This document shows positions 1 through 64,000 of a DNA stretch of 64,000 bases, piece after piece. Source of the stretch: Paraflavitalea sp. CAU 1676. Its GTDB lineage: Bacteria; Bacteroidota; Bacteroidia; Chitinophagales; Chitinophagaceae. Location: assembly GCF_029223285.1 (NCBI RefSeq), contig NZ_JARHUJ010000007.1:372001-436000 (forward strand), in the 5' to 3' direction. The position numbers and the translations under genes were made by a program. Each line of letters opens with the position of its first letter. Within the stretch, counting starts at the first letter, position 1. The notes under the pieces are model-generated. The model made no database searches and had not been told where the DNA came from. It was given only the letters and a program-made list of their open reading frames with translations.

Positions 1-683
1 TTTATAACCTCACAGTCGAAAGTGCCGGCAGGTGTCGTCACTTTTCCTATACCCATCTTGCGCGGCTCCTCCATGTCGGCATCAGCGGGCACAGTCATCT
101 CTTTCCTTCCTTTTGTAACAGAAGAACTGCGCTGGCCATCTGTGCCGAACAAGGACACGGTTTCAAACAGACGTAAGTGAATTTCCGACGATATCCGCCT
201 GCTGCTGAATTCCACTTTGCCACCCCCATTACCCAACGGCAGATACAGGAATGGCGCATCTTTCATAACACTTTTGGCATAATAACCAGTATCTTTTTGG
301 GCGGCATTACGTTCTGCTCCGTCGGCAAAGTAGTTGGAAAAATAAATGATCTCCGCAGTAAAGAAGTCTGCAGGAACGGTCACTTTACTGCCATCGCAGG
401 TTACAACATAGTGAACAGTATAATGCAGGCTTTCATTGACCGGATTGGTGCCGGTTTTCGAAATATAGCTGTACGTTACGTTATTGCTGTCCTTCACGCC
501 GGTTACTGCATAGCTGAGGCGTGTACTTTCCATCAGCTTCTTTTTCGTAAACGGATTGCTTTCGGACATATACGTTTTGTACTCCCACCGTGCGCCTGGC
601 TTAAACAAAAGGTTTTTTGAACATTCCTGGGCAGACGCCATCGATCCAAACGCAGCCAGCGCCGCAGTAACAATAAATTTCAT
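1..683 (-). CDS. Secreted TapB/DUF3108-like protein, 3' end beyond the window
   Basis: The minus-strand frame opens at an ATG at 681-683 and stays open to the window edge, giving about 227 residues with no stop. It begins with a signal peptide (MKFIVTAALAAFGSMASAQ) and continues with a beta-rich body: KPGARWEYKTYMSE near residue 30 and TPAGTFDCEVI at the cut end. The motif 'V-T-x-PAGTFDC' resembles what I know of the TapB/DUF3108-like exported proteins of Bacteroidota, whose molecular function is unsettled. Location is probably periplasm or outer membrane. A plus-strand open frame at 177-620 lies antisense to it and lacks these features. Reality of the gene is fairly certain; the family name is tentative. 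Confidence 0.75.
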   Translation of the reverse strand, partial: MKFIVTAALAAFGSMASAQECSKNLLFKPGARWEYKTYMSESNPFTKKKLMESTRLSYAVTGVKDSNNVTYSYISKTGTNPVNESLHYTVHYVVTCDGSKVTVPADFFTAEIIYFSNYFADGAERNAAQKDTGYYAKSVMKDAPFLYLPLGNGGGKVEFSSRRISSEIHLRLFETVSLFGTDGQRSSSVTKGRKEMTVPADADMEEPRKMGIGKVTTPAGTFDCEVI

Positions 684-748
684 GTAAGTGGTTTAGAGGG
701 TTAATCCGGGTAAAATAGAATAGATTTTCCATTTGTGCAATACAGGGA

Positions 749-973
749 CTAACAGAGTCGTGCATAAAGGGCTCCCGTGAATATCATGAAATTTGCCAAT
801 GCCGCTATTCGTCCAAAACAGCGAAGCAGCAGGCCGATACTGCCCAATGACTGACCGAGAATCACCAGCCAGGCCACTGCCTTCGGAATCTTCTTACCTG
901 CCATGTGCGCCAGTGTTTGCCGGATACCTACCCCGCCGCCCATATCTTTAAACCATCCGAAAAGTTTCTGCAA
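749..973 (-). pseudogene. DoxX-family membrane protein fragment
   Basis: The 74-residue frame matches the middle of DoxX proteins as I remember them: a Gly-rich turn (DMGGGVGIRQTLAHMAG), then the helix IPKAVAWLVILGQSLGSIGL and the segment FGRIAALANFMIFTGALY. DoxX proteins are normally about 130-150 residues with four helices. Here an in-frame TAA lies only two codons upstream of the TTG that would start it, and the frame ends straight after the third helix. Both the first helix and the last helix are missing. This is best read as a decayed remnant between two intact genes; expression as a functional protein is unlikely. Confidence 0.6.
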
Positions 974-1082
974 AAATCCTTACTAAACAATCCTGCTGTT
1001 GACATTCCATTCACTACATTTGGTAAAGTTGCCATCCCCGCTACCCTGGCCATTATACCAACAACAAACTAAATCAACGATC

Positions 1083-2108
1083 ATGCTTCGCAGGCGCTTC
1101 ATCAAAAACACATCACTGGCCGCAACTTCCCTGGCGATCAACCCGGCCTCCTTTTTTAGTGGTGAAACAATATTGGGGCACAACAATAAACGCTACCGCA
1201 TCAATACCCACTGGAGCCAGGCAGATGTGGCGCACAATCCTGTTAACGACTGCCATGAAATGGTGCAGGACCGTAAGGGGCGCATCCTCCTGCTCACCAA
1301 TGAAACGAAAAACAACGTACTTATTTACGATAAGGGTGGCAAACTTTTGCAGACCTGGGGCACTGAATATCCCGGAGCACACGGGCTTACGTTGTTTAAT
1401 GAAAACGGGCAGGATGTACTCTTCATCTGTGACAATAACCGGCACCAGGTAATCAAAACCACCATTGACGGAAGGGTATTGATGACACTGAACTATCCGA
1501 AGGAAACCGGGCAATACAGCAAAGCGGAGGAATATATACCAACAGAAACGGCTATCGCAGCCAATGGCGATATCTATGTTGCCGACGGTTATGGAAAAGA
1601 TCTTGTGATCCGGTATGATGCGTCAGGCCGCTACCTTGGACATTTTGGAGGAAGAGGGAAAGAGCCAAACAACCTGCTGAATGCCCACGGCATATGCGTA
1701 GACAACAGAGGAAAAGATCCCCTATTGATGGTTACCTCCAGGCAGCAAAATGCCTTCAAACGTTATACCATGGATGGAGCCTACCTGGATACCATTGAAA
1801 TGCCGGGCGCTTGGGTTTGCCGGCCGGTCATCAGGGGAGAATACCTGTATGCAGCAGTATTGCAGTCAAGTGCAAGAACAGGGCAACAATCGGGCTTTGT
1901 TACTATTCTCGATAAAAACAACCAGGTAGTTTCCAACCTTGGAGGGTCAACCCCTTCATACATCAATGGTAAACTGGAGGAGATGTACCAGACCATTCAG
2001 GCATTTCAATATCCGCACGACGTATGTATTGATGATGAAGAAAACCTTTATATCGCACAATGGAATTCAGGAAAAGTATATCCGTACAAATTATCTCCCA
2101 TAAGCTGA
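1083..2108 (+). CDS. Exported NHL-type beta-propeller protein with Tat-like signal
   Basis: The 341-residue product starts at ATG 1083, chosen because it gives a twin-arginine signal (MLRRRFIKNTSLAATSLAIN); the open frame itself reaches back to a TTG at 999. The body has recurring propeller strands such as AANGDIYVADGYGKDLVIRY near 170 and DDEENLYIAQWNSGKVYPY at the C-terminus, typical of NHL or six-bladed propellers related to peptidylglycine monooxygenase-like lyases. No enzyme residues can be assigned by eye. Its TGA stop overlaps the ATG of the next gene (TGATG), so the two are probably co-translated and work together outside the cytoplasm. A Tat signal suggests the protein is exported folded, perhaps with a metal, but that is inference. 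Confidence 0.75.
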   Translation: MLRRRFIKNTSLAATSLAINPASFFSGETILGHNNKRYRINTHWSQADVAHNPVNDCHEMVQDRKGRILLLTNETKNNVLIYDKGGKLLQTWGTEYPGAHGLTLFNENGQDVLFICDNNRHQVIKTTIDGRVLMTLNYPKETGQYSKAEEYIPTETAIAANGDIYVADGYGKDLVIRYDASGRYLGHFGGRGKEPNNLLNAHGICVDNRGKDPLLMVTSRQQNAFKRYTMDGAYLDTIEMPGAWVCRPVIRGEYLYAAVLQSSARTGQQSGFVTILDKNNQVVSNLGGSTPSYINGKLEEMYQTIQAFQYPHDVCIDDEENLYIAQWNSGKVYPYKLSPIS

Positions 2109-2899
2109 TGATGCGTGTTGTTTGTCACCTACTGACCCTGGCATGTTCGTTTTCAGCAGGTGCCCAGGACACCTTCAAACTGGCGCCGCCCATGCTGAAA
2201 TATGCATCCATTTTTTTCGATCGGTCGGTCAACATTCAACTGGCATTCGCACAACCTGGCACAGCCATCCACTACACCTTAAATAACCGTGAACCGGCGT
2301 TATCCGATAAAGTGTACCGGCATCCCTTTCTGATAAAAGAAGGGTTCACCACTTTAAAAGCAAGGGTATTTGGGAAGGGCTTTCTTCCGTCAGAAACAAT
2401 TGCCACCACCTTTATACAATCCGGGTTGCCGATCGCGCAGCTGACTGCTTCCACCCCCAATGCCCGTTTTCCAGGAAAAGGCCATTTATCCTTATATGAT
2501 AATGAAGGAGGCATTGCGGATCTGCATAATATTAACTGGACAGGGTATCAAGGGGATAGCGTGGTGATCGATATTGAATTGGAAAAGCAATCGAAGATTA
2601 CCGGCGTATTGGGAAACTTTTTACAGGACCATGGAAGCTGGATCTATCTGCCGGAGCAGATCCGGTTATACTATTACAGTGAGGCAGCAAAGGCTTTTAA
2701 GGAATTGGCAGCTGTCACCATCCCTTCCGACAAGGTTAATTCCGGAAGCTCCTGCGTTTACCAACTACTGCGACCGCCAACTACCTTAAAAACAAAAAAG
2801 CTACGTCTGATCATTCAACCGCTCAAAAAACTTCCAGCAATTCACCCCGGAGCCGGACAGCCAGCCTGGTTATTTATTGATGAAATAAAAGTTTATTAA
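2108..2899 (+). CDS. Secreted two-domain beta protein (chitobiase C-like plus discoidin-like)
   Basis: Translation probably begins at ATG 2108 or 2111, inside the stop of the previous gene, giving about 263 residues with a signal peptide ending near FSAGAQ. Residues about 30-110 resemble the chitobiase/beta-hexosaminidase C-terminal fold (GTAIHYTLNNREPALSDKVY and a following LKARVFGKGFLPSE). Residues about 130-263 look like an F5/8 type C (discoidin) jelly roll: GDSVVIDIELEKQSKITGVL and a final LFIDEIKVY strand. No catalytic domain is attached, which is unusual because these modules are usually appended to glycosidases or sulfatases. It may bind carbohydrate beside the propeller protein encoded upstream. 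Confidence 0.7.
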   Translation: MMRVVCHLLTLACSFSAGAQDTFKLAPPMLKYASIFFDRSVNIQLAFAQPGTAIHYTLNNREPALSDKVYRHPFLIKEGFTTLKARVFGKGFLPSETIATTFIQSGLPIAQLTASTPNARFPGKGHLSLYDNEGGIADLHNINWTGYQGDSVVIDIELEKQSKITGVLGNFLQDHGSWIYLPEQIRLYYYSEAAKAFKELAAVTIPSDKVNSGSSCVYQLLRPPTTLKTKKLRLIIQPLKKLPAIHPGAGQPAWLFIDEIKVY

Positions 2900-2929
2900 G
2901 TCGTTCCTTTCCCCTTGGCATTTTAAAAA

Positions 2930-2955
2930 GGACGCCGCTATACAAAACGGCGCCC
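2930..2955 (-). terminator. Likely terminator of the minus-strand cassette
   Basis: An eight-base stem with one A-C mismatch (GGACGCCG against CGGCGCCC) closes a ten-base loop. Read on the minus strand it is followed by CTTTTT, a U tract in RNA, so it suits the minus-strand genes ending at 2978. It also lies 30 bases after the plus-strand gene ending at 2899. Confidence 0.55.
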
Positions 2956-2977
2956 TCTGGTACACAATACCTCTACC

Positions 2978-3193
2978 CTATTTCTCCTCATTCAGCACGG
3001 CCGATTGGCTAACGGCCCCCATCACACCCCCTGCTACTGCCAGGTAACCGGCTATATCGGTTACGAGCGAAGGCAGCACCACAGGCGGAGCGAAAACTGC
3101 TGCACTGGCCGCCGCCAATGCGACGCCGATATTGCGGAGTATGCGGAAGAACTTAGGCGTTTTATCCTGCATACGGTTGACGATATTGCTCAT
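2978..3193 (-). CDS. Small holin-like hydrophobic protein
   Basis: The 71-residue product has a charged N-terminus (MSNIVNRMQDKTPKFFRIL) and two hydrophobic stretches, about residues 21-38 (IGVALAAASAAVFAPPVV) and 44-65 (LVTDIAGYLAVAGGVMGA), with a polar tail ending NEEK. I recall very similar small proteins in Bacteroidota, often near phage-like or mobile genes, and this arrangement is holin-like, but the function has not been shown to my knowledge. It is the last gene of a minus-strand run that includes a broken small gene, a conserved unknown protein and RteC. Transcription probably ends at the hairpin at 2930-2955. Confidence 0.6.
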   Translation of the reverse strand: MSNIVNRMQDKTPKFFRILRNIGVALAAASAAVFAPPVVLPSLVTDIAGYLAVAGGVMGAVSQSAVLNEEK

Positions 3194-3229
3194 AATGGAC
3201 GTTTAATTGGTGAATAATACAAACAAACA

Positions 3230-3505
3230 CTACGCCTCAGTCACCTTCACCAGGATGGTATTACCCACAGCGGATGGCCCCTGCGCACAGGGCTCCGCTC
3301 CGGGTTTCGCAAACGACAGCAGGGGAAGCTTCTGAATATGCCCCGCCGGCGTTTGCGAATTTCATAGGAATTGGATACCGGGTACGGATGGCAGATACGG
3401 ACCACGCTGCGATCCCTGCAGGCTTCGAAAGGTTGGCCGGGGTAAAGACCACCAGCCATTTCCACAAGATGGAATCAAGCGCGGGATGGTGCGTACAGGA
3501 TCCAT
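3230..3505 (-). pseudogene. Small gene of unknown function interrupted by an in-frame TGA
   Basis: One minus-strand frame begins with an ATG at 3503-3505, overlapping the TAA of the upstream gene (TAATG), and ends with TAG at 3230-3232. It would encode 91 codons before the final stop, but codon 48 (3362-3364) is TGA. The first half reads MDPVRTIPRLIPSCGNGWWS and continues to PYLPSVPGIQFL; the second half reads KLPLLSFAKPGAEPCAQGPS and ends NTILVKVTEA. Both halves look protein-like and lie in the same frame, and the start is translationally coupled, so this is more likely one gene with a nonsense mutation (or sequencing error) than two. I do not recognise the family. Recoding cannot be excluded but has no supporting stem-loop that I can see. 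Confidence 0.5.
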
Positions 3506-4209
3506 TAACCGCCGGTTGCCTGTCCGGGTGCTTCATCCACCAGCATAACGCTGGTAGCATTGAATTCACCCGTCTTTAACGCATAGCTGCGACTATTGAC
3601 CCGTTGATAGAACTCGACCCCCAATACCACTACCACATGATCCGGGCTATTGGCCGGCAATGCCAGGGTAAGGGAAGAAGCGATTTGCGGATCGTGGTTC
3701 CAGGAAAGCTCAGTAGTGCCCTGCGTTACAAACTCGTATTTTTCCGTATCGAATTGGATCGTGGCAGCGCCTGCCACGATGCGGTAGTGCGTACATCCCT
3801 GGGCACCTTGCACCATGATACGCGGTACATATTCGGGAATACTAATGAGCACCTGCCCGCTCGTGCGGTTGAAAGTAATCGCGCATTTCTTGAAAAAAAC
3901 ATCGCGGAAGCCAGCCCGTACATTGAAATTGAAACCATCGAGCTGCTGCAGATCACCTTTGTGTACAGTACGTAACCCCCGGCCATTGACAGTATCGGCC
4001 GCGAGTACACGACTGAAGACCTTGACAAGCCGCGCCTGGGTAATCTTGTCTTTCGCGTTGACCATTACCTCCCGGAAAATAACGCGCATCAATTTGGACG
4101 CCTTACCGGCCCGCGTAAACTCGGCCATATTCTCCCGCGTACGCTCAAATAAGGGATCGTTCTTGATCCTGTCGGCGCTCACGCCGTTTGAAGAAGCTGT
4201 TGTAGCCAT
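3505..4209 (-). CDS. Conserved Bacteroidota protein of unknown function
   Basis: From ATG 4209 the product is 234 residues. It contains SADRIKNDPLFERTRENMAE near residue 10 and an alpha-helical stretch, followed by a beta-rich half with 'GFNFNVRAG', 'VLISIPEYVP' and 'VVLGVEFYQRVN'. I remember this as a recurrent Bacteroidota family with two halves of this kind and no assigned function. Family members usually carry an extra N-terminal beta segment (about 35 residues ending in a Gly-Gly turn) that is absent here. The open frame runs back to 4590, but the extension has poor protein character and overlaps a repeated AT-rich element, so 4209 is preferred. The stop overlaps the next start, implying co-translation. 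Confidence 0.65.
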   Translation of the reverse strand: MATTASSNGVSADRIKNDPLFERTRENMAEFTRAGKASKLMRVIFREVMVNAKDKITQARLVKVFSRVLAADTVNGRGLRTVHKGDLQQLDGFNFNVRAGFRDVFFKKCAITFNRTSGQVLISIPEYVPRIMVQGAQGCTHYRIVAGAATIQFDTEKYEFVTQGTTELSWNHDPQIASSLTLALPANSPDHVVVVLGVEFYQRVNSRSYALKTGEFNATSVMLVDEAPGQATGG

Positions 4210-4567
4210 GTGCTTTAATTTTTTAAGTTTTGAAAAATGCTGGCCGGCCCAGCTGAACGTAGGTTTCTCAAACCGGAATGGCACAGACGCTACTTGCACA
4301 CAGGTAGTGCACGGGCTGCCTTCCCCGGCCATGCTGATCTGCCAGGGGGTGCTCTGAGGGTGGTCAGGGAGTGGTCTGGGAGTGCTCATAGCACCGTAGT
4401 ACTCCTGTAGCACCCCCGTAGGGTTCGGGTAGGCCAGGTAGGCAACCAGCATACCAGCTTCGTCGAGTACAGGTACCAGTACGCTGCCGTCTTGTGTGGC
4501 TAAGTGGTGCATCTGTGTCATGTTGTTCGGTTTGATGACACAAAGCTGCAGCGAATACCCCAACCGG

Positions 4568-4700
4568 TTTATATAGTACCTATTCACCAATGACAGGTTT
4601 ATTTTTGCAACAGGAGATCATTAACACTACCGTAAATGGACATACTCAACGCAGCCCACCGATATCCATAAGAAAAAAACAGGAGATTATTTATATAGTA
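4568..4700. repeat. Pair of direct repeats upstream of the unknown-function gene
   Basis: The 11-mer TTTATATAGTA occurs at 4568-4578 and again at 4690-4700. Each copy is followed by a related string: AATGAC, a short AT-rich gap, then TTTTTGCAA in the first and TTTTCGCAA in the second; CAGGAGAT also occurs beside both. The unit is therefore an imperfect direct repeat of about 120 bases lying between the RteC-like gene and the 234-residue gene. It could be a regulatory or recombination site; nothing identifies its partner. Confidence 0.45.
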
Positions 4701-4804
4701 ATGACCGAATTTTCGCAAGGTTCTTCCATAAAAAAAGCCAACTCACTCGCAGCCACCGGTTTACAGCAGCAGGAATGAATTGGCCTTACCAGACAACCGA
4801 CGGG

Positions 4805-5650
4805 TTAGTCGTCCAGTTCGTCCATATAGCGTTTAAACGCGTCGTTCAGCTCCTTAAAAAGCCGTTCCGGATGCTTACCACGCATCGCCTGGGCAACGAG
4901 CTGGCTATGGTTTGACAGGTCGATGCCGAAGCAGACGCCTAGATGCTTCATCACCGCATTCTTGGATACCTTCAGGGCGCCGTCGGAAAAAAAGGCCGAC
5001 TTGTGCAAGGCTACACCCAACAAAGCTACCGCTGTAGGGGAAGCTATGCAGGACAGCAATGCCGGTTGCGACGAGGCTGGTTGACCTGATTGTTGATCGG
5101 ACACCTGGTGTAGCTTTTTATCAATATACCTCATCAATAACTCATTGGCGAATAGCCTCGCCAACCTTTCGTCTGAAGCGGTCGAAAACAAGTCATCAAA
5201 TTGCGATAGATCGGGACAGTTGGGCCATCCCCTGGCGCCGCGTAGAAAATAAAGCCTGTCGTAATGATAACTACCCGAGCGTATGTAAGCCAGCAGATCT
5301 TGATTGGTCTGAATGAAAACGGACGCGTCCTGTAGTGCTTTTTCAAGACGTTCCTTTTCCATCTTCCAACTGCCGGTGAGTTCGCCGGCTTCCAGCTTAA
5401 GCAGTTCGTGGTAATACAAAAAGCGGCTCATGGCTACCGGTTTGATCTCCTTAAAGAAGGAGATTTCGGCCTCATCGTTTGAGAATCCATTCGAACGCAC
5501 TTTCTCCCGAAGCTGACAGATCGTGTCTGCACAAAGTGAAATGCATTTGTTCCAACGAAGGACCAGATCAGCCTCTCCCGATTCCGTTTCTATGATCCGG
5601 GTAAGTAAGGTTTGATTCAGTGCGGCAAGTTCATAGTTGGGGTTTAACAT
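4805..5650 (-). CDS. RteC family protein
   Basis: The 281-residue product begins at ATG 5650 (MLNPNYELAALNQTLLTRII); an alternative start at 5722 would only add an unlikely hydrophobic leader. The segment EAEISFFKEIKPVAMSRFLY near residue 65 is the signature I associate with RteC, the regulator of conjugative-transposon excision described for CTnDOT of Bacteroides. The C-terminal half holds helical DNA-binding-like sequence (SKNAVMKHLGVCFGIDL). Many Bacteroidota carry RteC homologues away from any transposon, and no integrase, mobilisation or transfer gene is visible here, so the original role in excision cannot be assumed. It is the first gene of the minus-strand run that ends at 2978. Confidence 0.7.
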   Translation of the reverse strand: MLNPNYELAALNQTLLTRIIETESGEADLVLRWNKCISLCADTICQLREKVRSNGFSNDEAEISFFKEIKPVAMSRFLYYHELLKLEAGELTGSWKMEKERLEKALQDASVFIQTNQDLLAYIRSGSYHYDRLYFLRGARGWPNCPDLSQFDDLFSTASDERLARLFANELLMRYIDKKLHQVSDQQSGQPASSQPALLSCIASPTAVALLGVALHKSAFFSDGALKVSKNAVMKHLGVCFGIDLSNHSQLVAQAMRGKHPERLFKELNDAFKRYMDELDD

Positions 5651-6728
5651 AGCAAAGCGTTTTGATTTGATTAATAGGAAAAAGCAAGCACCCGCAAGGG
5701 CGATTAAGTTTTGGTAAGACATTCATAGGCCTCTGTTTTATGTTAGGTAATGATTCGGCTGATTATGGAGCAGACAGGGTCATCTTGCTACACCGGCACG
5801 CAGGCTTTCATGACGAAAAAGCCCTAAACAGGTGTGCAAGCCAGCTGCTGCCGGCGTGGGTACTTATTGGTAAAAAAGGATGATGGCTGGCCATGCCAGC
5901 CGGGTCATGGAACAATGGTTGGGTCACGTGGCCATGGGGGACCTTGTATAATATTCACCGTAGAGAAAGAGAGTTGCTGTAGATAAGATGATATGAGTTT
6001 AAAAATCCATAACACAAATGGAACTTTTTTCTGAATTTATTTTTCTTTAACACAAGCGTTGAGTTTTCTCGTTTGCATTGGTATCAGTAAACTAAACATT
6101 CCGACCGGCATGGCTCAATTCAGCTCGCCGCCAAAGGTAGACATGCCCGAATCCGGTCAGTCATTGTCTTTTTTACACCAGCCAGCTACTTCACACAGCA
6201 ATCAATACTACCTACACCATCCATCTGCTGCTTCAACCACCTTGCCAATGGCCGATGCTGAATTTGTCGTTTCTTGTGGCCCATTTGTACCGTTTTAGAA
6301 TATCCCTTTACCCTTCATTCCATCACGAGGGCTGTTGCTGTAAAAAGCGGCAGCCTTTCTTTTTTGCGCCCAGGGGATCATTTATAACCATTCGCATCCA
6401 TTTCCGGGAACGTTTGCGTAAAAAGGTAGCCCGCCCGCTTTCGCTGGCAATAGGAAAATAGTCCATCTTTTAGGCGAAATATGCCATTTTCTCCCCCCCA
6501 TACTCCAGCGTATTTTGGCTTACAGAACGAGCATCTAACATCCATATACCATAACTAACTGACGGTTGCCACACCTGCATGCGGATATACTATCCCCCAT
6601 CCCTCCCAAGGGAAACAGGCGCTTTGAAAAAAGCGTACAACCTCATTTACGTTCTGCCTGTCCTACTTCTACCACTTCCAGTATTTCAAACAACACTCTA
6701 ACATAGCTAACCAATTAATGCTTCGCGT
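5651..6728. other. Gene-free region of about 1.1 kb upstream of the SusC operon
   Basis: This stretch separates the divergently transcribed RteC-like gene and the SusC gene. Two short plus-strand open frames (6059-6298 and 6255-6461) overlap each other and have no signal peptide, domain or recognisable composition, so I do not call them genes. A small inverted repeat (GGCTGG-CCATG-CCAGCC) lies near 5884-5900. I found no convincing TTG-N19-TAnnTTTG promoter, riboswitch or tRNA. It must hold the control region of the SusC operon. Confidence 0.5.
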
Positions 6729-9700
6729 ATGAGAAAACGGATGATTGCTTTATCGGCTGCCATTATACTGGCAGTGCTAACGACTCCCGGCTTTGCAGCT
6801 GATACCGGCTACTCGCCCTGGTTTCAGCAAACCGACAAGACCGTGTCGGGCAAAGTATCGGACGAAAAGGGCGCTCCCCTGGCCGGCGCTACGGTGGCCG
6901 TAAAAGGCAGCAAAGTAAGCACCCTCACCAAAGAAGATGGCACCTTCACCCTCAAAGTACCTACAGGCAGCACGATGCTCACCGTTTCCTTCGTCGGCAT
7001 GCTCGACCAGGAAGTGAACGTAGCGGAGAAAACCATGATCTCGGTTACCCTAAATGGTATGGGAGGAAACATGAACGATGTGGTGGTGGTAGGTTATGGT
7101 ACACAGAAAAGATCGCAGACCACCGGCGCCGTAGCCACCATCAAAGCACAGGACATACAGGATATTCCTGCTCCCAATATCGCCGGCACCCTGCGTGGCC
7201 GCGTAGCGGGCCTGGGCGTTAGCAGCGTATCGGGCAGGCCGGGCGCGGGCATTACCCTCAATGTGCGCAATGCCTTCGTATCCGACCAGGCCGATGACGT
7301 AGGCGCCACCAACCAACCCCTGTATGTGATCGACAATATCATCGTCACCAAATCGGACTTCGATGCACTCGATCCGTCGATGGTCGAGGACATCACCATC
7401 CTTAAAGACGCCACCGCAGCCATCTATGGCGCTGCCGGCGCCAAAGGGGTGATACTCATCACCACCAAACGCGGCAAACCAGGCGCTCCCAAACTCAATT
7501 ACAATGGCTACGTAGGGCATACCGATGCCACCCGCAAACCCGAAATGCTCTCAGGTTATGACCTGGCTACCCTGCTCAACGATACCTACCGCATCAACAA
7601 CGTAGCGCCTTCCAATTTCTTTACCCAGAAGGACCTCGATTATATCCAGCGCAACGAACAAAAGAGCTGGTTCGATGAGATCTGGCGGCCAGCGCTTACC
7701 CAGCGGCACAACCTGAGCTTATCGGGCGGCAGCGATAAAATGACCTTCTTCGTAGGCGGCAGCTACCAGAACGAGAACGCCAACTACGCCTCGATGAAAG
7801 CCGACAAATTCAGCTTCCGGAGCGGCTTAACAGCTAAGATCGCCAACAACGTGAAGGCCGATATCAACTTCAATGTAGACCATAACATCAAGACCAGTAA
7901 GAATGGGTTGAGCGAGAACGACCAGCAGTTCCTCGAAAAGATCATCCAGATACCCCGTTGGGTGCCCTATAGCATCAATGGCAAATGGGTCAACTTCAAC
8001 AGCAACCTGGGCATGCACCCGCAGGGGCAGATGGAATCGGGCTATTATGAAAACACCAAAACAAAGGGCTACCGCATCAATACCAGTCTGAGTTATGCTC
8101 CTGAAAGCGGCCCGCTGAAAGGACTAACCGCCCGCCTGCAGTTTTCACAGGCCGGCAACGGCACCGACCGCGACGACTATCGTCCAAACTATAAGATCTA
8201 CAACTTCATACGTGGCGGCAACAACGGCGCCCTGTATACCGATACACTCACCCCTACCGGCGCCGAAATAAACGTGGTGCAGGGCACCAACCAGTTCCTG
8301 CGCCGCAAACTGGGCAATGCCAATAGCTACCAAGCAACTTTCACCCTGCAATACCAGCGCACGTTTGGCCAGCACAGCATCAATGTGATCGCCGGCGGAG
8401 AACAGTCGGAATCGAATGCAGAAAACCTGGCCGTAGAGTGGCTTGGCCAGGAGATCCCCAATGTAGATGAATTCTGGGCATTTGGTCAGTCGCCGGTGGT
8501 GCGCGATAAAGACATATCAGAATCGAGCAAGCGCTCCTTCTTCAGCCGCCTGAGCTACAACTTTGCCGGCAAGTATTCGCTGGAAGGCATTACGCGGTAC
8601 GATGCCTCTGCCAATTTTGCTACTGGCAATATCTGGGGCGTATTCCCGAGTGTAGGTCTGGGCTGGCTCGTTAGTGAAGAAAGATTCTTCCGTGATGTGT
8701 TGCCATCCGTCAACTACTTTAAGCTAAGGGCCAACTTTGGCCTCACGGGCGATGACCGCATCGATCAACGCCTGTGGCAGGAATGGTATGCAATAAACAT
8801 CACCGGGTATATGTACAACGAAACCCTGGTACCCGGCTTAAAGCAGAACCGCATCCCCAACCCCGATATCACCTGGGAGAAAAAACGCACCCTCAACATT
8901 GGCGCAGACGTCTCCCTGTTCAACAACAAACTGAGCCTCGGCGTAGATGTGTTCCAGAACTTCTCGTACGATGCTTTCGATAAAGGCGCTACCGACAACT
9001 TTCCCATGTATGCAGGGTTTACACCACCGCTGGTCAACTACATGGAACGCTACTCCTGGGGATCGGAGTTCTCGATCGGTTATCAAACCCGGTTTACACC
9101 CGACCTCTCCTTCAAGTCAAGCATCAATTTCAGCTTCGGCAACGCCGTCACCAGCCGCACTTACTACAACCCCTACCTGTTGTGGGACAGGCAGGCAGAA
9201 GACTGGCAGATCCACTTCGGCACCGATCCGCGGAAATACAATTCCAACAATATCGGTATGATCACCGAAGGCATGTTCCGGAGCCAGGAAGACGTAGATG
9301 CATTCCTGGCCAAGAAACCCAACTATACCATCAACGGACTGGTACCGCAGGCCGGCTGGCTCTATTTCAAAGACATCAATGGCGACGGCGTCATCACCGA
9401 CAAGGACAAGACCACGATGTTCGACCACATTGATCCAACCCTGGCCACTGGTATCCAGTTGTCGCTCACCTACAAATCGCTGGCCATGAACGTAAACATT
9501 GCTGCGCGGTTTGGTGGTAAAGAATTCTACGACAGCAAGGCCAGGAGAAGCCGTCCCACGCCCAACAACAATGTGCCCAGCTTCTGGACCGATCGCTGGA
9601 CGCCCGAAAACCACAACGGAAAATTCCCCCGTCACGACGACGCTTCTATTGTAGCCGGATGGGAATCGGATTTCTGGGCGGTAGATGGTACCATGATCCG

Positions 9701-9902
9701 GGTGAACGACATGACGATCGTGTACAGCGTTCCGGAGAAGATCATCAAAAAAGCAGGGTTCAGCAACGCCCGGATACTCGCTACGGGCAACAACCTGTGG
9801 GTACTGAAGAATCCGCTCAAATACAAGGATCCCTACTCCAGCTACATATTCGATTATCCAACCCTCCGAACCATTTCTGTAGGTCTCAGCCTGGGACTCT
9901 AA
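6729..9902 (+). CDS. SusC/RagA-type TonB-linked outer membrane receptor
   Basis: The 1057-residue protein has a signal peptide (residues 1-23), a carboxypeptidase-regulatory-like domain at about 35-110 (VSGKVSDEKGAPLAGATVAV), the TonB-box/plug start (VVVVGYGTQKRSQTTGAV) and a plug with LKDATAAIYGAAGAKGVILI near 220, followed by a beta-barrel to the end. A Ca-binding-like loop, DINGDGVITDKDK, occurs near 885, as in many SusC proteins. It imports oligomers across the outer membrane with energy from TonB. The SusD partner follows after 15 bases and a third lipoprotein after that. The neighbouring M1 peptidase hints at peptide rather than glycan substrate, but it is on the other strand, so this is only a guess. 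Confidence 0.95.
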   Translation: MRKRMIALSAAIILAVLTTPGFAADTGYSPWFQQTDKTVSGKVSDEKGAPLAGATVAVKGSKVSTLTKEDGTFTLKVPTGSTMLTVSFVGMLDQEVNVAEKTMISVTLNGMGGNMNDVVVVGYGTQKRSQTTGAVATIKAQDIQDIPAPNIAGTLRGRVAGLGVSSVSGRPGAGITLNVRNAFVSDQADDVGATNQPLYVIDNIIVTKSDFDALDPSMVEDITILKDATAAIYGAAGAKGVILITTKRGKPGAPKLNYNGYVGHTDATRKPEMLSGYDLATLLNDTYRINNVAPSNFFTQKDLDYIQRNEQKSWFDEIWRPALTQRHNLSLSGGSDKMTFFVGGSYQNENANYASMKADKFSFRSGLTAKIANNVKADINFNVDHNIKTSKNGLSENDQQFLEKIIQIPRWVPYSINGKWVNFNSNLGMHPQGQMESGYYENTKTKGYRINTSLSYAPESGPLKGLTARLQFSQAGNGTDRDDYRPNYKIYNFIRGGNNGALYTDTLTPTGAEINVVQGTNQFLRRKLGNANSYQATFTLQYQRTFGQHSINVIAGGEQSESNAENLAVEWLGQEIPNVDEFWAFGQSPVVRDKDISESSKRSFFSRLSYNFAGKYSLEGITRYDASANFATGNIWGVFPSVGLGWLVSEERFFRDVLPSVNYFKLRANFGLTGDDRIDQRLWQEWYAINITGYMYNETLVPGLKQNRIPNPDITWEKKRTLNIGADVSLFNNKLSLGVDVFQNFSYDAFDKGATDNFPMYAGFTPPLVNYMERYSWGSEFSIGYQTRFTPDLSFKSSINFSFGNAVTSRTYYNPYLLWDRQAEDWQIHFGTDPRKYNSNNIGMITEGMFRSQEDVDAFLAKKPNYTINGLVPQAGWLYFKDINGDGVITDKDKTTMFDHIDPTLATGIQLSLTYKSLAMNVNIAARFGGKEFYDSKARRSRPTPNNNVPSFWTDRWTPENHNGKFPRHDDASIVAGWESDFWAVDGTMIRVNDMTIVYSVPEKIIKKAGFSNARILATGNNLWVLKNPLKYKDPYSSYIFDYPTLRTISVGLSLGL

Positions 9903-9917
9903 GCTAAAACGACGACA

Positions 9918-11771
9918 ATGAAAAAGATACTTCAACTCTCTATATACCTGCTGGCTGGACTTACCGCCGGCCTCTTCACGAGCTGCAAAAAAACGGAAGA
10001 CTTCCTGCGATTACCCAATCGGGATGGCCTGGATGCGCGCATCTGGGAAACAGAGGGCGCCGTGCAGTACTTCCTGAATGAAACGTATCACGTGATCATG
10101 CCCGAGTTCTATTACCAGTATACCCTGAACAGCTATGCGTTTCATATGGGCAGCGATGAGAACCTCTATTCCGCTGCCGACGGGTCGATCAAAAAACTGT
10201 TCAACTTCAACGGCGTGATGATCGCCAACGATGTAAAATATGTGGGCGCCAAATACCAGGGCACCAACCCCGGCGACAACCGCTATTTCGACATCGCCCG
10301 CTGTAACATCGCCATTGCCAACCTGCCGGTTAGTCAAACCATACCGGCGGCCACCAAACGCTCCATGCTGGGACAGTTCTATGTACTGCGGGCCATGGCC
10401 TACCTGGGCCTCACCAAGGTATATGGCGGCATGCCGCTTGTGCTGGAGCCGCAGAGCCCCGGCGACCTGAAACTGAGCGGACGGGTAAAAGCTAAAGTGA
10501 TGTTTGAGCAGATCGTGAAAGACCTCGACTCGGGCATGGTGATGCTGGATGGCGTTACCTGGCTGGATGCTACGGAGAGGGGCAAACTCACCAAAGCGGC
10601 AGCGGCAGCCATCAAGGCAAAAGCCCTGTTGTACTGGGCTAGCCCACAGTTCAACCCGGTGAATGATGGAAAGCATCGTTATGACGCAACACGCTGGGAA
10701 GCGGCGCATAAGGCTACGAAAGAAGCCTATGAGATCTGTAAGAACGCAGGCCATGCGTTGGTAGCAGATTATTCGAAGATCTTCCTCACCGAAGGCACTG
10801 CCAATAAAGAAGCGATCATCGTACGGTCTTATTCCGATAAAGTGGTGAAACGCACCCATGGCGTAGAAGCAAGGTGCCGTCCGGCATCCGAGCAAGGACA
10901 GCCCAATGATATGTATTACGCCAGCACCCGCATGATCGATGCCTACACCATGAAGGATGGTACACCTATCAACCAGAGTGCCGCCTATGACCCCGAGATG
11001 TTCTGGCTCAACCGCGACCCACGCTTCGACGCAACGATCGCTTACAATGGCGCTCCCTGGAAACTAAGTGGTGTTGCTGGCCGCCGCCAATGGACCTATG
11101 TAAAGGCCCTCAACGAAACCGGCGACCGTGGTTTTTATTGCAAACGCTTCTCCAGTCCCGACCTGCCTGCCGGCAGTGTTCGCCAGGCCAATGACCTGGG
11201 TGGCAGTGGCATGGATTGGATAGAGCTGCGCTTTGCGGAAGTGATGCTCGACTACGCAGAAACCGCCAATGAAACCGGCGACATGGCCACGGCAAAAACA
11301 CTCGTGCGCGAGATCCGCCAACGTGCCGGTATTCAGGCAGGCGCCAATGATTACGGCCTCGGCTTTGCCACCAGCAAAGACCAGCTGCGCGACCTGATCC
11401 TGAACGAGCGCATGGTGGAATTTGCCTTCGAAGGTAAACGCCACGACGACCTGCGCAGAACGAGAAGAATGCATTTGCTGACCGGCAACCTGTTGTCTAT
11501 GCAGTTCGAATGTATCGACGACAACAAACGTAAATTCCTGGAAACCCTCAACGCTGCCGGCAAACTCAACCGCGATACGCTCGATATGACCAATAAAGCA
11601 TCGGTAAAAGCATTTTTCAAAGCGCCCCGCCTGATCACGGTATCGGGCAATGGCGGATTTGCAATGCCTGAATTCTATTACTTCTTTGGCCTATCGAATC
11701 AGTTCATCAATTCGAGTCCGCTGCTGGAACAAACCATTGGCTGGGATGGCGGCACATTCGATCCATTGTAA
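9918..11771 (+). CDS. SusD/RagB-family substrate-binding lipoprotein
   Basis: The 617-residue product starts with a lipoprotein signal (lipobox LFTSC, then KKTEDFL) and has the SusD helical layout: 'RYFDIARCNIAIANLPVSQ' near 118, 'GQFYVLRAMAYLGLTKVYGG' near 155 (the TPR-like core), and near the C-terminal third 'WIELRFAEVMLDYAETANE' followed by 'LRDLILNERMVEFAFEGKRH'. These are the classical SusD motifs. It sits on the cell surface and caps the SusC barrel encoded 15 bases upstream. The coding region ends 46 bases before the next lipoprotein gene, which is probably in the same transcript. Confidence 0.95.
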   Translation: MKKILQLSIYLLAGLTAGLFTSCKKTEDFLRLPNRDGLDARIWETEGAVQYFLNETYHVIMPEFYYQYTLNSYAFHMGSDENLYSAADGSIKKLFNFNGVMIANDVKYVGAKYQGTNPGDNRYFDIARCNIAIANLPVSQTIPAATKRSMLGQFYVLRAMAYLGLTKVYGGMPLVLEPQSPGDLKLSGRVKAKVMFEQIVKDLDSGMVMLDGVTWLDATERGKLTKAAAAAIKAKALLYWASPQFNPVNDGKHRYDATRWEAAHKATKEAYEICKNAGHALVADYSKIFLTEGTANKEAIIVRSYSDKVVKRTHGVEARCRPASEQGQPNDMYYASTRMIDAYTMKDGTPINQSAAYDPEMFWLNRDPRFDATIAYNGAPWKLSGVAGRRQWTYVKALNETGDRGFYCKRFSSPDLPAGSVRQANDLGGSGMDWIELRFAEVMLDYAETANETGDMATAKTLVREIRQRAGIQAGANDYGLGFATSKDQLRDLILNERMVEFAFEGKRHDDLRRTRRMHLLTGNLLSMQFECIDDNKRKFLETLNAAGKLNRDTLDMTNKASVKAFFKAPRLITVSGNGGFAMPEFYYFFGLSNQFINSSPLLEQTIGWDGGTFDPL

Positions 11772-11817
11772 ACGAGCCGTCATTATTGAACCCATTTGTA
11801 AAACAAGGAAATTCAAC

Positions 11818-12780
11818 ATGAAACGATATACGATCAGAACGGCCGCCCTCCTATTCGCCTGTTGCGCGTTGCTGGGCGCCTGTAAAAAAGAAGCGCAGAA
11901 CATCTTCAACATGTTCGACGTAACACTCGAGCTGCACAACAACAAGGAAAGCGCTGCCAAAGAATACAATGAGGTAAACCCGAACGATACGCTGGTGATC
12001 GATTTCACCATCCATTCACCCAACAAAGACATGTACATGATCTGTATATGGCGGGCCGGCCAGGGTGTGCCGGGCATCAAGATCCCGATCAATGATCCAG
12101 CGAAGCGGCGCTCCTACTCGGATGCCGTAACCATTAAAGCCGACCAGGGCGTGGGCACCACTACCTTTCGCGTTTGGGCGCTCGACGAAGACGGCGTTTA
12201 CTTAGGCGATGGCGATAAGATGATCACGCTTTCGGTGAAGACAGATTACAAGTACCTGCCCAATCGCAGCCTCTTTCTGCCCGATACGGCCACGAAGAAA
12301 GCGCCTTCCTTTTTCTCCCTGAGCAAGGGAACCAGCTTCAATTACGCAGATGCTGCACCGATATCGGCCGATATCGACTTTGCGATCTACCAGAAGTTTG
12401 TCAAGAACCCCAGCCCACCTGCCGGAGGGCCCGATACGACGTTGATACGTTGCCTGTATACGCCAGGCGCCGATCCAAATCCTTTTCCACTGTACGACCT
12501 AAGCAGCTGGACCAAACGCGGCACATTATTTTCGGCGCCCGTGAGTGGCTCGGCGGCCAACTTCACCAGCATGTTCAAAACGGGAGTGGCCATTGAGACG
12601 GAAGCGAAAAAACGAACGATTAACCTCACCCACTATGCCACTTTCCCGGGCATTCAGTCGGGCCAGTTCATTTACTTTAAAACACCCGAAGGAAAGTATG
12701 GCGTCATGCTCGTTCATATCTTTACCCTGACATACGACGACAAGCCGTACCTGAATGTAAGTATCAAGGTGCAGCAGTAA
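11818..12780 (+). CDS. Lipoprotein of unknown function in the SusCD operon
   Basis: ATG 11818 gives 320 residues with a lipoprotein signal (MKRYTIRTAALLFACCALLG then ACKKEAQ). The body is beta-rich with no catalytic motif that I recognise; segments such as TLVIDFTIHSPNKDMYMICI and ATTFRVWALDEDGVYLG-type strands suggest an immunoglobulin or PKD-like fold, as in SusE/SusF-like accessory lipoproteins. Its place after susC and susD suggests a surface-exposed accessory binding role. Its last 17 bases overlap the 3' end of the convergent M1 peptidase gene, so the two transcripts are complementary there. Confidence 0.75.
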   Translation: MKRYTIRTAALLFACCALLGACKKEAQNIFNMFDVTLELHNNKESAAKEYNEVNPNDTLVIDFTIHSPNKDMYMICIWRAGQGVPGIKIPINDPAKRRSYSDAVTIKADQGVGTTTFRVWALDEDGVYLGDGDKMITLSVKTDYKYLPNRSLFLPDTATKKAPSFFSLSKGTSFNYADAAPISADIDFAIYQKFVKNPSPPAGGPDTTLIRCLYTPGADPNPFPLYDLSSWTKRGTLFSAPVSGSAANFTSMFKTGVAIETEAKKRTINLTHYATFPGIQSGQFIYFKTPEGKYGVMLVHIFTLTYDDKPYLNVSIKVQQ

Positions 12781-14434
12781 CGGCCGCCACGTTCACGTAA
12801 TACATGGCCTCAATGGCAGTTTTAGTGAACAACGAGGCCTGTTCACTGTTGACGGTACTGCTTTGCCATTGTTCCTTTGGCATGATCCTGACATTGGCCG
12901 TACTACTCTTCAACACCAATGGCAGGTTAAAGCCGGGTACACAGTTGCTGTAGCGATAGAATACTTTAGTCTTGTCATCACTGAAGTAATATTCAAAGCT
13001 GGGTATTTGCGTGGTGCGCAGGTACTGATCGAACACCTTGCTATAGTTGAAACCGGCCTTTGCACTTACATATCTTTCCACCTCCGTCGAATTGACTGTT
13101 TTGTGGTAGAAGTCCTTGTTGAGGCCACGCAGGATATTGCGGAACCGGTTATCATCATCCATACTGTGACGAATCGAATGCAACAGGTTGCCGCCTTTGG
13201 GATACATATCACCACTACCCTGCGCATTGACATAGTAAGCTGGAATGATCGTTTTGTCGTTGCGGATACCGCGGCGTATGCCCTGGTTGTATTGATTGGC
13301 AGCCTCTACACCAAAGAGGTAATCGATAAAGAGTGTTTCACTATAATTGGTGAATCCTTCATGCACCCACATATCGGCCAGATCGTTGGTGGTAATGTTG
13401 TTGCCAAACCATTCATGGCCGCTTTCGTGAATGATGATAAAATCCCATTTCATACCCCAGCCTGTGCCAGATCCATCGCGGCCACGGTATCCGGGTTTGT
13501 ACCAGTTACCGTAGGATACCGCGCTTTGGTGTTCCATGCCCGTATTGGAGGTTTCTACCAGCTTGTAGCCATCCTCATAAAAAGGATAAGGACCAAACCA
13601 GTGCTCGAAAGCATGCAGCATAATGTTCACTTCTTTGGGCATGTAGGCTTTTGCTTTTTCGAGATTGTAGTCGAGTACCCAATAATTGATATCGAGGGGG
13701 CCTTTTTCTCCTTTGTATGTTTCGCCCCAGTTAACATATTTACCGATATAAGGGATGAGGCAATAATTGCTGATGGGATTAACAACCGACCACTTCCACG
13801 AGGTAGTACCATCACCATTTGCCTCTTTGGACTCAAGGCGCCCCATCGCGATCGCAGAGAGGGAGTCGGCCACCGTCATGGTAAGGCTGGCGCCTTTATC
13901 GGGCTCATCACTCTGATGATCTTTGCAGGGATACCAGATGGAAGCGCCCAGCCCCTGGCAGGTTACCGTCATCCACGGACGGCCGAGTGAGTCGGTGGTC
14001 CAGGTCCAGCCGCCGTCCCAGGGCGGACGTACGGCTTCATGCGCCTTGCCGTGGTAGTAGATGGCAACGGTATTAGTGCTGTTCTTCTTTTGCTTTGGGG
14101 TATTGATATACCAAACCGTACCCTCTTTAGCAAAGGATAAGGTTTCCTTTTGATTGAAGATTACACTATCGATGAGGAGCGGTTCGCGCATGTCGATTTG
14201 CATGCGCTGGCTATTGCCCACCACTTTATAGGTGATCGTATTAGATCCGCTGATAGTTTTATTGGCGTAGTCGGGTTTTACCGCCAGGTCGTACCGCTGG
14301 ATATCCCACCAGGTACGTTCGGGCGTGAGCGAACCGCGGAGCGTGTCGGCATGAGTAAAGGACTTCGATTGCGCGCCTGCATACAAGGTGAGCAGGCAGG
14401 CACAGGAAACAGTGAGCATTTTTTTTGTCAGCAT
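12764..14434 (-). CDS. M1-family zinc aminopeptidase, secreted
   Basis: Start ATG 14434 gives 556 residues with a signal peptide ending near YAGAQS. The zinc site is present: HESGHEWFG at about 336 (HExxH) and the third ligand in 'WVHEGFTNY' at about 359. The exopeptidase loop appears as GMEHQS near 299 instead of the usual GAMEN. A Tyr of the catalytic type may lie further on. The protein lacks the long C-terminal helical domain found in the largest M1 members and resembles the shorter secreted M1 peptidases of Bacteroidota. It removes N-terminal residues from peptides outside the cytoplasm. It converges on the SusCD operon, so functional linkage to peptide uptake is only suggested. Confidence 0.9.
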   Translation of the reverse strand: MLTKKMLTVSCACLLTLYAGAQSKSFTHADTLRGSLTPERTWWDIQRYDLAVKPDYANKTISGSNTITYKVVGNSQRMQIDMREPLLIDSVIFNQKETLSFAKEGTVWYINTPKQKKNSTNTVAIYYHGKAHEAVRPPWDGGWTWTTDSLGRPWMTVTCQGLGASIWYPCKDHQSDEPDKGASLTMTVADSLSAIAMGRLESKEANGDGTTSWKWSVVNPISNYCLIPYIGKYVNWGETYKGEKGPLDINYWVLDYNLEKAKAYMPKEVNIMLHAFEHWFGPYPFYEDGYKLVETSNTGMEHQSAVSYGNWYKPGYRGRDGSGTGWGMKWDFIIIHESGHEWFGNNITTNDLADMWVHEGFTNYSETLFIDYLFGVEAANQYNQGIRRGIRNDKTIIPAYYVNAQGSGDMYPKGGNLLHSIRHSMDDDNRFRNILRGLNKDFYHKTVNSTEVERYVSAKAGFNYSKVFDQYLRTTQIPSFEYYFSDDKTKVFYRYSNCVPGFNLPLVLKSSTANVRIMPKEQWQSSTVNSEQASLFTKTAIEAMYYVNVAAVTAAP

Positions 14435-14539
14435 GACCAAATTTACCGGTAGCCAGGCAATAGGGATGGCATGAATTTAACCGGTTTCATACGGAAATTG
14501 ATAAAGAAACCCTATTTTCGGGCCCACTCCTCTAATACC

Positions 14540-15139
14540 ATGCTGAAAAACCTAACCGTCGCAGCCCTGCTGCTTTGCACCATAACAACCCTTGCGCAAA
14601 ACGCTCCTGTTTCCGCCACAGACAATTCTCCGGCCAAAGCCCTTTTCAGGCAAAAAGACACTCCGTACTGGATCGACAATTTCCGCCAGCTGAGAGACGC
14701 GATCTATCAGAAAAACATAGGCAAATCAAAAGCCTTTTTCCAGTTCCCGGTAGCCTATGCAGGCAATGAGATCTGGTACGTAGCCACGCCGGGTCAAACC
14801 GTATCTGCCGACAATATCAAGCCTTTTACTGATAAAGACCTCACTAAATACTTCCGGAGCTTGTTCCCCAAAGGCTTTACGAAAGCGCTGTTGAAGGTCA
14901 AGACCGAAGAGCTCTTCAAGAACGGTGAGCATACCACACCTGCCATCATTGAAGGAAATACTGAATACGTCCTGTACTCGACCTACGACAAAGCTGAACA
15001 CATGCTTCAACTTAACCTGGCTTCCAAATTCAACCTGAATAATGAAGACGATGAAGTGGGCGAATACAACATCATCTACTACTTCACCGTAACAGAAAAG
15101 GGGCACCTGATCTTCAGCCATATCTCCACCGCCGGCTAA
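14540..15139 (+). CDS. Small secreted protein of unknown function
   Basis: ATG 14540 gives 199 residues starting with a signal peptide (MLKNLTVAALLLCTITTLAQ). The mature part has mixed alpha/beta character, with 'TPYWIDNFRQLRDAIYQKN' near 40 and a terminal beta segment 'YNIIYYFTVTEKGHLIF'. I do not recognise the family. A -7-like element with one mismatch (TATTTTCG) lies about 30 bases before the start. Divergent from the M1 peptidase gene, with which it shares a 105-base control region. Confidence 0.65.
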   Translation: MLKNLTVAALLLCTITTLAQNAPVSATDNSPAKALFRQKDTPYWIDNFRQLRDAIYQKNIGKSKAFFQFPVAYAGNEIWYVATPGQTVSADNIKPFTDKDLTKYFRSLFPKGFTKALLKVKTEELFKNGEHTTPAIIEGNTEYVLYSTYDKAEHMLQLNLASKFNLNNEDDEVGEYNIIYYFTVTEKGHLIFSHISTAG

Positions 15140-15194
15140 AACGATCCCTGGCAACAGACAAAAGCTCCGTGGTACCCACATCATCTCCAGGTAT

Positions 15195-15202
15195 TATCTT
15201 TG
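15195..15202 (+). promoter_or_regulatory. -7 promoter element (TATCTTTG) directly before a GNAT gene
   Basis: TATCTTTG matches the Bacteroidota -7 consensus TAnnTTTG exactly and ends only 7 bases before the ATG at 15210. No clear TTG lies at the -33 position. If this is used, transcription would begin at or almost at the start codon, giving a leaderless mRNA. Confidence 0.5.
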
Positions 15203-15209
15203 CGCGTAT

Positions 15210-15683
15210 ATGCTTCCCGAAATTGAGTACCGCATCGCCCAGGCAGCCATTGAATTTGAAGATGGCAGAAAACTGTTTGAGGAATATGTCGCCTCACTGG
15301 GAGTGGACCTCTCCTTCCAGGACTTCAGCCAGGAATTACAGGTAATTGACCGGCAGTACAACCAGCCGGAAGGCGCCTTATTACTCGCCTACCAGGATGG
15401 CGTAGCAATCGCCTGTGCAGGTGTACGTAAACTGGACGATAGCACTGCCGAACTGAAGCGCATGTACGTAAGGGACGGCTTTAAGGGGCAGGGCATTGGT
15501 GTGCAACTGATGCAACGTTCGCTGCAGGTTGCCCGCGAACGGGGCTATCGGAAAATAAGGCTCGACACACTCAAAACCATGATCAAGGCCCAGGCTTTGT
15601 ACAGGTCTTTCGGTTTTTATGAGATCCCCTCCTACCGCTATAATCCGCTGGAAGGCGCTGTTTACATGGAAAAGGAACTATAA
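15210..15683 (+). CDS. GNAT-family N-acetyltransferase
   Basis: The 157-residue product has the GNAT core: beta-4 'AELKRMYVRDGFKGQGIGVQ' with the acetyl-CoA loop (R/Q-x-x-G-x-G form, 'FKGQGIG') at about 92-98, followed by helix 'LMQRSLQVARERGYRKI' and the beta-5/alpha-4 'LRLDT...ALYRSFGFYEI' ending. GNAT enzymes transfer acetyl from acetyl-CoA to amines; the substrate here is unknown. The protein length is typical for single-domain members. It stands alone between unrelated genes and may be expressed from a leaderless transcript (see the -7 element just upstream). Confidence 0.9.
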   Translation: MLPEIEYRIAQAAIEFEDGRKLFEEYVASLGVDLSFQDFSQELQVIDRQYNQPEGALLLAYQDGVAIACAGVRKLDDSTAELKRMYVRDGFKGQGIGVQLMQRSLQVARERGYRKIRLDTLKTMIKAQALYRSFGFYEIPSYRYNPLEGAVYMEKEL

Positions 15684-16051
15684 GCCGGGGCAGTTGAACC
15701 TGTAATTTGGAAACTACACTGCACAAATCAGGCAGTTCAACCATTTCAGCTTTCTTCCTTCATTTAATTCGATTTTCTTCGCAGCTGTATGTGTATCTAG
15801 CTCAGTCGCATACCTAAAATTCCAAACTATGAAGTCCAATATCCCAAACAGGCCATGCCTGTACATGCTCCTGCATCAACTTTCGCCACAACCGGCGCTA
15901 CACACGGAAATATTCCATAAAATTTTATTGGCAGCTATCAACTAAAGCATCTTAGCCTTTATAATAATTTATTGTCTGGCGGTTTACCAACCTGGCCGGA
16001 CGGGACCTTTATTTTCTAATACAAACCTCTATTCACAAAAAACAACAATTC
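15684..16051. other. Intergenic region upstream of the A-B-A-B lipoprotein cluster
   Basis: About 370 bases with no supportable gene. It contains a CAGGCCATGCCTG inverted repeat near 15850-15862 and an AT-rich run just before the first lipoprotein start. I found no full TTG-N19-TAnnTTTG match, although the promoter of the lipoprotein cluster should lie here. Confidence 0.45.
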
Positions 16052-16723
16052 ATGAAAAAACCCGTAATTCTGTTTGGTATGTTGGTGGCAGGTAGCTTAG
16101 CATTTACCTCCTGTACCAAGAACCTGAAAGACGATGTCAGCGACCTGAAAAAAGAAATTGACTCGCTGAACAAAAGCAATGCAGAACTGGAAGGTCAGGT
16201 AGGCGGCATTGAAATTATCCTTGGCGCTAATGAACCCATTACAGCTACCACCACCTTTACCGACAACAACAATGCGACTGTAACCGTTAAAGACACGTAT
16301 AAATTCAAAGCGGGCAACTCCTCCACGCAATATGCGAAAGGCAACAGCGATGGCACCTACCGAATTTACATCGAGCGTTTCAGCGATGTAGAATGGTATG
16401 AAGGCGCCCGCGTGGAATTCGTGTATAACCCAACAACCAAGGAGATCACGCAAAAAAGAGTACGTCATTATTGGGATAGCCCGGACAACTACAACGATAA
16501 CGCCGACTATGGCACCATATCCCCTACCCACTCTGGCTTACAGATCAACATTACTGTCAACAACTTTAATGCCACCACGGGTGAAATTTCTCTTACTGTT
16601 GCAGCAAGTGGAGATGCCACCTACTCAGGTCTCGAGACCTATTACTCACCCAATCCTGGTAAGCCTTACAGCACTTCCTTTGCCTATACAGGTAAGGTGA
16701 AAGTGTTCCCTTACGTGCCTTAA
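16052..16723 (+). CDS. Tandem coiled-coil lipoprotein, copy A1
   Basis: This 223-residue protein starts with a lipoprotein signal (MKKPVILFGMLVAGSLAF, lipobox FTSC) and a short coiled coil at about 22-50 (KNLKDDVSDLKKEIDSLNKS), with leucines and valines at heptad spacing. A beta-rich body follows, with 'GANEPITATTTFTD' near 58 and the conserved core 'YIERFSDVEWYEGA' near 108. It ends in a strand 'GKVKVFPYVP'. No known domain is recognised. Its closest relative is A2 two genes downstream (same MKKP start, GANEPI and TFTDN motifs), and it shares the core with the B type. The predicted location is outer membrane, anchored by lipid with the coil next to the membrane. Confidence 0.85.
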   Translation: MKKPVILFGMLVAGSLAFTSCTKNLKDDVSDLKKEIDSLNKSNAELEGQVGGIEIILGANEPITATTTFTDNNNATVTVKDTYKFKAGNSSTQYAKGNSDGTYRIYIERFSDVEWYEGARVEFVYNPTTKEITQKRVRHYWDSPDNYNDNADYGTISPTHSGLQINITVNNFNATTGEISLTVAASGDATYSGLETYYSPNPGKPYSTSFAYTGKVKVFPYVP

Positions 16724-16787
16724 CAGAACCGGATAAACGACCATTAAGTCAGTTAACTAAATCCAAATCTTTACAAAATCAACATCT

Positions 16788-17444
16788 ATGAAAAGATCGT
16801 TCCTGATACTGGGAATATCCATAGCAGGCCTGGCCTCGCTGCCATCCTGTACGAAGAACCTGAAGGATGATATCAAATACCTGGAGACCCAGGTAGACTC
16901 GCTCAAAAAGCGCAATGCTACTTTACGGGAACAGGCGAAAGCCACGCAAAATGTGCTGGGTTCCGACGAGCCGATCATGGCTACTACCACCTACAAGGAT
17001 GCAAGCGGCGCCGAAAAGAAATACCAGGACACCTATAGTTTTAAAGGGGGCAACTACTCGACGCATTACATGGTGGACCTCGAAGACGGCACGTATGAAA
17101 TTTACATTGAACGCTTCAGCGATGTTGAGTGGTACGAAGGGGCGTGGACCGAGTTCAGGTACAATCCAACTACCAAAGAACTCACGCAGAAACGCGGTGG
17201 ACAATACTGGGAAAACCCCTCTCAATGGTTCAACCCATCCTATAATGGCGGCAGCACCGGTTGTGTAGTGGATATCAACCTGAAGTCGATCAACATGACT
17301 ACCGGAGACATATCAATCGACTTCACCGGCACAGCAGATGGCACTTATACGGCCGGCAGCAGCCGGTGGCCCAACCCCGGCGCAGCGCATACTACGAAAT
17401 TTTCTTTCACAGGAAAGCTGAGTGTCCTGAAGAGAGGATTCTAA
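16788..17444 (+). CDS. Tandem coiled-coil lipoprotein, copy B1
   Basis: The 218-residue protein has signal MKRSFLILGISIAGLASLPS with lipobox LPSC, a coiled coil (LKDDIKYLETQVDSLKKRNA) and the shared core YIERFSDVEWYEGAWTEF. Features that separate it from the A type are the 'EQAKATQN(V/I)LG' linker, 'TTYKDASGA' instead of TFTDN, and one conserved Cys in 'TGCVVDINLKSI' near 165. It ends 'GKLSVLKRGF' with a Lys/Arg-rich end. It begins 64 bases after A1 and is followed by A2 after 52 bases, consistent with one transcript. Function unknown; the B and A forms may interact through their coils. Confidence 0.85.
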   Translation: MKRSFLILGISIAGLASLPSCTKNLKDDIKYLETQVDSLKKRNATLREQAKATQNVLGSDEPIMATTTYKDASGAEKKYQDTYSFKGGNYSTHYMVDLEDGTYEIYIERFSDVEWYEGAWTEFRYNPTTKELTQKRGGQYWENPSQWFNPSYNGGSTGCVVDINLKSINMTTGDISIDFTGTADGTYTAGSSRWPNPGAAHTTKFSFTGKLSVLKRGF

Positions 17445-17496
17445 GCAACCCGTTTCGCTCATTTCATTAACAGTACCAGTTACTCAAAATACAATT

Positions 17497-18177
17497 ATGA
17501 AAAAACCAGCAATTATTTTAGGTATAATCATGTCAGGCTCCCTGGCATTCACCTCGTGCACGAAAGACCTTAAGAACGATATCAGCGATCTTAAAAAGGA
17601 AGTAGATTCGCTGCATTCCAGCAACGATAGCATAGCCGGCCGCCTCAACGGCATCGACATCATCCTCGGCGCCAACGAACCTATTGTAGCTACCACCACC
17701 TTTACCGATAACAGCAATGCTACCAGGACGATCAAGTCAACCTATAAGTTCAAGGCAGGCAATAGCTCAACACAGGTTGCCCGCGGCTACGCGGATGGCA
17801 CTTACGAAATTTATATAGAGCGATTTGGCGACGTGGAATGGGATGAAGGTGCGGCGGTTCGGTTTAGGTACAACCCTACTACCAAAGCAATCACGGAAAA
17901 GAGAGTATACCACTATTGGGACAATGCCGACGCCTATCAGGACCGTGCTTATTACGGAGAGGGGTATGACACCCATGAAGGTCTCACCATCAACATTACA
18001 GTAAACAACTTCAACATTACCACCGGCGAAATCTCGCTCAACGTGTCGGCCAGCGGCAATGCCGACTATGCAACGGCTGTTTACAATTGGGGATATGCCC
18101 CGGCCAACGGCAAAGCATACAACACCGCCTTTACTTTCGCTGGCAAAGTGAAAGTATGGCCCTATAGTGGAAGCTAA
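17497..18177 (+). CDS. Tandem coiled-coil lipoprotein, copy A2
   Basis: This 226-residue protein repeats the A type: signal MKKPAIILGIIMSGSLAF with lipobox FTSC, coil (LKNDISDLKKEVDSLHSSND), 'ILGANEPIVATTTFTDNSNA' and the core 'YIERFGDVEWDEGAAVRF'. More than half of the residues match A1 by eye. Compared with A1, the core carries two changes (Ser to Gly, Tyr to Asp), so this copy has drifted in the most conserved part. It keeps the A-type ending 'GKVKVWPYSGS'. Transcribed with its neighbours. Confidence 0.85.
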   Translation: MKKPAIILGIIMSGSLAFTSCTKDLKNDISDLKKEVDSLHSSNDSIAGRLNGIDIILGANEPIVATTTFTDNSNATRTIKSTYKFKAGNSSTQVARGYADGTYEIYIERFGDVEWDEGAAVRFRYNPTTKAITEKRVYHYWDNADAYQDRAYYGEGYDTHEGLTINITVNNFNITTGEISLNVSASGNADYATAVYNWGYAPANGKAYNTAFTFAGKVKVWPYSGS

Positions 18178-18213
18178 TTTACTCCCATCCTACATCCTTA
18201 AAAGTTAACAGCG

Positions 18214-18873
18214 ATGAAACGATCATTTATAGTGTTGGGAATATCCCTGATGGGGTTGGCCACCTTACCCTCCTGCACCAAGAACCTGAAGGACGATGTC
18301 AACGACCTTCAGTCGCAGGTGGATTCCCTGAAAAAACGAAATGCGGCCTTAAGGGATCAGGCAAAAGCTACCCAAAACATTCTGGGGGCCGATGAGCCGA
18401 TCACCGCTACCACTACGTACAAAGATGCCTCTGGAGCCAACAAGGTGATCAAAGAAACCTATAGCTTTAAATCGGGCAATTATTCAACGCACTACATGGT
18501 GAAGAAAGACAATGGCCTGTATGAAGTATATATCGAACGATTCAGCGACGTGGAATGGTACGACGGAGCCTGGTGCTATTTTGACTATGATCCGGCAACT
18601 AAGACCATCTCGAACCAGGGAGGCGGTCATTATTGGAGACAACCCGATTATGACTATGCGTACTACAATGCTCCTTCGGGCACTGCCGGCTGTGAAGTTA
18701 CTATCAACCTGAAAAGTATCGATGTAACAACAGGCCAAATATCCGTCGACTTCAGCGCGGCTGCTACGGCCGCCTATACAACGAACAATTATAACTTCCC
18801 CAACCCGGGCCAGGCATGCGCCACCAACTTTTCTTTTGCCGGTAAGTTGAGCGTGCTGCAAAGAGGTTATTGA
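18214..18873 (+). CDS. Tandem coiled-coil lipoprotein, copy B2
   Basis: The 219-residue protein repeats the B type: signal MKRSFIVLGISLMGLATLPS (lipobox LPSC), coil (LKDDVNDLQSQVDSLKKRNA), 'DEPITATTTYKDASGA', core 'YIERFSDVEWYDGAWCYF' and the B-specific Cys in 'AGCEVTINLKSI'. An extra Cys is present inside the core (WCYF). It ends 'GKLSVLQRGY'. It lies 36 bases after A2 and is followed by a strong hairpin, making it the last gene of the cluster. Function unknown. Confidence 0.85.
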   Translation: MKRSFIVLGISLMGLATLPSCTKNLKDDVNDLQSQVDSLKKRNAALRDQAKATQNILGADEPITATTTYKDASGANKVIKETYSFKSGNYSTHYMVKKDNGLYEVYIERFSDVEWYDGAWCYFDYDPATKTISNQGGGHYWRQPDYDYAYYNAPSGTAGCEVTINLKSIDVTTGQISVDFSAAATAAYTTNNYNFPNPGQACATNFSFAGKLSVLQRGY

Positions 18874-18902
18874 TCAGCGTCTTTTATTTTAGAACGGTAA
18901 AC

Positions 18903-18934
18903 AGCGGCTGCATTGAGGGATCAATGTGGCCGCT
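18903..18934 (+). terminator. Rho-independent terminator after the lipoprotein cluster
   Basis: A 14-pair stem (AGCGGCTGCATTGA against TCAATGTGGCCGCT, two wobble pairs) with a GGGA loop is followed by TTGGCTTTT. It begins 30 bases after the stop of copy B2 and is well placed to end the four-gene transcript. Confidence 0.7.
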
Positions 18935-19132
18935 TGGCTTTTAGGACCCGTAATCGTGTAAAAATCCGACAGAAGTCATCCGGTGACGCCGGGGACCCCG
19001 TCCATCCCAAATCAACTCGCGCCAATTTTTGTTCACTTCGCGCAAACTTACATACACCTGACACCCCCATCGATCTGCCGTGCGCCTGCAATTGCTTCTT
19101 TTTGCATCCATAACAATAAAACCAACTAAGAC

Positions 19133-20920
19133 ATGAAGTCCCTTTACCTGGGTATAGTGCTACTGTTGTGCGGTCTGGTGCTGCACTCCTGTAGAAAAAA
19201 CGACAAGTTCAAGCCCACCCTCCAAATTGATAAATCAACCATCAACGTTACTGCGGAAGCTGGCAAAGCTTACCTGCAAGTGACCTCCAATACGGATTGG
19301 ACCATCACAGGCATGCCAGCATGGCTGGAAGTCAATCCTAAAACCGGTAAGGGAGATACACGCATAGAATTATCCTATCCAGTCAACGGCAATCCTGAAG
19401 CACGCGCCACCGCGCTTACCGTGAAAGCCGAGGGCGTTCTCAACAGCACGGTCGAATTTGCGCAAACGGGCACCAACCCTTCATTGCTGGCTGACAAAAA
19501 CACCTTATCTGTTACGGAAACTGGCAGCGAAGAAACGCTGGTCATCACCTCCAACGTAGCCTGGACCTTAAGCAGCATTCCATCCTGGATCGTTGCCGAT
19601 AAGACCAATGGACTGGCTGGTATTACAACGGTTAAGCTAACCATCGCCGCCAATGCGACCACTGCTCCCCGGAAATCAACCTTGAGCCTGATCAGTTCCT
19701 TTAATGGCGTAACACCCGTCAATATAGAGATCAACCAGGCACAGCCGCCGGTAACCATTAGCGCATTTACCACCTTTGGCAGGGGCGGTGACGAAGTCAC
19801 CATCGACGGCACAGGCTTTTCTGATGTTAAGGACAAGAATACTGTTACTATCAATGACAAAGCCGCTACCGTTACAGCAGCAACCACTACCAGGTTAAAA
19901 GTTACTGTTCCGCTAAAAGCAGGAACCGGTGTGATCAAAGTAAAAGTAGGAGAAAGAGAGATTGCTACACTCGCCAACTTCAATTACGAGTGGATATGGA
20001 TGGTCAGCGACTATGCAGGTACTGGTATTGCCGGTGTCTTCTTTAACAATCCCACCGGTGTAGCAGTAGATACGGAGGGCACGGTATATGTGGCCGACCA
20101 GAATGCTCACGCCATCTACAAGCTGACGCCCAATGCAGGAGGAACTGCAACCGGCGCATTATTTGCTGGCGATGCAGGCCTTGCGCCCGGGCTAGTGGAT
20201 GGCCAGGGTACCAGTGCCCGTTTCAGCCTGCCCACGAAATTAGCTGTCGACGAGGCAGGGAATGTATATGTAGCAGACGCGGATAATAACCGCATCCGCA
20301 AGATCACCAAGGGCGGATTGGTATCTACCATCCCGATTACGATCGATAGACCACAGGGCGTTGTTGTACTATCCAATGGTTATATATATGCAACAGAAGG
20401 CACCAACAATCGCGTTATGCAAATCACCAATACCAATGTAGTATCGGTTTATGCGCATAACAATGCAAGTGTACCGAATTTCCAGGGACCGATGGGTATC
20501 GCCACCGACGGCACCAAAGCTTTGTATATCGCCAGTAACTATAACAACAAGATCGGAGTAGCCTATCTGCCAAAAGATGGCGGCTGGTCATGGGGCACCC
20601 TCGCAGGCACCGGCGCCAACGGCAACGATAACGGTGCTGGCGCAACAGCAACGTTCGATGGTCCCAGAGACATAGCAGCAGACCAACATGGCAACATTTA
20701 CGTAGCCGACAATGCCAACCATATGATCAGGAAGATCAACATCAACAATGCCGACGTTACTGTATCGTCCTTTGGCGGAAGCAGCAACGGACAGACCAAT
20801 GGGCCATTGATGGCAGCCACTTTTAGCTACCCGCAAGGCATCACCGTTTCGAAAGATGGAACAACCATGTATGTATGTGATATGGGGTCAAAGAAGATCA
20901 GAAAGATAGCTTATCAATAA
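19133..20920 (+). CDS. BACON-BACON-IPT-NHL surface lipoprotein
   Basis: The 595-residue protein starts with lipobox LHSC (signal MKSLYLGIVLLLCGLVL). Two BACON-type domains follow at about 30-115 and 117-205 (each with 'TSNTDWTITGMPAWLEV' or 'TSNVAWTLSSIPSWIVA'), then an IPT/TIG domain at about 208-285 (GDEVTIDGTGFSDVKDKNTV) and a C-terminal NHL propeller with repeated 'GNVYVADADNNRIRKI' strands. BACON domains are thought to bind carbohydrate or mucin-like ligands; the propeller probably binds a ligand too. No catalytic motif is seen. It is a lone gene between the lipoprotein cluster and a convergent GNAT gene, ended by a shared terminator. Confidence 0.9.
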   Translation: MKSLYLGIVLLLCGLVLHSCRKNDKFKPTLQIDKSTINVTAEAGKAYLQVTSNTDWTITGMPAWLEVNPKTGKGDTRIELSYPVNGNPEARATALTVKAEGVLNSTVEFAQTGTNPSLLADKNTLSVTETGSEETLVITSNVAWTLSSIPSWIVADKTNGLAGITTVKLTIAANATTAPRKSTLSLISSFNGVTPVNIEINQAQPPVTISAFTTFGRGGDEVTIDGTGFSDVKDKNTVTINDKAATVTAATTTRLKVTVPLKAGTGVIKVKVGEREIATLANFNYEWIWMVSDYAGTGIAGVFFNNPTGVAVDTEGTVYVADQNAHAIYKLTPNAGGTATGALFAGDAGLAPGLVDGQGTSARFSLPTKLAVDEAGNVYVADADNNRIRKITKGGLVSTIPITIDRPQGVVVLSNGYIYATEGTNNRVMQITNTNVVSVYAHNNASVPNFQGPMGIATDGTKALYIASNYNNKIGVAYLPKDGGWSWGTLAGTGANGNDNGAGATATFDGPRDIAADQHGNIYVADNANHMIRKININNADVTVSSFGGSSNGQTNGPLMAATFSYPQGITVSKDGTTMYVCDMGSKKIRKIAYQ

Positions 20921-20962
20921 GCGCGCATTGCATTTATGTGAAAACCCACGCCCTGTTGATAT

Positions 20963-20989
20963 GCCCTCAAGAGCCCGGCTTTTGGGGGC
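20963..20989. terminator. Shared terminator between convergent genes
   Basis: A stem of up to 13 pairs (GCCCTCAAGAGCC with GGCTTTTGGGGGC, two wobbles) is followed by TTTCTTTT on the plus strand. It lies between the plus-strand gene ending at 20920 and the minus-strand gene ending at 20996 and could serve the plus strand best. Confidence 0.65.
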
Positions 20990-20995
20990 TTTCTT

Positions 20996-21478
20996 TTACG
21001 CTACCACGTACGACATCATTACTTCATCCACAAACCGACCTTCGCTTTTGAGGTGGGTATATTTGCGTAGTACCCCCTCTTGCTGAAAGCCGGCTTTTTC
21101 ATACAGGCGAATGGCCTTTTCATTGCCTGTATAGGTACTCAATTCAATGCGCAAAAATCCTTTTTCTTTACAGAGCGCAATGATCTCCTCCATCATTTTG
21201 CCGCCTAGTCCCCTCCCCATCAGGGTTGGCTCTACCGCCAATCCACCAACATATACGATGTGGGCACTACGGTGAGTGGCGGGGATCAGCTTGAACATGC
21301 CTGCAGGGACAGCGTCCTGCTCATAGATATAAATAATATTCTTAAGCAGTAAGTCACCAAAGATCGGCTTGAATGTTTCTTCATCCATGAGTTCGTACAA
21401 CAAGAATGGATTGGTGGCGGGGTGCATGTAGAGGCGATAAATGAAATCGAAGTCCTGCTCGCGGATAAGTCGGGTCAT
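20996..21478 (-). CDS. GNAT-family N-acetyltransferase
   Basis: ATG 21478 gives 160 residues (MTRLIREQDFDFIYRLYMHP). The acetyl-CoA site is seen as 'LAVEPTLMGRGLGGKMMEEI' near 80, with 'RGLGGK' filling the pyrophosphate loop, and the family C-terminal 'NEKAIRLYEKAGFQQEG' is intact. The open frame extends to 21526, but that adds residues without a start context. The substrate cannot be inferred. A TAGTTTTG -7 element lies 26 bases upstream. Confidence 0.88.
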   Translation of the reverse strand: MTRLIREQDFDFIYRLYMHPATNPFLLYELMDEETFKPIFGDLLLKNIIYIYEQDAVPAGMFKLIPATHRSAHIVYVGGLAVEPTLMGRGLGGKMMEEIIALCKEKGFLRIELSTYTGNEKAIRLYEKAGFQQEGVLRKYTHLKSEGRFVDEVMMSYVVA

Positions 21479-21504
21479 TTGTTTTTCTTTTGGCTTTGAG
21501 AAAG

Positions 21505-21512
21505 CAAAACTA
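21505..21512 (-). promoter_or_regulatory. -7 element for the GNAT gene
   Basis: On the minus strand the octamer TAGTTTTG fits TAnnTTTG. The expected -33 TTG is not at the usual distance, so this is a half match. A start site about 20 bases before the ATG at 21478 would follow. Confidence 0.35.
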
Positions 21513-21648
21513 CTGTATTTGAGCAATTCGCCGGCTCTGCCGTCTATACCCTTATGCGGGGATCGCTTTTATACTACAGAAGGATAGAATTATACATTGA
21601 CCGCAGGCGCCATACCCACCAACTTTGGGGTTTCAAACTACTACTAAT

Positions 21649-21894
21649 ATGGATGCTATCGAACTGGTGCCGGGCAACAGCCTCATCACCAAAACTCCGG
21701 AGGAGGGCCGGCACCTGGCCATCAAAATGTCCAGACTCATTATCAAAATAACTCAGCCGGATGCTGCCATGCGGGAAAAACTGCGGCCACGGTACGCAGA
21801 GGATGCTGCCATGCTTATTTCGATCGGACAAACCGTGGCCATGGAATTTGCCACAATAGCGGCTGCCAATAATTACTGGCGGAATACTCAGTAA
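21649..21894 (+). CDS. Small hypothetical protein
   Basis: ATG 21649 gives 81 residues (MDAIELVPGNSLITKTPEEG) with a hydrophilic, helix-friendly composition and a repeated AAAN ending, but no signal peptide or known domain. It lies between two minus-strand genes and ends 6 bases before the TonB receptor gene. The balanced composition makes it likely to be real; it could still be chance. Confidence 0.5.
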   Translation: MDAIELVPGNSLITKTPEEGRHLAIKMSRLIIKITQPDAAMREKLRPRYAEDAAMLISIGQTVAMEFATIAAANNYWRNTQ

Positions 21895-21900
21895 GCAGGT

Positions 21901-24465
21901 CTACAATACTTTGCAGGTAAGGGTACAGTAGTAGAGACCTTTGATGGATGGTCCGCCTGCAAAACTGTAATAATAAGTGTTGAAGAGATTGGAAGCTCCC
22001 ACCTTTACGCCCCAGTTGTCTTTGATCGGGTGGTATTGCACCTGCGCATCGACCGTATTGTGTGGAGGAAGCCATTCCGTAGCCAGTGAAGAAACCCAAA
22101 GATACCTGCTCTGCCAGCGAAAGTTTGCCTGAAATCCGAAGCGCGACCACAGGTGGGGGTTTCCGATATACAAGTTGTACATCCATTTCGGCGTATTGTA
22201 CCCGTCTTCCAGTCCGTCATTCCGTGTAGTGCGATCCAATCGGGAAAGGGTTACATTACCGCCCACTGTGTAGGCACGGTAAAAATTCCATGAAACACCC
22301 ATGGTGGTGGCAAAATTATAACAAACGGTCTTCGAGTTGGTCCAGAGGCGATACCTGTCCTGCTTTTGCCGGTCGTTCATATAGAACAACAAACTATCGG
22401 GCACAGTGGCTTTGGGTATGTTGGCCTCTATCTGCGCCATCAGGTGGTGATAAACATTGTAATAGAAGTCTACATCCATGATCAACCTGTTCTTTAGCAG
22501 GCTGGCGCGGTAGCCTGCTTCGATGCCATGGATCTCTTCGGGCCTGATATATGTGTAGCTATTCCTGACCAGCAGTGCCTGGTTTTTCACCACCGCCTGC
22601 GCTACCGTGAGGCCATTGGTATTGACGTCTTTTGTATTGGCCGCCTGGAAAGCATCGACCGATGCGCGGAGGTAACTATTCTCAAAGATACCATTCGACA
22701 TCACCGGCAAACCTCCCACCCTTTTTACGCCACCGCTGTTGATATTGGAAAATGCCTCGAACAAACTGGGGAAACGATACCCCTGCTGCAAGGCCAGGCG
22801 GAAATTGTGCTGCTGTACAGGTGAATATACCATCGACAGCCGCGGATTAAGCCTCGCTTCGAAGTATTGGTTCTTATCGACCCTCAACACAGCATTGATC
22901 TTCAGGCTTTGACCAAAGAAGTATTTGGTGGCCTGTATAAAACCGCCTGCTTTCCGGTAGTGAAGGTTGGAGCCTTGCTTGACGGGGTTGATAAAATAAT
23001 TTCCATCAGGCACCACGATATACTCCCTGTAATCGGCCCCATACAGGAGAGATAGTTTGTGCCTGGTATTGAGCTTCTTGAAAAGGTCGTCGGTAAGCGT
23101 ATGTTGCACTTCTGCATGCACCATCGATGCCTTCACGCGAAGCGCCGCTCCCTGGTCCCAGTTGTTGATATCCCGCAGGCGATCAATAATAGCAGCTGTT
23201 TCCGCCGTATTGGGCTGCGGCCTGCCTTTGTCGGCAAAACTTCTTGCCGCCTCCATAGCAGCCGGCACCGTGCTCCCACCGGATACCGAGGTTTTGTATT
23301 GCCTGGAGAAGTCGGCGAACCAATCATTATCACTTTTGAACTGCCGGTCTATATTTTCCGCCATGGAACGGATATTGTACGAATCGCCGGTATTCTCGCT
23401 ATTAATATATGCCCTGAATTGAACGCTGCGCGTACTCAGGGTGAGACTGTGCTGGCTGGTGATATAATTATCCAGGCGAAAGCGGTTGGTGCGTTGGTAA
23501 ATGGTATTGCTGCGCGCAATACGGAATGTGTAAGATAGTTGAACGTGAGCTGAAGGCCGGTAAGCCATGGTGAGGTCTCCCTTGATATTATCCAGGTCAT
23601 AACTGGCCATATCCCTTTCTGCATAACCGGTGCGGCTTACCACATATTGCTTACCACCCAGGGTAAGCGTACGCCGGTTGGATGCTTCATCTCCATAAAC
23701 ATTCACCAGGTCCTTTCCCGGATTTTGATGTACGGTAAGCCCCGTAGACAGGTTGGCCAGCTCATTGAGATCGGTGAGGTCATTGGCTACCCAATCGTAC
23801 CCCCGCGAATACGTACTATTCACTTTAATAGCAAATTTGTTGTTCCAGGCTTTGGCCCAGCGCAGGGAAGATTCGATAAAGAGAGCGGGATCGTGCAGAT
23901 CACTACTTACATGGTTGACACCTGTTTTTTGCATCACCGTCAAACCCTGGTAAAGGAATGGATCCTTCACTATAAAATTAGCGGTTCCGTTGATCGCATT
24001 CATGCCGTAAAGGGCAGATGCCATGCCAGGCAATACCTCAACTCGCAGAATATCCAGATCCCCGGGCCCCAGCGCATTGGCCATCGGGGCGCCGATATGG
24101 GGCGCCTGTATATCCATACCATCCACCATCTGCACAAAACGTACATTGGTGGTATTCGTAAAGCCACGGGCATTGATGACCTTGAAGCCAAGGCTGGGAG
24201 TGATCAGCTGGATCCCTTTGATATTCTCTATGGCATCGAAGAAGGAAGGCTGGGATGAGTGCCGGATGGCACGCAGATCAAGGTGTTCAATGGTTACCGG
24301 CGCCTGCATGATCTTTTCACCAACGCGGGAAGCAGACACGACTACTGCCGATAAGTTCTCCGCACTATCCTTTTTCGGCTGGGCCGGCTGGGCATGTGCA
24401 GATTGCCCCCGAACTATAAGCATGACGAGGGTGTATGCAATTAGTTTGCAGTTAGTGATGTTCAT
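21901..24465 (-). CDS. TonB-dependent outer membrane receptor
   Basis: The 854-residue product has a signal peptide (about 26 residues, ending SAHAQ), the TonB-box region 'LSAVVVSASRVGEKIMQAPV', a plug at about 45-165 with 'INARGFTNTTNVRFVQMVDG' and 'VLPGMASALYGMNAINGTAN', and a barrel whose last strand ends 'GLYYCTLTCKVL'. It lacks the carboxypeptidase-like N-domain of SusC proteins, so it belongs to the classical receptor class. The substrate is not evident. A perfect Bacteroidota promoter lies just upstream. The lipoprotein gene in front (24545-25423) is separately delimited by a hairpin. Confidence 0.92.
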   Translation of the reverse strand: MNITNCKLIAYTLVMLIVRGQSAHAQPAQPKKDSAENLSAVVVSASRVGEKIMQAPVTIEHLDLRAIRHSSQPSFFDAIENIKGIQLITPSLGFKVINARGFTNTTNVRFVQMVDGMDIQAPHIGAPMANALGPGDLDILRVEVLPGMASALYGMNAINGTANFIVKDPFLYQGLTVMQKTGVNHVSSDLHDPALFIESSLRWAKAWNNKFAIKVNSTYSRGYDWVANDLTDLNELANLSTGLTVHQNPGKDLVNVYGDEASNRRTLTLGGKQYVVSRTGYAERDMASYDLDNIKGDLTMAYRPSAHVQLSYTFRIARSNTIYQRTNRFRLDNYITSQHSLTLSTRSVQFRAYINSENTGDSYNIRSMAENIDRQFKSDNDWFADFSRQYKTSVSGGSTVPAAMEAARSFADKGRPQPNTAETAAIIDRLRDINNWDQGAALRVKASMVHAEVQHTLTDDLFKKLNTRHKLSLLYGADYREYIVVPDGNYFINPVKQGSNLHYRKAGGFIQATKYFFGQSLKINAVLRVDKNQYFEARLNPRLSMVYSPVQQHNFRLALQQGYRFPSLFEAFSNINSGGVKRVGGLPVMSNGIFENSYLRASVDAFQAANTKDVNTNGLTVAQAVVKNQALLVRNSYTYIRPEEIHGIEAGYRASLLKNRLIMDVDFYYNVYHHLMAQIEANIPKATVPDSLLFYMNDRQKQDRYRLWTNSKTVCYNFATTMGVSWNFYRAYTVGGNVTLSRLDRTTRNDGLEDGYNTPKWMYNLYIGNPHLWSRFGFQANFRWQSRYLWVSSLATEWLPPHNTVDAQVQYHPIKDNWGVKVGASNLFNTYYYSFAGGPSIKGLYYCTLTCKVL

Positions 24466-24484
24466 GAATCGCCTTTTCCTACGA

Positions 24485-24514
24485 CAAATCTAATCATTCT
24501 GCAGACTTTCGCAA
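24485..24514 (-). promoter_or_regulatory. Full Bacteroidota promoter of the TonB receptor
   Basis: On the minus strand, TTG (24514-24512) is followed after exactly 19 bases by TAGATTTG (24492-24485), matching the TTG-N19-TAnnTTTG consensus of the primary Bacteroidota sigma factor without a mismatch. Transcription would start near 24478, leaving a leader of about 13 bases before the ATG at 24465. Confidence 0.8.
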
Positions 24515-24534
24515 CCTGCCTCTCCTGCGCCCGG

Positions 24535-24557
24535 CGCTAACCCCTTATGGGTTAGCG
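24535..24557 (-). terminator. Hairpin over the stop codon of the Lipoprotein_15 gene
   Basis: CGCTAACCC and GGGTTAGCG form a nine-pair stem with a five-base loop. The stop codon TAA (24545-24547) is inside it. No U tract follows on the minus strand, so it may be a weak terminator or an attenuating structure between the lipoprotein and the receptor promoter. Confidence 0.5.
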
Positions 24558-25423
24558 GCAGCGATGTCCTTTCTTCCTACAGGCCATATGCCCGGCGTTG
24601 GGAATGAAACGCCTTTCGTGGCGCCCGGCACACTATTGTCCTGACCGAATCCATACAATGGCCAGCCCTTATAAGTGAGTTGCTTTTTACCAAACACCAC
24701 AATAGATCCAAACAGCGTTTTGTCCAGCACCGACGGCACTACTACCTTATCTGTTTCATAAATAGGCCATACGCCGTTGTTGGAGAAATCGGCCTTGGTG
24801 AAGGAATTGACGTTTTGTTTATCCTTGCTGAAGGTGTACAAGGTTACACCTTTACTATCGGTGAAATAAACCGTTTTACCCGTTCCTTCAGTAAAATTGG
24901 CAAGGTAGTTTTTACCATCGGCTCCTACCAGCTGCGCATTGCTCAGCATCACCGAATAATCGGGCTTAGCAACATACCAGTTACCACCAAAGCCTTCGCC
25001 TTTCACTTCACCGGCAGCTTCGGGTGTATTGGCGCCGTTCGCCAACGGCGCGTAATAATACAACGGACGTCCCTTATAGATCAACTGGGCTTTGCCGCTA
25101 CCGGTAGTGCCGGTTGTAAAATCACTCAGCGTAAGCCCTGCACCCAATTTATCGGCACTCAGCGTAGCGTTGAATACCGGCCACAATGCTTCGCACCCAC
25201 CCGTGCAGGTATTTGCACCAGTTGCATCACTCGCAAAAAAGTAAAGCGACCTGCCATCCTTGTCCACCAGCATATTGCCCAGTGTGGCATGAGCCTTCAA
25301 TTGCACTTCCAATACAGGTTGCGGATCCTTGTCATCTTTCTTGCAACCGATAACACCCATTGTCAATGAAAATCCCATAAGGGCAGCCTTCAAAAGCCTT
25401 TGCCCATTCAGTACTTTTGTCAT
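24545..25423 (-). CDS. Lipoprotein with two Lipoprotein_15-type repeats
   Basis: The 292-residue product has a lipobox GVIGC (MTKVLNGQRLLKAALMGFSL leader). Residues about 45-165 hold a 'secreted repeat of unknown function' module (PF03640-like): 'LGNMLVDKDGRSLYFFASD', 'TCTGGCEALWPVF' and later 'QLIYKGRPLYYYAP'. Residues about 175-290 hold a second copy: 'GKTVYFTDSKGVTLYTFSKD', 'NNGVWPIYETDK' and 'KQLTYKGWPLYGFGQD'. The Cys-x-Gly-Gly-Cys pair of the first copy is lost in the second. This family is widespread in extracytoplasmic proteins but has no accepted function. It precedes the TonB receptor gene on the same strand, so a common ligand (metal, haem or redox compound) is a possibility, not evidence. 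Confidence 0.85.
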   Translation of the reverse strand: MTKVLNGQRLLKAALMGFSLTMGVIGCKKDDKDPQPVLEVQLKAHATLGNMLVDKDGRSLYFFASDATGANTCTGGCEALWPVFNATLSADKLGAGLTLSDFTTGTTGSGKAQLIYKGRPLYYYAPLANGANTPEAAGEVKGEGFGGNWYVAKPDYSVMLSNAQLVGADGKNYLANFTEGTGKTVYFTDSKGVTLYTFSKDKQNVNSFTKADFSNNGVWPIYETDKVVVPSVLDKTLFGSIVVFGKKQLTYKGWPLYGFGQDNSVPGATKGVSFPTPGIWPVGRKDIAAANP

Positions 25424-25463
25424 GTTTAATAGTTTTGATGTACACCAATAAAACTCCAGGCAC

Positions 25464-25479
25464 TAAAACAGCTGTTTTA
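25464..25479. promoter_or_regulatory. Perfect 16-base palindrome before the Lipoprotein_15 gene
   Basis: TAAAACAGCTGTTTTA is fully self-complementary and lies 41 bases upstream of the minus-strand start at 25423. A shorter inverted repeat (CCTTAC/GTAAGG) lies at 25494-25511. The palindrome is a good candidate for the operator of a dimeric regulator that controls the lipoprotein gene. Confidence 0.5.
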
Positions 25480-25616
25480 ATTCTATCAGTTGACCTTACC
25501 TGGAAGTAAGGCCTATAGCATCCGGTAAATGAGTACGTGGAATTGAATAAAACCAGGAAACCAGGGTACCTGGGAGAGTTTTATGCTAACATAATACCCG
25601 GGCAGCAAGGAAAAGG

Positions 25617-25646
25617 TTGCCTCACGGTAGATTTTTTTTACATTCG
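25617..25646 (+). promoter_or_regulatory. Bacteroidota-type promoter of the SGNH hydrolase
   Basis: TTG (25617-25619), a 19-base spacer and TACATTCG (25639-25646) match TTG-N19-TAnnTTTG with one mismatch in the -7 element. Predicted start near 25653, about 48 bases before the ATG at 25701. Confidence 0.6.
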
Positions 25647-25700
25647 CACCTATCAATTCGGGCTGCCAGCCTTTCCAATGCCTGACTACATCAGAACACC

Positions 25701-26807
25701 ATGAACCAATTCATCAAACGCCTGCCATTCATCGTCATGCTTTGCTGCTGCCTTCATTCATCCTTTGCCCAGCATGAACCCCGGTATGTAGATGCGTCGT
25801 CGCTGCTCATCGTTGGTAAAGCAAAAACAACCGACTCTGTCTACCGGCGTATCGACAGCATTGACCGAAGCCCCATGCCAGACGCCGTTAAAAGGCTGGC
25901 ACAGCAAAGCGCGGGGATTGCCATACTCTTCGAAACCAATTCTACCAGTATCCGCACACAGTGGAAGTTGGATGGCGAAGTGCACATGTCCAATATGACT
26001 CCAATAGGTCACAGCGGCCTTGACCTATATTGCCTGAAGGATGGGCAATGGCAATTTGTAAGTGTGGGAAGGCCGGGTACAGGAACCCAGCAATCACAGC
26101 TGATCGTGGGTAATATGGATAGTTCGCTGAAACAATTCATGCTCTACCTGCCCCTCTACAATGGCATGAGCGCTCTGCAAATTGGTATTGACGGGCAAGC
26201 AACTATTCAAAAACCAGCGAAGCCTGGCATCAATCAGTCAAGGAGAGTGGTGGTGTATGGCTCCAGTGTAGTACAGGGTGCTTCAGCGGGCAGACCCGGC
26301 ATGGCCTATCCAGCTATTTTGCAGCGCAGAACAGGAATGGATGTGATCAACCTTGGTTTCAGCGGCAGTGCCAAAATGGAGCCGGAACTGGCCACCTACC
26401 TCGCCACCGTGCCGGCAGATTGTTATGTACTTGATTGCATTCCCAATCCCTCACCGGAACAGATCAGGGAACGCTCCTACCCTTTCATAAAATCACTGCG
26501 GGAAAAGCAGCCATCTACACCGATTGTTATCGTTGAAACAATCTTTCGGCAGAACGGCCTGTGGGACCGCAAAATAGGAGAAACAGTGCGCCAACAAAAT
26601 GAAGCCATCAAAACTACCTACGAGCGATTGAAAGCGGAAGGCATGAAGGATCTCTACTACATTCAATCGTCGCAACTGATCGGAGAAGATCACGAAGCAA
26701 CAATCGATGGCATTCACCTCACCGACCTGGGCTTTATGCGGATTGCCGATGCCATTTTACCCGTTATTAAGAAAGCATTGGCCGCAAAACCGAAAAAAAC
26801 TCATTAG
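25701..26807 (+). CDS. Secreted SGNH/GDSL-type hydrolase
   Basis: The 368-residue product has a signal peptide (MNQFIKRLPFIVMLCCCLHS) and two parts: an N-terminal beta domain at about 25-175 and an SGNH hydrolase domain from about 180. Catalytic blocks: 'VVVYGSSVVQGASAG' (nucleophile Ser in GSS, about 188), 'INLGFSGSAKM' (Gly block, about 217), 'DCIPNPSPE' (Asn block, about 249) and near the end 'IDGIHLTDLGF' (Asp-x-x-His). It is an esterase acting on carbohydrate acetyl esters or lipids, location periplasm or surface. It is transcribed alone, from the promoter at 25617-25646, and converges with the next gene. Confidence 0.88.
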   Translation: MNQFIKRLPFIVMLCCCLHSSFAQHEPRYVDASSLLIVGKAKTTDSVYRRIDSIDRSPMPDAVKRLAQQSAGIAILFETNSTSIRTQWKLDGEVHMSNMTPIGHSGLDLYCLKDGQWQFVSVGRPGTGTQQSQLIVGNMDSSLKQFMLYLPLYNGMSALQIGIDGQATIQKPAKPGINQSRRVVVYGSSVVQGASAGRPGMAYPAILQRRTGMDVINLGFSGSAKMEPELATYLATVPADCYVLDCIPNPSPEQIRERSYPFIKSLREKQPSTPIVIVETIFRQNGLWDRKIGETVRQQNEAIKTTYERLKAEGMKDLYYIQSSQLIGEDHEATIDGIHLTDLGFMRIADAILPVIKKALAAKPKKTH

Positions 26808-26834
26808 GCTTATCACTAAACAACGGCCTTTTCG

Positions 26835-27419
26835 TCACAATGGCAACCGTACTCCTGCATTGATGAAAAAAGACCGCGACTTGCCGACGTCGACATTCTG
26901 AACATCACTTATGTCGGTTAGGGACCACTCATACTGAAGATCGACGAATATGATCGAGATATCGAGCCCTGCACCGGCATACACACCCCAGGAAGCATTC
27001 TTAAAATCGTCTTTATCAAGATCTTTCACAGAGGTTAGAATAAAAGCCGAAAAACCGCCATGTGCGTGCAGACCGATCATCGACTTCTTATCTCCCAATA
27101 AATTGATACCGACTCCAACAGGTATACGCAACCCACTGATATCGAAAGAAACATTCTGGGCATTTACGGTGTCTATTTGGTACTCGGTGCTCTTCTGGAG
27201 GTAAAACAGGCCCGGCTCAAAGTAGAACTTTTTACCAATAGTTACCGTACCACCGATCTGCCAACCCACTTGTGATTTGTATTCTCCCGTAGAGGGGTCT
27301 TTTGAAAAATCGGTGAAATTGATCCCTATTGCGGGTTTGAGCGTAAGTTGCGCGGTTACCGTACTGTGCACGACCAGGCTGAATAAGACAAGCGAATAAA
27401 AATGATACTTCATAATCAT
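26835..27419 (-). CDS. Outer-membrane beta-barrel protein
   Basis: The 194-residue product (start at 27419 or the in-frame ATG at 27413) has a signal peptide ending TVTAQ and then alternating hydrophobic/polar strands typical of an eight-stranded barrel: 'LTLKPAIGINFTDFSKDP', 'GWQIGGTVTIGKKFYFEPGL', 'MIGLHAHGGFSAFILTS' and a final 'RSFFINAGVRLPL'. It belongs to the PorT-like/outer-membrane-barrel group of Bacteroidota; no specific function can be read. Divergent from the helical secreted protein at 27800. Confidence 0.75.
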   Translation of the reverse strand: MIMKYHFYSLVLFSLVVHSTVTAQLTLKPAIGINFTDFSKDPSTGEYKSQVGWQIGGTVTIGKKFYFEPGLFYLQKSTEYQIDTVNAQNVSFDISGLRIPVGVGINLLGDKKSMIGLHAHGGFSAFILTSVKDLDKDDFKNASWGVYAGAGLDISIIFVDLQYEWSLTDISDVQNVDVGKSRSFFINAGVRLPL

Positions 27420-27799
27420 GATTTTAAAGCCTTCAACCGGATATTGAAGGACGGTTACAAAATGAAGCAGGGCTGAACAGCGGGCCGATGGGACATGATG
27501 CGAAGCACGGAAGGCAGTAAAAGACCGGATACCAAAATTATCGATTAAAAATCAGACAACCCTGCCCAACTTGGAAATGGACAGCCTGGATGCTGTTGAA
27601 TGATGGGTTGAATTCAGCATCACAATCATCTACAATCAACAGCATTCATGGTTTTAATAGTAAATTGCCCCTTCAAAGGCTACCTCTTTTCTTAATGCTC
27701 CCCCATTTACGTCGACTGTCCTCACTATCACCTGCTTCAGCCCGGCGCCAGCCATAGACTGGCCATTAATTTTCTTTTATTGTCTACCAATTATTTTAT
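27420..27799. other. Divergent control region with a ten-base inverted repeat
   Basis: About 380 bases between divergent genes. ATGCTGTTGA (27590-27599) and its exact complement TCAACAGCAT (27636-27645) are 36 bases apart and could form a hairpin or a dimer-binding pair. A TAATTTTG -7-like octamer (minus strand, 27533-27540) has a TTG only 16 bases further out, three fewer than usual. No gene is supported here. Confidence 0.45.
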
Positions 27800-28183
27800 A
27801 TGAAACATTTAATCATGCTACTGTTTGTTTGCCTGTGCTGCGTGGCCGTCGCACATGCACAAACCTGGAAGGAAATGAACAACGAACAAAAAATGCTGAA
27901 GTTGAAAGAATTCAGGGCCGACAATCAAAAATTTCTGAAAGAAAAACTGAGTATGAGTACGGATCAGTTGACGGACATTGACAACGTAAATCTCTGTTTC
28001 CTGTCTACCATCGACAGGATCGATCGTTATGGCAAAACCGACGAAGGCAAACAGCAATATGCCAGTGTTGCACTCGCCGCACGCGACGCCCAGCTCGACG
28101 CCATTATGGGAACAGAAAAAAGAGACCAGTTTATTGCCTATGTGAAGGCGAAATTGCAAAAGGCGGGATTAGTCGATAAGTAG
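27800..28183 (+). CDS. Small secreted helical protein
   Basis: The 127-residue protein has a signal peptide (MKHLIMLLFVCLCCVAVAHA) and an all-helical, charged mature part (KEMNNEQKMLKLKEFRADN, then 'KQQYASVALAARDAQLDAI'). It has the size and helical character of Spy/CpxP-like periplasmic proteins but lacks a clear LTxxQ signature, so I give no family. It ends 11 bases before the convergent porin gene. Confidence 0.7.
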   Translation: MKHLIMLLFVCLCCVAVAHAQTWKEMNNEQKMLKLKEFRADNQKFLKEKLSMSTDQLTDIDNVNLCFLSTIDRIDRYGKTDEGKQQYASVALAARDAQLDAIMGTEKRDQFIAYVKAKLQKAGLVDK

Positions 28184-28193
28184 CGGCCATACC

Positions 28194-29414
28194 TCAAAAG
28201 GAAATATCCCATTGCAGGCGATACCTCCACTGATGGGCCGGCACATCGCCGGTTTTATCATATTCGTAATAACTGCACATAGCTGTAAGTTTGTTCTTAT
28301 GGCCATTGAAGAACCAATTGAGCGCTCCAGAAGTTTCTCTTTTCCTGGTAAAATCGGCCTCTTTATTAGGCATATAACTGGCATTGCGGAAGGCGAGCTC
28401 GAGCGGTTTAGGCCACCAGTCAACTGTTTGGTGAAACATATATCCTGCCTGTATATAGTACCCGTACAGGATATCAGCACGGTTATTGTCCAATTTATCG
28501 ATGATCTCTTTCCAGTGCAGCTCCGACTGCCAGCTGATTCCCTTATACATGAATGCCGTTTCGATATTGGCCTGGCTCACCCTGTACTGACCGGGCTGTC
28601 CGTTCTCGTACCCCTCAAGACTACCACCGCCCGCCTGTGAGAACCGGGTATATGGACTGCGGTTCGTAACTGCCGATATAGCCAGCTCCGCCGCAGGCTT
28701 TTCATGTATTTCCAGATCACTGCCTTCAAAGTCGAGATATACACCGAATACATTCCATTGCAGACGCCCGAAATACATGAGGTGATTGTCGTCATTAGAA
28801 CTATTCCCTCTACCCGTTCCTGTCAGCGCTGCAAACCAGTAATTAAAATCCGCCAGCTTCTTTCCTTTCAGGCGGCCATACAGTTCTACGCCCTGCTGCC
28901 TGTCTACCGTAAATGGCCGGTTGATGACGGAGCGGTCCATCATTTGCTGTTCACCACTGCTGATCCTTCTTTCGCGGGTATATTCGACCTTAAATTGTCC
29001 TACCATTAATTTCAGCCAGTCCCATTTTTCAACCATGACGGTATAGTTCAACAAATTGGATTGGCTCAATTCATATTCCCAATAATACTTAAGCCAGGGG
29101 CGAAACGCATGCCCCCCTATTTTCAGGCGCGCCCGGTTGATCTTGAACACCGGTTTCTTTTCTCCGGTAAAATCATCGAAGGTCACTGGGTCTTCATCTT
29201 CCGGTGATGCAAAGCGGAACTGGAGACGTCCCTGGAATTGAAGGAGGAATTTGTTATCGGCTGTTTGAAATTCGAATCCTTTTTCACCATGCCGGATCCT
29301 TTTCAGCACCAGTGAATCACTTTCGTCCTGCGCCTGCAGCACGTGGGCTGTTCCCAGGAAAGCCAGGAGCCACCAGCACCATACCGGCATCGAGGGTTGC
29401 CGTGCGCGCTTCAT
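28194..29414 (-). CDS. Phosphate-selective porin O/P family protein
   Basis: The 406-residue product has a signal peptide and the porin O/P pattern: 'GKEGFEFQTADNKFLLQFQG'-like first strand, 'FKINRARLKIGGHAFRPWLK' near 95, then 'YWEYELSQSNLLNYTVMVEK' and 'GQFKVEYTRERRISSG', followed by barrel strands to the C-terminal 'WRYRLQWDISF'. These motifs fit the OprO/OprP-like group, although anion specificity is not proven. It overlaps the upstream gene by 4 bases (ATGA), so it is co-translated with the barrel protein at 29411-29995. Confidence 0.85.
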   Translation of the reverse strand: MKRARQPSMPVWCWWLLAFLGTAHVLQAQDESDSLVLKRIRHGEKGFEFQTADNKFLLQFQGRLQFRFASPEDEDPVTFDDFTGEKKPVFKINRARLKIGGHAFRPWLKYYWEYELSQSNLLNYTVMVEKWDWLKLMVGQFKVEYTRERRISSGEQQMMDRSVINRPFTVDRQQGVELYGRLKGKKLADFNYWFAALTGTGRGNSSNDDNHLMYFGRLQWNVFGVYLDFEGSDLEIHEKPAAELAISAVTNRSPYTRFSQAGGGSLEGYENGQPGQYRVSQANIETAFMYKGISWQSELHWKEIIDKLDNNRADILYGYYIQAGYMFHQTVDWWPKPLELAFRNASYMPNKEADFTRKRETSGALNWFFNGHKNKLTAMCSYYEYDKTGDVPAHQWRYRLQWDISF

Positions 29415-29995
29415 CGTTTTTCTTTTTTGCCCAATGACTTACCGATCCCCAGACCGATGGTCCAGGTATCGTAGGCATGCCAACGAAAATCATATTGAAA
29501 CACGCCAAATACTTCCCAGCCATTCCTGATCTCAACACCATATTCCACCGCAGCTCTATTGAGGAAGAAGCTCTCTTCTTTTGAAAACTCTGCGCCAGCA
29601 CCAAGTCCAAAGCTCCAATGTTCGGTGGGTTTGAAAAATCCCATCACGGCGGGTGCCAGGGGCCGGGTTCGGTTGATCTCTTCTCCATCCCCCTCCAGGT
29701 TCTTCTCTACTTCAAACGACTCATTGATGTAGTCCACATGCATGCCCACTGCAAACTTCCTGACAAACTGAAAATTGTAATCGAAGCCCCAGTAAGGCAG
29801 GACAAGGGTTTTGCTGCCGCCGTTCTCTTCGATGCCATGGAATGAATGTTCATGACCGATATTGAGGGCGATACTATGCACGGGGCGGAAGGGTTCCGCT
29901 TTCTTGTCCTGCGCCAGGGCATGCTGGCAAAAAATAATACAGCTGCCTGCCACCAGGGTAATAAGCCTTACCAGCCTGTTAAATTCTATATACAT
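29411..29995 (-). CDS. Outer-membrane protein of unknown function, coupled to a porin
   Basis: The 194-residue product has a signal peptide (MYIEFNRLVRLITLVAGSCI, cleavage near ALAQ) and alternating barrel strands such as 'HSIALNIGHEHSFHGIEENG' and 'WSFGLGAGAEFSKEE', with His- and Glu-rich loops (HEHSFHGIEE). It ends 'TIGLGIGKSLGKKEKR'. Its stop overlaps the porin start by 4 bases. The His/Glu-rich loop could bind metal, but nothing further supports it. Confidence 0.7.
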   Translation of the reverse strand: MYIEFNRLVRLITLVAGSCIIFCQHALAQDKKAEPFRPVHSIALNIGHEHSFHGIEENGGSKTLVLPYWGFDYNFQFVRKFAVGMHVDYINESFEVEKNLEGDGEEINRTRPLAPAVMGFFKPTEHWSFGLGAGAEFSKEESFFLNRAAVEYGVEIRNGWEVFGVFQYDFRWHAYDTWTIGLGIGKSLGKKEKR

Positions 29996-30337
29996 GTGCC
30001 TTTACATTGGGTACCTGTAAGTACATAGCATTGCAGCGGGATGAACCGGGCTGGTTTCACCCCAATTGTGCAACAACTAAGCAATTCTCCGGTATAGACA
30101 CTGCAGCGATGGCACGTCCGCCAAAGAAGTTGCTTTTTAACAGGCAGTTCGGAGAATTTCGACGTATCTGTTCACAGGAACACAACATAAATCGAAGTAA
30201 GTCATTCCTCATCCAGGATTTAAAAACCCGCACAAGTATGTAAAAGCAGGCAACTTTAAGGAACCTGCACCAATGGTTTACCGATGAGCGCCTGCAGGCC
30301 GGGCAGGTCCATCTCGCACCGGGCAACGGCTATTGAA
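29996..30337. other. Intergenic region without a supported gene
   Basis: About 340 bases between the 5' end of the barrel gene and the 3' end of the esterase gene. Two opposing short open frames (30007-30243 plus, 30057-30326 minus) overlap each other and have odd composition (Cys- and Arg-rich), so neither is called. I found no clear promoter or terminator. Confidence 0.45.
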
Positions 30338-31798
30338 CTATTTGATCCGCTGGTCGATCTCGCGCTGCACCCGTTGCGTAAATGCTTCACTCCAAACAGA
30401 CCAGTGATTGGCCCCGGGCAACAACTCGACTGTAAAATCAGCCTTCATCTTTACGGATGACTCTTTAAACAATTGAACTGCTTTGTCAAGGGAAAAATTA
30501 TCCTCGGCTCCAGCGTACACGTGTACTTTTCCTTCCAGATCCTTTGCCAGCCGTTTATAGTTTGCCTCTACAAACCAGGCAAGATCATACGGCTTCCAGG
30601 ATTGTACTACTGCGTGGTCGATGGCACCCGTGGTACGATTGAAAAGCAGACGTGGCCTGCCTGTTGCATCGGGCAATCCGAATTCCGCTTCGAATGATTG
30701 CATCTGCCCGCCATCGCCCATAAAATCCTCCATCAATACAAACTGCTTCAACGTGCTGGTGCCCTTACCATTCTCGAGGAAGAAAGGATGCTCCTGCCTT
30801 TGTTTATCGTAATAAAGATTGGCCCGCTTTGCGTAGATATCCACGCCGATGAAATTGCTGAAAGCAACCGGGTCGGGCGATACAGCCCAACATCCTCCAA
30901 AGGAGGTGGGGTAATTCAATTGCAGCCACAATGCGGCGTAACCACCGGAACTTTGACCCACGACAAAATGTTTGCTCCTGTCCACTTCGATCCTGAACCT
31001 GGTGCTGAGGTAAGGCACCAGCTCTTCTACCAGGGCCTTGCCCCAGGGCCCATTTACCCGCGAATCGACAAAGGCATGCAGCCCATAACGGGTTTGTGTT
31101 TCGGGATTGAGGTATACGTATATCTTGTCTTTTCCCAGGCGCATCCCGTATCGCTTTACGGGGCCTTTGCTCAATACATCGTAGTGAGTGCCGCCCCAGC
31201 CTGGTATCACAAATACAACGGGATAATGCAGGCTGGTATCTTTGCCGTAATCAGGTGGCAACACGATTCCAGCTTTAATAAACACATCGCGCTGTTGAAA
31301 ACGTGACAGCAGGGCGCTTTGCATCGACACGAGTTTTACCGTATCGTTCTCGTTGAAAGCCCGCTGGGGGAATTTCCGGGAGAGATACAAATGAACGTCG
31401 TTGCCAGGTTTTACTTCCACCTTCACATCGCGCGAATACCAGTTACCCGCCAACGCCGTATTACTGCGTTCTGTGGTATCTACATCAAAGACGGCTCCAA
31501 ATTTATAAGGGCCGGGCTTTAACTTGCTAAATGCTACCGGGTAGCCAATGCAGGTAGAATCGAACAATTGTGCCGTTCCTCCTTTCCATCCGCGAACATC
31601 TATGTAAAATGAAGGGGTTGGATGAATGGCATCGGGGTCCTGTACTCCCTTGCTGGTATCGGATGCAGAGAATACATACAAGCGTCCGCTCAGCGACTGG
31701 TGCGCCGATGTATCGAGGTGAACATATAATTTGAACTCCTGCGCACCGGCAGCAATAGCCATAGACAGCAATAACAACAAGAGAGAAATACGGAACAT
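30338..31798 (-). CDS. Secreted alpha/beta-hydrolase esterase (esterase D-like)
   Basis: The 486-residue protein has a signal peptide (MFRISLLLLLLSMAIAAGAQ) and an N-terminal beta domain at about 20-145, then an alpha/beta hydrolase domain: 'YPVVFVIPGWGG' near 192, the nucleophile elbow 'VVGQSSGGYAAL' (Ser about 283), and a terminal 'LLPGANHWSVW' His near 465. This layout fits the putative esterase family related to IroE/Fes and feruloyl-type esterases. It likely removes acyl groups from glycans or iron-chelator esters outside the cytoplasm; the specific substrate is open. It is a standalone gene with a long upstream spacer. Confidence 0.85.
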   Translation of the reverse strand: MFRISLLLLLLSMAIAAGAQEFKLYVHLDTSAHQSLSGRLYVFSASDTSKGVQDPDAIHPTPSFYIDVRGWKGGTAQLFDSTCIGYPVAFSKLKPGPYKFGAVFDVDTTERSNTALAGNWYSRDVKVEVKPGNDVHLYLSRKFPQRAFNENDTVKLVSMQSALLSRFQQRDVFIKAGIVLPPDYGKDTSLHYPVVFVIPGWGGTHYDVLSKGPVKRYGMRLGKDKIYVYLNPETQTRYGLHAFVDSRVNGPWGKALVEELVPYLSTRFRIEVDRSKHFVVGQSSGGYAALWLQLNYPTSFGGCWAVSPDPVAFSNFIGVDIYAKRANLYYDKQRQEHPFFLENGKGTSTLKQFVLMEDFMGDGGQMQSFEAEFGLPDATGRPRLLFNRTTGAIDHAVVQSWKPYDLAWFVEANYKRLAKDLEGKVHVYAGAEDNFSLDKAVQLFKESSVKMKADFTVELLPGANHWSVWSEAFTQRVQREIDQRIK

Positions 31799-32002
31799 AT
31801 TGATGATGTATTAGGGATTTACTTTGCCTGCCGTAATATTACGACTACGGCCATTCCCGAATACGCCATTCAACTCACATATTCATGTGAAAATAAGCCT
31901 TAATAGACCTACCAGCAGTAAAATAGCGACAGCGTTTGCTGCTTCCTGCAATCTGCAACACGATTATGGCAGAAGTAGCCGGCGTGCGTGACAATAAGTG
32001 GC

Positions 32003-32881
32003 TTACCTTTTTTGATAGACCCGTACGTAGTCTACTTCAAATTTCTGGGGAAAGGAGGTTCCCGTAACATCTCCGCCGTTCATGCCTCCCATGGCCAGGT
32101 TGAGCAGCATATAGTGGGGTTGCCTGAAGGGATTGAACTGGCTGCCATCCTGGTTAGTCAGTTTATCCTGGGTCACTTTATTTAACAGCTGATCGTCGAG
32201 GTAAAGGGCTATGTATTCATCGGTCCAGTCCATGCGCCAGGTATGGAATTGGCTGGCCCATTTTTGTGCGCCCAGGGAATCGGTGTTGAACCGGTTGCTG
32301 AACCATTCAGCTTTACCGGTAGCGCCGCGAAAGGCAATATTGGCCAACAACATACCGCGGTAATATTCCATGATGTCAATCTCTCCGTTAGCTGGCCAGG
32401 GTTTGCCGATGCCGAGCGTCCACCACGCAGGCCACATGCCTTTATCGATCCCGATACGTGCCCTGCATTCGAAACGACCGTAAAGCCATTGTTGTTTGCC
32501 GCGGGTGAGCAGACAGGAGGAGGTGTATTCGATCTGTGGACGATTCTTTCTCCATTCCTTACTTTCTGCTTCGTAGTGGGGATTGGGTTTTGTTTCTTTC
32601 CTTGCTTCAATGGTGAGTAAACCATTTCTCATCGATGCATTTCCCTTTTGATACCATTGTTGCTCCTGGTTACGTACAAAACCTTCTTCATAGTTCCAAT
32701 TGGCTGTATCCGGAACTCCTTTGCCGTTGAACTCATCGGCCCACACCAGTACATAGCCATCGCTGCCGGCGGCCCCGATCGGGGGAGGCGCCAATCGATG
32801 ATTACAGGATGTTAAACAGGCAACAGACAAGCAGATAACCAGTAAGTTCTTTATTGATAACAGGCAGTTAAGGGTGCGCAT
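32003..32881 (-). CDS. Glycoside hydrolase family 16 lipoprotein (beta-glucanase type)
   Basis: ATG 32881 gives 292 residues with a lipobox LTSC (near residue 26). The catalytic block 'NGEIDIMEYY' is at about 166-174, supplying the two Glu residues and the intervening Asp of GH16; the aromatic subsite residues appear in 'GMWPAWWTLGIGKPWP'. GH16 enzymes cleave beta-1,3 or mixed-linked glucans, agar and related polymers by a retaining mechanism; the exact substrate cannot be set from sequence. An AT-rich palindrome lies immediately upstream. It is in the same carbohydrate-active neighbourhood as the GH18 and esterase genes. Confidence 0.92.
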   Translation of the reverse strand: MRTLNCLLSIKNLLVICLSVACLTSCNHRLAPPPIGAAGSDGYVLVWADEFNGKGVPDTANWNYEEGFVRNQEQQWYQKGNASMRNGLLTIEARKETKPNPHYEAESKEWRKNRPQIEYTSSCLLTRGKQQWLYGRFECRARIGIDKGMWPAWWTLGIGKPWPANGEIDIMEYYRGMLLANIAFRGATGKAEWFSNRFNTDSLGAQKWASQFHTWRMDWTDEYIALYLDDQLLNKVTQDKLTNQDGSQFNPFRQPHYMLLNLAMGGMNGGDVTGTSFPQKFEVDYVRVYQKR

Positions 32882-32885
32882 GCAC

Positions 32886-32903
32886 AATATTATTAATAAT
32901 ATT
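32886..32903. promoter_or_regulatory. AT-rich 18-base palindrome before the GH16 gene
   Basis: AATATTATTAATAATATT is perfectly self-complementary and ends 5 bases before the minus-strand ATG at 32881. It overlaps the ribosome-binding region, so it could be an operator or a translational hairpin; AT-rich sequence makes chance more likely than for a GC-rich palindrome. Confidence 0.4.
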
Positions 32904-33068
32904 TGTTTAAAGCACACTTAATAAAATGATCTCATATGGCTGAGGTAAGGATTGTCTCAATTGATCACTAAAAACTGGTCGCTCAGATAGAGTACGCTTT
33001 GAGGACAGGCACGAGACAATAAATTCGCACGGATTTGTCAACCTCATTTTAAACCACTACTACTTATC

Positions 33069-33824
33069 ATGAAAAGAATGAAACAGTACGGCGCCCTACC
33101 TGCCATTACCTTACTCCTGGCAGGCGCCTGGCTGGCGGGCTGTAATAAAGACAAGGAAGATGAACCCGTTCCCGAACCGGTTCCCAAATCGGCACATATT
33201 GCCTTCGGGACTAGCAGTATTGGCCTCGCCAAAGCCGATTCGGTTTTGGTGACGCTGGTCAATGCCGACAAAACGAAAACGATCACCGGCAAGGGGGCAA
33301 AAAAAACAACCGATTACCTGGTCGCGCTCGACACCCTGCCCGCCGGCAATTGGCAGATGGATGTTACTGTGTATTCAAAACCTGGCAACGGAGGCTTTAA
33401 GTACACCCTGTCCAAAACGCTCACCTTGCCGCTGGCAGAGAAACTTACTATCGAGGGCCCCACCAGTTTGCTGGCCGACCAGTGGAAATCCTTACTATAC
33501 ATAAAGGAAGCTGGCTTCAGCATCACCGTTCCACTCGATCCCACAGATCCAGCTTTTGAAGTAAGGTCTTTCCAGGGGCCCTGGGGATATGTAAACGTAG
33601 AGCGGCATCTCTTCAAGGGCACCACGTCGCTGGATGCAGAGGTATTCCAATGCGGAGCTGAATGCTTCCCGGCCAGTAATATCATCAGTAACAATACTAC
33701 GTTTGCCGACTTTTCAAACCGGGCAAAAACCAAAGATTGGAACAAGGGGGAGATCTACATCTTTTTGATCAATACTGCCACGAATGACGATAAAACGATC
33801 TATTGGCAGTACGACAGAAAATAA
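33069..33824 (+). CDS. Lipoprotein of unknown function
   Basis: The 251-residue product has a lipobox LAGC (MKRMKQYGALPAITLLLAGA leader) and a short Pro/Glu linker (EDEPVPEPVPK). The mature part is beta-rich, with 'HIAFGTSSIGLAKADSVLVT' near 42 and 'GPWGYVNVERHLFKGTTSLD' near 175, plus a Cys pair (CGAECFPA) near 200. No known domain is recognised. It ends before a strong terminator and lies next to the GH16 gene on the opposite strand. Confidence 0.7.
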   Translation: MKRMKQYGALPAITLLLAGAWLAGCNKDKEDEPVPEPVPKSAHIAFGTSSIGLAKADSVLVTLVNADKTKTITGKGAKKTTDYLVALDTLPAGNWQMDVTVYSKPGNGGFKYTLSKTLTLPLAEKLTIEGPTSLLADQWKSLLYIKEAGFSITVPLDPTDPAFEVRSFQGPWGYVNVERHLFKGTTSLDAEVFQCGAECFPASNIISNNTTFADFSNRAKTKDWNKGEIYIFLINTATNDDKTIYWQYDRK

Positions 33825-33844
33825 CTAGCTACAAATCCCAAAAG

Positions 33845-33879
33845 AACGAGGTCGTCTCATCGCTGAGACGGCCTCGTTT
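33845..33879 (+). terminator. Strong rho-independent terminator
   Basis: A 15-pair stem (AACGAGGTCGTCTCA with TGAGACGGCCTCGTT, one wobble) and a TCGC loop lies 20 bases after the lipoprotein stop and is followed by TTGTTATG. It is the clearest hairpin in this part of the window. Confidence 0.75.
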
Positions 33880-34023
33880 GTTATGTAACCACTGTTCAAT
33901 ATCAAACAAGCTTTGTATCAAAAGCATACACAGCCTTTAAATAGATTAAACTAAACTACTGGTTGTCAACCAGCCTCAAAACTGGCATTGGTTTGGAACC
34001 CCATACCTCAAACAATAAACGAT

Positions 34024-34737
34024 ATGAAACCAGCCCGGCAGCTTTGCCTTTCCCTGCTTTTCGGATTAGCCCTTCACCTTCCGTCTTTCGCCACCTGGTC
34101 AATCATTGTGGTGGACCCGAAAACCAATGAGATCGGTATAGCCGGCGCTTCCTGTACCCTGAGCGTTTACGGCATTGGCCTTATTGTGCCGGATAAGGGC
34201 GCCATCGTGGTGCAGGCCATGAGCAATTCGCTGGCACGTTTACAAGGCTTCCGTATGATCATGGATGGCGCTACCCCGATGGCCATATTGGACAAGATCA
34301 GGCATCCCGATTTTGATCCTGAACAGCAACAGTATGCCGTGCTCTGCATGAACGACCTCGCACATCCCGCTACTTACACCGGCACAAAAACCAACGCATA
34401 TGGGGGAACGTTGACCGGGTATGGCATTTCGGTACAGGGCAACACGCTTACCCATCCCGACGAAATACAGGCGATCTTCGATGCTGCGGTTAAGGCACGG
34501 AAAGATTCGCTGCCCATCCAGGAAGTATTGATGATTGCCCTCGAGGCCGGCGCAAAAGCCGGGGGCGACAAAAGGTGTGGTGAGCGAAAGGCGTCCAGCG
34601 CTTTCCTGACCGTCTCAAAACCAGACGATGTGGAAAAGCATTGGCTAAATCTGGTTATTTACCAAAACGATGACCATACGCATGCAGTGGATGCACTGCG
34701 CCAGAAACTCGAAGACTGGAAACTCAAACTGAAATAA
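34024..34737 (+). CDS. DUF1028-domain secreted protein
   Basis: ATG 34024 gives 237 residues with a signal peptide ending PSFA. The rest fits the DUF1028 family, with the opening 'TWSIIVVDPKTNEIGIAGAS' and the later 'AGAKAGGDKRCGERKASSAF'. DUF1028 proteins share an Ntn-hydrolase-like fold as far as I know, and the exposed Thr/Ser after the signal peptide would be the candidate nucleophile, but the activity is unproven. The gene is followed after 54 bases by the GH18 gene in the same direction, so a small operon is likely. A CTGGTTG-T-CAACCAG inverted repeat lies about 50 bases upstream. Confidence 0.85.
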   Translation: MKPARQLCLSLLFGLALHLPSFATWSIIVVDPKTNEIGIAGASCTLSVYGIGLIVPDKGAIVVQAMSNSLARLQGFRMIMDGATPMAILDKIRHPDFDPEQQQYAVLCMNDLAHPATYTGTKTNAYGGTLTGYGISVQGNTLTHPDEIQAIFDAAVKARKDSLPIQEVLMIALEAGAKAGGDKRCGERKASSAFLTVSKPDDVEKHWLNLVIYQNDDHTHAVDALRQKLEDWKLKLK

Positions 34738-34791
34738 CCCATTTTCCCGAACCATGGCGAAAATGGACTGCGAAAAGTGTCCTACTACAGG

Positions 34792-35901
34792 ATGTGCCGT
34801 TCAATTCACCTCGTCATGCTGCTCCTGGTTGTTGCCACCCATAGCAACTTCGATAACCCTGTACTCCATGCGGAGGATTCAACGAACAGCAGGCTCGTCC
34901 CCGGCACCACCGTATCTGACAGCATTTTTCCGCCACCCCATATTGACTTCAAAATTGTGGGTTATGTACTTGATTTCAGAAAACCGGCTTTGATCCCCAA
35001 CAGCAAACTCAAACAATGCAATGTCATCAACTGGTCCTCGGCAAGATTGCTGAAGAATAATAAACTGTTTATAAAGCACCCTGAAAACCTGAAAGCCTTT
35101 GTGGCAAAATCACAGGCGGCGAATTGCAAAATATTATTGAGCATAACAGGCTATCATCAGCATTTCAAAACAATGGCAGGGTCAGCCAGCAGCCGGCGTT
35201 CATGCATTCAACAGATCATGGATCTTTTGCGCAGCTATGACCTGAACGGGGTGGATATCGATTGGGAATTTCCCAGCAGGAGGGATAAAACAGACAGTTT
35301 ATTCTCGTTGTTCTTGCAGGAGTTGAGCGACAGTTGTCATACCAGGGGATCCTATTATCTGAGCTGCGCGATCACACCGGGCGTTAACGGGGGCAGACGA
35401 AGCTCCGCCATCAACCAGCAATTCTTACATGGCGATGCCGTAGACTGGTTCAACATTATGATCTATGATGCATTTAGTGTTAGCCGGCCGCATGTTCAGC
35501 ACAGTACCGCCGCTATGGCCAAAGAAAGCTATTTGTATTGGATGCGGGTACGAAAAATGAAAAAAGAGAAGTGCGTAGTGGGTTTGCCTTTTTATGGAAG
35601 GCCAAGCGGCATCCGGCAGTCACCTTACATCAGAACCTATGCAGCGATATTGAGGGCAGGTGGAGATCCTTTCAGTGATAGTGCTGTTATTTCGATCGAC
35701 AGCAGTAAAATGTTGAAAGACTCCATTGCGCAATACACTATCTACTACAACGGCATCAAAACGATCAGGCTTAAAGCCGGCGCTGCCGGGCAACTTGCCG
35801 GCGGCATCATGTTTTGGGCACTGGGCTATGATGTGAACAACCGCTATTCATTGGTTACTGCGGCCCTGAATGCAACGAGGAGAAAACAAAAGCCCAGATA
35901 A
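34792..35901 (+). CDS. Glycoside hydrolase family 18 (chitinase-like)
   Basis: ATG 34792 gives 369 residues; the open frame also permits a GTG at 34777. The N-terminus is signal-like (HLVMLLLVVATHS). The GH18 signature LNGVDIDWEFP lies at about 152-162, with Asp-x-Asp-x-Glu intact, so substrate-assisted hydrolysis is expected. Other conserved blocks: 'KIVGYVLDFRKP' near 55, 'DWFNIMIYDAF' (Tyr/Asp near 225) and 'VGLPFYGRPSG'. It cleaves chitin-type beta-1,4-N-acetylglucosamine links or peptidoglycan-like glycans. It follows the DUF1028 gene. Confidence 0.9.
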   Translation: MCRSIHLVMLLLVVATHSNFDNPVLHAEDSTNSRLVPGTTVSDSIFPPPHIDFKIVGYVLDFRKPALIPNSKLKQCNVINWSSARLLKNNKLFIKHPENLKAFVAKSQAANCKILLSITGYHQHFKTMAGSASSRRSCIQQIMDLLRSYDLNGVDIDWEFPSRRDKTDSLFSLFLQELSDSCHTRGSYYLSCAITPGVNGGRRSSAINQQFLHGDAVDWFNIMIYDAFSVSRPHVQHSTAAMAKESYLYWMRVRKMKKEKCVVGLPFYGRPSGIRQSPYIRTYAAILRAGGDPFSDSAVISIDSSKMLKDSIAQYTIYYNGIKTIRLKAGAAGQLAGGIMFWALGYDVNNRYSLVTAALNATRRKQKPR

Positions 35902-35918
35902 TATTTGCCCAATGGCCA

Positions 35919-35951
35919 AACAGTATGCGTTTCTGCAGATTACATACTGTT
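35919..35951. terminator. Inverted repeat between two convergent genes
   Basis: AACAGTATG and CATACTGTT are exact complements separated by 15 bases, located between the stop of the GH18 gene (35901) and the stop of the convergent barrel gene (35955). No U tract follows on either side, so termination is only suggested. Confidence 0.4.
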
Positions 35952-35954
35952 CGC

Positions 35955-37334
35955 CTAAAATTTAAGTTGCGCGGTACAGGCAGCGAATAGTATGTTTTTA
36001 CCCGTGCCTACGTCCTGCAAAAAGTCGCTGGCCTTGAACCAGGTAAATTCGCAGCGGAAATAAAGAAACTCATTGGGTATATATTCAATATGTGACGAGT
36101 ACTGCCGCCCAATGGATCTTTGCCTGCTTTCCCTGCCAGAATAGATCAGTGCCACATTGGGACCATATATGCCGTCGTTAAGGCTGTAGCGCCAGAAGAT
36201 ATCATAATCCATATTGAAATACAGCCCACGCGCAAGATCAAGGGAAAGGGAAGGATGAATGTCGAATAAGTTGGCAGGACCAATTATGGACACCAGTCCA
36301 AAATAGCCGCCCCTGGGGAACAGTGGATTGAAGGTTTGTAATTTGTTGTCGTTATAGCTGGCATCGCCACTGATCAGCTCGGTCTTTATACCTGCTTCCG
36401 GCTTCATTGCCGTGTTGGCAAACTTGTAGCCCGTGTTTACAGAAAATGTCCAGGCGCTGATCGTTTTGCCGGCAAAGGCCCCGAATTGATAAAGTCCTTC
36501 GATATCGTATCTCCAGAACTTGTTGTTGTTCCAGATCCTGCTGCCTAAAGAATGCCTTAACTCTTTCCCGGCACCATCATCGAATTTTGCATTCTTTTTC
36601 AGTAAGCCGAAGTAATAGATATCAACATTGTTGATCAAGGGAATCCTGTTTTTGACCAGGTACGCACCCCAGAAACGGGTATTATTGGTAAACCCGTCAT
36701 CAAATATCAGCTTCTTTGACTGAACAAACCGTGAATAAAAAATATCCGCATTCCAGGTTCTGCGCTTATACAACAACCGGGCGGCATCGAACGATTGCCT
36801 GTTATTAGGGCCGTCTCTAACGGCCACCAATCTTTGAGAGCCGTATAATAATTCCTGGCGCCCCATCCTCAATGTCAGCGATTGTGTCTTGTTATTGGTG
36901 AAAGCTATATCTGCAAACGCCTGGTGAAGATCCAGTTGATTTTCATCGACCGGGGACGGCGGTGTTACCTTGCCATTGGCAAAACTGCTTTGCAATTGTA
37001 CAAAGGTCCTGAAGTGCTCCCCGGCATGGAAGTCTGCGTGGGCGAGGTACCTCGTGAGGATGAATCCATCATTATCTTTTGGAGATTCGCCCCAATTCTC
37101 ATTGGTGAACCGCTGGTACTGGTATCTTATATCGCCCCCCATACTAAGGTAAGCGCTGCCGTTTTTAGACAGCGCTTTGAATTTTGTACTTGCATACCAG
37201 CTACTGCTGCTGTCCTGTTGAAGGCTGGAATAGTCCTCTTCGTAGCGGAGTTGCTTAAAAGGCGTTATGTTTTGGGCTACACTTCTACCCCACCCAACGA
37301 GGCACAGGCATATGACGACTAGTTGTTTTATCAC
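35955..37334 (-). CDS. Alginate-export-type outer membrane porin
   Basis: The 459-residue product has a signal peptide (MIKQLVVICLCLVGWGRSVA) and the alginate-export pattern: 'YLSMGGDIRYQYQRFTNENW' near 65, 'LRMGRQELLYGSQRLVAVRD' near 155 and 'DNRQSFDAARLLYKRRTWN'-like strands, ending in 'FRCEFTWFKASDF' and 'ILFAACTAQLKF'. Members form outer-membrane beta-barrel channels; here the substrate need not be alginate. It is followed after 7 bases on the plus side by the alpha/beta hydrolase gene, on the same strand, so the hydrolase (upstream on the minus strand) and porin are likely co-transcribed. Confidence 0.82.
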   Translation of the reverse strand: MIKQLVVICLCLVGWGRSVAQNITPFKQLRYEEDYSSLQQDSSSSWYASTKFKALSKNGSAYLSMGGDIRYQYQRFTNENWGESPKDNDGFILTRYLAHADFHAGEHFRTFVQLQSSFANGKVTPPSPVDENQLDLHQAFADIAFTNNKTQSLTLRMGRQELLYGSQRLVAVRDGPNNRQSFDAARLLYKRRTWNADIFYSRFVQSKKLIFDDGFTNNTRFWGAYLVKNRIPLINNVDIYYFGLLKKNAKFDDGAGKELRHSLGSRIWNNNKFWRYDIEGLYQFGAFAGKTISAWTFSVNTGYKFANTAMKPEAGIKTELISGDASYNDNKLQTFNPLFPRGGYFGLVSIIGPANLFDIHPSLSLDLARGLYFNMDYDIFWRYSLNDGIYGPNVALIYSGRESRQRSIGRQYSSHIEYIPNEFLYFRCEFTWFKASDFLQDVGTGKNILFAACTAQLKF

Positions 37335-37341
37335 AGCGGTG

Positions 37342-38319
37342 TTATTTAGCCTGGAAGAACTCCAACAGATCTTTTTGCACCTGAGCAGTATTCTCCTGAA
37401 CGATCCAATGCCCGGAGCCCTTAATATTCGAGCCTTTTACATTCTCTGCAACAAGTTTGCAGTGATCCACCAGGAAGGCAGCGCCAAAGTATTCACCTCC
37501 CATGGCCAGCAAGGGCATTTTAAGCTTGGTTTTCATGAAGACCTTGTTGTCCAATGCATCCTGGTCAAAAGCGCCGAACCAATGGAAAGCACCTGTTGTT
37601 GCGCCTTTCACCGAATAGGCACGGACGAATTCGTCGACTTCTTCTGTGGTGAACGCATCTTTTACGTGACCCACCACCGGCCAGAAATTGGTGAGGAACA
37701 GGCGTTCTTTCCCTTCTACCAATTCGCCGGAGTGTGGAAACCCAAAGAAGCCAAACCACCAGGCTGCCGCTTTCACCTGGCTCCAAACCGGCTCTACACC
37801 GGGCAGCAATGCATCCATCAGCGCGAGTTTGTTTACCTCGCCGGAGAACTGAGCAGCATAAGCATATGCGACCATTAGGCCAATATCATGACCGGCGAGG
37901 TTGATATGTTCGTATCCCAACTCCTTTACCAGTCCGTGGATATAGGTGGCCATGGTTTTCTTGTCATAACCACTATCTGGTTTACCTGATTCGCCAAGTC
38001 CTGGCAGATCGGGCGCTATAACCGTAAAATGTTTGGAGAGCTCGGGCAGCAGTCGGTTCCACATATACCAGTTCTGCCCAAAACCATGTAATAATACAAG
38101 CGGTTCGCCGGTGCCGCCTTTTACATAGTGGATATCGACGCCGTTGATTTTCGCGGTGGCGTGGCTGAAATTGGCGGGTGGAGCGGCTGGTTGCGCGGCG
38201 CCTTTGTTACTGCTGCTGTCGGCCGGTGTAGCAACCGGCGACGAATTTGCTGTTGGTTCATTGCTGCAGGCCCCCAGCAAAAGACTCGTAATAATGAATA
38301 CTGACAATAGTTTTTTCAT
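37342..38319 (-). CDS. Alpha/beta-hydrolase lipoprotein, epoxide-hydrolase-like
   Basis: The 325-residue protein has a lipobox LLGAC (Cys near 18) and an Ala/Pro/Ser linker to about 55. The hydrolase domain shows 'LVLLHGFGQNWYMWNRLL' near 75 (oxyanion HGxGQ block), the nucleophile elbow 'LAGHDIGLMVAYAYA' with Asp at about 145 rather than Ser, and the C-terminal His in 'GSGHWIVQENTAQV'. An Asp nucleophile fits epoxide hydrolases or haloalkanoate dehalogenases. It is anchored outside the cytoplasm. It lies 7 bases upstream (minus-strand sense) of the alginate-export-type porin gene, so both may handle one imported compound; that link is inferred. Confidence 0.85.
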   Translation of the reverse strand: MKKLLSVFIITSLLLGACSNEPTANSSPVATPADSSSNKGAAQPAAPPANFSHATAKINGVDIHYVKGGTGEPLVLLHGFGQNWYMWNRLLPELSKHFTVIAPDLPGLGESGKPDSGYDKKTMATYIHGLVKELGYEHINLAGHDIGLMVAYAYAAQFSGEVNKLALMDALLPGVEPVWSQVKAAAWWFGFFGFPHSGELVEGKERLFLTNFWPVVGHVKDAFTTEEVDEFVRAYSVKGATTGAFHWFGAFDQDALDNKVFMKTKLKMPLLAMGGEYFGAAFLVDHCKLVAENVKGSNIKGSGHWIVQENTAQVQKDLLEFFQAK

Positions 38320-38372
38320 GATCCGCTTGTTTTAATAGTATGTGAAGGTTTGTAGTTGACTTTTTGTAATTA

Positions 38373-39158
38373 TTAAGGTAGCTTGCTCAGCCAGTCCAGT
38401 ATATAATCCGCATCCTCCTTCCAGGTGGATTGGCCTAGCACAAAATGATTTCTGCCTCTAAACGATGCATAATCCGTGATCGAATTGCTTCTTTTGTATT
38501 TCCGGTAGTTCGCATAATTGAGGGAAGCGGGTATGGTGTGGTCTTCACTGCCGGATGTCAATAGCAGGGGCGCGTGGGGATTTTCGAAGTTTACTTTAGC
38601 TGCTTTCGTGATCGTGTCCCTTACGATCAGTTTCGATTCCGGAATGGCAAATTGGTAGTAGGCTTCTTTTTGTACATCGCAATCCATCCCGTTGGTAAAA
38701 GCATATTTCCATTGGGTGAAAGACATCAGAAATGACCGACGCGTGGAAGTAAAGAAACCGAGCGGCCCCCACCCTGCTTTCAAAAAGGAGAATTGGAAAG
38801 TAAATACTCCCTGTGGAGGTACTGAATGTATAGCAATGCCAGCACTGCCTGATCCCCTTTGTAACAAAAGCTGAACGATGAGTCCGCCAATAGAATGGCC
38901 GATCAGTATCGGCTTTTCAGGAAGTTGGCTGACTATTTGGTCATAGTGATCTGTTATTGCAGGAAGCCGGTTTGCTGCTATATCTTTGTTGGGATGGCTA
39001 ATGCGCAGGGTTTCTGCAGAAGCTGTTTTATGGGGCCAGGGAGGTGCGATCGTATGGAAACCTTTGCTTTCAAAATAGGTTCTCCATGGATCCCAGCAAC
39101 TGTGATGAACAAAAGCCCCGGTAATAAAGACGACTGTTTGTGGAAGCATATTACTCAT
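38373..39158 (-). CDS. Cytoplasmic alpha/beta-hydrolase
   Basis: The 261-residue protein (start at 39158 or the ATG at 39149) has no signal peptide. Catalytic residues: nucleophile Ser in 'PILIGHSIGGLIVQLL' (about 89), acid in 'LLTSGSEDHTIP' and His in 'SFRGRNHFVLGQ'. It is a single-domain serine hydrolase of undetermined specificity. It is placed upstream (minus-strand sense) of the lipoprotein hydrolase with a gap of 53 bases, so the two hydrolases may be linked. Confidence 0.83.
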   Translation of the reverse strand: MSNMLPQTVVFITGAFVHHSCWDPWRTYFESKGFHTIAPPWPHKTASAETLRISHPNKDIAANRLPAITDHYDQIVSQLPEKPILIGHSIGGLIVQLLLQRGSGSAGIAIHSVPPQGVFTFQFSFLKAGWGPLGFFTSTRRSFLMSFTQWKYAFTNGMDCDVQKEAYYQFAIPESKLIVRDTITKAAKVNFENPHAPLLLTSGSEDHTIPASLNYANYRKYKRSNSITDYASFRGRNHFVLGQSTWKEDADYILDWLSKLP

Positions 39159-39250
39159 AAGCGATGATTAGGGCCGATAAATGCCAATTACAATGCCCAT
39201 AGCGTAAGTGAATAACAGTCAGCAGTTTGCCACAAAAGGAATGATATTCG

Positions 39251-39298
39251 ACCGTGATATTTCACGGTCTGGTTAGCGGAACCGTGAAATATCACGGT
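39251..39298. promoter_or_regulatory. Doubled palindrome upstream of the TPR kinase
   Basis: ACCGTGATATTTCACGGT (39251-39268) is a near-palindrome with seven-base arms, and ACCGTGAAATATCACGGT (39281-39298) is its exact reverse complement, separated by 12 bases. Centres are 30 bases apart, about three helical turns. The pair sits 36-83 bases before the kinase start at 39334. It suits cooperative binding by a dimeric regulator, possibly the sigma-54 activator encoded downstream; as RNA it could also form one long 18-pair hairpin. Confidence 0.6.
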
Positions 39299-39333
39299 TT
39301 ACATCGAATAATTTCAAGACAGAAGGACCCCGG

Positions 39334-41559
39334 ATGCTAAAAGCGATTACAGTTGTTATTTTTTTCATAGCTACCATTGCGCCTGCAACGGCACAATTGC
39401 CGGCTGAACTTTCGCAGCATACATTACGAAACTTGCTGCAGGAGAGCAAACCCGATAGCAACCGGATCTTATTGTTGCAGGCGTTGGGTAAAAGTTATCT
39501 CAAGGACGAGTTTAACGATGCACGAGCTTTGTTGATCGATACCGCTATTGGCCTATTCAATCATGCTACCAGTTTGAGCGACACCCTTCATTTGCAGCAT
39601 TTTTGGATTGAAAGCAAATTATTGGAAGGGGATGCTTATTTGCTCAATTCGGAAACAGCAGAGGGTGTAACCCGTTTTACGGAAGTAGCTGCCCTGTATC
39701 GGGCGCAGGGCGACCTGCAAATGGAAGCGCAAACCTGGTTGCGGCTCGCCCGGAATATCAGCTATACCGGCGAATACTATACCGAGATTGAAGGGTATTT
39801 TGATAGGGCAATCAAACTCTATACAAAGACCCGAAATGTTGAACGGGAAGCTGCCGCCAGGACTTCTTTGGCAGATTTCCTTTTCGCTTTCAATAAATTT
39901 GATTTGGCAGAAAAGGAATTATTGAGGGCTATCGACCTACGACATCAAACAGGCAATACCAAAGTTTCCTTTAACTACCTGCTGCTTTCACAGCTGAACA
40001 GGTACCGGGCGGCCTACGAAAAATCACTATCATATGCCACGAAATCGGTTGACAATGCAATGCGTAACAATGATACCGCAGTGATTGATCTGTATTATGG
40101 AGAATTGGCCCTGGTGCTTGACGAACTGGGCCGTAGTGCTGAAAGCAGCTACTGGTATCGAAAAACCCTAACCAAAAGAATAGCACGAAATCTCGACCGG
40201 CTAACTTTACATAAGACGGCAGGTTTACTCATCAGGCAATTGATAAACTCGAACCAAAGCAGAGATGCCCTGGCTTTGGCAGATAGCCTGATAACGGCGA
40301 AACCACCGCAAACCCCGCTTGAAAAGGCGATTGCCATGCAAAACAACGCTTATTGTTTTGATGCTTTGAAGCAGTACCCCAAAGCAGAGCAATATTACAA
40401 TTCCATGGCAGCCTACTTTCGTAAAACAGCTTTGAATGATGAATATGTTTTTCTGGGCAACCTTGATATTGGCAGGTTCTACCTGGAACGCGGGCAGTAT
40501 AAAAAAGCACATAACTATCTGGATGCTGCTTTGGCATACGGCGGAGCGCGAATGGTTGACCAAAGGGAATTGCATCACCTGCTTTTCTCTGCCGACTCTG
40601 CTCTTGGAAACTATGCTGCTGCCATTAAGAACCTGCAACAATACGAAGTGATCAATGATTCCATCTACAATGAACGAAAAAGCAGACAGATCGAAGAATT
40701 GACCATTCAATACGAAACGGAGAAAAAGGAACAAAGTATTCAACTGCTGGAAAAGGAAAAGCGGATACAGCTGGCTGACTTGGCAAAAGAAAAAAACTCG
40801 AGGCGCTGGACCCTGGGTGTGGCGCTATTACTGATCATCCTGGTTGCATTGTTGGTGAATTATGCACGCTTAAAGCAAAGAACCAACCGGAAATTGCAGG
40901 TTCAGCAACTACTAATTGAAAAGAAGAATGATACGCTGCAACACCTGGTGGAAGAAAAGGAATGGCTGGTGCGGGAGATCCACCACCGGGTAAAAAATAA
41001 TTTCCAAACGGTAATGGGTTTGTTACGTACGCAGTCGGCTTACCTGCAGGGAGAGGAGGCGAAAGCGGCTGTAACAGAAAGCCAGCAGCGCATTCAGGCC
41101 ATGTCATTGGTGCATCAAAAACTATATCAATCGGATAATTTATCCGCGATTAACATGGCTGACTATATACATGAATTGATAGATTGTCTGAAGGATAGCT
41201 TTCATACTGGCAATACCATTCGATACAATCTGCAAATTGACCCGGCAAAATTGAATATAGCGCATTGTATTCCGCTGGGACTTATCTTGAATGAAGCCAT
41301 TACCAATGCCATCAAACACGCATTTCCCGGCGGGCAGGGAGGGGTGATCGATGTGTTGTTCAAAAGGACGGCCCAGGATCACTTCACCCTTTCCATTAAG
41401 GACAATGGCAGTGGACTGCCGGATTCATTCGATCCTTCCAGGCAATCGTCGATGGGGATGAAATTGATGCGGGGCCTGAGTGGTGATCTCGATGCCACTT
41501 TCCAGGTAAATCTTAACAACGGTACAGAAATAAGGCTCGACTTTATAAGTGAAGCCTAA
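39334..41559 (+). CDS. TPR-containing membrane histidine kinase (HisKA_2 type)
   Basis: The 741-residue protein has a signal peptide (MLKAITVVIFFIATIAPATA), a helical TPR-like sensor region at about 130-420, a coiled coil (QIEELTIQYETEKKEQSIQL), one membrane helix at about 490-512 (RRWTLGVALLLIILVALLV) and a cytoplasmic kinase. The phosphoacceptor block is 'REIHHRVKNNFQTVMG' (His about 550), typical of HisKA_2. The ATPase has the N box 'NEAITNAIKHAF' (about 653), 'DNGSGLPDSF' (about 689) and 'SSMGMKLMRGL'. It is the sensor of a two-component pair; the response regulator gene follows after 14 bases. The TPR array presumably binds a protein or peptide outside the cytoplasmic membrane. Confidence 0.92.
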   Translation: MLKAITVVIFFIATIAPATAQLPAELSQHTLRNLLQESKPDSNRILLLQALGKSYLKDEFNDARALLIDTAIGLFNHATSLSDTLHLQHFWIESKLLEGDAYLLNSETAEGVTRFTEVAALYRAQGDLQMEAQTWLRLARNISYTGEYYTEIEGYFDRAIKLYTKTRNVEREAAARTSLADFLFAFNKFDLAEKELLRAIDLRHQTGNTKVSFNYLLLSQLNRYRAAYEKSLSYATKSVDNAMRNNDTAVIDLYYGELALVLDELGRSAESSYWYRKTLTKRIARNLDRLTLHKTAGLLIRQLINSNQSRDALALADSLITAKPPQTPLEKAIAMQNNAYCFDALKQYPKAEQYYNSMAAYFRKTALNDEYVFLGNLDIGRFYLERGQYKKAHNYLDAALAYGGARMVDQRELHHLLFSADSALGNYAAAIKNLQQYEVINDSIYNERKSRQIEELTIQYETEKKEQSIQLLEKEKRIQLADLAKEKNSRRWTLGVALLLIILVALLVNYARLKQRTNRKLQVQQLLIEKKNDTLQHLVEEKEWLVREIHHRVKNNFQTVMGLLRTQSAYLQGEEAKAAVTESQQRIQAMSLVHQKLYQSDNLSAINMADYIHELIDCLKDSFHTGNTIRYNLQIDPAKLNIAHCIPLGLILNEAITNAIKHAFPGGQGGVIDVLFKRTAQDHFTLSIKDNGSGLPDSFDPSRQSSMGMKLMRGLSGDLDATFQVNLNNGTEIRLDFISEA

Positions 41560-41573
41560 CCAAATAACTAACT

Positions 41574-43514
41574 ATGAAAGAGCAGATCCTGATAGTAGAA
41601 GACCAGTTTGTGGAGGCAGAAGACCTGCGCCTGTTGCTGGAGAAAGCAGGTTATGGCGTTACAGGTATCGCCCGTTCAGTGCCACTGGCCCTGGAAATGA
41701 TCAGGGAAAAACGGCCCGATTTCGTACTATTGGACATTTTCCTCAAGGGAAAACAAACTGGCATCGATCTGGCGAGGCTCCTGGCTGCCGACCATATTCC
41801 ATTTGTTTACCTCTCGGCCAATTCAAATGAAGAGATACTGAATGCCGCCAAACAAACGAATCCATACGGATTTATCGTGAAGCCTTACCGGGAGAAAGAC
41901 CTGCTCGTTACGCTGGAAATAGCCAGGTATCGCCGCCTGCATAGTGTAGAAGCTAAATACCAGAAAGAGTCCGAACTACGCAATTTTTTGAAATCGATCA
42001 TCAACAGCACCGGCGCCTGGCCACAGAAACTATTGGCGGTTGCGTCGGCCCTTCAGTCGTATATACCCTTTGACTTTCTGGTAGCCGGCTTTGATAATCT
42101 GCGGGAACCTGCGTTCAAGGGTATGTGCTTTTTACGGATTGGGTTTGATGAATACCAGATGATCGGTGCGCAGGAGTTGAGCATGATCACGGGCAAATCG
42201 CGAGAAGAGCTGATTACCTTGCAGGCAGGCAGTGCGCCTGAACAACAGGCCGCTTATTATGACCAGGAAGCTTTCAAGGATATGTGCAGACAGCCATCGT
42301 TGCGGCAATTGTTTGCCGATACATTTCAGTTGCGCTCGAACCTCGAAATGCCCATGAGCATCCTGGACCGAAGGTCATTCAGCTTTTGTTTGTACAGCCG
42401 GCGGCCTGATGCTTATAGTACTGAGCAGGTGGAACTGTTTGAAAGGATCCAGTATTCCCTGATCCAAGCCATCGAGCATTTACTGGATCGTGAAGTTGTA
42501 AAGAAGGCTGCCCTGCAGCCAGCGACCCCAATGGCAACTGAAGGCAGTCTTGTTGAAGACGGTTTTGACGGGATCGTTGGCAAAAGTCATTTGCTGTTGC
42601 ATGTGTTTGATCATATCAAACAGGCGGCACCTTCCGATACGTCCGTGCTTATCCTGGGCGAAAGTGGTACCGGCAAAGAAATGATCGCCAATTGCCTGCA
42701 TAATCTGTCGGCCCGGAAAGGTAACCCGTTTATTAAGTTGAACTGTGCAGCCTTGCCTGCGACGCTGATAGAATCAGAACTATTCGGACATGAAAAAGGA
42801 GCATTTACCGGGGCGCATGAAAGAAGGATCGGCAAGTTTGAACGGGCCGACACGGGAACCATCTTCCTGGATGAGATTGGCGAAATGCCGATGGAATTGC
42901 AGGTGAAGCTATTGCGGGTATTGCAGGAACGGGAAATTGAAAGAGTGGGAGGAAAAGATACGATCAAAGTGGATGTACGTTTCATTGCGGCTACCAACAA
43001 GAACCTGGAGAAAGAAGTGGCGGAGGGTCGATTTAGATTGGACCTTTACTACCGGCTGAATGTATTTCCGATCAATTTGCCGGCCCTTCGCGACCGCAGG
43101 GAGGATATCCCTGCATTGGCCTATCATTTTATGAAACAGTACAGTCAGAAGGCCGGCAAAAAGATCAGCGGACTGTCGGAACAGGTATTGTTGAAGATGA
43201 TGGCTTATAACTGGCCGGGCAATATTCGTGAACTGGAACACCTGGTAGAACGAAGCGTGCTGCTTGCCAAGGCATCGGTTATCGAAGATATATTATTGCC
43301 AACTGTTGCAAAAAGGGATGAGGCGGCAGCTGCAGATGGCGCTACTTTAAAAACGATCGTAGAGAACGAGCGGGATTATATCCTGTCCGTATTACGGAAA
43401 TGCCAGGGAAGGATATGGGGTCCGGGTGCTGCCGCCGAAATCCTGAACATAAATCCTTCTACCTTGAAGTCGAAGATGAAGAAACTTGGAATACGGAAAG
43501 AATACCTCAAATGA
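41574..43514 (+). CDS. NtrC-type sigma-54 activator with receiver domain
   Basis: The 646-residue protein has a receiver at 1-120 (phosphorylated Asp about 54 in 'VLLDIFLKGK', acidic pocket D10, Lys about 103), a GAF-like middle of unclear boundaries (about 140-300), a complete AAA+ domain ('GESGTGKEMIANC' near 361, 'GAFTGA' loop intact at about 409, 'GTIFLDEIGEMPMELQ' Walker B, Arg finger block 'RFRLDLYYRLNVFPI') and a Fis-type helix-turn-helix near the C-terminus (RIWGPGAAAEILNINPSTLK). It activates RNA polymerase with sigma-54. Co-encoded with the TPR kinase, from which it probably receives phosphate. HisKA_2 kinases more often pair with other response regulators, so this combination is noteworthy. 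Confidence 0.93.
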   Translation: MKEQILIVEDQFVEAEDLRLLLEKAGYGVTGIARSVPLALEMIREKRPDFVLLDIFLKGKQTGIDLARLLAADHIPFVYLSANSNEEILNAAKQTNPYGFIVKPYREKDLLVTLEIARYRRLHSVEAKYQKESELRNFLKSIINSTGAWPQKLLAVASALQSYIPFDFLVAGFDNLREPAFKGMCFLRIGFDEYQMIGAQELSMITGKSREELITLQAGSAPEQQAAYYDQEAFKDMCRQPSLRQLFADTFQLRSNLEMPMSILDRRSFSFCLYSRRPDAYSTEQVELFERIQYSLIQAIEHLLDREVVKKAALQPATPMATEGSLVEDGFDGIVGKSHLLLHVFDHIKQAAPSDTSVLILGESGTGKEMIANCLHNLSARKGNPFIKLNCAALPATLIESELFGHEKGAFTGAHERRIGKFERADTGTIFLDEIGEMPMELQVKLLRVLQEREIERVGGKDTIKVDVRFIAATNKNLEKEVAEGRFRLDLYYRLNVFPINLPALRDRREDIPALAYHFMKQYSQKAGKKISGLSEQVLLKMMAYNWPGNIRELEHLVERSVLLAKASVIEDILLPTVAKRDEAAAADGATLKTIVENERDYILSVLRKCQGRIWGPGAAAEILNINPSTLKSKMKKLGIRKEYLK

Positions 43515-43546
43515 GCGGAAGTTTTGGGGCAATACAACAAATCCTG

Positions 43547-44794
43547 TCAGTTGCCGGCCCTGCTGTCTTTCCATAAAGATTTTATCACTTCTTCCTGTCC
43601 GTAACCAATGGGACATGCAGCTGAATTTGTATTGGCGCGGTAACTTCCGGCAGATTCATTCTGGCAACTGATCATTCTGCAGCCCGGCATCTGCAGATGA
43701 CCATTAACATCTATCTTTTTGATCCAGTTATAAGCATAGTTTAACCAACTGTTTCTTGCGTGTTCGGGCAGTAATGAAAACCACGAAATTTCATCCCAGC
43801 CCCAAATGAAATGTGAATTGGTATCAGCTACATTAGGCTTAGCACTTCTTCCAAAATTGTCAAACTCTACCAGGTAGGGAACATGGGGTGTTTTCCAACC
43901 GCTGGGAGTAATACCGCCCTTGCTTTTATTGTACAGCGCATCTAAATAATTTACCTGCAATATGCCATCGTATGGTTTTTCAACAACTTCTTTTATTCTT
44001 AACGGAAATGTGTTAAAATCTAAAAGACTTTTGCCATCTTTTATCATTCCACCGTAGGGAACATGTGCGTCCAGCAATACCCAATTTCTACGGGCGTGCT
44101 GTTTTGCATAGCTTCTTATTTTAGCAATAATAGTTGCCCATGAACTCCTATCCTTGTCATTCATGCCTATTAGTTCTATTTGCCCTAAATGAATGGCTTC
44201 GCAACCTAGATTTATGTAGGAGCCCGCTAAAAAATAAAACCATAATTGCGTTTCCAATTCACTAACATCAGGCACACTACTCCCCTTCCGCCAGTGATTA
44301 ACCAGCTTGCCTTGTTTATTGATCATACTGTTATAGGAGAAATTACGGTTTTGTGCGGGGAGATTAAATCCACTAAATACCCAGGCTGGTATTGGAACTT
44401 CATTTACCTGTTCTGTTACAATTTCAAAAATGCAAGACTGGAAGATAATATCCTTATCAAACCGGTGCATTTCATTGACCAGGCTTTGGGCCTTTTGCCA
44501 GTATTGCGGGTCATTGAGTTTTGCTTCTCCACCCCAACGATAAATAGAGCGGCCAATAAATTTTGCCCCGATATTTTTTATCATCCTGATATCATCTGCA
44601 TGATATGGATAACCAAGATTACCCTCTGGTTTATCTGGTGTAAGAAAATACACCATTGTAACAGCTCTTGACAAGTAATTGCTCAAAACCTTTTTTGATA
44701 TACCATTTGCATTAATGTGGTAGGATTGAGCCTGCGTATATCCTGATGACAAACACACCAGGAAGAGCAACTGAACAAGGAATTTCTTTTTCAT
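43547..44794 (-). CDS. Secreted TIM-barrel-like protein of unknown function
   Basis: ATG 44794 gives 415 residues with a signal peptide (MKKKFLVQLLFLVCLSSGYT). The body has the pattern of a glycosidase-like barrel: 'GAKFIGRSIYRWGGEAKLND', 'FQSCIFEIVTEQVNEVPIPA', 'IHLGQIELIGMNDKDRSSWA' and 'NWVLLDAHVPYGGMIKDGKS'. A Glu in 'FEIVTEQVNEVP' and one in 'GQIELIG' could be catalytic. I do not recognise a CAZy family. The gene is distinctly AT-richer than its neighbours and stands alone between the sigma-54 activator and the tRNA gene. It may be horizontally acquired. Confidence 0.65.
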   Translation of the reverse strand: MKKKFLVQLLFLVCLSSGYTQAQSYHINANGISKKVLSNYLSRAVTMVYFLTPDKPEGNLGYPYHADDIRMIKNIGAKFIGRSIYRWGGEAKLNDPQYWQKAQSLVNEMHRFDKDIIFQSCIFEIVTEQVNEVPIPAWVFSGFNLPAQNRNFSYNSMINKQGKLVNHWRKGSSVPDVSELETQLWFYFLAGSYINLGCEAIHLGQIELIGMNDKDRSSWATIIAKIRSYAKQHARRNWVLLDAHVPYGGMIKDGKSLLDFNTFPLRIKEVVEKPYDGILQVNYLDALYNKSKGGITPSGWKTPHVPYLVEFDNFGRSAKPNVADTNSHFIWGWDEISWFSLLPEHARNSWLNYAYNWIKKIDVNGHLQMPGCRMISCQNESAGSYRANTNSAACPIGYGQEEVIKSLWKDSRAGN

Positions 44795-45021
44795 AAAGCA
44801 GCAAATAATTACATGCAAGAATACCCATGGAGGGTTAATGAATGGACTAACAAACCTATTAATTCAAAAAATTAATGGCTGTTTCTTTAATAATCACCGG
44901 TATTGGGCTACTTTTTCGGGGTAAGTGGAAGTATCGTCGTCTGGAATTTGAGAACGCGCAGACTTGACCGTTGTTACAAATGACTGAAAATCACAGCGAG
45001 GTTGCAACCCTATATAAAATG

Positions 45022-45051
45022 AAAAAGGATCGCGATGCTGCGATCCTTTTT
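45022..45051 (-). terminator. Perfect hairpin behind the tRNA-Cys gene
   Basis: AAAAAGGATCGC and GCGATCCTTTTT form twelve uninterrupted pairs around a GATGCT loop. Both sides provide a T run, so it can stop transcription in either direction; it lies 6 bases from the 3' end of the minus-strand tRNA gene. Confidence 0.85.
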
Positions 45052-45057
45052 CATTTG

Positions 45058-45128
45058 AGGTCCCGACCAGATTTGAACTGGTGTAGGAGCTTTTGCAGAG
45101 CTCTGCCTAGCCGCTCGGCCACAGGACC
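45058..45128 (-). tRNA. tRNA-Cys (anticodon GCA)
   Basis: The 71-base minus-strand sequence folds as a cloverleaf: acceptor GGTCCTG with CGGGACC (one G-T pair), D arm GCC/GGC, anticodon stem GAGCT/AGCTC with loop CTGCAAA (anticodon GCA), and T arm ACCAG/CTGGT with loop TTCAAAT. The unpaired discriminator is T (U73), as expected for cysteine. CCA is not encoded. No integrase lies beside it, so it is not obviously an attachment site. Confidence 0.92.
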
Positions 45129-45222
45129 TTCTATTTTCCCACAACCAAACCACAGGTACGATTGGGGTGTGCAAAAGTAGGATATTTGTTGGATATTTGA
45201 CAAGTATCCTAATAGATTTTTT

Positions 45223-46101
45223 ATGCAGCGTATCCCGGAGTCTGAATTGATTATCAACCAACGGGGGGCTATTTACCACCTCGATGTACGTCCAGAAGAG
45301 CTTGCCCATACCATTATTACTGTCGGCGATCCCGACCGGGTTGGCCAGGTCAGCAGGCACTTTGACCGGATCGAACTCCAGCGCCAGCACCGCGAATTCG
45401 TGACTCATACAGGGTTTGTAGGTGCCAAAAGGGTCTCGGTAGTATCCACAGGCATCGGGCCCGATAATATCGATATTGTGCTCAACGAGTTGGACGCCCT
45501 GGTCAATATCGACTTCGAAACACGCACGGTTAAGCCCGAACACACTCTTTTAAATATCATCCGCGTGGGCACCTCAGGCGCCCTGCAAACAGATATCCCG
45601 GTCGACAGCTATGTGGTGTCGACACACGGTTTGGGTATCGACAACCTGCTCAATTTTTACCGCCATGAGGAAAATGATGCGGAAAAACAGCTGTTACAAG
45701 CCTTCGTTACGCAAACACAACTGCACAGTCGCATCTCCCAGCCCTATATCAGCGCCTGCAGCGCCTCGCTCATGAAGCATTTCGCCGGCGACGGCTTCCA
45801 TGCCGGCATAACCGTCACCTGTCCCGGGTTTTACGGTCCGCAGGGACGCGTACTGCGCCTGGGCCTCAACAATCCCAATCTCATCGACCGCCTTACCGAA
45901 TTCAGCTATGGAACACACCGGATCACCAATTTTGAGATGGAAACCTCCGGTATCTATGGACTGGGCCGGCTATTGGGGCACCATTGCCTTTCGCTGAGCG
46001 CCATTGTCGCCAACCGGGTTGTTAAAGAATTCTCAAAGGATGGCAGTGAGGCCGTGCAGGGATTGATCACGAAAACACTAGAAGTGGTCAGCGGGTTATA
46101 A
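45223..46101 (+). CDS. Nucleoside phosphorylase (uridine phosphorylase-like)
   Basis: The 292-residue protein fits the nucleoside phosphorylase/uridine phosphorylase fold: 'TIITVGDPDRVGQVSRHF' near 30 (phosphate loop GDPxR), 'VVSTGIGPDNIDIVLNEL' near 75, 'IRVGTSGALQTDIPV' near 110 and 'ITNFEMETSGIYGLG' near 233 (the ribose-contact Glu-Met-Glu). It cleaves a nucleoside to a base and ribose-1-phosphate in salvage; whether uridine, purine or methylthioadenosine is preferred is not decided. It lies 64 bases before dapF and may share its transcript. Confidence 0.88.
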   Translation: MQRIPESELIINQRGAIYHLDVRPEELAHTIITVGDPDRVGQVSRHFDRIELQRQHREFVTHTGFVGAKRVSVVSTGIGPDNIDIVLNELDALVNIDFETRTVKPEHTLLNIIRVGTSGALQTDIPVDSYVVSTHGLGIDNLLNFYRHEENDAEKQLLQAFVTQTQLHSRISQPYISACSASLMKHFAGDGFHAGITVTCPGFYGPQGRVLRLGLNNPNLIDRLTEFSYGTHRITNFEMETSGIYGLGRLLGHHCLSLSAIVANRVVKEFSKDGSEAVQGLITKTLEVVSGL

Positions 46102-46119
46102 TTGTTAGCCGATAGTTAT

Positions 46120-46127
46120 TAATTTTG
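46120..46127 (+). promoter_or_regulatory. -7 element before dapF
   Basis: TAATTTTG matches TAnnTTTG exactly. A TTG lies only 15 bases upstream rather than about 19, so promoter strength is uncertain. Predicted start near 46134, about 32 bases before the dapF ATG. Confidence 0.4.
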
Positions 46128-46165
46128 GGAAGAATTCAAGCAAAACCGTAGAGGAAACATACTCG

Positions 46166-46948
46166 ATGAAACTAAGATTTTACAAATATCAGGGCACGGG
46201 AAATGATTTCGTGATCCTTGATAACAGGAACCAGGAATACAACGACCTGAACACCGAACAGATCCGATTTTTGTGTGATCGCCGTTTTGGCATCGGCGCC
46301 GATGGCCTCATGTTGTTAAACACAAAAGCCGGGTATGACTTCGAAATGAAATATTACAATGCCGATGGCCGCGAAAGCACCATGTGCGGTAATGGCGGCC
46401 GCTGCCTCGTTAAGTTTGCCTACCACCAGGGCATCAAACGCAACTCATACCACTTCATTGCGGTAGACGGCGATCATGAAGCCGAGATCGACGACGACGG
46501 AACGGTTAGCCTCAAAATGAAGGACGTGATCGGCATCAAGGAATCGCACGGCGATTTCATTCTCGATACCGGCAGCCCCCACTACGTTAAAATGGTGCCG
46601 GATGTGATGGCTTTCGACGTATTCAAGAAAGGCATGGACATCCGCTACAACAATACATTCGCCAAAGATGGTATCAATGTCAATTTCGTAGAGCAAAAGA
46701 AAGAAGACGAGATCATCGTACGCACCTATGAGCGCGGTGTGGAAGACGAAACGCTTTCCTGTGGCACAGGCGTAACGGCCAGCGCCCTTGTTTGCTACCA
46801 TAACGAACGTGGTTTCAACGACGTTACCGTATTGACCCGCGGTGGAAAACTCTCTGTCGAGTACGACCGGATCGATGACGATACCTACAACAATGTTTGG
46901 CTTTGCGGTCCCGCAGAAAAAGTGTTTGAAGGAGGGATCGAGTTCTAA
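46166..46948 (+). CDS. dapF: Diaminopimelate epimerase
   Basis: The 260-residue protein contains both active-site cysteine blocks: 'NADGRESTMCGNGGRC' (Cys about 74) and 'VEDETLSCGTGVTAS' (Cys about 199). The opening 'FYKYQGTGNDFVILDN' is also characteristic. It interconverts LL- and meso-diaminopimelate in lysine and peptidoglycan synthesis, in the cytoplasm. Its TAA shares a base with the ATG of the DinB-like gene. Confidence 0.95.
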   Translation: MKLRFYKYQGTGNDFVILDNRNQEYNDLNTEQIRFLCDRRFGIGADGLMLLNTKAGYDFEMKYYNADGRESTMCGNGGRCLVKFAYHQGIKRNSYHFIAVDGDHEAEIDDDGTVSLKMKDVIGIKESHGDFILDTGSPHYVKMVPDVMAFDVFKKGMDIRYNNTFAKDGINVNFVEQKKEDEIIVRTYERGVEDETLSCGTGVTASALVCYHNERGFNDVTVLTRGGKLSVEYDRIDDDTYNNVWLCGPAEKVFEGGIEF

Positions 46949-47493
46949 TGACCCCACAACCCGAAACCCTCAACATAGAAGAGATACTGCGCGAATCGGA
47001 AAAAGCTTTCCAGCGTTTTGCTACATTTTGTAAGGATATACCCCAGGAACTGTTCTTCGAAGAACCTGCTGGCCAATGGTCCATCGCCCAACACCTGCAA
47101 CACCTGGTGATCTCTACCAAAACGGCAACAGCGGCCTATGCCCTACCCCGTTTCCTGGTACGCATTTTCGGCGGCAAACCGGGGCGCGTCTCACAGTCTT
47201 ATCCCCAGCTGGTGGCCAATTACCAGGCAGTACTGGCCGGCGGCGGCAAAGCACAGGGCCGTTATATTCCCAAGCATTTCAAACCCGGTTCCAATAAGGA
47301 AGAACTGATCCGCCACTGGCGGCAATTCACCACCATCTACCTGCAGGCCCTTAGGAAGAACTGGAAAGACGGCCAGCTGGATCATTATGTAGTGAAGCAC
47401 CCCCTGCTCGGCAAGATCACCCTGCGGGAACTTTGCTACTTCACGATCTACCATACGGATCACCATCTTAAGATCGTGAAAGCCAGGGTATAA
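46948..47493 (+). CDS. DinB-like (four-helix) protein
   Basis: The 181-residue product starts in the dapF stop (TAATG). It has the DinB-type metal-site arrangement: 'GQWSIAQHLQHLVISTKTA' with His near 49 and 'YHTDHHLKIVKARV' (paired His at the C-terminus). DinB-superfamily proteins are metal-binding four-helix bundles, some of them thiol transferases. The function here is open, but co-translation with dapF makes a cytoplasmic role likely. Confidence 0.82.
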   Translation: MTPQPETLNIEEILRESEKAFQRFATFCKDIPQELFFEEPAGQWSIAQHLQHLVISTKTATAAYALPRFLVRIFGGKPGRVSQSYPQLVANYQAVLAGGGKAQGRYIPKHFKPGSNKEELIRHWRQFTTIYLQALRKNWKDGQLDHYVVKHPLLGKITLRELCYFTIYHTDHHLKIVKARV

Positions 47494-47567
47494 GGGCAGG
47501 CTGTGGAACCAATTGACATTTAATATATCAGACACTTCATTTTATCGATCGGAAATAGTTTTACCCC

Positions 47568-47575
47568 TACCTTTG
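47568..47575 (+). promoter_or_regulatory. -7 element close to the CorA start
   Basis: TACCTTTG matches TAnnTTTG and ends 10 bases before the ATG at 47586, as in the GNAT gene at 15210. No TTG is found at the right distance. It suggests a start site almost at the initiation codon. Confidence 0.4.
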
Positions 47576-47585
47576 CGCCGGCCAA

Positions 47586-48524
47586 ATGATCCAGTACTTC
47601 AAAAATATCAACCATCAAACGGTAGCCATTGACAAACCCGACAATGGCTCCTGGGTAAACGTATTGCCACCGCTGAAGCAGGAGGAATTCTCCGAACTGT
47701 CGGACGCGCTGGACATACCGGTCGACTTTTTGACCGACTCACTGGATATCGACGAAAGAAGCCGTTTTGAGGAAGACGACAATGTTAAGCTCGTCGTCAT
47801 CAAAACACCTACGGAGAACAACTCTTTCAACGAAAGCGATGCGTTGTACATCACGATCCCGATCGTGATCATCCTGACGCACAACCAGATCGTAACCGTC
47901 AATTCTTTCGACAACGAAGCTATCAAGAAATTCCTGCACACCTTCCAGAACCGTCACCCCGACAACCGGAAGATGATGGCGTTGAAGATCTTTGAAAAGA
48001 TCATTCAAACCTATATGGAATCGCTGAAGGAGATCAACCATCGCCGCAACATCGTAGAGCAACGGCTGTATGCCGCCAACCGGAACGAAGAGTTGCTGCA
48101 GCTGATGCGCATACAGAAGAGTCTGGTGTATTTCGTAACGGCTTTGCGGTCGAATGAAATGCTGCTGATGAAGATCGAGCGCACCAAGTTCCTCGGACTT
48201 AATGAAGAAGAAAATGAGTTCCTGGCCGATTTGATCGTAGACAACTCCCAGGCCCTTGAAATGGCCAATATCTACACGAACATCCTGAGCAGTACGCTGG
48301 ATGCTTTTGCCAGCATCATCGCCAATAATCAAAATGAAGTCTTGCGCCGCCTGTCGGTGATCACGATCGTACTCACCTTTCCCGTACTGGTAGCCAGTAT
48401 CTACGGCATGAACGTGCCCATCCCGTATAAGGATTCCCCTTACGCCTTTTATATCCCGGTATTCCTTTCACTGGTGATCTCGCTGGTAATAGGCTGGTTT
48501 TTCCTGAAGAAGAAGATATTCTAA
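47586..48524 (+). CDS. corA: CorA-type magnesium/cobalt transporter
   Basis: The 312-residue product has the CorA layout: a cytoplasmic domain of about 245 residues with a long helix (about 130-230), then two membrane helices ('LSVITIVLTFPVLVASIYGM' and 'FYIPVFLSLVISLVIGWFFL') joined by the GMN signature 'YGMNVPIPY'. The C-terminus ends in Lys residues (KKKIF). It forms a pentamer in the inner membrane carrying Mg2+ or Co2+. The gene is followed after 19 bases by the NUDIX gene. Confidence 0.95.
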   Translation: MIQYFKNINHQTVAIDKPDNGSWVNVLPPLKQEEFSELSDALDIPVDFLTDSLDIDERSRFEEDDNVKLVVIKTPTENNSFNESDALYITIPIVIILTHNQIVTVNSFDNEAIKKFLHTFQNRHPDNRKMMALKIFEKIIQTYMESLKEINHRRNIVEQRLYAANRNEELLQLMRIQKSLVYFVTALRSNEMLLMKIERTKFLGLNEEENEFLADLIVDNSQALEMANIYTNILSSTLDAFASIIANNQNEVLRRLSVITIVLTFPVLVASIYGMNVPIPYKDSPYAFYIPVFLSLVISLVIGWFFLKKKIF

Positions 48525-48543
48525 CCAAATCCTCCTGATAGTT

Positions 48544-49005
48544 ATGTTCAACGTAAGAGTGTACGGCATCCTGATGAACGAGCAAAACCAGGTACTGGTA
48601 GCTGACGAATACATTCGCGGCAGGTATTATACGAAGTTTCCCGGCGGCGGCCTGGAGTTTGGCGAAGGAACCCGCGATTGCCTCAAACGGGAATTTAAAG
48701 AGGAAATGGATCTCGACGTTCGCATCGGCGACCATATCTATACTACCGATTTTTTCCAGATGAGCGCTTTCACACCCGATCAGCAGATCATTGCCATCTA
48801 CTATTTTGCGCATGCCCTGGAGCCTATCAAAGCCCCCTTACGCACCACCAAATTCGACTTCGACGATCAACAAATGGAGCTGTACCACCGTACGGGCGAA
48901 ACCGAAACCTTTCGTTTTATTGACTGGAATGATTTCTCCGGCGAACAGGTTACGCTGCCGATCGATAAAATAGTCGCAGATTTAGTGAAGGCCGGCACGC
49001 GGTAG
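48544..49005 (+). CDS. NUDIX hydrolase
   Basis: The 153-residue protein has the Nudix box: a Gly (about 35) followed by five residues and Glu 41, then seven residues and 'REFKEEMDL' (Arg 49, Glu 50, Glu 53, Glu 54). The usual Gly after 'EE-x' is Asp. NUDIX enzymes hydrolyse nucleoside diphosphates linked to other groups, with Mg2+. The substrate is not evident. It ends 2 bases from the convergent kinase gene. Confidence 0.92.
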   Translation: MFNVRVYGILMNEQNQVLVADEYIRGRYYTKFPGGGLEFGEGTRDCLKREFKEEMDLDVRIGDHIYTTDFFQMSAFTPDQQIIAIYYFAHALEPIKAPLRTTKFDFDDQQMELYHRTGETETFRFIDWNDFSGEQVTLPIDKIVADLVKAGTR

Positions 49006-49006
49006 G

Positions 49007-50278
49007 CTATCCCTGCAAACTTACTTTAACAGGCTGATAAACCGGCAAGGTGATCGTAAACGTGGTGCCTTCGTTGGCCTTACTGGTAGCAGTGATGAAG
49101 CCATGGTGCTTCTCCACGATCTTCTTGCATAAAGCCAGGCCAATGCCCGTACCTTCAAATGCACTGCTTACGTGCAGGCGGCGGAACATTTCAAATACCT
49201 GCTCGGCATATATCTGGTCAAAGCCAATGCCATTGTCTTCCACAAAGATGCGGCAGTACTTGCCGGCCATTTCGCGGTTATCCACTATTCGGCTACCCTG
49301 CCCCGAGGTAAGCTCGTAACGGATCGTAATATGCGGCGCTACTTTTTCTTTACTGTATTTAAGTGCATTGCTGATAAGATTGTAGAACAATGGCCGGATG
49401 AGCCCCGGCTTCACTTCCAGCGCCGGCAAAGGCTCCAAAATACTGATATGGGCCTCCTTTTCGCGAATGGTGACCTCCAGGTCGCCCATTGCTTCATCGA
49501 GCAGGATATTAAGATCGGTAAACTCAAAATTATCCTTTTCGCCGGTGAGTTTAGAGAAGGCAAGAATGTCCTTGATGAGCGACTGCATCCGGCTTGCCGC
49601 ATTCTGTATGCGGTTGATATAAGAATTGGCATCTCCATCGAGCGCTTCCTTATACTTGGTAGCCAGCAGATCGCTGAAAGTACGGATCTTGCGCAGCGGC
49701 TCCTGCAGATCATGAGAAGCCATAAAGGCAAAACGATCGAGGTCGCGGTTTGCCGATTCCAATAAGGTAATATTCCCCAGCAATTGCCGGTTCAGTTGTT
49801 TTACCTTCTCTTCGGAGGCCTTTCGTTCAGCAATCTCATTCTCCAGGTTCTTATTGATGGCCTTCAGTTTCTGCTCCTGTATCTGCAGCCGGCGGTTCTT
49901 TTGGTAAAGGTCGATGTAAACCGATACTTTGGCCCTCAACAGGTCGGAATTGATGGGTTTATAAATATAATCGACTGCACCGGTGCGATAGCCCTTGAAT
50001 ATATTCTCCTCGCCGAAATTATTGGCCGTAATGAAGATAATAGGAATATGTCGTAGCTTCTCCCGCTCGTAAATGAGCGAGGCTGTCTCAAAGCCGCTGA
50101 GGTTCGGCATCTTCACATCCATCAGGATCAGCGCAAAGTCGAATTCGGTAAGCAGTATCTTCAGCGCATGACGGCCCGATGTCGCTTTGACAAAGTGGTA
50201 ACCATCGGGCTCAAGTATAGCCTCCATGGAAAGCAAATTATCCTCCCGGTCATCTACCAATAAGATCTTTTGCTGCAT
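49007..50278 (-). CDS. Soluble hybrid: receiver domain followed by histidine kinase
   Basis: The 423-residue protein begins with a receiver domain (1-120; Asp 54 in 'LILMDVKMPN'; Lys near 107), followed by a long coiled coil (128-182) and a HisKA block 'FMASHDLQEPLRKIRTF' (His about 189), then a HATPase with 'YNLISNALKYSKE', 'VEDNGIGFDQIY' and 'GTGIGLALCKKIVEKHHG'. No membrane helix is seen. The receiver-first layout suggests it is itself controlled by phosphorylation, perhaps as a partner in a relay with the giant kinase that precedes it in the same direction 66 bases away. Confidence 0.92.
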   Translation of the reverse strand: MQQKILLVDDREDNLLSMEAILEPDGYHFVKATSGRHALKILLTEFDFALILMDVKMPNLSGFETASLIYEREKLRHIPIIFITANNFGEENIFKGYRTGAVDYIYKPINSDLLRAKVSVYIDLYQKNRRLQIQEQKLKAINKNLENEIAERKASEEKVKQLNRQLLGNITLLESANRDLDRFAFMASHDLQEPLRKIRTFSDLLATKYKEALDGDANSYINRIQNAASRMQSLIKDILAFSKLTGEKDNFEFTDLNILLDEAMGDLEVTIREKEAHISILEPLPALEVKPGLIRPLFYNLISNALKYSKEKVAPHITIRYELTSGQGSRIVDNREMAGKYCRIFVEDNGIGFDQIYAEQVFEMFRRLHVSSAFEGTGIGLALCKKIVEKHHGFITATSKANEGTTFTITLPVYQPVKVSLQG

Positions 50279-50344
50279 GTTCAGTGTCTAGATTTTAATT
50301 TCAGTTGACTAGCTTATTTCTTCATAGGATACGGATCGTTGATG

Positions 50345-53300
50345 CTATTTATAGAACCAGACGCGCATCAGCGACAACAGCTGATCGATCTTCAAAGGTT
50401 TGGTAATATAATCCGAAGCTCCGGCTTCTATACACTTCTGCCGGTCGCCTTTCATGGCCTTTGCTGTCACCGCAATGATCGGCAAGGTACTGTTCTTATG
50501 CTCGCGCCTGATCTTCTGGGTCGTTTCATAACCGTCCATTTCCGGCATCATGATGTCCATCAGCACCATATCGACCTTCGGGCTCTCTTCATTGATCAAA
50601 TTTATAGCCTCTTTGCCACTCTCGGCCGTGATCACATTGATATTGTACCGTTCAAAAACGGTCGTCAGCGCAAACAGGTTACGCACATCATCATCTACTA
50701 CCAGCACATTTTTGCCAGTCAGGATATCTTCTTTCATCCGGATATTCTCGATCAGGCGCTTCTTTTCGGTTGGCAGATCTTTATGGTTCAAGTGCAGGTA
50801 CAACACCGTTTCTTCCAGCAAATGCTCCAGCGAATTTACTCCCTTTAGGATAATACTGTTGGACATGCGCCCCAGGTGTTGCAATTCCTTCTTCGCAAAA
50901 TCCTTCCCCGAATATATAATAACAGGCGTATGCCTCTGTTTATTTTCCGCCACTTTGTTCACAATATCCGTACCTGATATATCCGGCAGCGTGTAATCCA
51001 GGATAATACAATCAAAATCTTTTTCCTTGTCGGTGATCTGTTCTACGGCTTCTTTACCCGTATCGGCCAGTGTAATATCCATATTATCGCCCTGCAGCAT
51101 TTTCACGATCTGTGAAGAATCGATCTCGTTATCCTCCACCACCAATACCCGCTTCACTTCTTTATTGTTGAACGTCAGGATATCATCGAATAGGTCATTG
51201 AGCGCCTCGTTATCGAGCGGCTTGAGCAGGAAACTCCGGGCACCCCGCTTGAGGGCCAGTTCCTTGTTTTCCTCACCCGATATAAGATGAATAGGTATGT
51301 GTCGATAGTTCAGATCGTTCCGCAACAGGTCGAGCACCTTCCATCCACTGGTATCCGGCAACTTTACATCGAGGGTAATGGATATCGGCATGAACCGGTT
51401 GATAAAATCAAACACCTCGAGGTAGTTGGTGGCTACAATCGCTTTCAACCCGCGCTCATGCGCCTTGTCGATAATGATCTTACCGAAACGAAGGTCATCT
51501 TCCACTACCAGCAATACTTTATCGTTGGGCAGCACACTATTGCGGTCGTCGCCCGCTTCATTGATCATTTCATTCACCATTCCCTGCATCGCCTGCGAGT
51601 CTTTGGTGTCGGGAGAATTGCGGATAGAGTTGATCAATGTATCGATCTCGCCGCTGTCTCCGCCCAACTGGTACTGGCGGTAGTTGGAAAGCCTGTCTTC
51701 CGGGTGGGTAAGGCTCAACGCAGCTTCCACCGGCAGGAACAAGGTAAAGGTGCTACCAAAAGAAGGCTGACTCTCGAGCTCGATGGTGCCGCCCAACAGT
51801 TCGGCCAGGCCGCGGCTGATCGACAACCCGAGACCAGTACCACCGTACTTACGACTGGTAGACCCTTCGGCCTGCTGGAACGCTTCAAATATAATATTCT
51901 GTTTTTCCTGCGGTATACCGATGCCCGTATCGCTGATGGCAAATGCCACCACTTTCGAAGCATTATCGAGTGTAGGCGTGCCAGCCTTCCAGGTCTTGCG
52001 TGCTTCGTAGATGCGCAGCTTTACTTCGCCTTTTTCCGTGAACTTGAACGAATTCGACAGCAGGTTCTTCAGGATCTGGTTGAGACGCTGCAGGTCGGTC
52101 TCCATCAGTTCGGGCAATCTTGAATCCGTTTCGATCGTGAAACGCAGGTGCCTTGCTTCGGAGATCGGCTTGAAGGTCGTTTCCACAAAGGAGGCGATCT
52201 CAGAAAAGCGAACCTGCCCGAAGTTGGCAGTAATAAAGCCCGATTCGATCTTCGACAGATCGAGGATATCATTGATCAACTGTATCAGGTCATCACCACA
52301 GGAGTGAATGGTCTTCGCATAGCGGATCTGTTTATCCGACAAATTCCCCTCCGCATTTTCGTACAGTTGTTGCGCCAGGATCAGCAGGGAGTTGAGGGGT
52401 GTACGCAACTCGTGCGACATATTCGCGAGGAACTCCGATTTGTACTTGGAGGTCAGCGTCAGCTGCTCGGCCTTTTCTTCCAGCGAACGGCGAGCCTCTT
52501 CCACTTCTTTATTCTTGGCTTCCACTTCATTCTTCTGCTTTACCAGCAGCAGGGCCTTATCCTGCAACTCATCGTTGGTACGGCGCAGCTCTTCCTGCTG
52601 TATCTTGAGCTCACCAGCCAGCGACTGCGACTGGGTAAGCAGTTCTTCCGTTCTTGTGTTCGCTTCGATCGTGTTCAATACGATACCGATACTTTCGGTA
52701 AGCTGACTCAGGAAGTCGAGGTGCGTTTCACTGAATATATCCAGCGACGCCAGCTCGATCACCGCCTTCACTTTGTTCTCGAACACCACCGGCAGGATGA
52801 TCAGGTTGGCCGGCCTTGCCCGGCCCAGGCCCGAGCTGATCTTGATATAATTACCCGGAACATTGTTGAGAATGATCCTTTCTTTTTCGTACGCCACCTG
52901 CCCTACCAGGCCTTCGCCGATCGCGAACTCGGTAGGGATATTTCTGTCTGATTTATAACCATAAGCCGCAAAAAGGCTCAGCTTGGTATTTTGCGATTCA
53001 TCTTCCTGCTTCAGGATATAGAAGGCGCCATAGTGCGCCGTTACTACCTGCGCCAGCTCGGAAAGGATTCGCTGGGTCACCGTCTTCAGGTCTTTTTGTC
53101 CCTGCAGCATCTGACCAAACTTGGCCAGGTTCGATTTCAACCAGTCCTGCTCCTGGTTACGCAGCGTCGTTTGCTTCAGGTTACTGATCATCTGGTTGAT
53201 GGTATCTTTCAACGCTTCCACTTCACCTTTCGCTTCCACGCGGATGGTACGGGTAAGGTCACCTTTGGTTACCGCACTCGCCACTTCCGAAATGGAACGC

Positions 53301-56300
53301 ACCTGGGTGGTTAGGTTTTGCGCCAGCTGGTTCACGTTTTCCGTCAGGTTCTTCCAGATGCCCGACGCGCCGGGTACAGAAGCCTGTCCGCCCAGGCGTC
53401 CTTCCACACCCACCTCACGCGCCACGGTGGTTACCTGGTCGGCAAACACCGCGAGGGTATCGATCATCTCATTGATCGTATCTGTAAGCTGCGCCACCTC
53501 ACCGCGCGATACGATCGAAAGCTTCTGCTTAAGATTACCCGTCGCCACGGCAGTAACCACCTTCGCGATACCACGCACCTGGTTGGTAAGGTTGGAGGCC
53601 ATCATGTTCACCGAGTCGGTAAGGTCTTTCCAGGTGCCGGCCACACCACGCACTTCGGCCTGTCCACCCAGCTTTCCTTCCGTACCCACCTCACGGGCTA
53701 CCCGCGTTACCTCGAAGGCGAAGGAGTTGAGCTGCTCCACCATCGTATTGATCGTATTCTTAAGATCGAGGATCTCTCCTTTTACGTCGATCTGTACGGT
53801 CTTCGACAAGTCACCACTCGCCACCGCTTTCGTTACCTCGGCGATGTTACGCACCTGGGCGGTCAGGTTACCGGTCATCTGGTTCACCGAGTCGGTAAGG
53901 TCTTTCCAGGTACCCGCCACACCAGGCACAAAGGCCTGGCCACCCAGCTTACCATCGGTACCCACTTCACGGGCTACCCGCGTTACTTCCGAAGCGAAGG
54001 CACGTAACTGATCCACCATCGTGTTGAGGGTTTCTTTCAACTGAAGTATCTCACCGCGCACGTCCACCGTAATCTTCTTCGACATATCTCCATTGGCCAC
54101 CGCAATGGCTACTTCGGCGATGTTACGCACCTGGTCGGTCAGGTTACCGGCCATCTGATTTACCGAATCGGTAAGGTCTTTCCAGGTACCGGCCACACCA
54201 GGCACATTCGCCTGTCCACCCAGCTTACCATCCGTACCCACCTCGCGGGCTACCCGCGTTACTTCCGAAGCGAAGCCCCGCAGCTGATCCACCATGGTAT
54301 TGATGGTGTTCTTCAACTCGAGGATCTCCCCTTTTACGTCCACCCCGATCTTCCGCGATAAGTCGCCGTTGGCCACCGCCGTGGTTACCTCGGCGATGTT
54401 ACGAACCTGCGAGGTAAGGTTAGAGGCCATTTTATTTACAGAGTCTGTTAAATCTTTCCAGGTGCCACCTACACCCGGCACATCGGCCTGGCCGCCCAGT
54501 TTACCTTCCGACCCCACCTCACGGGCAACCCGCGTTACTTCGGAACCAAAGGAGTTGAGCTGATCCACCATGGTGTTGATGGTATTCTTGAGCTCGAGGA
54601 TCTCACCGCGTACATCCACCGTGATCTTTCGGCTAAGGTCGCCCCGCGCCACGGCGGTCGTTACCTCGGCGATATTACGCACCTGGTCGGTCAGGTTGGA
54701 GGCCATACCATTGACGGAATCTGTCAGGTCTTTCCATACACCGCCTACTCCTTCTACAGCAGCCTGGCCACCCAGCTTGCCTTCGGAGCCCACTTCACGC
54801 GCCACCCGCGTTACTTCGGAAGCGAACCCGCGAAGCTGATCCACCATCGTATTGATCGTATTCTTCAATTCGAGGATCTCACCGCGTACATCCACATCGA
54901 TCTTACGGCTAAGGTCGCCGGTTGCTACCGCCGTCGTCACTTCCGCGATGTTACGCACCTGCGAGGTAAGGTTACCGGCCATGATGTTTACCGAGTCGGT
55001 AAGGTCTTTCCAGGTGCCTCCCACACCCGGCACCTGCGCCTGGCCACCCAGTTTACCTTCGGATCCTACTTCACGCGCTACCCGCGTTACTTCCGATCCG
55101 AAAGAGTTGAGCTGGTCCACCATCGTATTGATCGTATTCTTCAACTCGAGGATCTCCCCTTTCACGTCTACCGTGATCTTACGGCTAAGGTCGCCCCGCG
55201 CCACGGCCGTCGTTACTTCGGCGATATTACGCACCTGACCGGTAAGGTTGGAGGCCATCCCGTTTACCGAGTCGGTAAGGTCTTTCCACGTACCGGCCAC
55301 GCCCTTTACCTGGGCCTGGCCGCCCAGCTTTCCTTCGGTACCTACTTCGAGCGCCACACGGGTCACCTCCGAAGAGAAGGAGTTGAGCTGATCCACCATG
55401 GTATTGATCGTATTCTTGAGCTCGAGTATCTCCCCTTTTACGTCTACCGTGATCTTACGGCTAAGGTCACCTTTCGCCACCGCGGTAGTCACCTCAGCGA
55501 TATTCCGCACCTGGCCGGTGAGGTTGCTGGCCATCTGGTTCACGGAGTCGGTAAGGTCTTTCCACACACCACCTACCCCTTTCACTTTTGCCTGGCCACC
55601 GAGCTTTCCTTCAGAACCCACCTCACGCGCCACGCGCGTCACTTCCGCCGAGAAAGAGTTGAGCTGATCCACCATCGTATTGATCGTATTCTTCAATTCA
55701 AGGATCTCCCCCTTTACGTCTACCGTGATCTGGCGGCTAAGATCGCCCTTCGCCACAGCCGTCGTTACTTCGGCGATATTTCGCACCTGCCCGGTAAGGT
55801 TACTGGCCATCTGGTTTACCGAGTCGGTAAGGTCTTTCCAGGTCCCGGCCACTCCTTTTACCTGGGCCTGGCCACCCAGCTTACCTTCGGTACCTACTTC
55901 AAGCGCTACACGCGTTACTTCGGAAGAGAAGGAGTTGAGCTGATCCACCATCGTGTTGATCGTATTCTTGAGCTCGAGTATCTCACCTTTTACGTCGACC
56001 GTGATCTTTTTGGAAAGGTCACCCTTCGCTACAGCAGTCGTCACCTCGGCGATGTTGCGCACCTGGCCGGTGAGGTTACTGGCCATCTGGTTTACCGAAT
56101 CGGTAAGGTCTTTCCACACACCACCTACACCCTTTACCTTGGCCTGGCCGCCCAGTTTTCCTTCGGAACCTACTTCCCGCGCCACCCGCGTTACTTCTAC
56201 CGAAAAGAGGTTGAGCTGGCGCACCATGTCATTTACCTCTTTGGCGATGCGCGCAAACTCCCCCTGCAACAGGTGACCGCCGATCTCGAGGGGCATTTCC

Positions 56301-56797
56301 TGCGACAGGTTGCCTTTGGCCACCAGCGAGATTACGTGGGCAATCTCGATAGTGGGGTGCACCAGGTCCGAGATCAATGTATTCAGCGAATCCATACCGG
56401 TACTCCAGGCGCCCTTGGCGTGGGGCACTTCGATACGCTGCGTGAGTTTACCCTGCTTACCGATCGTACTGCCGGCGCGGGTAAATTCATCGATCATCTT
56501 TTCATTGAGGGAAATAATATCGTTGAGGGTGTCGCAGATCTTACCATTGAGCCCGATCTCATCGATCGGCATCCGGACATTGAAATTACCATTCTTCATT
56601 TCGGTAAGCACGTGCAATAAAGTGCGGAGATCAAACTGCCCAATTGAGGAAGTTTGGGGACTATCGTACCCGTTCGCAGGGGTAGGACTTTTTGTTTTCC
56701 GGGCAGCCGTTTTGGTCTTCTGTACTCCATTGGCCTTGGAAGCGGCAACAATAGCGCTATCCTTTGCCGGCATGGCCTTAGTTTTTGGGCGGGTCAT
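50345..56797 (-). CDS. Giant soluble HAMP-array hybrid histidine kinase
   Basis: This 2150-residue protein has a basic/Ala-rich start (1-48), two or more degenerate HAMP-like units (about 55-201), eleven 92-residue HAMP repeats (202-1213), a GAF domain (about 1225-1400), a coiled coil and HisKA/HATPase ('[20 protein letters not shown]', His about 1462; '[12 protein letters not shown]'), then three receivers: about 1760-1880 ('[11 protein letters not shown]'), about 1890-2010 ('[13 protein letters not shown]') and 2028-2150 ('[14 protein letters not shown]', Asp about 2081). No membrane helix is visible, as in fungal Nik1-type kinases with poly-HAMP regions. It probably senses a cytoplasmic or osmotic cue and drives a multi-step phosphorelay. 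Plus-strand open frames of the repeat region are antisense artefacts. Confidence 0.93.
53159..56194 (-). repeat. Eleven tandem 276-base HAMP-coding repeats
   Basis: Each unit encodes 92 residues with a fixed frame: 'VTRVAREVG', 'GKLGGQA', 'WKDLTDSVN', '[12 protein letters not shown]', 'GDLS', '[18 protein letters not shown]'. Units 1 and 3 share '[20 protein letters not shown]' while units 2 and 4 share '[20 protein letters not shown]', a higher-order period of 552 bases. Units 10 and 11 are the most divergent. Confidence 0.9.
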
Positions 56798-57103
56798 AGC
56801 AAATGTTTAATGTAAGAAGGTATAACAAATAATAAATCATGCCAGAATTTGGCGAAAAGATGGTTGGTGCCTGTATTGGTTTTCAGCGAGAGTGCGCTTT
56901 TAGGGTTAAACAGAATTCCCCACATTGGGGGAATATTTCCACACAATGAGCAATATGATACATGGCCAAAATTGGCAATGCGTGTAATGCGCTCCGTATC
57001 CAAATACACGTAAAAAGGCTATGCCAGCCGGATACTGGCTGTCTGGGCCAAATCGGGCATGCGAGTTGTGATAACACACAAGTGCACTGAAAAACTGTAA
57101 TGT
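56798..57103. other. Divergent control region between the giant kinase and the lone receiver
   Basis: About 306 bases without a gene. The AT-rich 80 bases next to 56797 are the likely place for the minus-strand promoter, but no full TTG-N19-TAnnTTTG match was found. A TGG-GGG-rich stretch near 56930 shows nothing recognisable. Confidence 0.4.
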
Positions 57104-57526
57104 ATGTTGGAAAAGACAATCTTGCTTGTTGATGACGACTCGGAGGACCAATTCCTGATGCAGGAAGCCTTCAGCGATAATGGAATTGGGGAAACCCTGC
57201 GATTTGCCGACAACGGCGAATCGGCGATCGAACTGCTCGATCACTTAACACCGGAAGAGTTGCCTTCCCTCATTGTTATGGACCTGAACATGCCACGCAT
57301 GAATGGTCGCGAAACCCTCTCCTACCTCAAACAACACCCGCTGTACCACGATATTCCCGTCATCATTTATTCAACTTCTATCAATGACCTGGAACGTGCC
57401 CGCTGCAAAGAGATCGGCGCAGCCGCCTATATTACCAAACCCGCCACTTTTACGGAGTGCCAGCAGATAGCCTGGTGGTTCCATAAGATCGGTTGCGGCA
57501 ACCAGGTCGAGGAACAGAGTGATTAG
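57104..57526 (+). CDS. Single-domain response regulator (Rcp1-like)
   Basis: The 140-residue protein is a lone receiver domain: acidic pocket 'LLVDDDSEDQFLMQEAF' (10-26), Asp 60 in 'SLIVMDLNMPRMNGRE', and Lys near 113 in 'AAYITKPATFTECQ'. The 'SEDQ' and 'LNMPRMNG' features are like Rcp1/CheY-type regulators. No output domain is present, so it acts by protein contact or as a relay intermediate. It is divergently placed from the giant kinase and may shuttle phosphate to or from it. Confidence 0.9.
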   Translation: MLEKTILLVDDDSEDQFLMQEAFSDNGIGETLRFADNGESAIELLDHLTPEELPSLIVMDLNMPRMNGRETLSYLKQHPLYHDIPVIIYSTSINDLERARCKEIGAAAYITKPATFTECQQIAWWFHKIGCGNQVEEQSD

Positions 57527-57570
57527 ATCCGATGGCATCATCTTTTTAAAAGTATCCGAAAATCACCAGT

Positions 57571-57753
57571 ATGAAAACCACGCGCAATACCAACACAAAG
57601 CAAAGTAAACAAGGACATAATAGCATTCCCAAACCGGAGATCCGGGACAATCTCGATAGCCGGAAAAACGAGGAGCAGGATTTTAAAGGGGACGATGTTA
57701 CCCATAACAGAAAACCACACCACAATACCGGTAAGTCCAAACGCAGCAAATAA
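57571..57753 (+). CDS. Small hydrophilic protein
   Basis: The 60-residue product (MKTTRNTNTKQSKQGHNSIP) has no hydrophobic part and is rich in Lys, Asn, Asp and His. The segments 'IPKPEIRDNLDSRKNEEQD' and 'KGDDVTHNRKPHHN' resemble small uncharacterised proteins I remember from Chitinophagaceae and relatives. An antisense open frame (57538-57798) is strongly hydrophobic and is a shadow of this one. Function unknown; probably disordered. Confidence 0.6.
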   Translation: MKTTRNTNTKQSKQGHNSIPKPEIRDNLDSRKNEEQDFKGDDVTHNRKPHHNTGKSKRSK

Positions 57754-57877
57754 GACGTAAAGACAATAGCATTTTCCGTTGATCATTGACCTATCCAACC
57801 AGTTCTACCATTAACCTTATTACCATTAATCATTAGCCTTTACTATCCTTTTTTGCTATTCCATTTACGATCTTGTC

Positions 57878-58360
57878 ATGCTGTTTGAGAACAAAGCCAA
57901 CACGATCCGGGCTATCCTTATTGAAAGGAACGAAACCCTTGCGGTGGCCGAAAGTGTCACCGCAGGATACGTACAAGCCATCTTATCAGCCGCCGAAGAA
58001 GCCTCCTTCTTTTTCCAGGGCGGCATTACCGTTTACAATATCGGCCAGAAATGCAGGCACCTGCAGGTGGACCCCATCGAGGCTATGCGCAGCAATTGCG
58101 TATCGGCCAAGGTAGCCCTGCAAATGAGCATGGGCGTACAGCAACTGTTCAAAAGCGATTATGGCATCGCGATCACCGGGTACGCAGCCCCGCTACCCGA
58201 GGCGGGCATCGACCAGGTATTTGCCTTTGTAGCGGCTACCCACAAAACACAGGTACTGGCTCTCGAAAAGATCAGCTCCGACGCGGGTGCAGCCCCGTCT
58301 GTACAGATCGATTATGCTGAGCAGGTACTCCGGCTGTTTGAATCCTGCATCAGCCGCTGA
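57878..58360 (+). CDS. CinA-family nicotinamide-nucleotide amidohydrolase
   Basis: The 160-residue protein matches the C-terminal CinA/PncC domain: 'LAVAESVTAGYVQAILSAAE' (catalytic Ser region near 28), 'FFFQGGITVYNIGQK' (near 45-60) and 'YGIAITGYAAPLPEAG' (near 102). It deamidates nicotinamide mononucleotide to nicotinate mononucleotide in NAD recycling. The N-terminal CinA domain is absent, as in PncC-type single-domain enzymes. The Ala-Ala-Pro in place of the usual Gly-Ile-Ala-Gly-Pro block is a slight departure, so activity is likely but not certain. Confidence 0.82.
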   Translation: MLFENKANTIRAILIERNETLAVAESVTAGYVQAILSAAEEASFFFQGGITVYNIGQKCRHLQVDPIEAMRSNCVSAKVALQMSMGVQQLFKSDYGIAITGYAAPLPEAGIDQVFAFVAATHKTQVLALEKISSDAGAAPSVQIDYAEQVLRLFESCISR

Positions 58361-58621
58361 AACTAACACGCCCCACAACAGGCGTTTGTCAGCATTCCTT
58401 CCATATGCTGCAATACCCATTTACCTGCTTCACATTACTACCTGCATCTTTCACAACGGCTAATCGTCAAACAACAGAATTCGTTACTTTGTAGAACGAA
58501 CTCCACGATTATTACATTCCGTCATCCAAAAGCGGCGGGGTAAAAAAGGCTTGCTTTTTGAATTAAGGATAATAGTCTTGCCTCATAACTGATAGTATTA
58601 CAAATAAATACAAGATAAATT

Positions 58622-61600
58622 GTGAAACAACCGACCAATGTGCCCGCTATACTCAAAAAGATCGGACGGATCCTGCTGAAGACCTTCCTGATCATCCTGG
58701 GCATATTGATCCTGCTTGTGTTGGTGATCCAAACTCCCCCCGTTCAACATTTCATCCGCGGCAAAGCTGTGAGCTGGCTGCAGAAGAAACTGCAGACCCG
58801 GGTCGACGTTAGCCGGCTGTACATCGGGTTTCCCAAAAAGATCGTACTGGAAGGCATTTATCTCGAAGACCGGCAAAAAGACACCCTCTTTTATGGCGGC
58901 AGCATCAAGGTTGACCTCAACCTCTGGAAACTGATCAAAAGCGAAGTACTGGTGCAGGAGATCAGCCTGGAGAACATCACGGCCAACGTAAAACGCACCC
59001 TGCCCGATACTACTTTCAATTTCCAGTTTATCATAGATGCTTTCGCTTCCAAAGAGCCAGCCGTTCCTTCTACCGATACGAGCTCCCTGAAAATGTCCAT
59101 CGACCGTGTGGTGCTCGATAAATTCAGCGCCCGCTACCTCGATGTGGTGAACGGCAGCGATATGAAAGTGTACATCGGCCATTTCGATACCCGCATCGAC
59201 CGGTTCGACCCGGCCCACGCCGCCTATTCGGTGCCCAGTACCGAATTGCGCGGATTACGGGCTTCCATCTACCAGCGCAAGCCGATCGTAACACCCGAGT
59301 CGCCGGCTACCGATAAAGCCGAAGCGGCTGCCGGGCCCGATATGCAGTTACAATTCAAGGAAATTGAACTCGAAGACTGTCAGCTCGATTACGGCAACGA
59401 CGAAAGCGCCCTATACGCTAACCTCACTGTAGGTGATCTACTGCTGCACATGCAGGAGCTCGACCTCACCCGGCAACTGATTCGCCTCGACGAAGTAACG
59501 CTCAACAATACCACCGCTGCCATCCGCTTTGGCAAGAAGCCGGCAGCCAAAGTGGTGGTCAAAGAAGTTAAACAGGAGGTACAGGCGCAGGCCGAAGCCG
59601 GCTGGCGGGTAACCGTTAACAAAGTGGCGCTGGAGAAGAACGCCTTTCGCATGGACGATGACAATACGCCCAAAGCGAAAACCGGGATGGACTATGCCCA
59701 CCTCGACCTGCGCGAACTCCACTTTGCAGCCGACGATATCCGTTACAGCTCCGATACCATCAGCGGGCGCATCGCCGAAGGCAGTTTCACGGAGCGTTCG
59801 GGCTTCACCCTTCAAAAACTGCAAACCAATTTTCAATACACCGCCAAGGGCGCCTACCTGCACGACCTGCTCGTGCAAACACCCGGCACGCGCCTCGAAC
59901 GCAGCATAGACGTAGCCTACCCTTCGCTCGACGCCCTCCAGAAAGACATCGGCCAGCTGCGCCTGGACATGGACATACGCGATAGTAAAGTGCAGGTGAA
60001 GGACATCCTCACCTTTGCACCCTTCCTGGCCGAACAACCCGCCTTTGCGAATCCACAATCCACCTGGCAGCTGCACAGCCAGGTAAGCGGCTCCGTAAGC
60101 GATCTGCGCATCGGTTCCCTGCGCATCAAAGGCATGCAACAGACCAACCTCGAGTTGGCCGGCAACATCAAAGGCCTGCCCGACATGAAAAAGCTGCAGG
60201 CCAACCTCGCCATCAAAGACATCAGCAGCAGTGCACGTGATGTGGAGCGGCTGTTGCCAAAAGGATCTATACCCGAAAATATCACCATCCCCTCCCAGTT
60301 CAATCTATCGGGTAAATTGAATGGCACCGAAAAGAAGCTGTACGCCGACCTGCTGCTCAATACCACCCTCGGCACCGCTACCGTGAAAGGCACGGTACAA
60401 AACCCGGCCGACTCGATCAACATCGGTTACGACCTGGCTTTGACGGCACAATCCTTCGACCTTAAAAAGTTATTGAAGCAACCCGACCTTGGCCTGCTGA
60501 CCATGAACGTAACCGCGAAGGGTCGCGGCCGTGTAGTAAAGACCATGGATGCTACTGTTGATGGATTGATTGCTGTGGCCGACTACAAAGGATACCGCTA
60601 CCACGATTTCAAATTAAATGGCCATATCCGGCAACAGGTATTCGAGATCAAGGCAGCTATTCAGAACGAGCCGATACATGTTGAGCTGGATGCCTCAGGT
60701 AGTTTAGCCGGCGCCTACCCCGCCATCAAATTGCATGCGGTGGTTGACAGCGTAAAGACATTACCCCTGCACCTCACGACCGACAATATCATTTACCGCG
60801 GGAATATCGATGCCGATTTCCCGCTACTGAACATCGATAGCCTCGAAGGCCGCCTGCTGGTTACCAAGAACCTGTTGGTGATGGGCGACCGCCGCATAGA
60901 AACGGATACGCTGGAAGTGGTGGCCAACCTTTCCGACTCGGGCCAGGTGATCGACCTCCGCAGCGAAGTGCTCACCGCAAAACTGTGGGGCCAATACCAT
61001 TTAACCGAACTGGGCACCGTGATGCAGCGCTCGATGAATAAGTATTTTTCCAATGCCCCCGATAGCCTCACCGGCTTGCCTCCCTATGATTTCCGGGTCA
61101 ATGCTACACTGGTCAAAGGTCCATTATTGCAAGGATTTGCACCCGACCTGAAACAACTGGAGCCGGTATTGCTGAATGGGCATTTCACCAGCAATGGCGG
61201 CATTAACGCGACATTGAAAGCACCGCTGGTTGTGTACGGCACCAACGAGATCAGCAATGCACAGCTTACCGCCAATACCGAAGGCAACAGTCTGCAGGCA
61301 CTCGTCGGATTTGATGCTTACCGCAACGGCGAATCGCTGGTGGTGTATGAAACAAGACTACGTGCAGCGCTGGCCGACAACAAGATCAATTTCGCCCTGC
61401 ACACAAAGGATGTGAACGGCAAAGACAAATACCACCTCGAAGGATTGCTGGCGCAGCCGGCCAGGAGCGTGTATGAATTCTCGCTGCGTCCCGATTCGCT
61501 GATGCTGAACTACCAGGAATGGGTGGCCGGCAACGACAACAAGATCCGCATCGACTCGACCAATATTACAGCCGACAAGTTCTGGCTTAGTTATATGGAC

Positions 61601-63748
61601 CAGCGGCTATCGATACAAACGCGTACCGACCAGCCCGGCCAGCCGCTCGGCGTTGGCTTCGACCGTTTCCGCATCGGCACCCTCGTAAGTTTTATTCAGA
61701 AAGACTCTTTGATCGCCGATGGTGAGCTCAATGGAGCGATCAGCTTCACCAACATTATGAAAGAACCGGTATTTGCCGGCGACCTTACGATCAAAAATGT
61801 CAGCATGAGTAAAGACACACTGGGCGATATTCATGCGATCGTGAACAACGAAACACCCAATAACTACGCGGCCGATATTACTCTTACCGGGCACGGCAAT
61901 GATATCGGCATTAAGGGCGTGTATAAAATGGAGGAGGTAAGCAGTTTCGATTTTGATGTCGCGATCCGGACCCTGCAGCTTAAGTCCCTGCAGGCCGCCA
62001 GCATGGGCAGCATCAAATCGGCCTCGGGTACTGCCACCGGGCAGTTTGCCCTCAAGGGCACCATCGACAAACCTTCGATAAACGGAGAGCTGACATTTAA
62101 CAAAGCCATCGTAGTGCCCACCGCCATAGGCTCGCCCCTGAAGATCGACCAAACCGGGATAAAGATCACCGATGAAGGTGTTGTGTTTAACGAATTCACC
62201 ATCCGCGATTCTGCCAATAATACCGCCACCCTCGATGGCACCGCGTATACCACCAACTTCACCAATTATAAATTTGACCTGGTATTCAACGCCCGCAACT
62301 TCCAGGCACTCAATAGTACAGCCAAAGAGAATGAACTTTATTATGGTGACCTGTATTTCAACAGCCGTCTTAACATAAAGGGCACCGAACTTCACCCGAT
62401 CGTAGATGGATCGCTCAAGGTAAATGAGAAAACCAAACTCACGGTGGTAATGCCCCAGGAAGATCCGGGTGTGCAGGACCGCGAAGGGGTGGTAAGGTTC
62501 GTAGATAAGGACGCTGTACCCAACGATTCCTTATGGCAGGGATCGGGGCTCGACTCATTGAATACCGCTAATATCCGCGACTACGACATCAATGTCAATA
62601 TTACGATCGACAAGGAAGCAGAGTTGAACATGATCGTCGATGCGGCCAACGGCGACTTTCTGCAGGTAAAAGGCGAAGCCAATCTCAACGGTGGCATTGA
62701 CCCCAGCGGTAAGGTGACGATGACCGGCACCTATGAGTTGCAACAGGGCAGTTATCAATTAGCGCTCAATTTCCTGAAACGGAAATTCGATATACAGAAA
62801 GGCAGCCGTATCATCTGGCAGGGCGAACCCACCGAAGCCGAGGTCGACATCACCGCCATTTATGAGGCTAACACCTCCCCCATCGACCTGGTAGGCAGCC
62901 AGCTCGGTAGCGAAACCTCCACTGCCGATCGCAATAAATACCGGCAACGACTGCCCTTCCTGGTATACCTCAAAATGGAAGATAAATTACTGAAACCAAA
63001 ACTAACCTTCGATATCCGCCTGCCCGAAGACAGGAGCCTCGGCGTTGACAAAGGCATCGTTGAAACTACCAATACCAAGCTGGAACAGTTGCGGCAGCAG
63101 CCCGGCGAAATGAACAAGCAGGTATTCTCGCTGTTGCTCCTGAATCGTTTTATACAGGACGATCCCTTCGCCACAGGTAACAGCGCCCTCACTCCGGAAA
63201 GTTTTGCCCGCCAGAGTGTGAGCAAATTGCTGACAGAACAACTGAACAACCTGGCAGCCGGCCTGGTGCAGGGCGTAGACATCAACTTCGATGTACAGTC
63301 GCAGGAAGATTTCACAACCGGTCAGGCAGAAAACCGCACCGAGCTGAATGTGGAAGTATCCAAGCGCCTACTCAATGACCGGCTGAAGGTAACCGTTGGC
63401 AGCAATTTTGAACTGGAAGGTGCAGAGAATACCAACCGGCAAAGCAACAATATCGGCGCCGACGTAAGGATCGATTATGAACTGAGCCGCGACGGCCGCT
63501 ACATGTTAAGGGCCTACCGGAAGAATGAATATGAAGGAATTCTTGAAGGGTATATCATAGAAACCGGCGTGGGTCTGGTGATCACGATCGATTATAACCG
63601 GTTCAGGGAGATCTTCGAATCGGCCAAAAAACGGGAAGCGAGAAGATTGGAAAGGCAGCGTCAACGGCAGCTTCGGGAGGCGAAAGAGGAGGAAGTGCCC
63701 ACTGCCCCACCCCCGGTCACCGTACCCAAAACAACCGGAGGACGATAA
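58622..63748 (+). CDS. tamB: TamB-like translocation/assembly module protein
   Basis: The 1708-residue protein starts at GTG 58622 with a membrane anchor (about 12-40, 'LLKTFLIILGILILLVLVI'), then an AsmA-like N-part (40-330, including 'QTRVDVSRLYIGFPKKIVLE') and a long beta-helical repeat region. The TamB/DUF490 C-terminal domain (about 1300-1640) contains 'GSRIIWQGEPTEAEVDITAI' and, before it, 'YELQQGSYQLALNFLKRKFD'. The very C-terminus is Arg/Glu-rich. TamB forms a periplasm-spanning groove that carries lipids or helps assemble outer membrane proteins with an Omp85 partner, which is encoded next. Confidence 0.93.
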   Translation: MKQPTNVPAILKKIGRILLKTFLIILGILILLVLVIQTPPVQHFIRGKAVSWLQKKLQTRVDVSRLYIGFPKKIVLEGIYLEDRQKDTLFYGGSIKVDLNLWKLIKSEVLVQEISLENITANVKRTLPDTTFNFQFIIDAFASKEPAVPSTDTSSLKMSIDRVVLDKFSARYLDVVNGSDMKVYIGHFDTRIDRFDPAHAAYSVPSTELRGLRASIYQRKPIVTPESPATDKAEAAAGPDMQLQFKEIELEDCQLDYGNDESALYANLTVGDLLLHMQELDLTRQLIRLDEVTLNNTTAAIRFGKKPAAKVVVKEVKQEVQAQAEAGWRVTVNKVALEKNAFRMDDDNTPKAKTGMDYAHLDLRELHFAADDIRYSSDTISGRIAEGSFTERSGFTLQKLQTNFQYTAKGAYLHDLLVQTPGTRLERSIDVAYPSLDALQKDIGQLRLDMDIRDSKVQVKDILTFAPFLAEQPAFANPQSTWQLHSQVSGSVSDLRIGSLRIKGMQQTNLELAGNIKGLPDMKKLQANLAIKDISSSARDVERLLPKGSIPENITIPSQFNLSGKLNGTEKKLYADLLLNTTLGTATVKGTVQNPADSINIGYDLALTAQSFDLKKLLKQPDLGLLTMNVTAKGRGRVVKTMDATVDGLIAVADYKGYRYHDFKLNGHIRQQVFEIKAAIQNEPIHVELDASGSLAGAYPAIKLHAVVDSVKTLPLHLTTDNIIYRGNIDADFPLLNIDSLEGRLLVTKNLLVMGDRRIETDTLEVVANLSDSGQVIDLRSEVLTAKLWGQYHLTELGTVMQRSMNKYFSNAPDSLTGLPPYDFRVNATLVKGPLLQGFAPDLKQLEPVLLNGHFTSNGGINATLKAPLVVYGTNEISNAQLTANTEGNSLQALVGFDAYRNGESLVVYETRLRAALADNKINFALHTKDVNGKDKYHLEGLLAQPARSVYEFSLRPDSLMLNYQEWVAGNDNKIRIDSTNITADKFWLSYMDQRLSIQTRTDQPGQPLGVGFDRFRIGTLVSFIQKDSLIADGELNGAISFTNIMKEPVFAGDLTIKNVSMSKDTLGDIHAIVNNETPNNYAADITLTGHGNDIGIKGVYKMEEVSSFDFDVAIRTLQLKSLQAASMGSIKSASGTATGQFALKGTIDKPSINGELTFNKAIVVPTAIGSPLKIDQTGIKITDEGVVFNEFTIRDSANNTATLDGTAYTTNFTNYKFDLVFNARNFQALNSTAKENELYYGDLYFNSRLNIKGTELHPIVDGSLKVNEKTKLTVVMPQEDPGVQDREGVVRFVDKDAVPNDSLWQGSGLDSLNTANIRDYDINVNITIDKEAELNMIVDAANGDFLQVKGEANLNGGIDPSGKVTMTGTYELQQGSYQLALNFLKRKFDIQKGSRIIWQGEPTEAEVDITAIYEANTSPIDLVGSQLGSETSTADRNKYRQRLPFLVYLKMEDKLLKPKLTFDIRLPEDRSLGVDKGIVETTNTKLEQLRQQPGEMNKQVFSLLLLNRFIQDDPFATGNSALTPESFARQSVSKLLTEQLNNLAAGLVQGVDINFDVQSQEDFTTGQAENRTELNVEVSKRLLNDRLKVTVGSNFELEGAENTNRQSNNIGADVRIDYELSRDGRYMLRAYRKNEYEGILEGYIIETGVGLVITIDYNRFREIFESAKKREARRLERQRQRQLREAKEEEVPTAPPPVTVPKTTGGR

Positions 63749-63801
63749 GCCGTTCACCGCAGCAATCATTAAATCGACAGAACCTATAGAACCAATATAG
63801 T

Positions 63802-64000
63802 TTGAAAAGAAAAGGACTTATATACAGATCGATATGGCCGCTGCTCATCCTGTTCCTGGCTTCCTGCAGCAACACGAAGTACCTGCCCGAAAACGAGGCA
63901 CTGTACACAGGCGCCACCGTAAAGGTGAGCGGCGACGACCTTAGCCGAAAAAAACGAAAGGCCCTCACCAGCGAACTGAATGCACTCACGCGGCCAAAGC
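63802..64000 (+). CDS. tamL: TamL-type Omp85 lipoprotein, start only
   Basis: The frame opens at TTG 63802 (an in-frame TAG lies upstream and no ATG fits) and stays open to the window edge (66 codons). It begins with a basic, hydrophobic leader ('RSIWPLLILFLASC', lipobox LASC) and continues 'SNTKYLPENEALYTGATVKV', the opening I recognise from the lipid-anchored BamA-like TamL proteins of Bacteroidota. The rest, including POTRA domains and barrel, lies outside. Its place 53 bases after tamB fits the partnership. Confidence 0.8.
   Translation, partial: MKRKGLIYRSIWPLLILFLASCSNTKYLPENEALYTGATVKVSGDDLSRKKRKALTSELNALTRPK

Follow-up and report, generated by a model that had tools for sequence, protein, structure and literature searches.

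The usual picture of an outer-membrane lipoprotein is that of a single anchored domain. Among the closest described systems, Lpp forms trimers linked to the cell wall through its terminal lysine, DUF4988 forms the N-terminal part of Bacteroidota surface proteins and SusD is helical; we know of no zipper stalk in the lpl lipoproteins of staphylococci. Here, we analyzed a 64,000-nucleotide stretch of DNA from Paraflavitalea sp. CAU 1676 (the window) in which four consecutive lipoprotein genes alternate between two types, A and B (Table 1). We tentatively propose, at somewhat less than an even chance, that they encode outer-membrane, probably surface-facing dimeric zipper-stalk lipoproteins with all-beta binding heads, and that A:B heterodimers are likely here.

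All four open reading frames are intact and lie on the plus strand, and together with pairwise identities and the tree they confirm the A-B-A-B array of the original prediction. The motifs it cited for each type are present in the sequences. Its conserved B-type Cys occurs in B1 and B2 and is confined to these two within the family, the other 17 members carrying Leu (16) or Val (1) in that column. In case of the core block, said to have drifted in A2, A2 does depart from the family consensus, but so does B2. No strict Bacteroidota-type promoter was found upstream of A1, sigma-70-type sites numbered 8 compared with 5.7 (sd 2.5) in shuffles, and Rfam gave no match in 12000-24500. The hairpin following B2 is the sole plus-strand terminator-like site listed for 15600-19200; since five such sites were found versus 4.2 expected from shuffles, it constitutes weak evidence. 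The slot of the array is variable: genome G002 retains the peptidase, GNAT and 89-aa neighbours but carries neither the quartet nor the NHL protein, and its slot is occupied by a SusC/SusD-type cluster, as judged by eye.

Table 1. Positions of the four lipoprotein genes, their coils and the downstream hairpin within the window.
Feature	Position	Strand	Description
A1 lipoprotein gene	16052..16723	+	223 aa; starts like a signal peptide; Cys21; zipper coil at residues 25-57; predicted all-beta head from 57
B1 lipoprotein gene	16788..17444	+	218 aa; plan as A1; head with extra Cys
A2 lipoprotein gene	17497..18177	+	226 aa; plan as A1
B2 lipoprotein gene	18214..18873	+	219 aa; plan as A1; helix 19-55 followed by beta head (AlphaFold2 model)
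A1 coil	16124..16222	+	33 residues, from L of LKDD (position d) to L of LGxxEP; third 'a' is Asn
B1 coil	16860..16958	+	length and register as A1 coil
A2 coil	17569..17667	+	starts with LKND; length and register as A1 coil
B2 coil	18286..18384	+	length and register as A1 coil
Terminator-like hairpin 3' of B2	18903..18934	+	14 pairs, weak T run

Identity is 67% between A1 and A2 and 65% between B1 and B2 but 42-47% between A and B, and the tree recovers A1+A2 (100/99) and B1+B2 (100/100) as clades while rejecting an A1+B1 clade (AU p 1e-32). The A-B pair was thus copied as a two-gene unit, as had been predicted. The suggested dN/dS-type comparison of the copies gave pN of 0.22-0.23 and pS of 0.75-0.83 within each type; all four genes are under amino-acid constraint, and their synonymous sites are saturated. 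Tree tests did not trace the A/B split outside the window's genome: groupings of A with G001_1 (p 0.08), of B with G001_2 (p 0.23) and of the quartet alone (p 0.13) were not rejected, and a grouping of the quartet with the G001 pair had p 0.041. A1 and B1 are 87% identical over one 30-column segment of the core, where B1 and B2 share 70%. Recent A1-B1 gene conversion was considered and rejected on sequence grounds: the head has reached synonymous saturation and the letters in common are those of the family consensus, so that shared ancestry with drift in B2 suffices. A reading as mobile-element cargo was likewise rejected because A1 had no match in plasmids and the family profile none in viral contigs.

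The predicted helix with a heptad coil is borne out by a clear pattern. Large hydrophobic residues occupy 83/86 d and 62/86 a positions (Asn fills 17 more a positions), compared with 0-8% at the other positions; without the anchor residue fixed at each end, the counts are 64/67 and 43/67 plus 17 Asn. The core consists of Leu at d and V/I/L at a, and in all nine 28-residue coils the third a position is Asn. A design published in PMC4570195 for dimers that are parallel and in register combines V/I at a with Asn at the a position of the third heptad. All but five short-linker members show the sequence features of a leucine zipper that pairs as a parallel dimer, namely hydrophobic a/d heptads with leucine at d, V/I/L at a and an Asn a layer. 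Measured from the conserved K(D/N)D to the head, anchors picked after the alignment had been seen, coil length is divisible by seven in 19/19 members (7, 14, 21, 28, 35, 42 or 49 residues). It changed at least six times on a head-only tree, always by whole heptads, whereas a control head segment varies in steps of 1-2. The five exceptions have linkers of 7 (G227, G006, G300_1) or 14 residues (G300_2, G300_3) and no Asn at a; these are too short for a stable zipper, and a dimer stalk thus cannot be universal. Judged from sequence, length change by whole heptads only suggests matched dimers standing on the membrane. Heptad steps could also come partly from copying of 21-base units; neither the longest coil nor the window's array has a tandem repeat detectable today.

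The head of about 165 residues is modelled confidently as all-beta (pLDDT 89.0, pTM 0.86). As anticipated, the proteins form an undescribed family, the head passing the threshold in none of Pfam, NCBIfam, PHROGs, PDB sequences and Foldseek. The search for a known family returned only sub-threshold Pfam and NCBIfam matches for the window proteins, mostly in the coil, and the best Pfam E-values among the 19 members belong to coil models (DivIC 5e-6, ZapB 7e-6). The four window proteins had no PHROG match at E<=0.01, PDB sequence matches were limited to the coil (E>=0.25), and Foldseek gave no match at E<=0.001 for full-length B2 (PDB, viral) or the A1 head (PDB). In a check for YceI/lipocalin-like barrels, YceI-type chains were listed for the A1 head at TM 0.33-0.36 only. 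For DUF4988 (PF16378, cut-off 30 bits), A1 scored 17.7 and B2 18.8 with A2 and B1 unlisted, and 6/19 members matched at E<=0.1 (best E 0.0011). A SusD domain was matched by no family member.

In the reading we favor, each protein would comprise a lipid anchor, a short K(D/N)D start, a parallel two-stranded leucine-zipper stalk and the beta head. Two chains would zip in register through the d leucines, the V/I/L residues at a and the Asn layer, so that two lipids would hold one dimer with two heads side by side, their height above the membrane being set by the heptad count. Our guess is that the heads recognize a ligand outside the cell, such as a glycan or another surface molecule. In the window's genome, the gene pair would have arisen first and then been duplicated as a pair. 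Crude g-e' charge counts suggest that B-B is disfavored and A-B favored there: homodimers score +2 (A1A1), +4 (A2A2), -4 (B1B1) and -2 (B2B2), heterodimers +2 (A1B1), +2 (A2B2), +3 (A1B2) and +1 (A2B1). Since the like charges of B chains would oppose B-B pairing and match A, A-B (and A-A) dimers would be expected, and these counts make the predicted A:B heteromers more likely, though the pairing itself is something we infer. The score adds up +-1 values across four heptads and covers 9/19 proteins, all related. By this count, hetero preference exceeds zero in 5/8 within-genome pairs (mean 1.5) and 6/28 between-genome pairs (mean 0.04). In G001, the preference was equally strong (4.0) at a control offset starting at e and is thus not specific to g-e'.

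Within the sampling, the family is restricted to Chitinophagaceae (19 members in 11/394 genomes); in the large genome draws scoring was limited to the top 7 or 9 candidates of each genome, and distant relatives may be missed. One copy is present in 7/11 genomes, four in the window's genome, two near-equal copies in G033, two in G001 and three plus one in G300. A search of the window's genome (E<=1) returned the four genes; its two remaining matches, located elsewhere, were weak and partial (E 0.036, 0.27), and there is thus no further copy. Matches in G023, G251 and G426 were confined to the N-terminal/coil part. Seven partial head matches (E 3e-4 to 5e-3; G643 at E 8.5e-4, G247, G382, G656, G851, G933, G1107) were all treated as chance after two had been read, which by eye resemble a TonB receptor (G933) and a histidine kinase (G382). 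Given the single-copy genomes, the predicted joint requirement for both types fails as a rule; single occurrence in relatives, named beforehand as evidence against it, applies to the family but not to this lineage. The proteins could instead be ordinary tandem paralogues, homodimers multiplied for dose or head diversity by one block duplication without A-B pairing. This is a possible though somewhat doubtful account which fits the single copies, the presence at the same slot of one copy in G227 and G006 versus three in G300, and the absence of hetero preference in the G033 pair, whose copies are 77% alike. It has to contend with the net g-e' repulsion in B homodimers, where the proteins of the seven single-copy genomes self-score 0 (one) or +2 (six), and with the retention of all four genes to synonymous saturation.

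Genomic context raises a role comparable to SusE/SusF, as accessory binding lipoproteins of a polysaccharide-utilization system, which we regard as unlikely. In G288, G341 and G385 the single family gene lies next to a gene for a sigma factor, confirmed by Pfam in G288, and to FecR-, SusC- and SusD-like genes (judged by eye and from BLAST comparison with the SusC/SusD-like genes in the window), the G288 locus includes alginate-lyase families with counterparts in G341, and the window's genome has 102 SusD-family matches. However, this concerns 3/11 genomes and probably one inherited arrangement, neighbors at the remaining loci are unrelated, and in the window other genes separate the SusC/SusD-like genes (6729-11771) from the array.

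The window proteins have a signal-peptide-like start, as judged by eye, with residue 21 as the lipobox-type Cys; following a choice of start codon for members, Cys at residue 20 or 21 matches the bacterial lipoprotein pattern in 19/19. All 19 also carry Lys at +3, Leu or Lys at +5 and an acidic residue between +6 and +8, K(D/N)D falling within +5 to +8. The Capnocytophaga export signal is given in PMC5080379 as C-X-K-(D/E)2-X with K at +3; the canonical C-X-K-(D/E)2 occurs in 0/19 members. The family does share the N-terminal pattern of the SusD proteins in the window's genome, where Lys +3 and an acidic residue between +6 and +8 each occur in 22/26 starts (from 30 loci of the 102 matches, four being without lipobox by the rule used and 2/26 visibly mis-picked). 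For nine other lipobox-like starts in the window, including its own SusD-like protein and several poor picks, the value is 3/9 for each feature. A periplasm-facing spacer or Lpp/OprI-like cell-wall tether with the coil as ruler would suit the lipid anchor, the short coil, the missing canonical signal and a sub-threshold match to NF040598 (B2 17.7 bits, cut-off 43; A1, B1 and A2 unlisted in a scan covering the four window proteins), but is quite improbable given the large beta head, a terminal Lys in just 1/19 members (G364), coils down to seven residues in three members and the SusD-like Lys+3 pattern.

The preferred reading, surface dimers on zipper stalks, would account for the copying of a two-gene unit if A:B pairing is true. 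Whole-heptad stalks in 19/19 members provide a natural 7-to-49-residue series with a clean division between anchor, coil and head, and the duplicated pair offers a natural setting for testing how paralogues gain heterodimer specificity on a membrane. A far-reaching version, a surface zipper code in which register-locked two-stranded stalks grow and shrink only by whole heptads, duplicates acquire complementary charges, A:B pairing is obligate and heads are displayed in A:B combinations at a set height, seems rather unlikely.

Compared with known systems, the family resembles Lpp/OprI in its lipid-anchored coiled coil right after the lipobox, but lies far under the NF040598 cut-off and differs by its large beta head and GCN4-like dimer pattern. 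With DUF4988 it shares lipobox-proximal heptads and a weak Pfam match, although this is under the cut-off and spans only the coil and first head residues. SusD and other Bacteroidota surface lipoproteins likewise have Lys at +3 with acids nearby, while the family lacks the SusD domain and has a head modelled as all-beta. The staphylococcal lpl cluster, compared by its description in PMC4470592, also forms tandem arrays of lipoprotein paralogues, in another phylum. Phytochrome-regulated diguanylate cyclases are reported in PMC9587094 to have natural linkers whose lengths frequently differ by whole multiples of seven, as the coiled coil has to keep its register; these are cytoplasmic signalling enzymes, and the rule covers 54% of their linkers compared with 19/19 in the family described here.

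The four lipoprotein-type genes of the quartet (A1, B1, A2 and B2) are arranged head to tail with intergenic gaps of 64, 52 and 36 bases, and a GNAT gene is their upstream neighbor. All four share one plan: a signal-peptide-like start (assigned by eye), a lipobox-type cysteine (residue 21), then a heptad helix and, at the C-terminus, a domain of ca. 165 residues, here called the head. Identities are 67% for A1-A2, 65% for B1-B2 and 42-47% between A and B. The A-B-A-B array of the original prediction was confirmed. Directly after the quartet, at 19133-20920 of the window, lies a lipoprotein-like ORF of 595 aa that combines BACON domains and a TIG domain with an NHL propeller.

Open reading frames of the tandem lipoprotein array (window positions)
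ORF	Position	Strand	Type
A1	16052-16723	+	lipoprotein-type
B1	16788-17444	+	lipoprotein-type
A2	17497-18177	+	lipoprotein-type
B2	18214-18873	+	lipoprotein-type

Using AlphaFold2 with seven sequences, B2 was predicted to form a beta head preceded by a helix spanning residues 19-55 (mean pLDDT 77.7), and the A1 head modeled alone (pLDDT 89.0, pTM 0.86) showed eleven strands and one short helix. Foldseek returned no match at E<=0.001 for either model against the PDB or for the B2 model against viral structures. PsbO, HtaA, YceI and BcnB were among the chains that recurred for the A1 head at TM values of ca. 0.2-0.36, too low for fold assignment. As no sequence family covered the head above its cut-off either, the original prediction that these proteins fall into no described family was borne out for the head. 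Among the open-licence papers listed on Chitinophaga coiled-coil lipoproteins, coiled-coil-stalk lipoproteins, tandem lipoproteins and DUF4988 or coiled proteins, none appears to deal with this family, and none of the last group contains DUF4988.

A profile built from the quartet proteins was run on 394 genomes sampled from the window's taxonomic family and matched 13 of them (E<=0.001). Two of these (G023 and G251) were N-terminal or coil matches, leaving 19 members in 11 genomes. A head-only profile (E<=0.01) also matched 13 of 394, namely the same 11 plus weak, partial matches in G247 and G382. In the large draws (family, class and phylum), scoring was confined to the top 7 or 9 candidates of each genome; 4 of 395 genomes matched at class level and 6 of 395 at phylum level, with only the window's genome and G033, both of one taxonomic family, being convincing in each. 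G251 encodes two tandem lipoprotein-like ORFs (L043:5192-7784) that begin C-F-K-D-D and carry a long heptad coil followed by a C-terminal domain of LamG-like appearance (by eye), a second example of lipobox, coil and separate head in tandem.

Copy numbers were four in the window's genome (8.84 Mb, 23 contigs; no fifth copy, two weak partial matches at E<=1), two each in G001 and G033, three plus one in G300 (a MAG, 88% complete) and one each in G006, G227, G211, G288, G341, G364 and G385, where several single ORFs that came out as two profile pieces were counted once. The three proteins of the named relative L002, from a Chitinophagaceae MAG, are those of G300; as G300 is placed in the window's taxonomic family, the window is taken as Chitinophagaceae. 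The family occurs in 2 of 5 genomes of the window's genus, in 5 of 10 of genus g72 (one ORF each time) and in 3 of 6 of genus g3. The proposal that A and B are both needed thus fails as a general rule, given that 7 of 11 genomes are single-copy, and profile-based co-occurrence showed that the pair is not the rule among the 11 genomes with the family.

Copying of the A-B pair as a unit, also part of the original prediction, was upheld by the tree, in which A1+A2 and B1+B2 each form a fully supported clade, and an A1+B1 clade was rejected (AU p 1e-32). Within types, pN is nearly equal (0.23 for A, 0.22 for B) at saturated or nearly saturated synonymous sites (pS 0.83 and 0.75, respectively), which, at the sequence level, indicates that the pair duplication is old and that all four genes are maintained under constraint. 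dN/dS between copies has no value because dS is not finite.

Judging by gene order, the quartet site is a variable slot within the genus: in G002 (L072), compared with window 12764-21894, the peptidase, GNAT and 89-aa neighbors are kept, and a SusC/SusD-type cluster (by eye) replaces the quartet. Elsewhere, G227 and G006 carry one family gene between PepSY-type and HemL-type genes (named by eye), a slot occupied in G300 by three tandem family genes (L041:836-2940; linkers of 7 and 14 residues). In G288, G341 and G385, a single family gene adjoins a sigma/FecR/SusC/SusD-like set (L033, L035 and L037), probably one inherited arrangement. At the G288 locus, a sigma factor, alginate-lyase families PF08787 and PF05426 and a chondroitinase-B-like protein (PF14592) were confirmed by Pfam, and the alginate-lyase families have counterparts in L035. 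This neighborhood, seen in 3 of 11 genomes, is compatible with glycan binding by the family. With 102 matches to PF14322, the SusD family, the window's genome as a whole has a very large repertoire for polysaccharide utilisation.

The Capnocytophaga export signal C-X-K-(D/E)2-X, described in PMC5080379, is missing from all 19 members in the N-terminal residue table. Every member does carry a lysine at +3 with an aspartate within +6 to +8. SusD proteins of the window's genome share this Lys +3 pattern, each feature (Lys +3; acid at +6 to +8) being found in 22 of 26. These come from 30 loci among the 102 matches, of which 4 lacked a lipobox under our rule; 2 of the remaining 26 were evident mis-picks. 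Other window starts served as a control and gave 3 of 9, a small set with poor picks that includes the window's own SusD-like protein. The family lipoproteins are likely surface-exposed.

To assess coil pairing, opposite g-e' charges were scored +1 and like charges -1. A coils scored positively with one another (A1A1 +2, A2A2 +4, A1A2 +3) and B coils negatively (B1B1 -4, B2B2 -2, B1B2 -3). Each of the four A-B combinations had a positive score (+1 to +3). The two G001 proteins each scored -2 with themselves and +2 with each other, and self scores in the seven single-copy genomes were +2 for six proteins and 0 for one. Hetero preference, the excess of the hetero score over the mean homo score, was calculated for the 9 of 19 proteins with a 28-residue coil. 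Positive values came from 5 of 8 pairs within a genome (mean 1.5) and from 6 of 28 pairs across genomes (mean 0.04); G001_2, one of the two G001 proteins, took part in each of these six. At other heptad offsets, B self-repulsion was lost and preference fell from 3 to <=1 for A1B1 and from 1 to <=0 for A2B2. The G001 preference is not g-e'-specific, since it still reached 4 with the pairing shifted to begin at e. With sequences few and related, the charge preference is a lead and not a statistic, and the predicted A-B heteromers are plausible in the window's genome.

The most interesting part, absent from the original prediction, is a stalk that varies by heptads only. With the Leu/Met of LKDD set at position d, large hydrophobics occupy 83 of 86 d and 62 of 86 a positions, Asn a further 17 a positions, and large hydrophobics make up 0-8% at b, c, e, f and g. 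Excluding the end anchors, which we had fixed, the counts are 64 of 67 for d and 43 of 67 plus 17 Asn for a. Asn sits at the third a in all nine 28-residue coils; Val/Ile at a with Asn at the third-heptad a has been published (PMC4570195) as a design for dimers that are parallel and in register. The distance from LKDD/LKND/MKDD to LGxxEP is 7, 14, 21, 28, 35, 42 or 49 residues in all 19 members, with anchors picked post hoc, the alignment already in view. The head-only tree requires at least six coil length changes, and six successive heptad multiples would arise about 1 in 100,000 times by our arithmetic if every remainder were equally likely. A control head segment measured 32, 34, 35, 36 and 37 residues, plus one of 53 with a possibly misplaced anchor; two other head segments of constant length, one read in 14 of 19, were uninformative. 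In three members the distance from the lipid cysteine to the head deviates by one, so the register runs from KDD to the head and does not extend to the lipid. Heptad steps could also be favored by copying of 21-base units; tandem repeats were detected neither in the longest coil nor in the window array. A similar heptad rule is known from phytochrome-linked diguanylate cyclases, with length differences that are multiples of seven in 54% of linkers (PMC9587094), compared with 19 of 19 members in the lipoprotein family described here.
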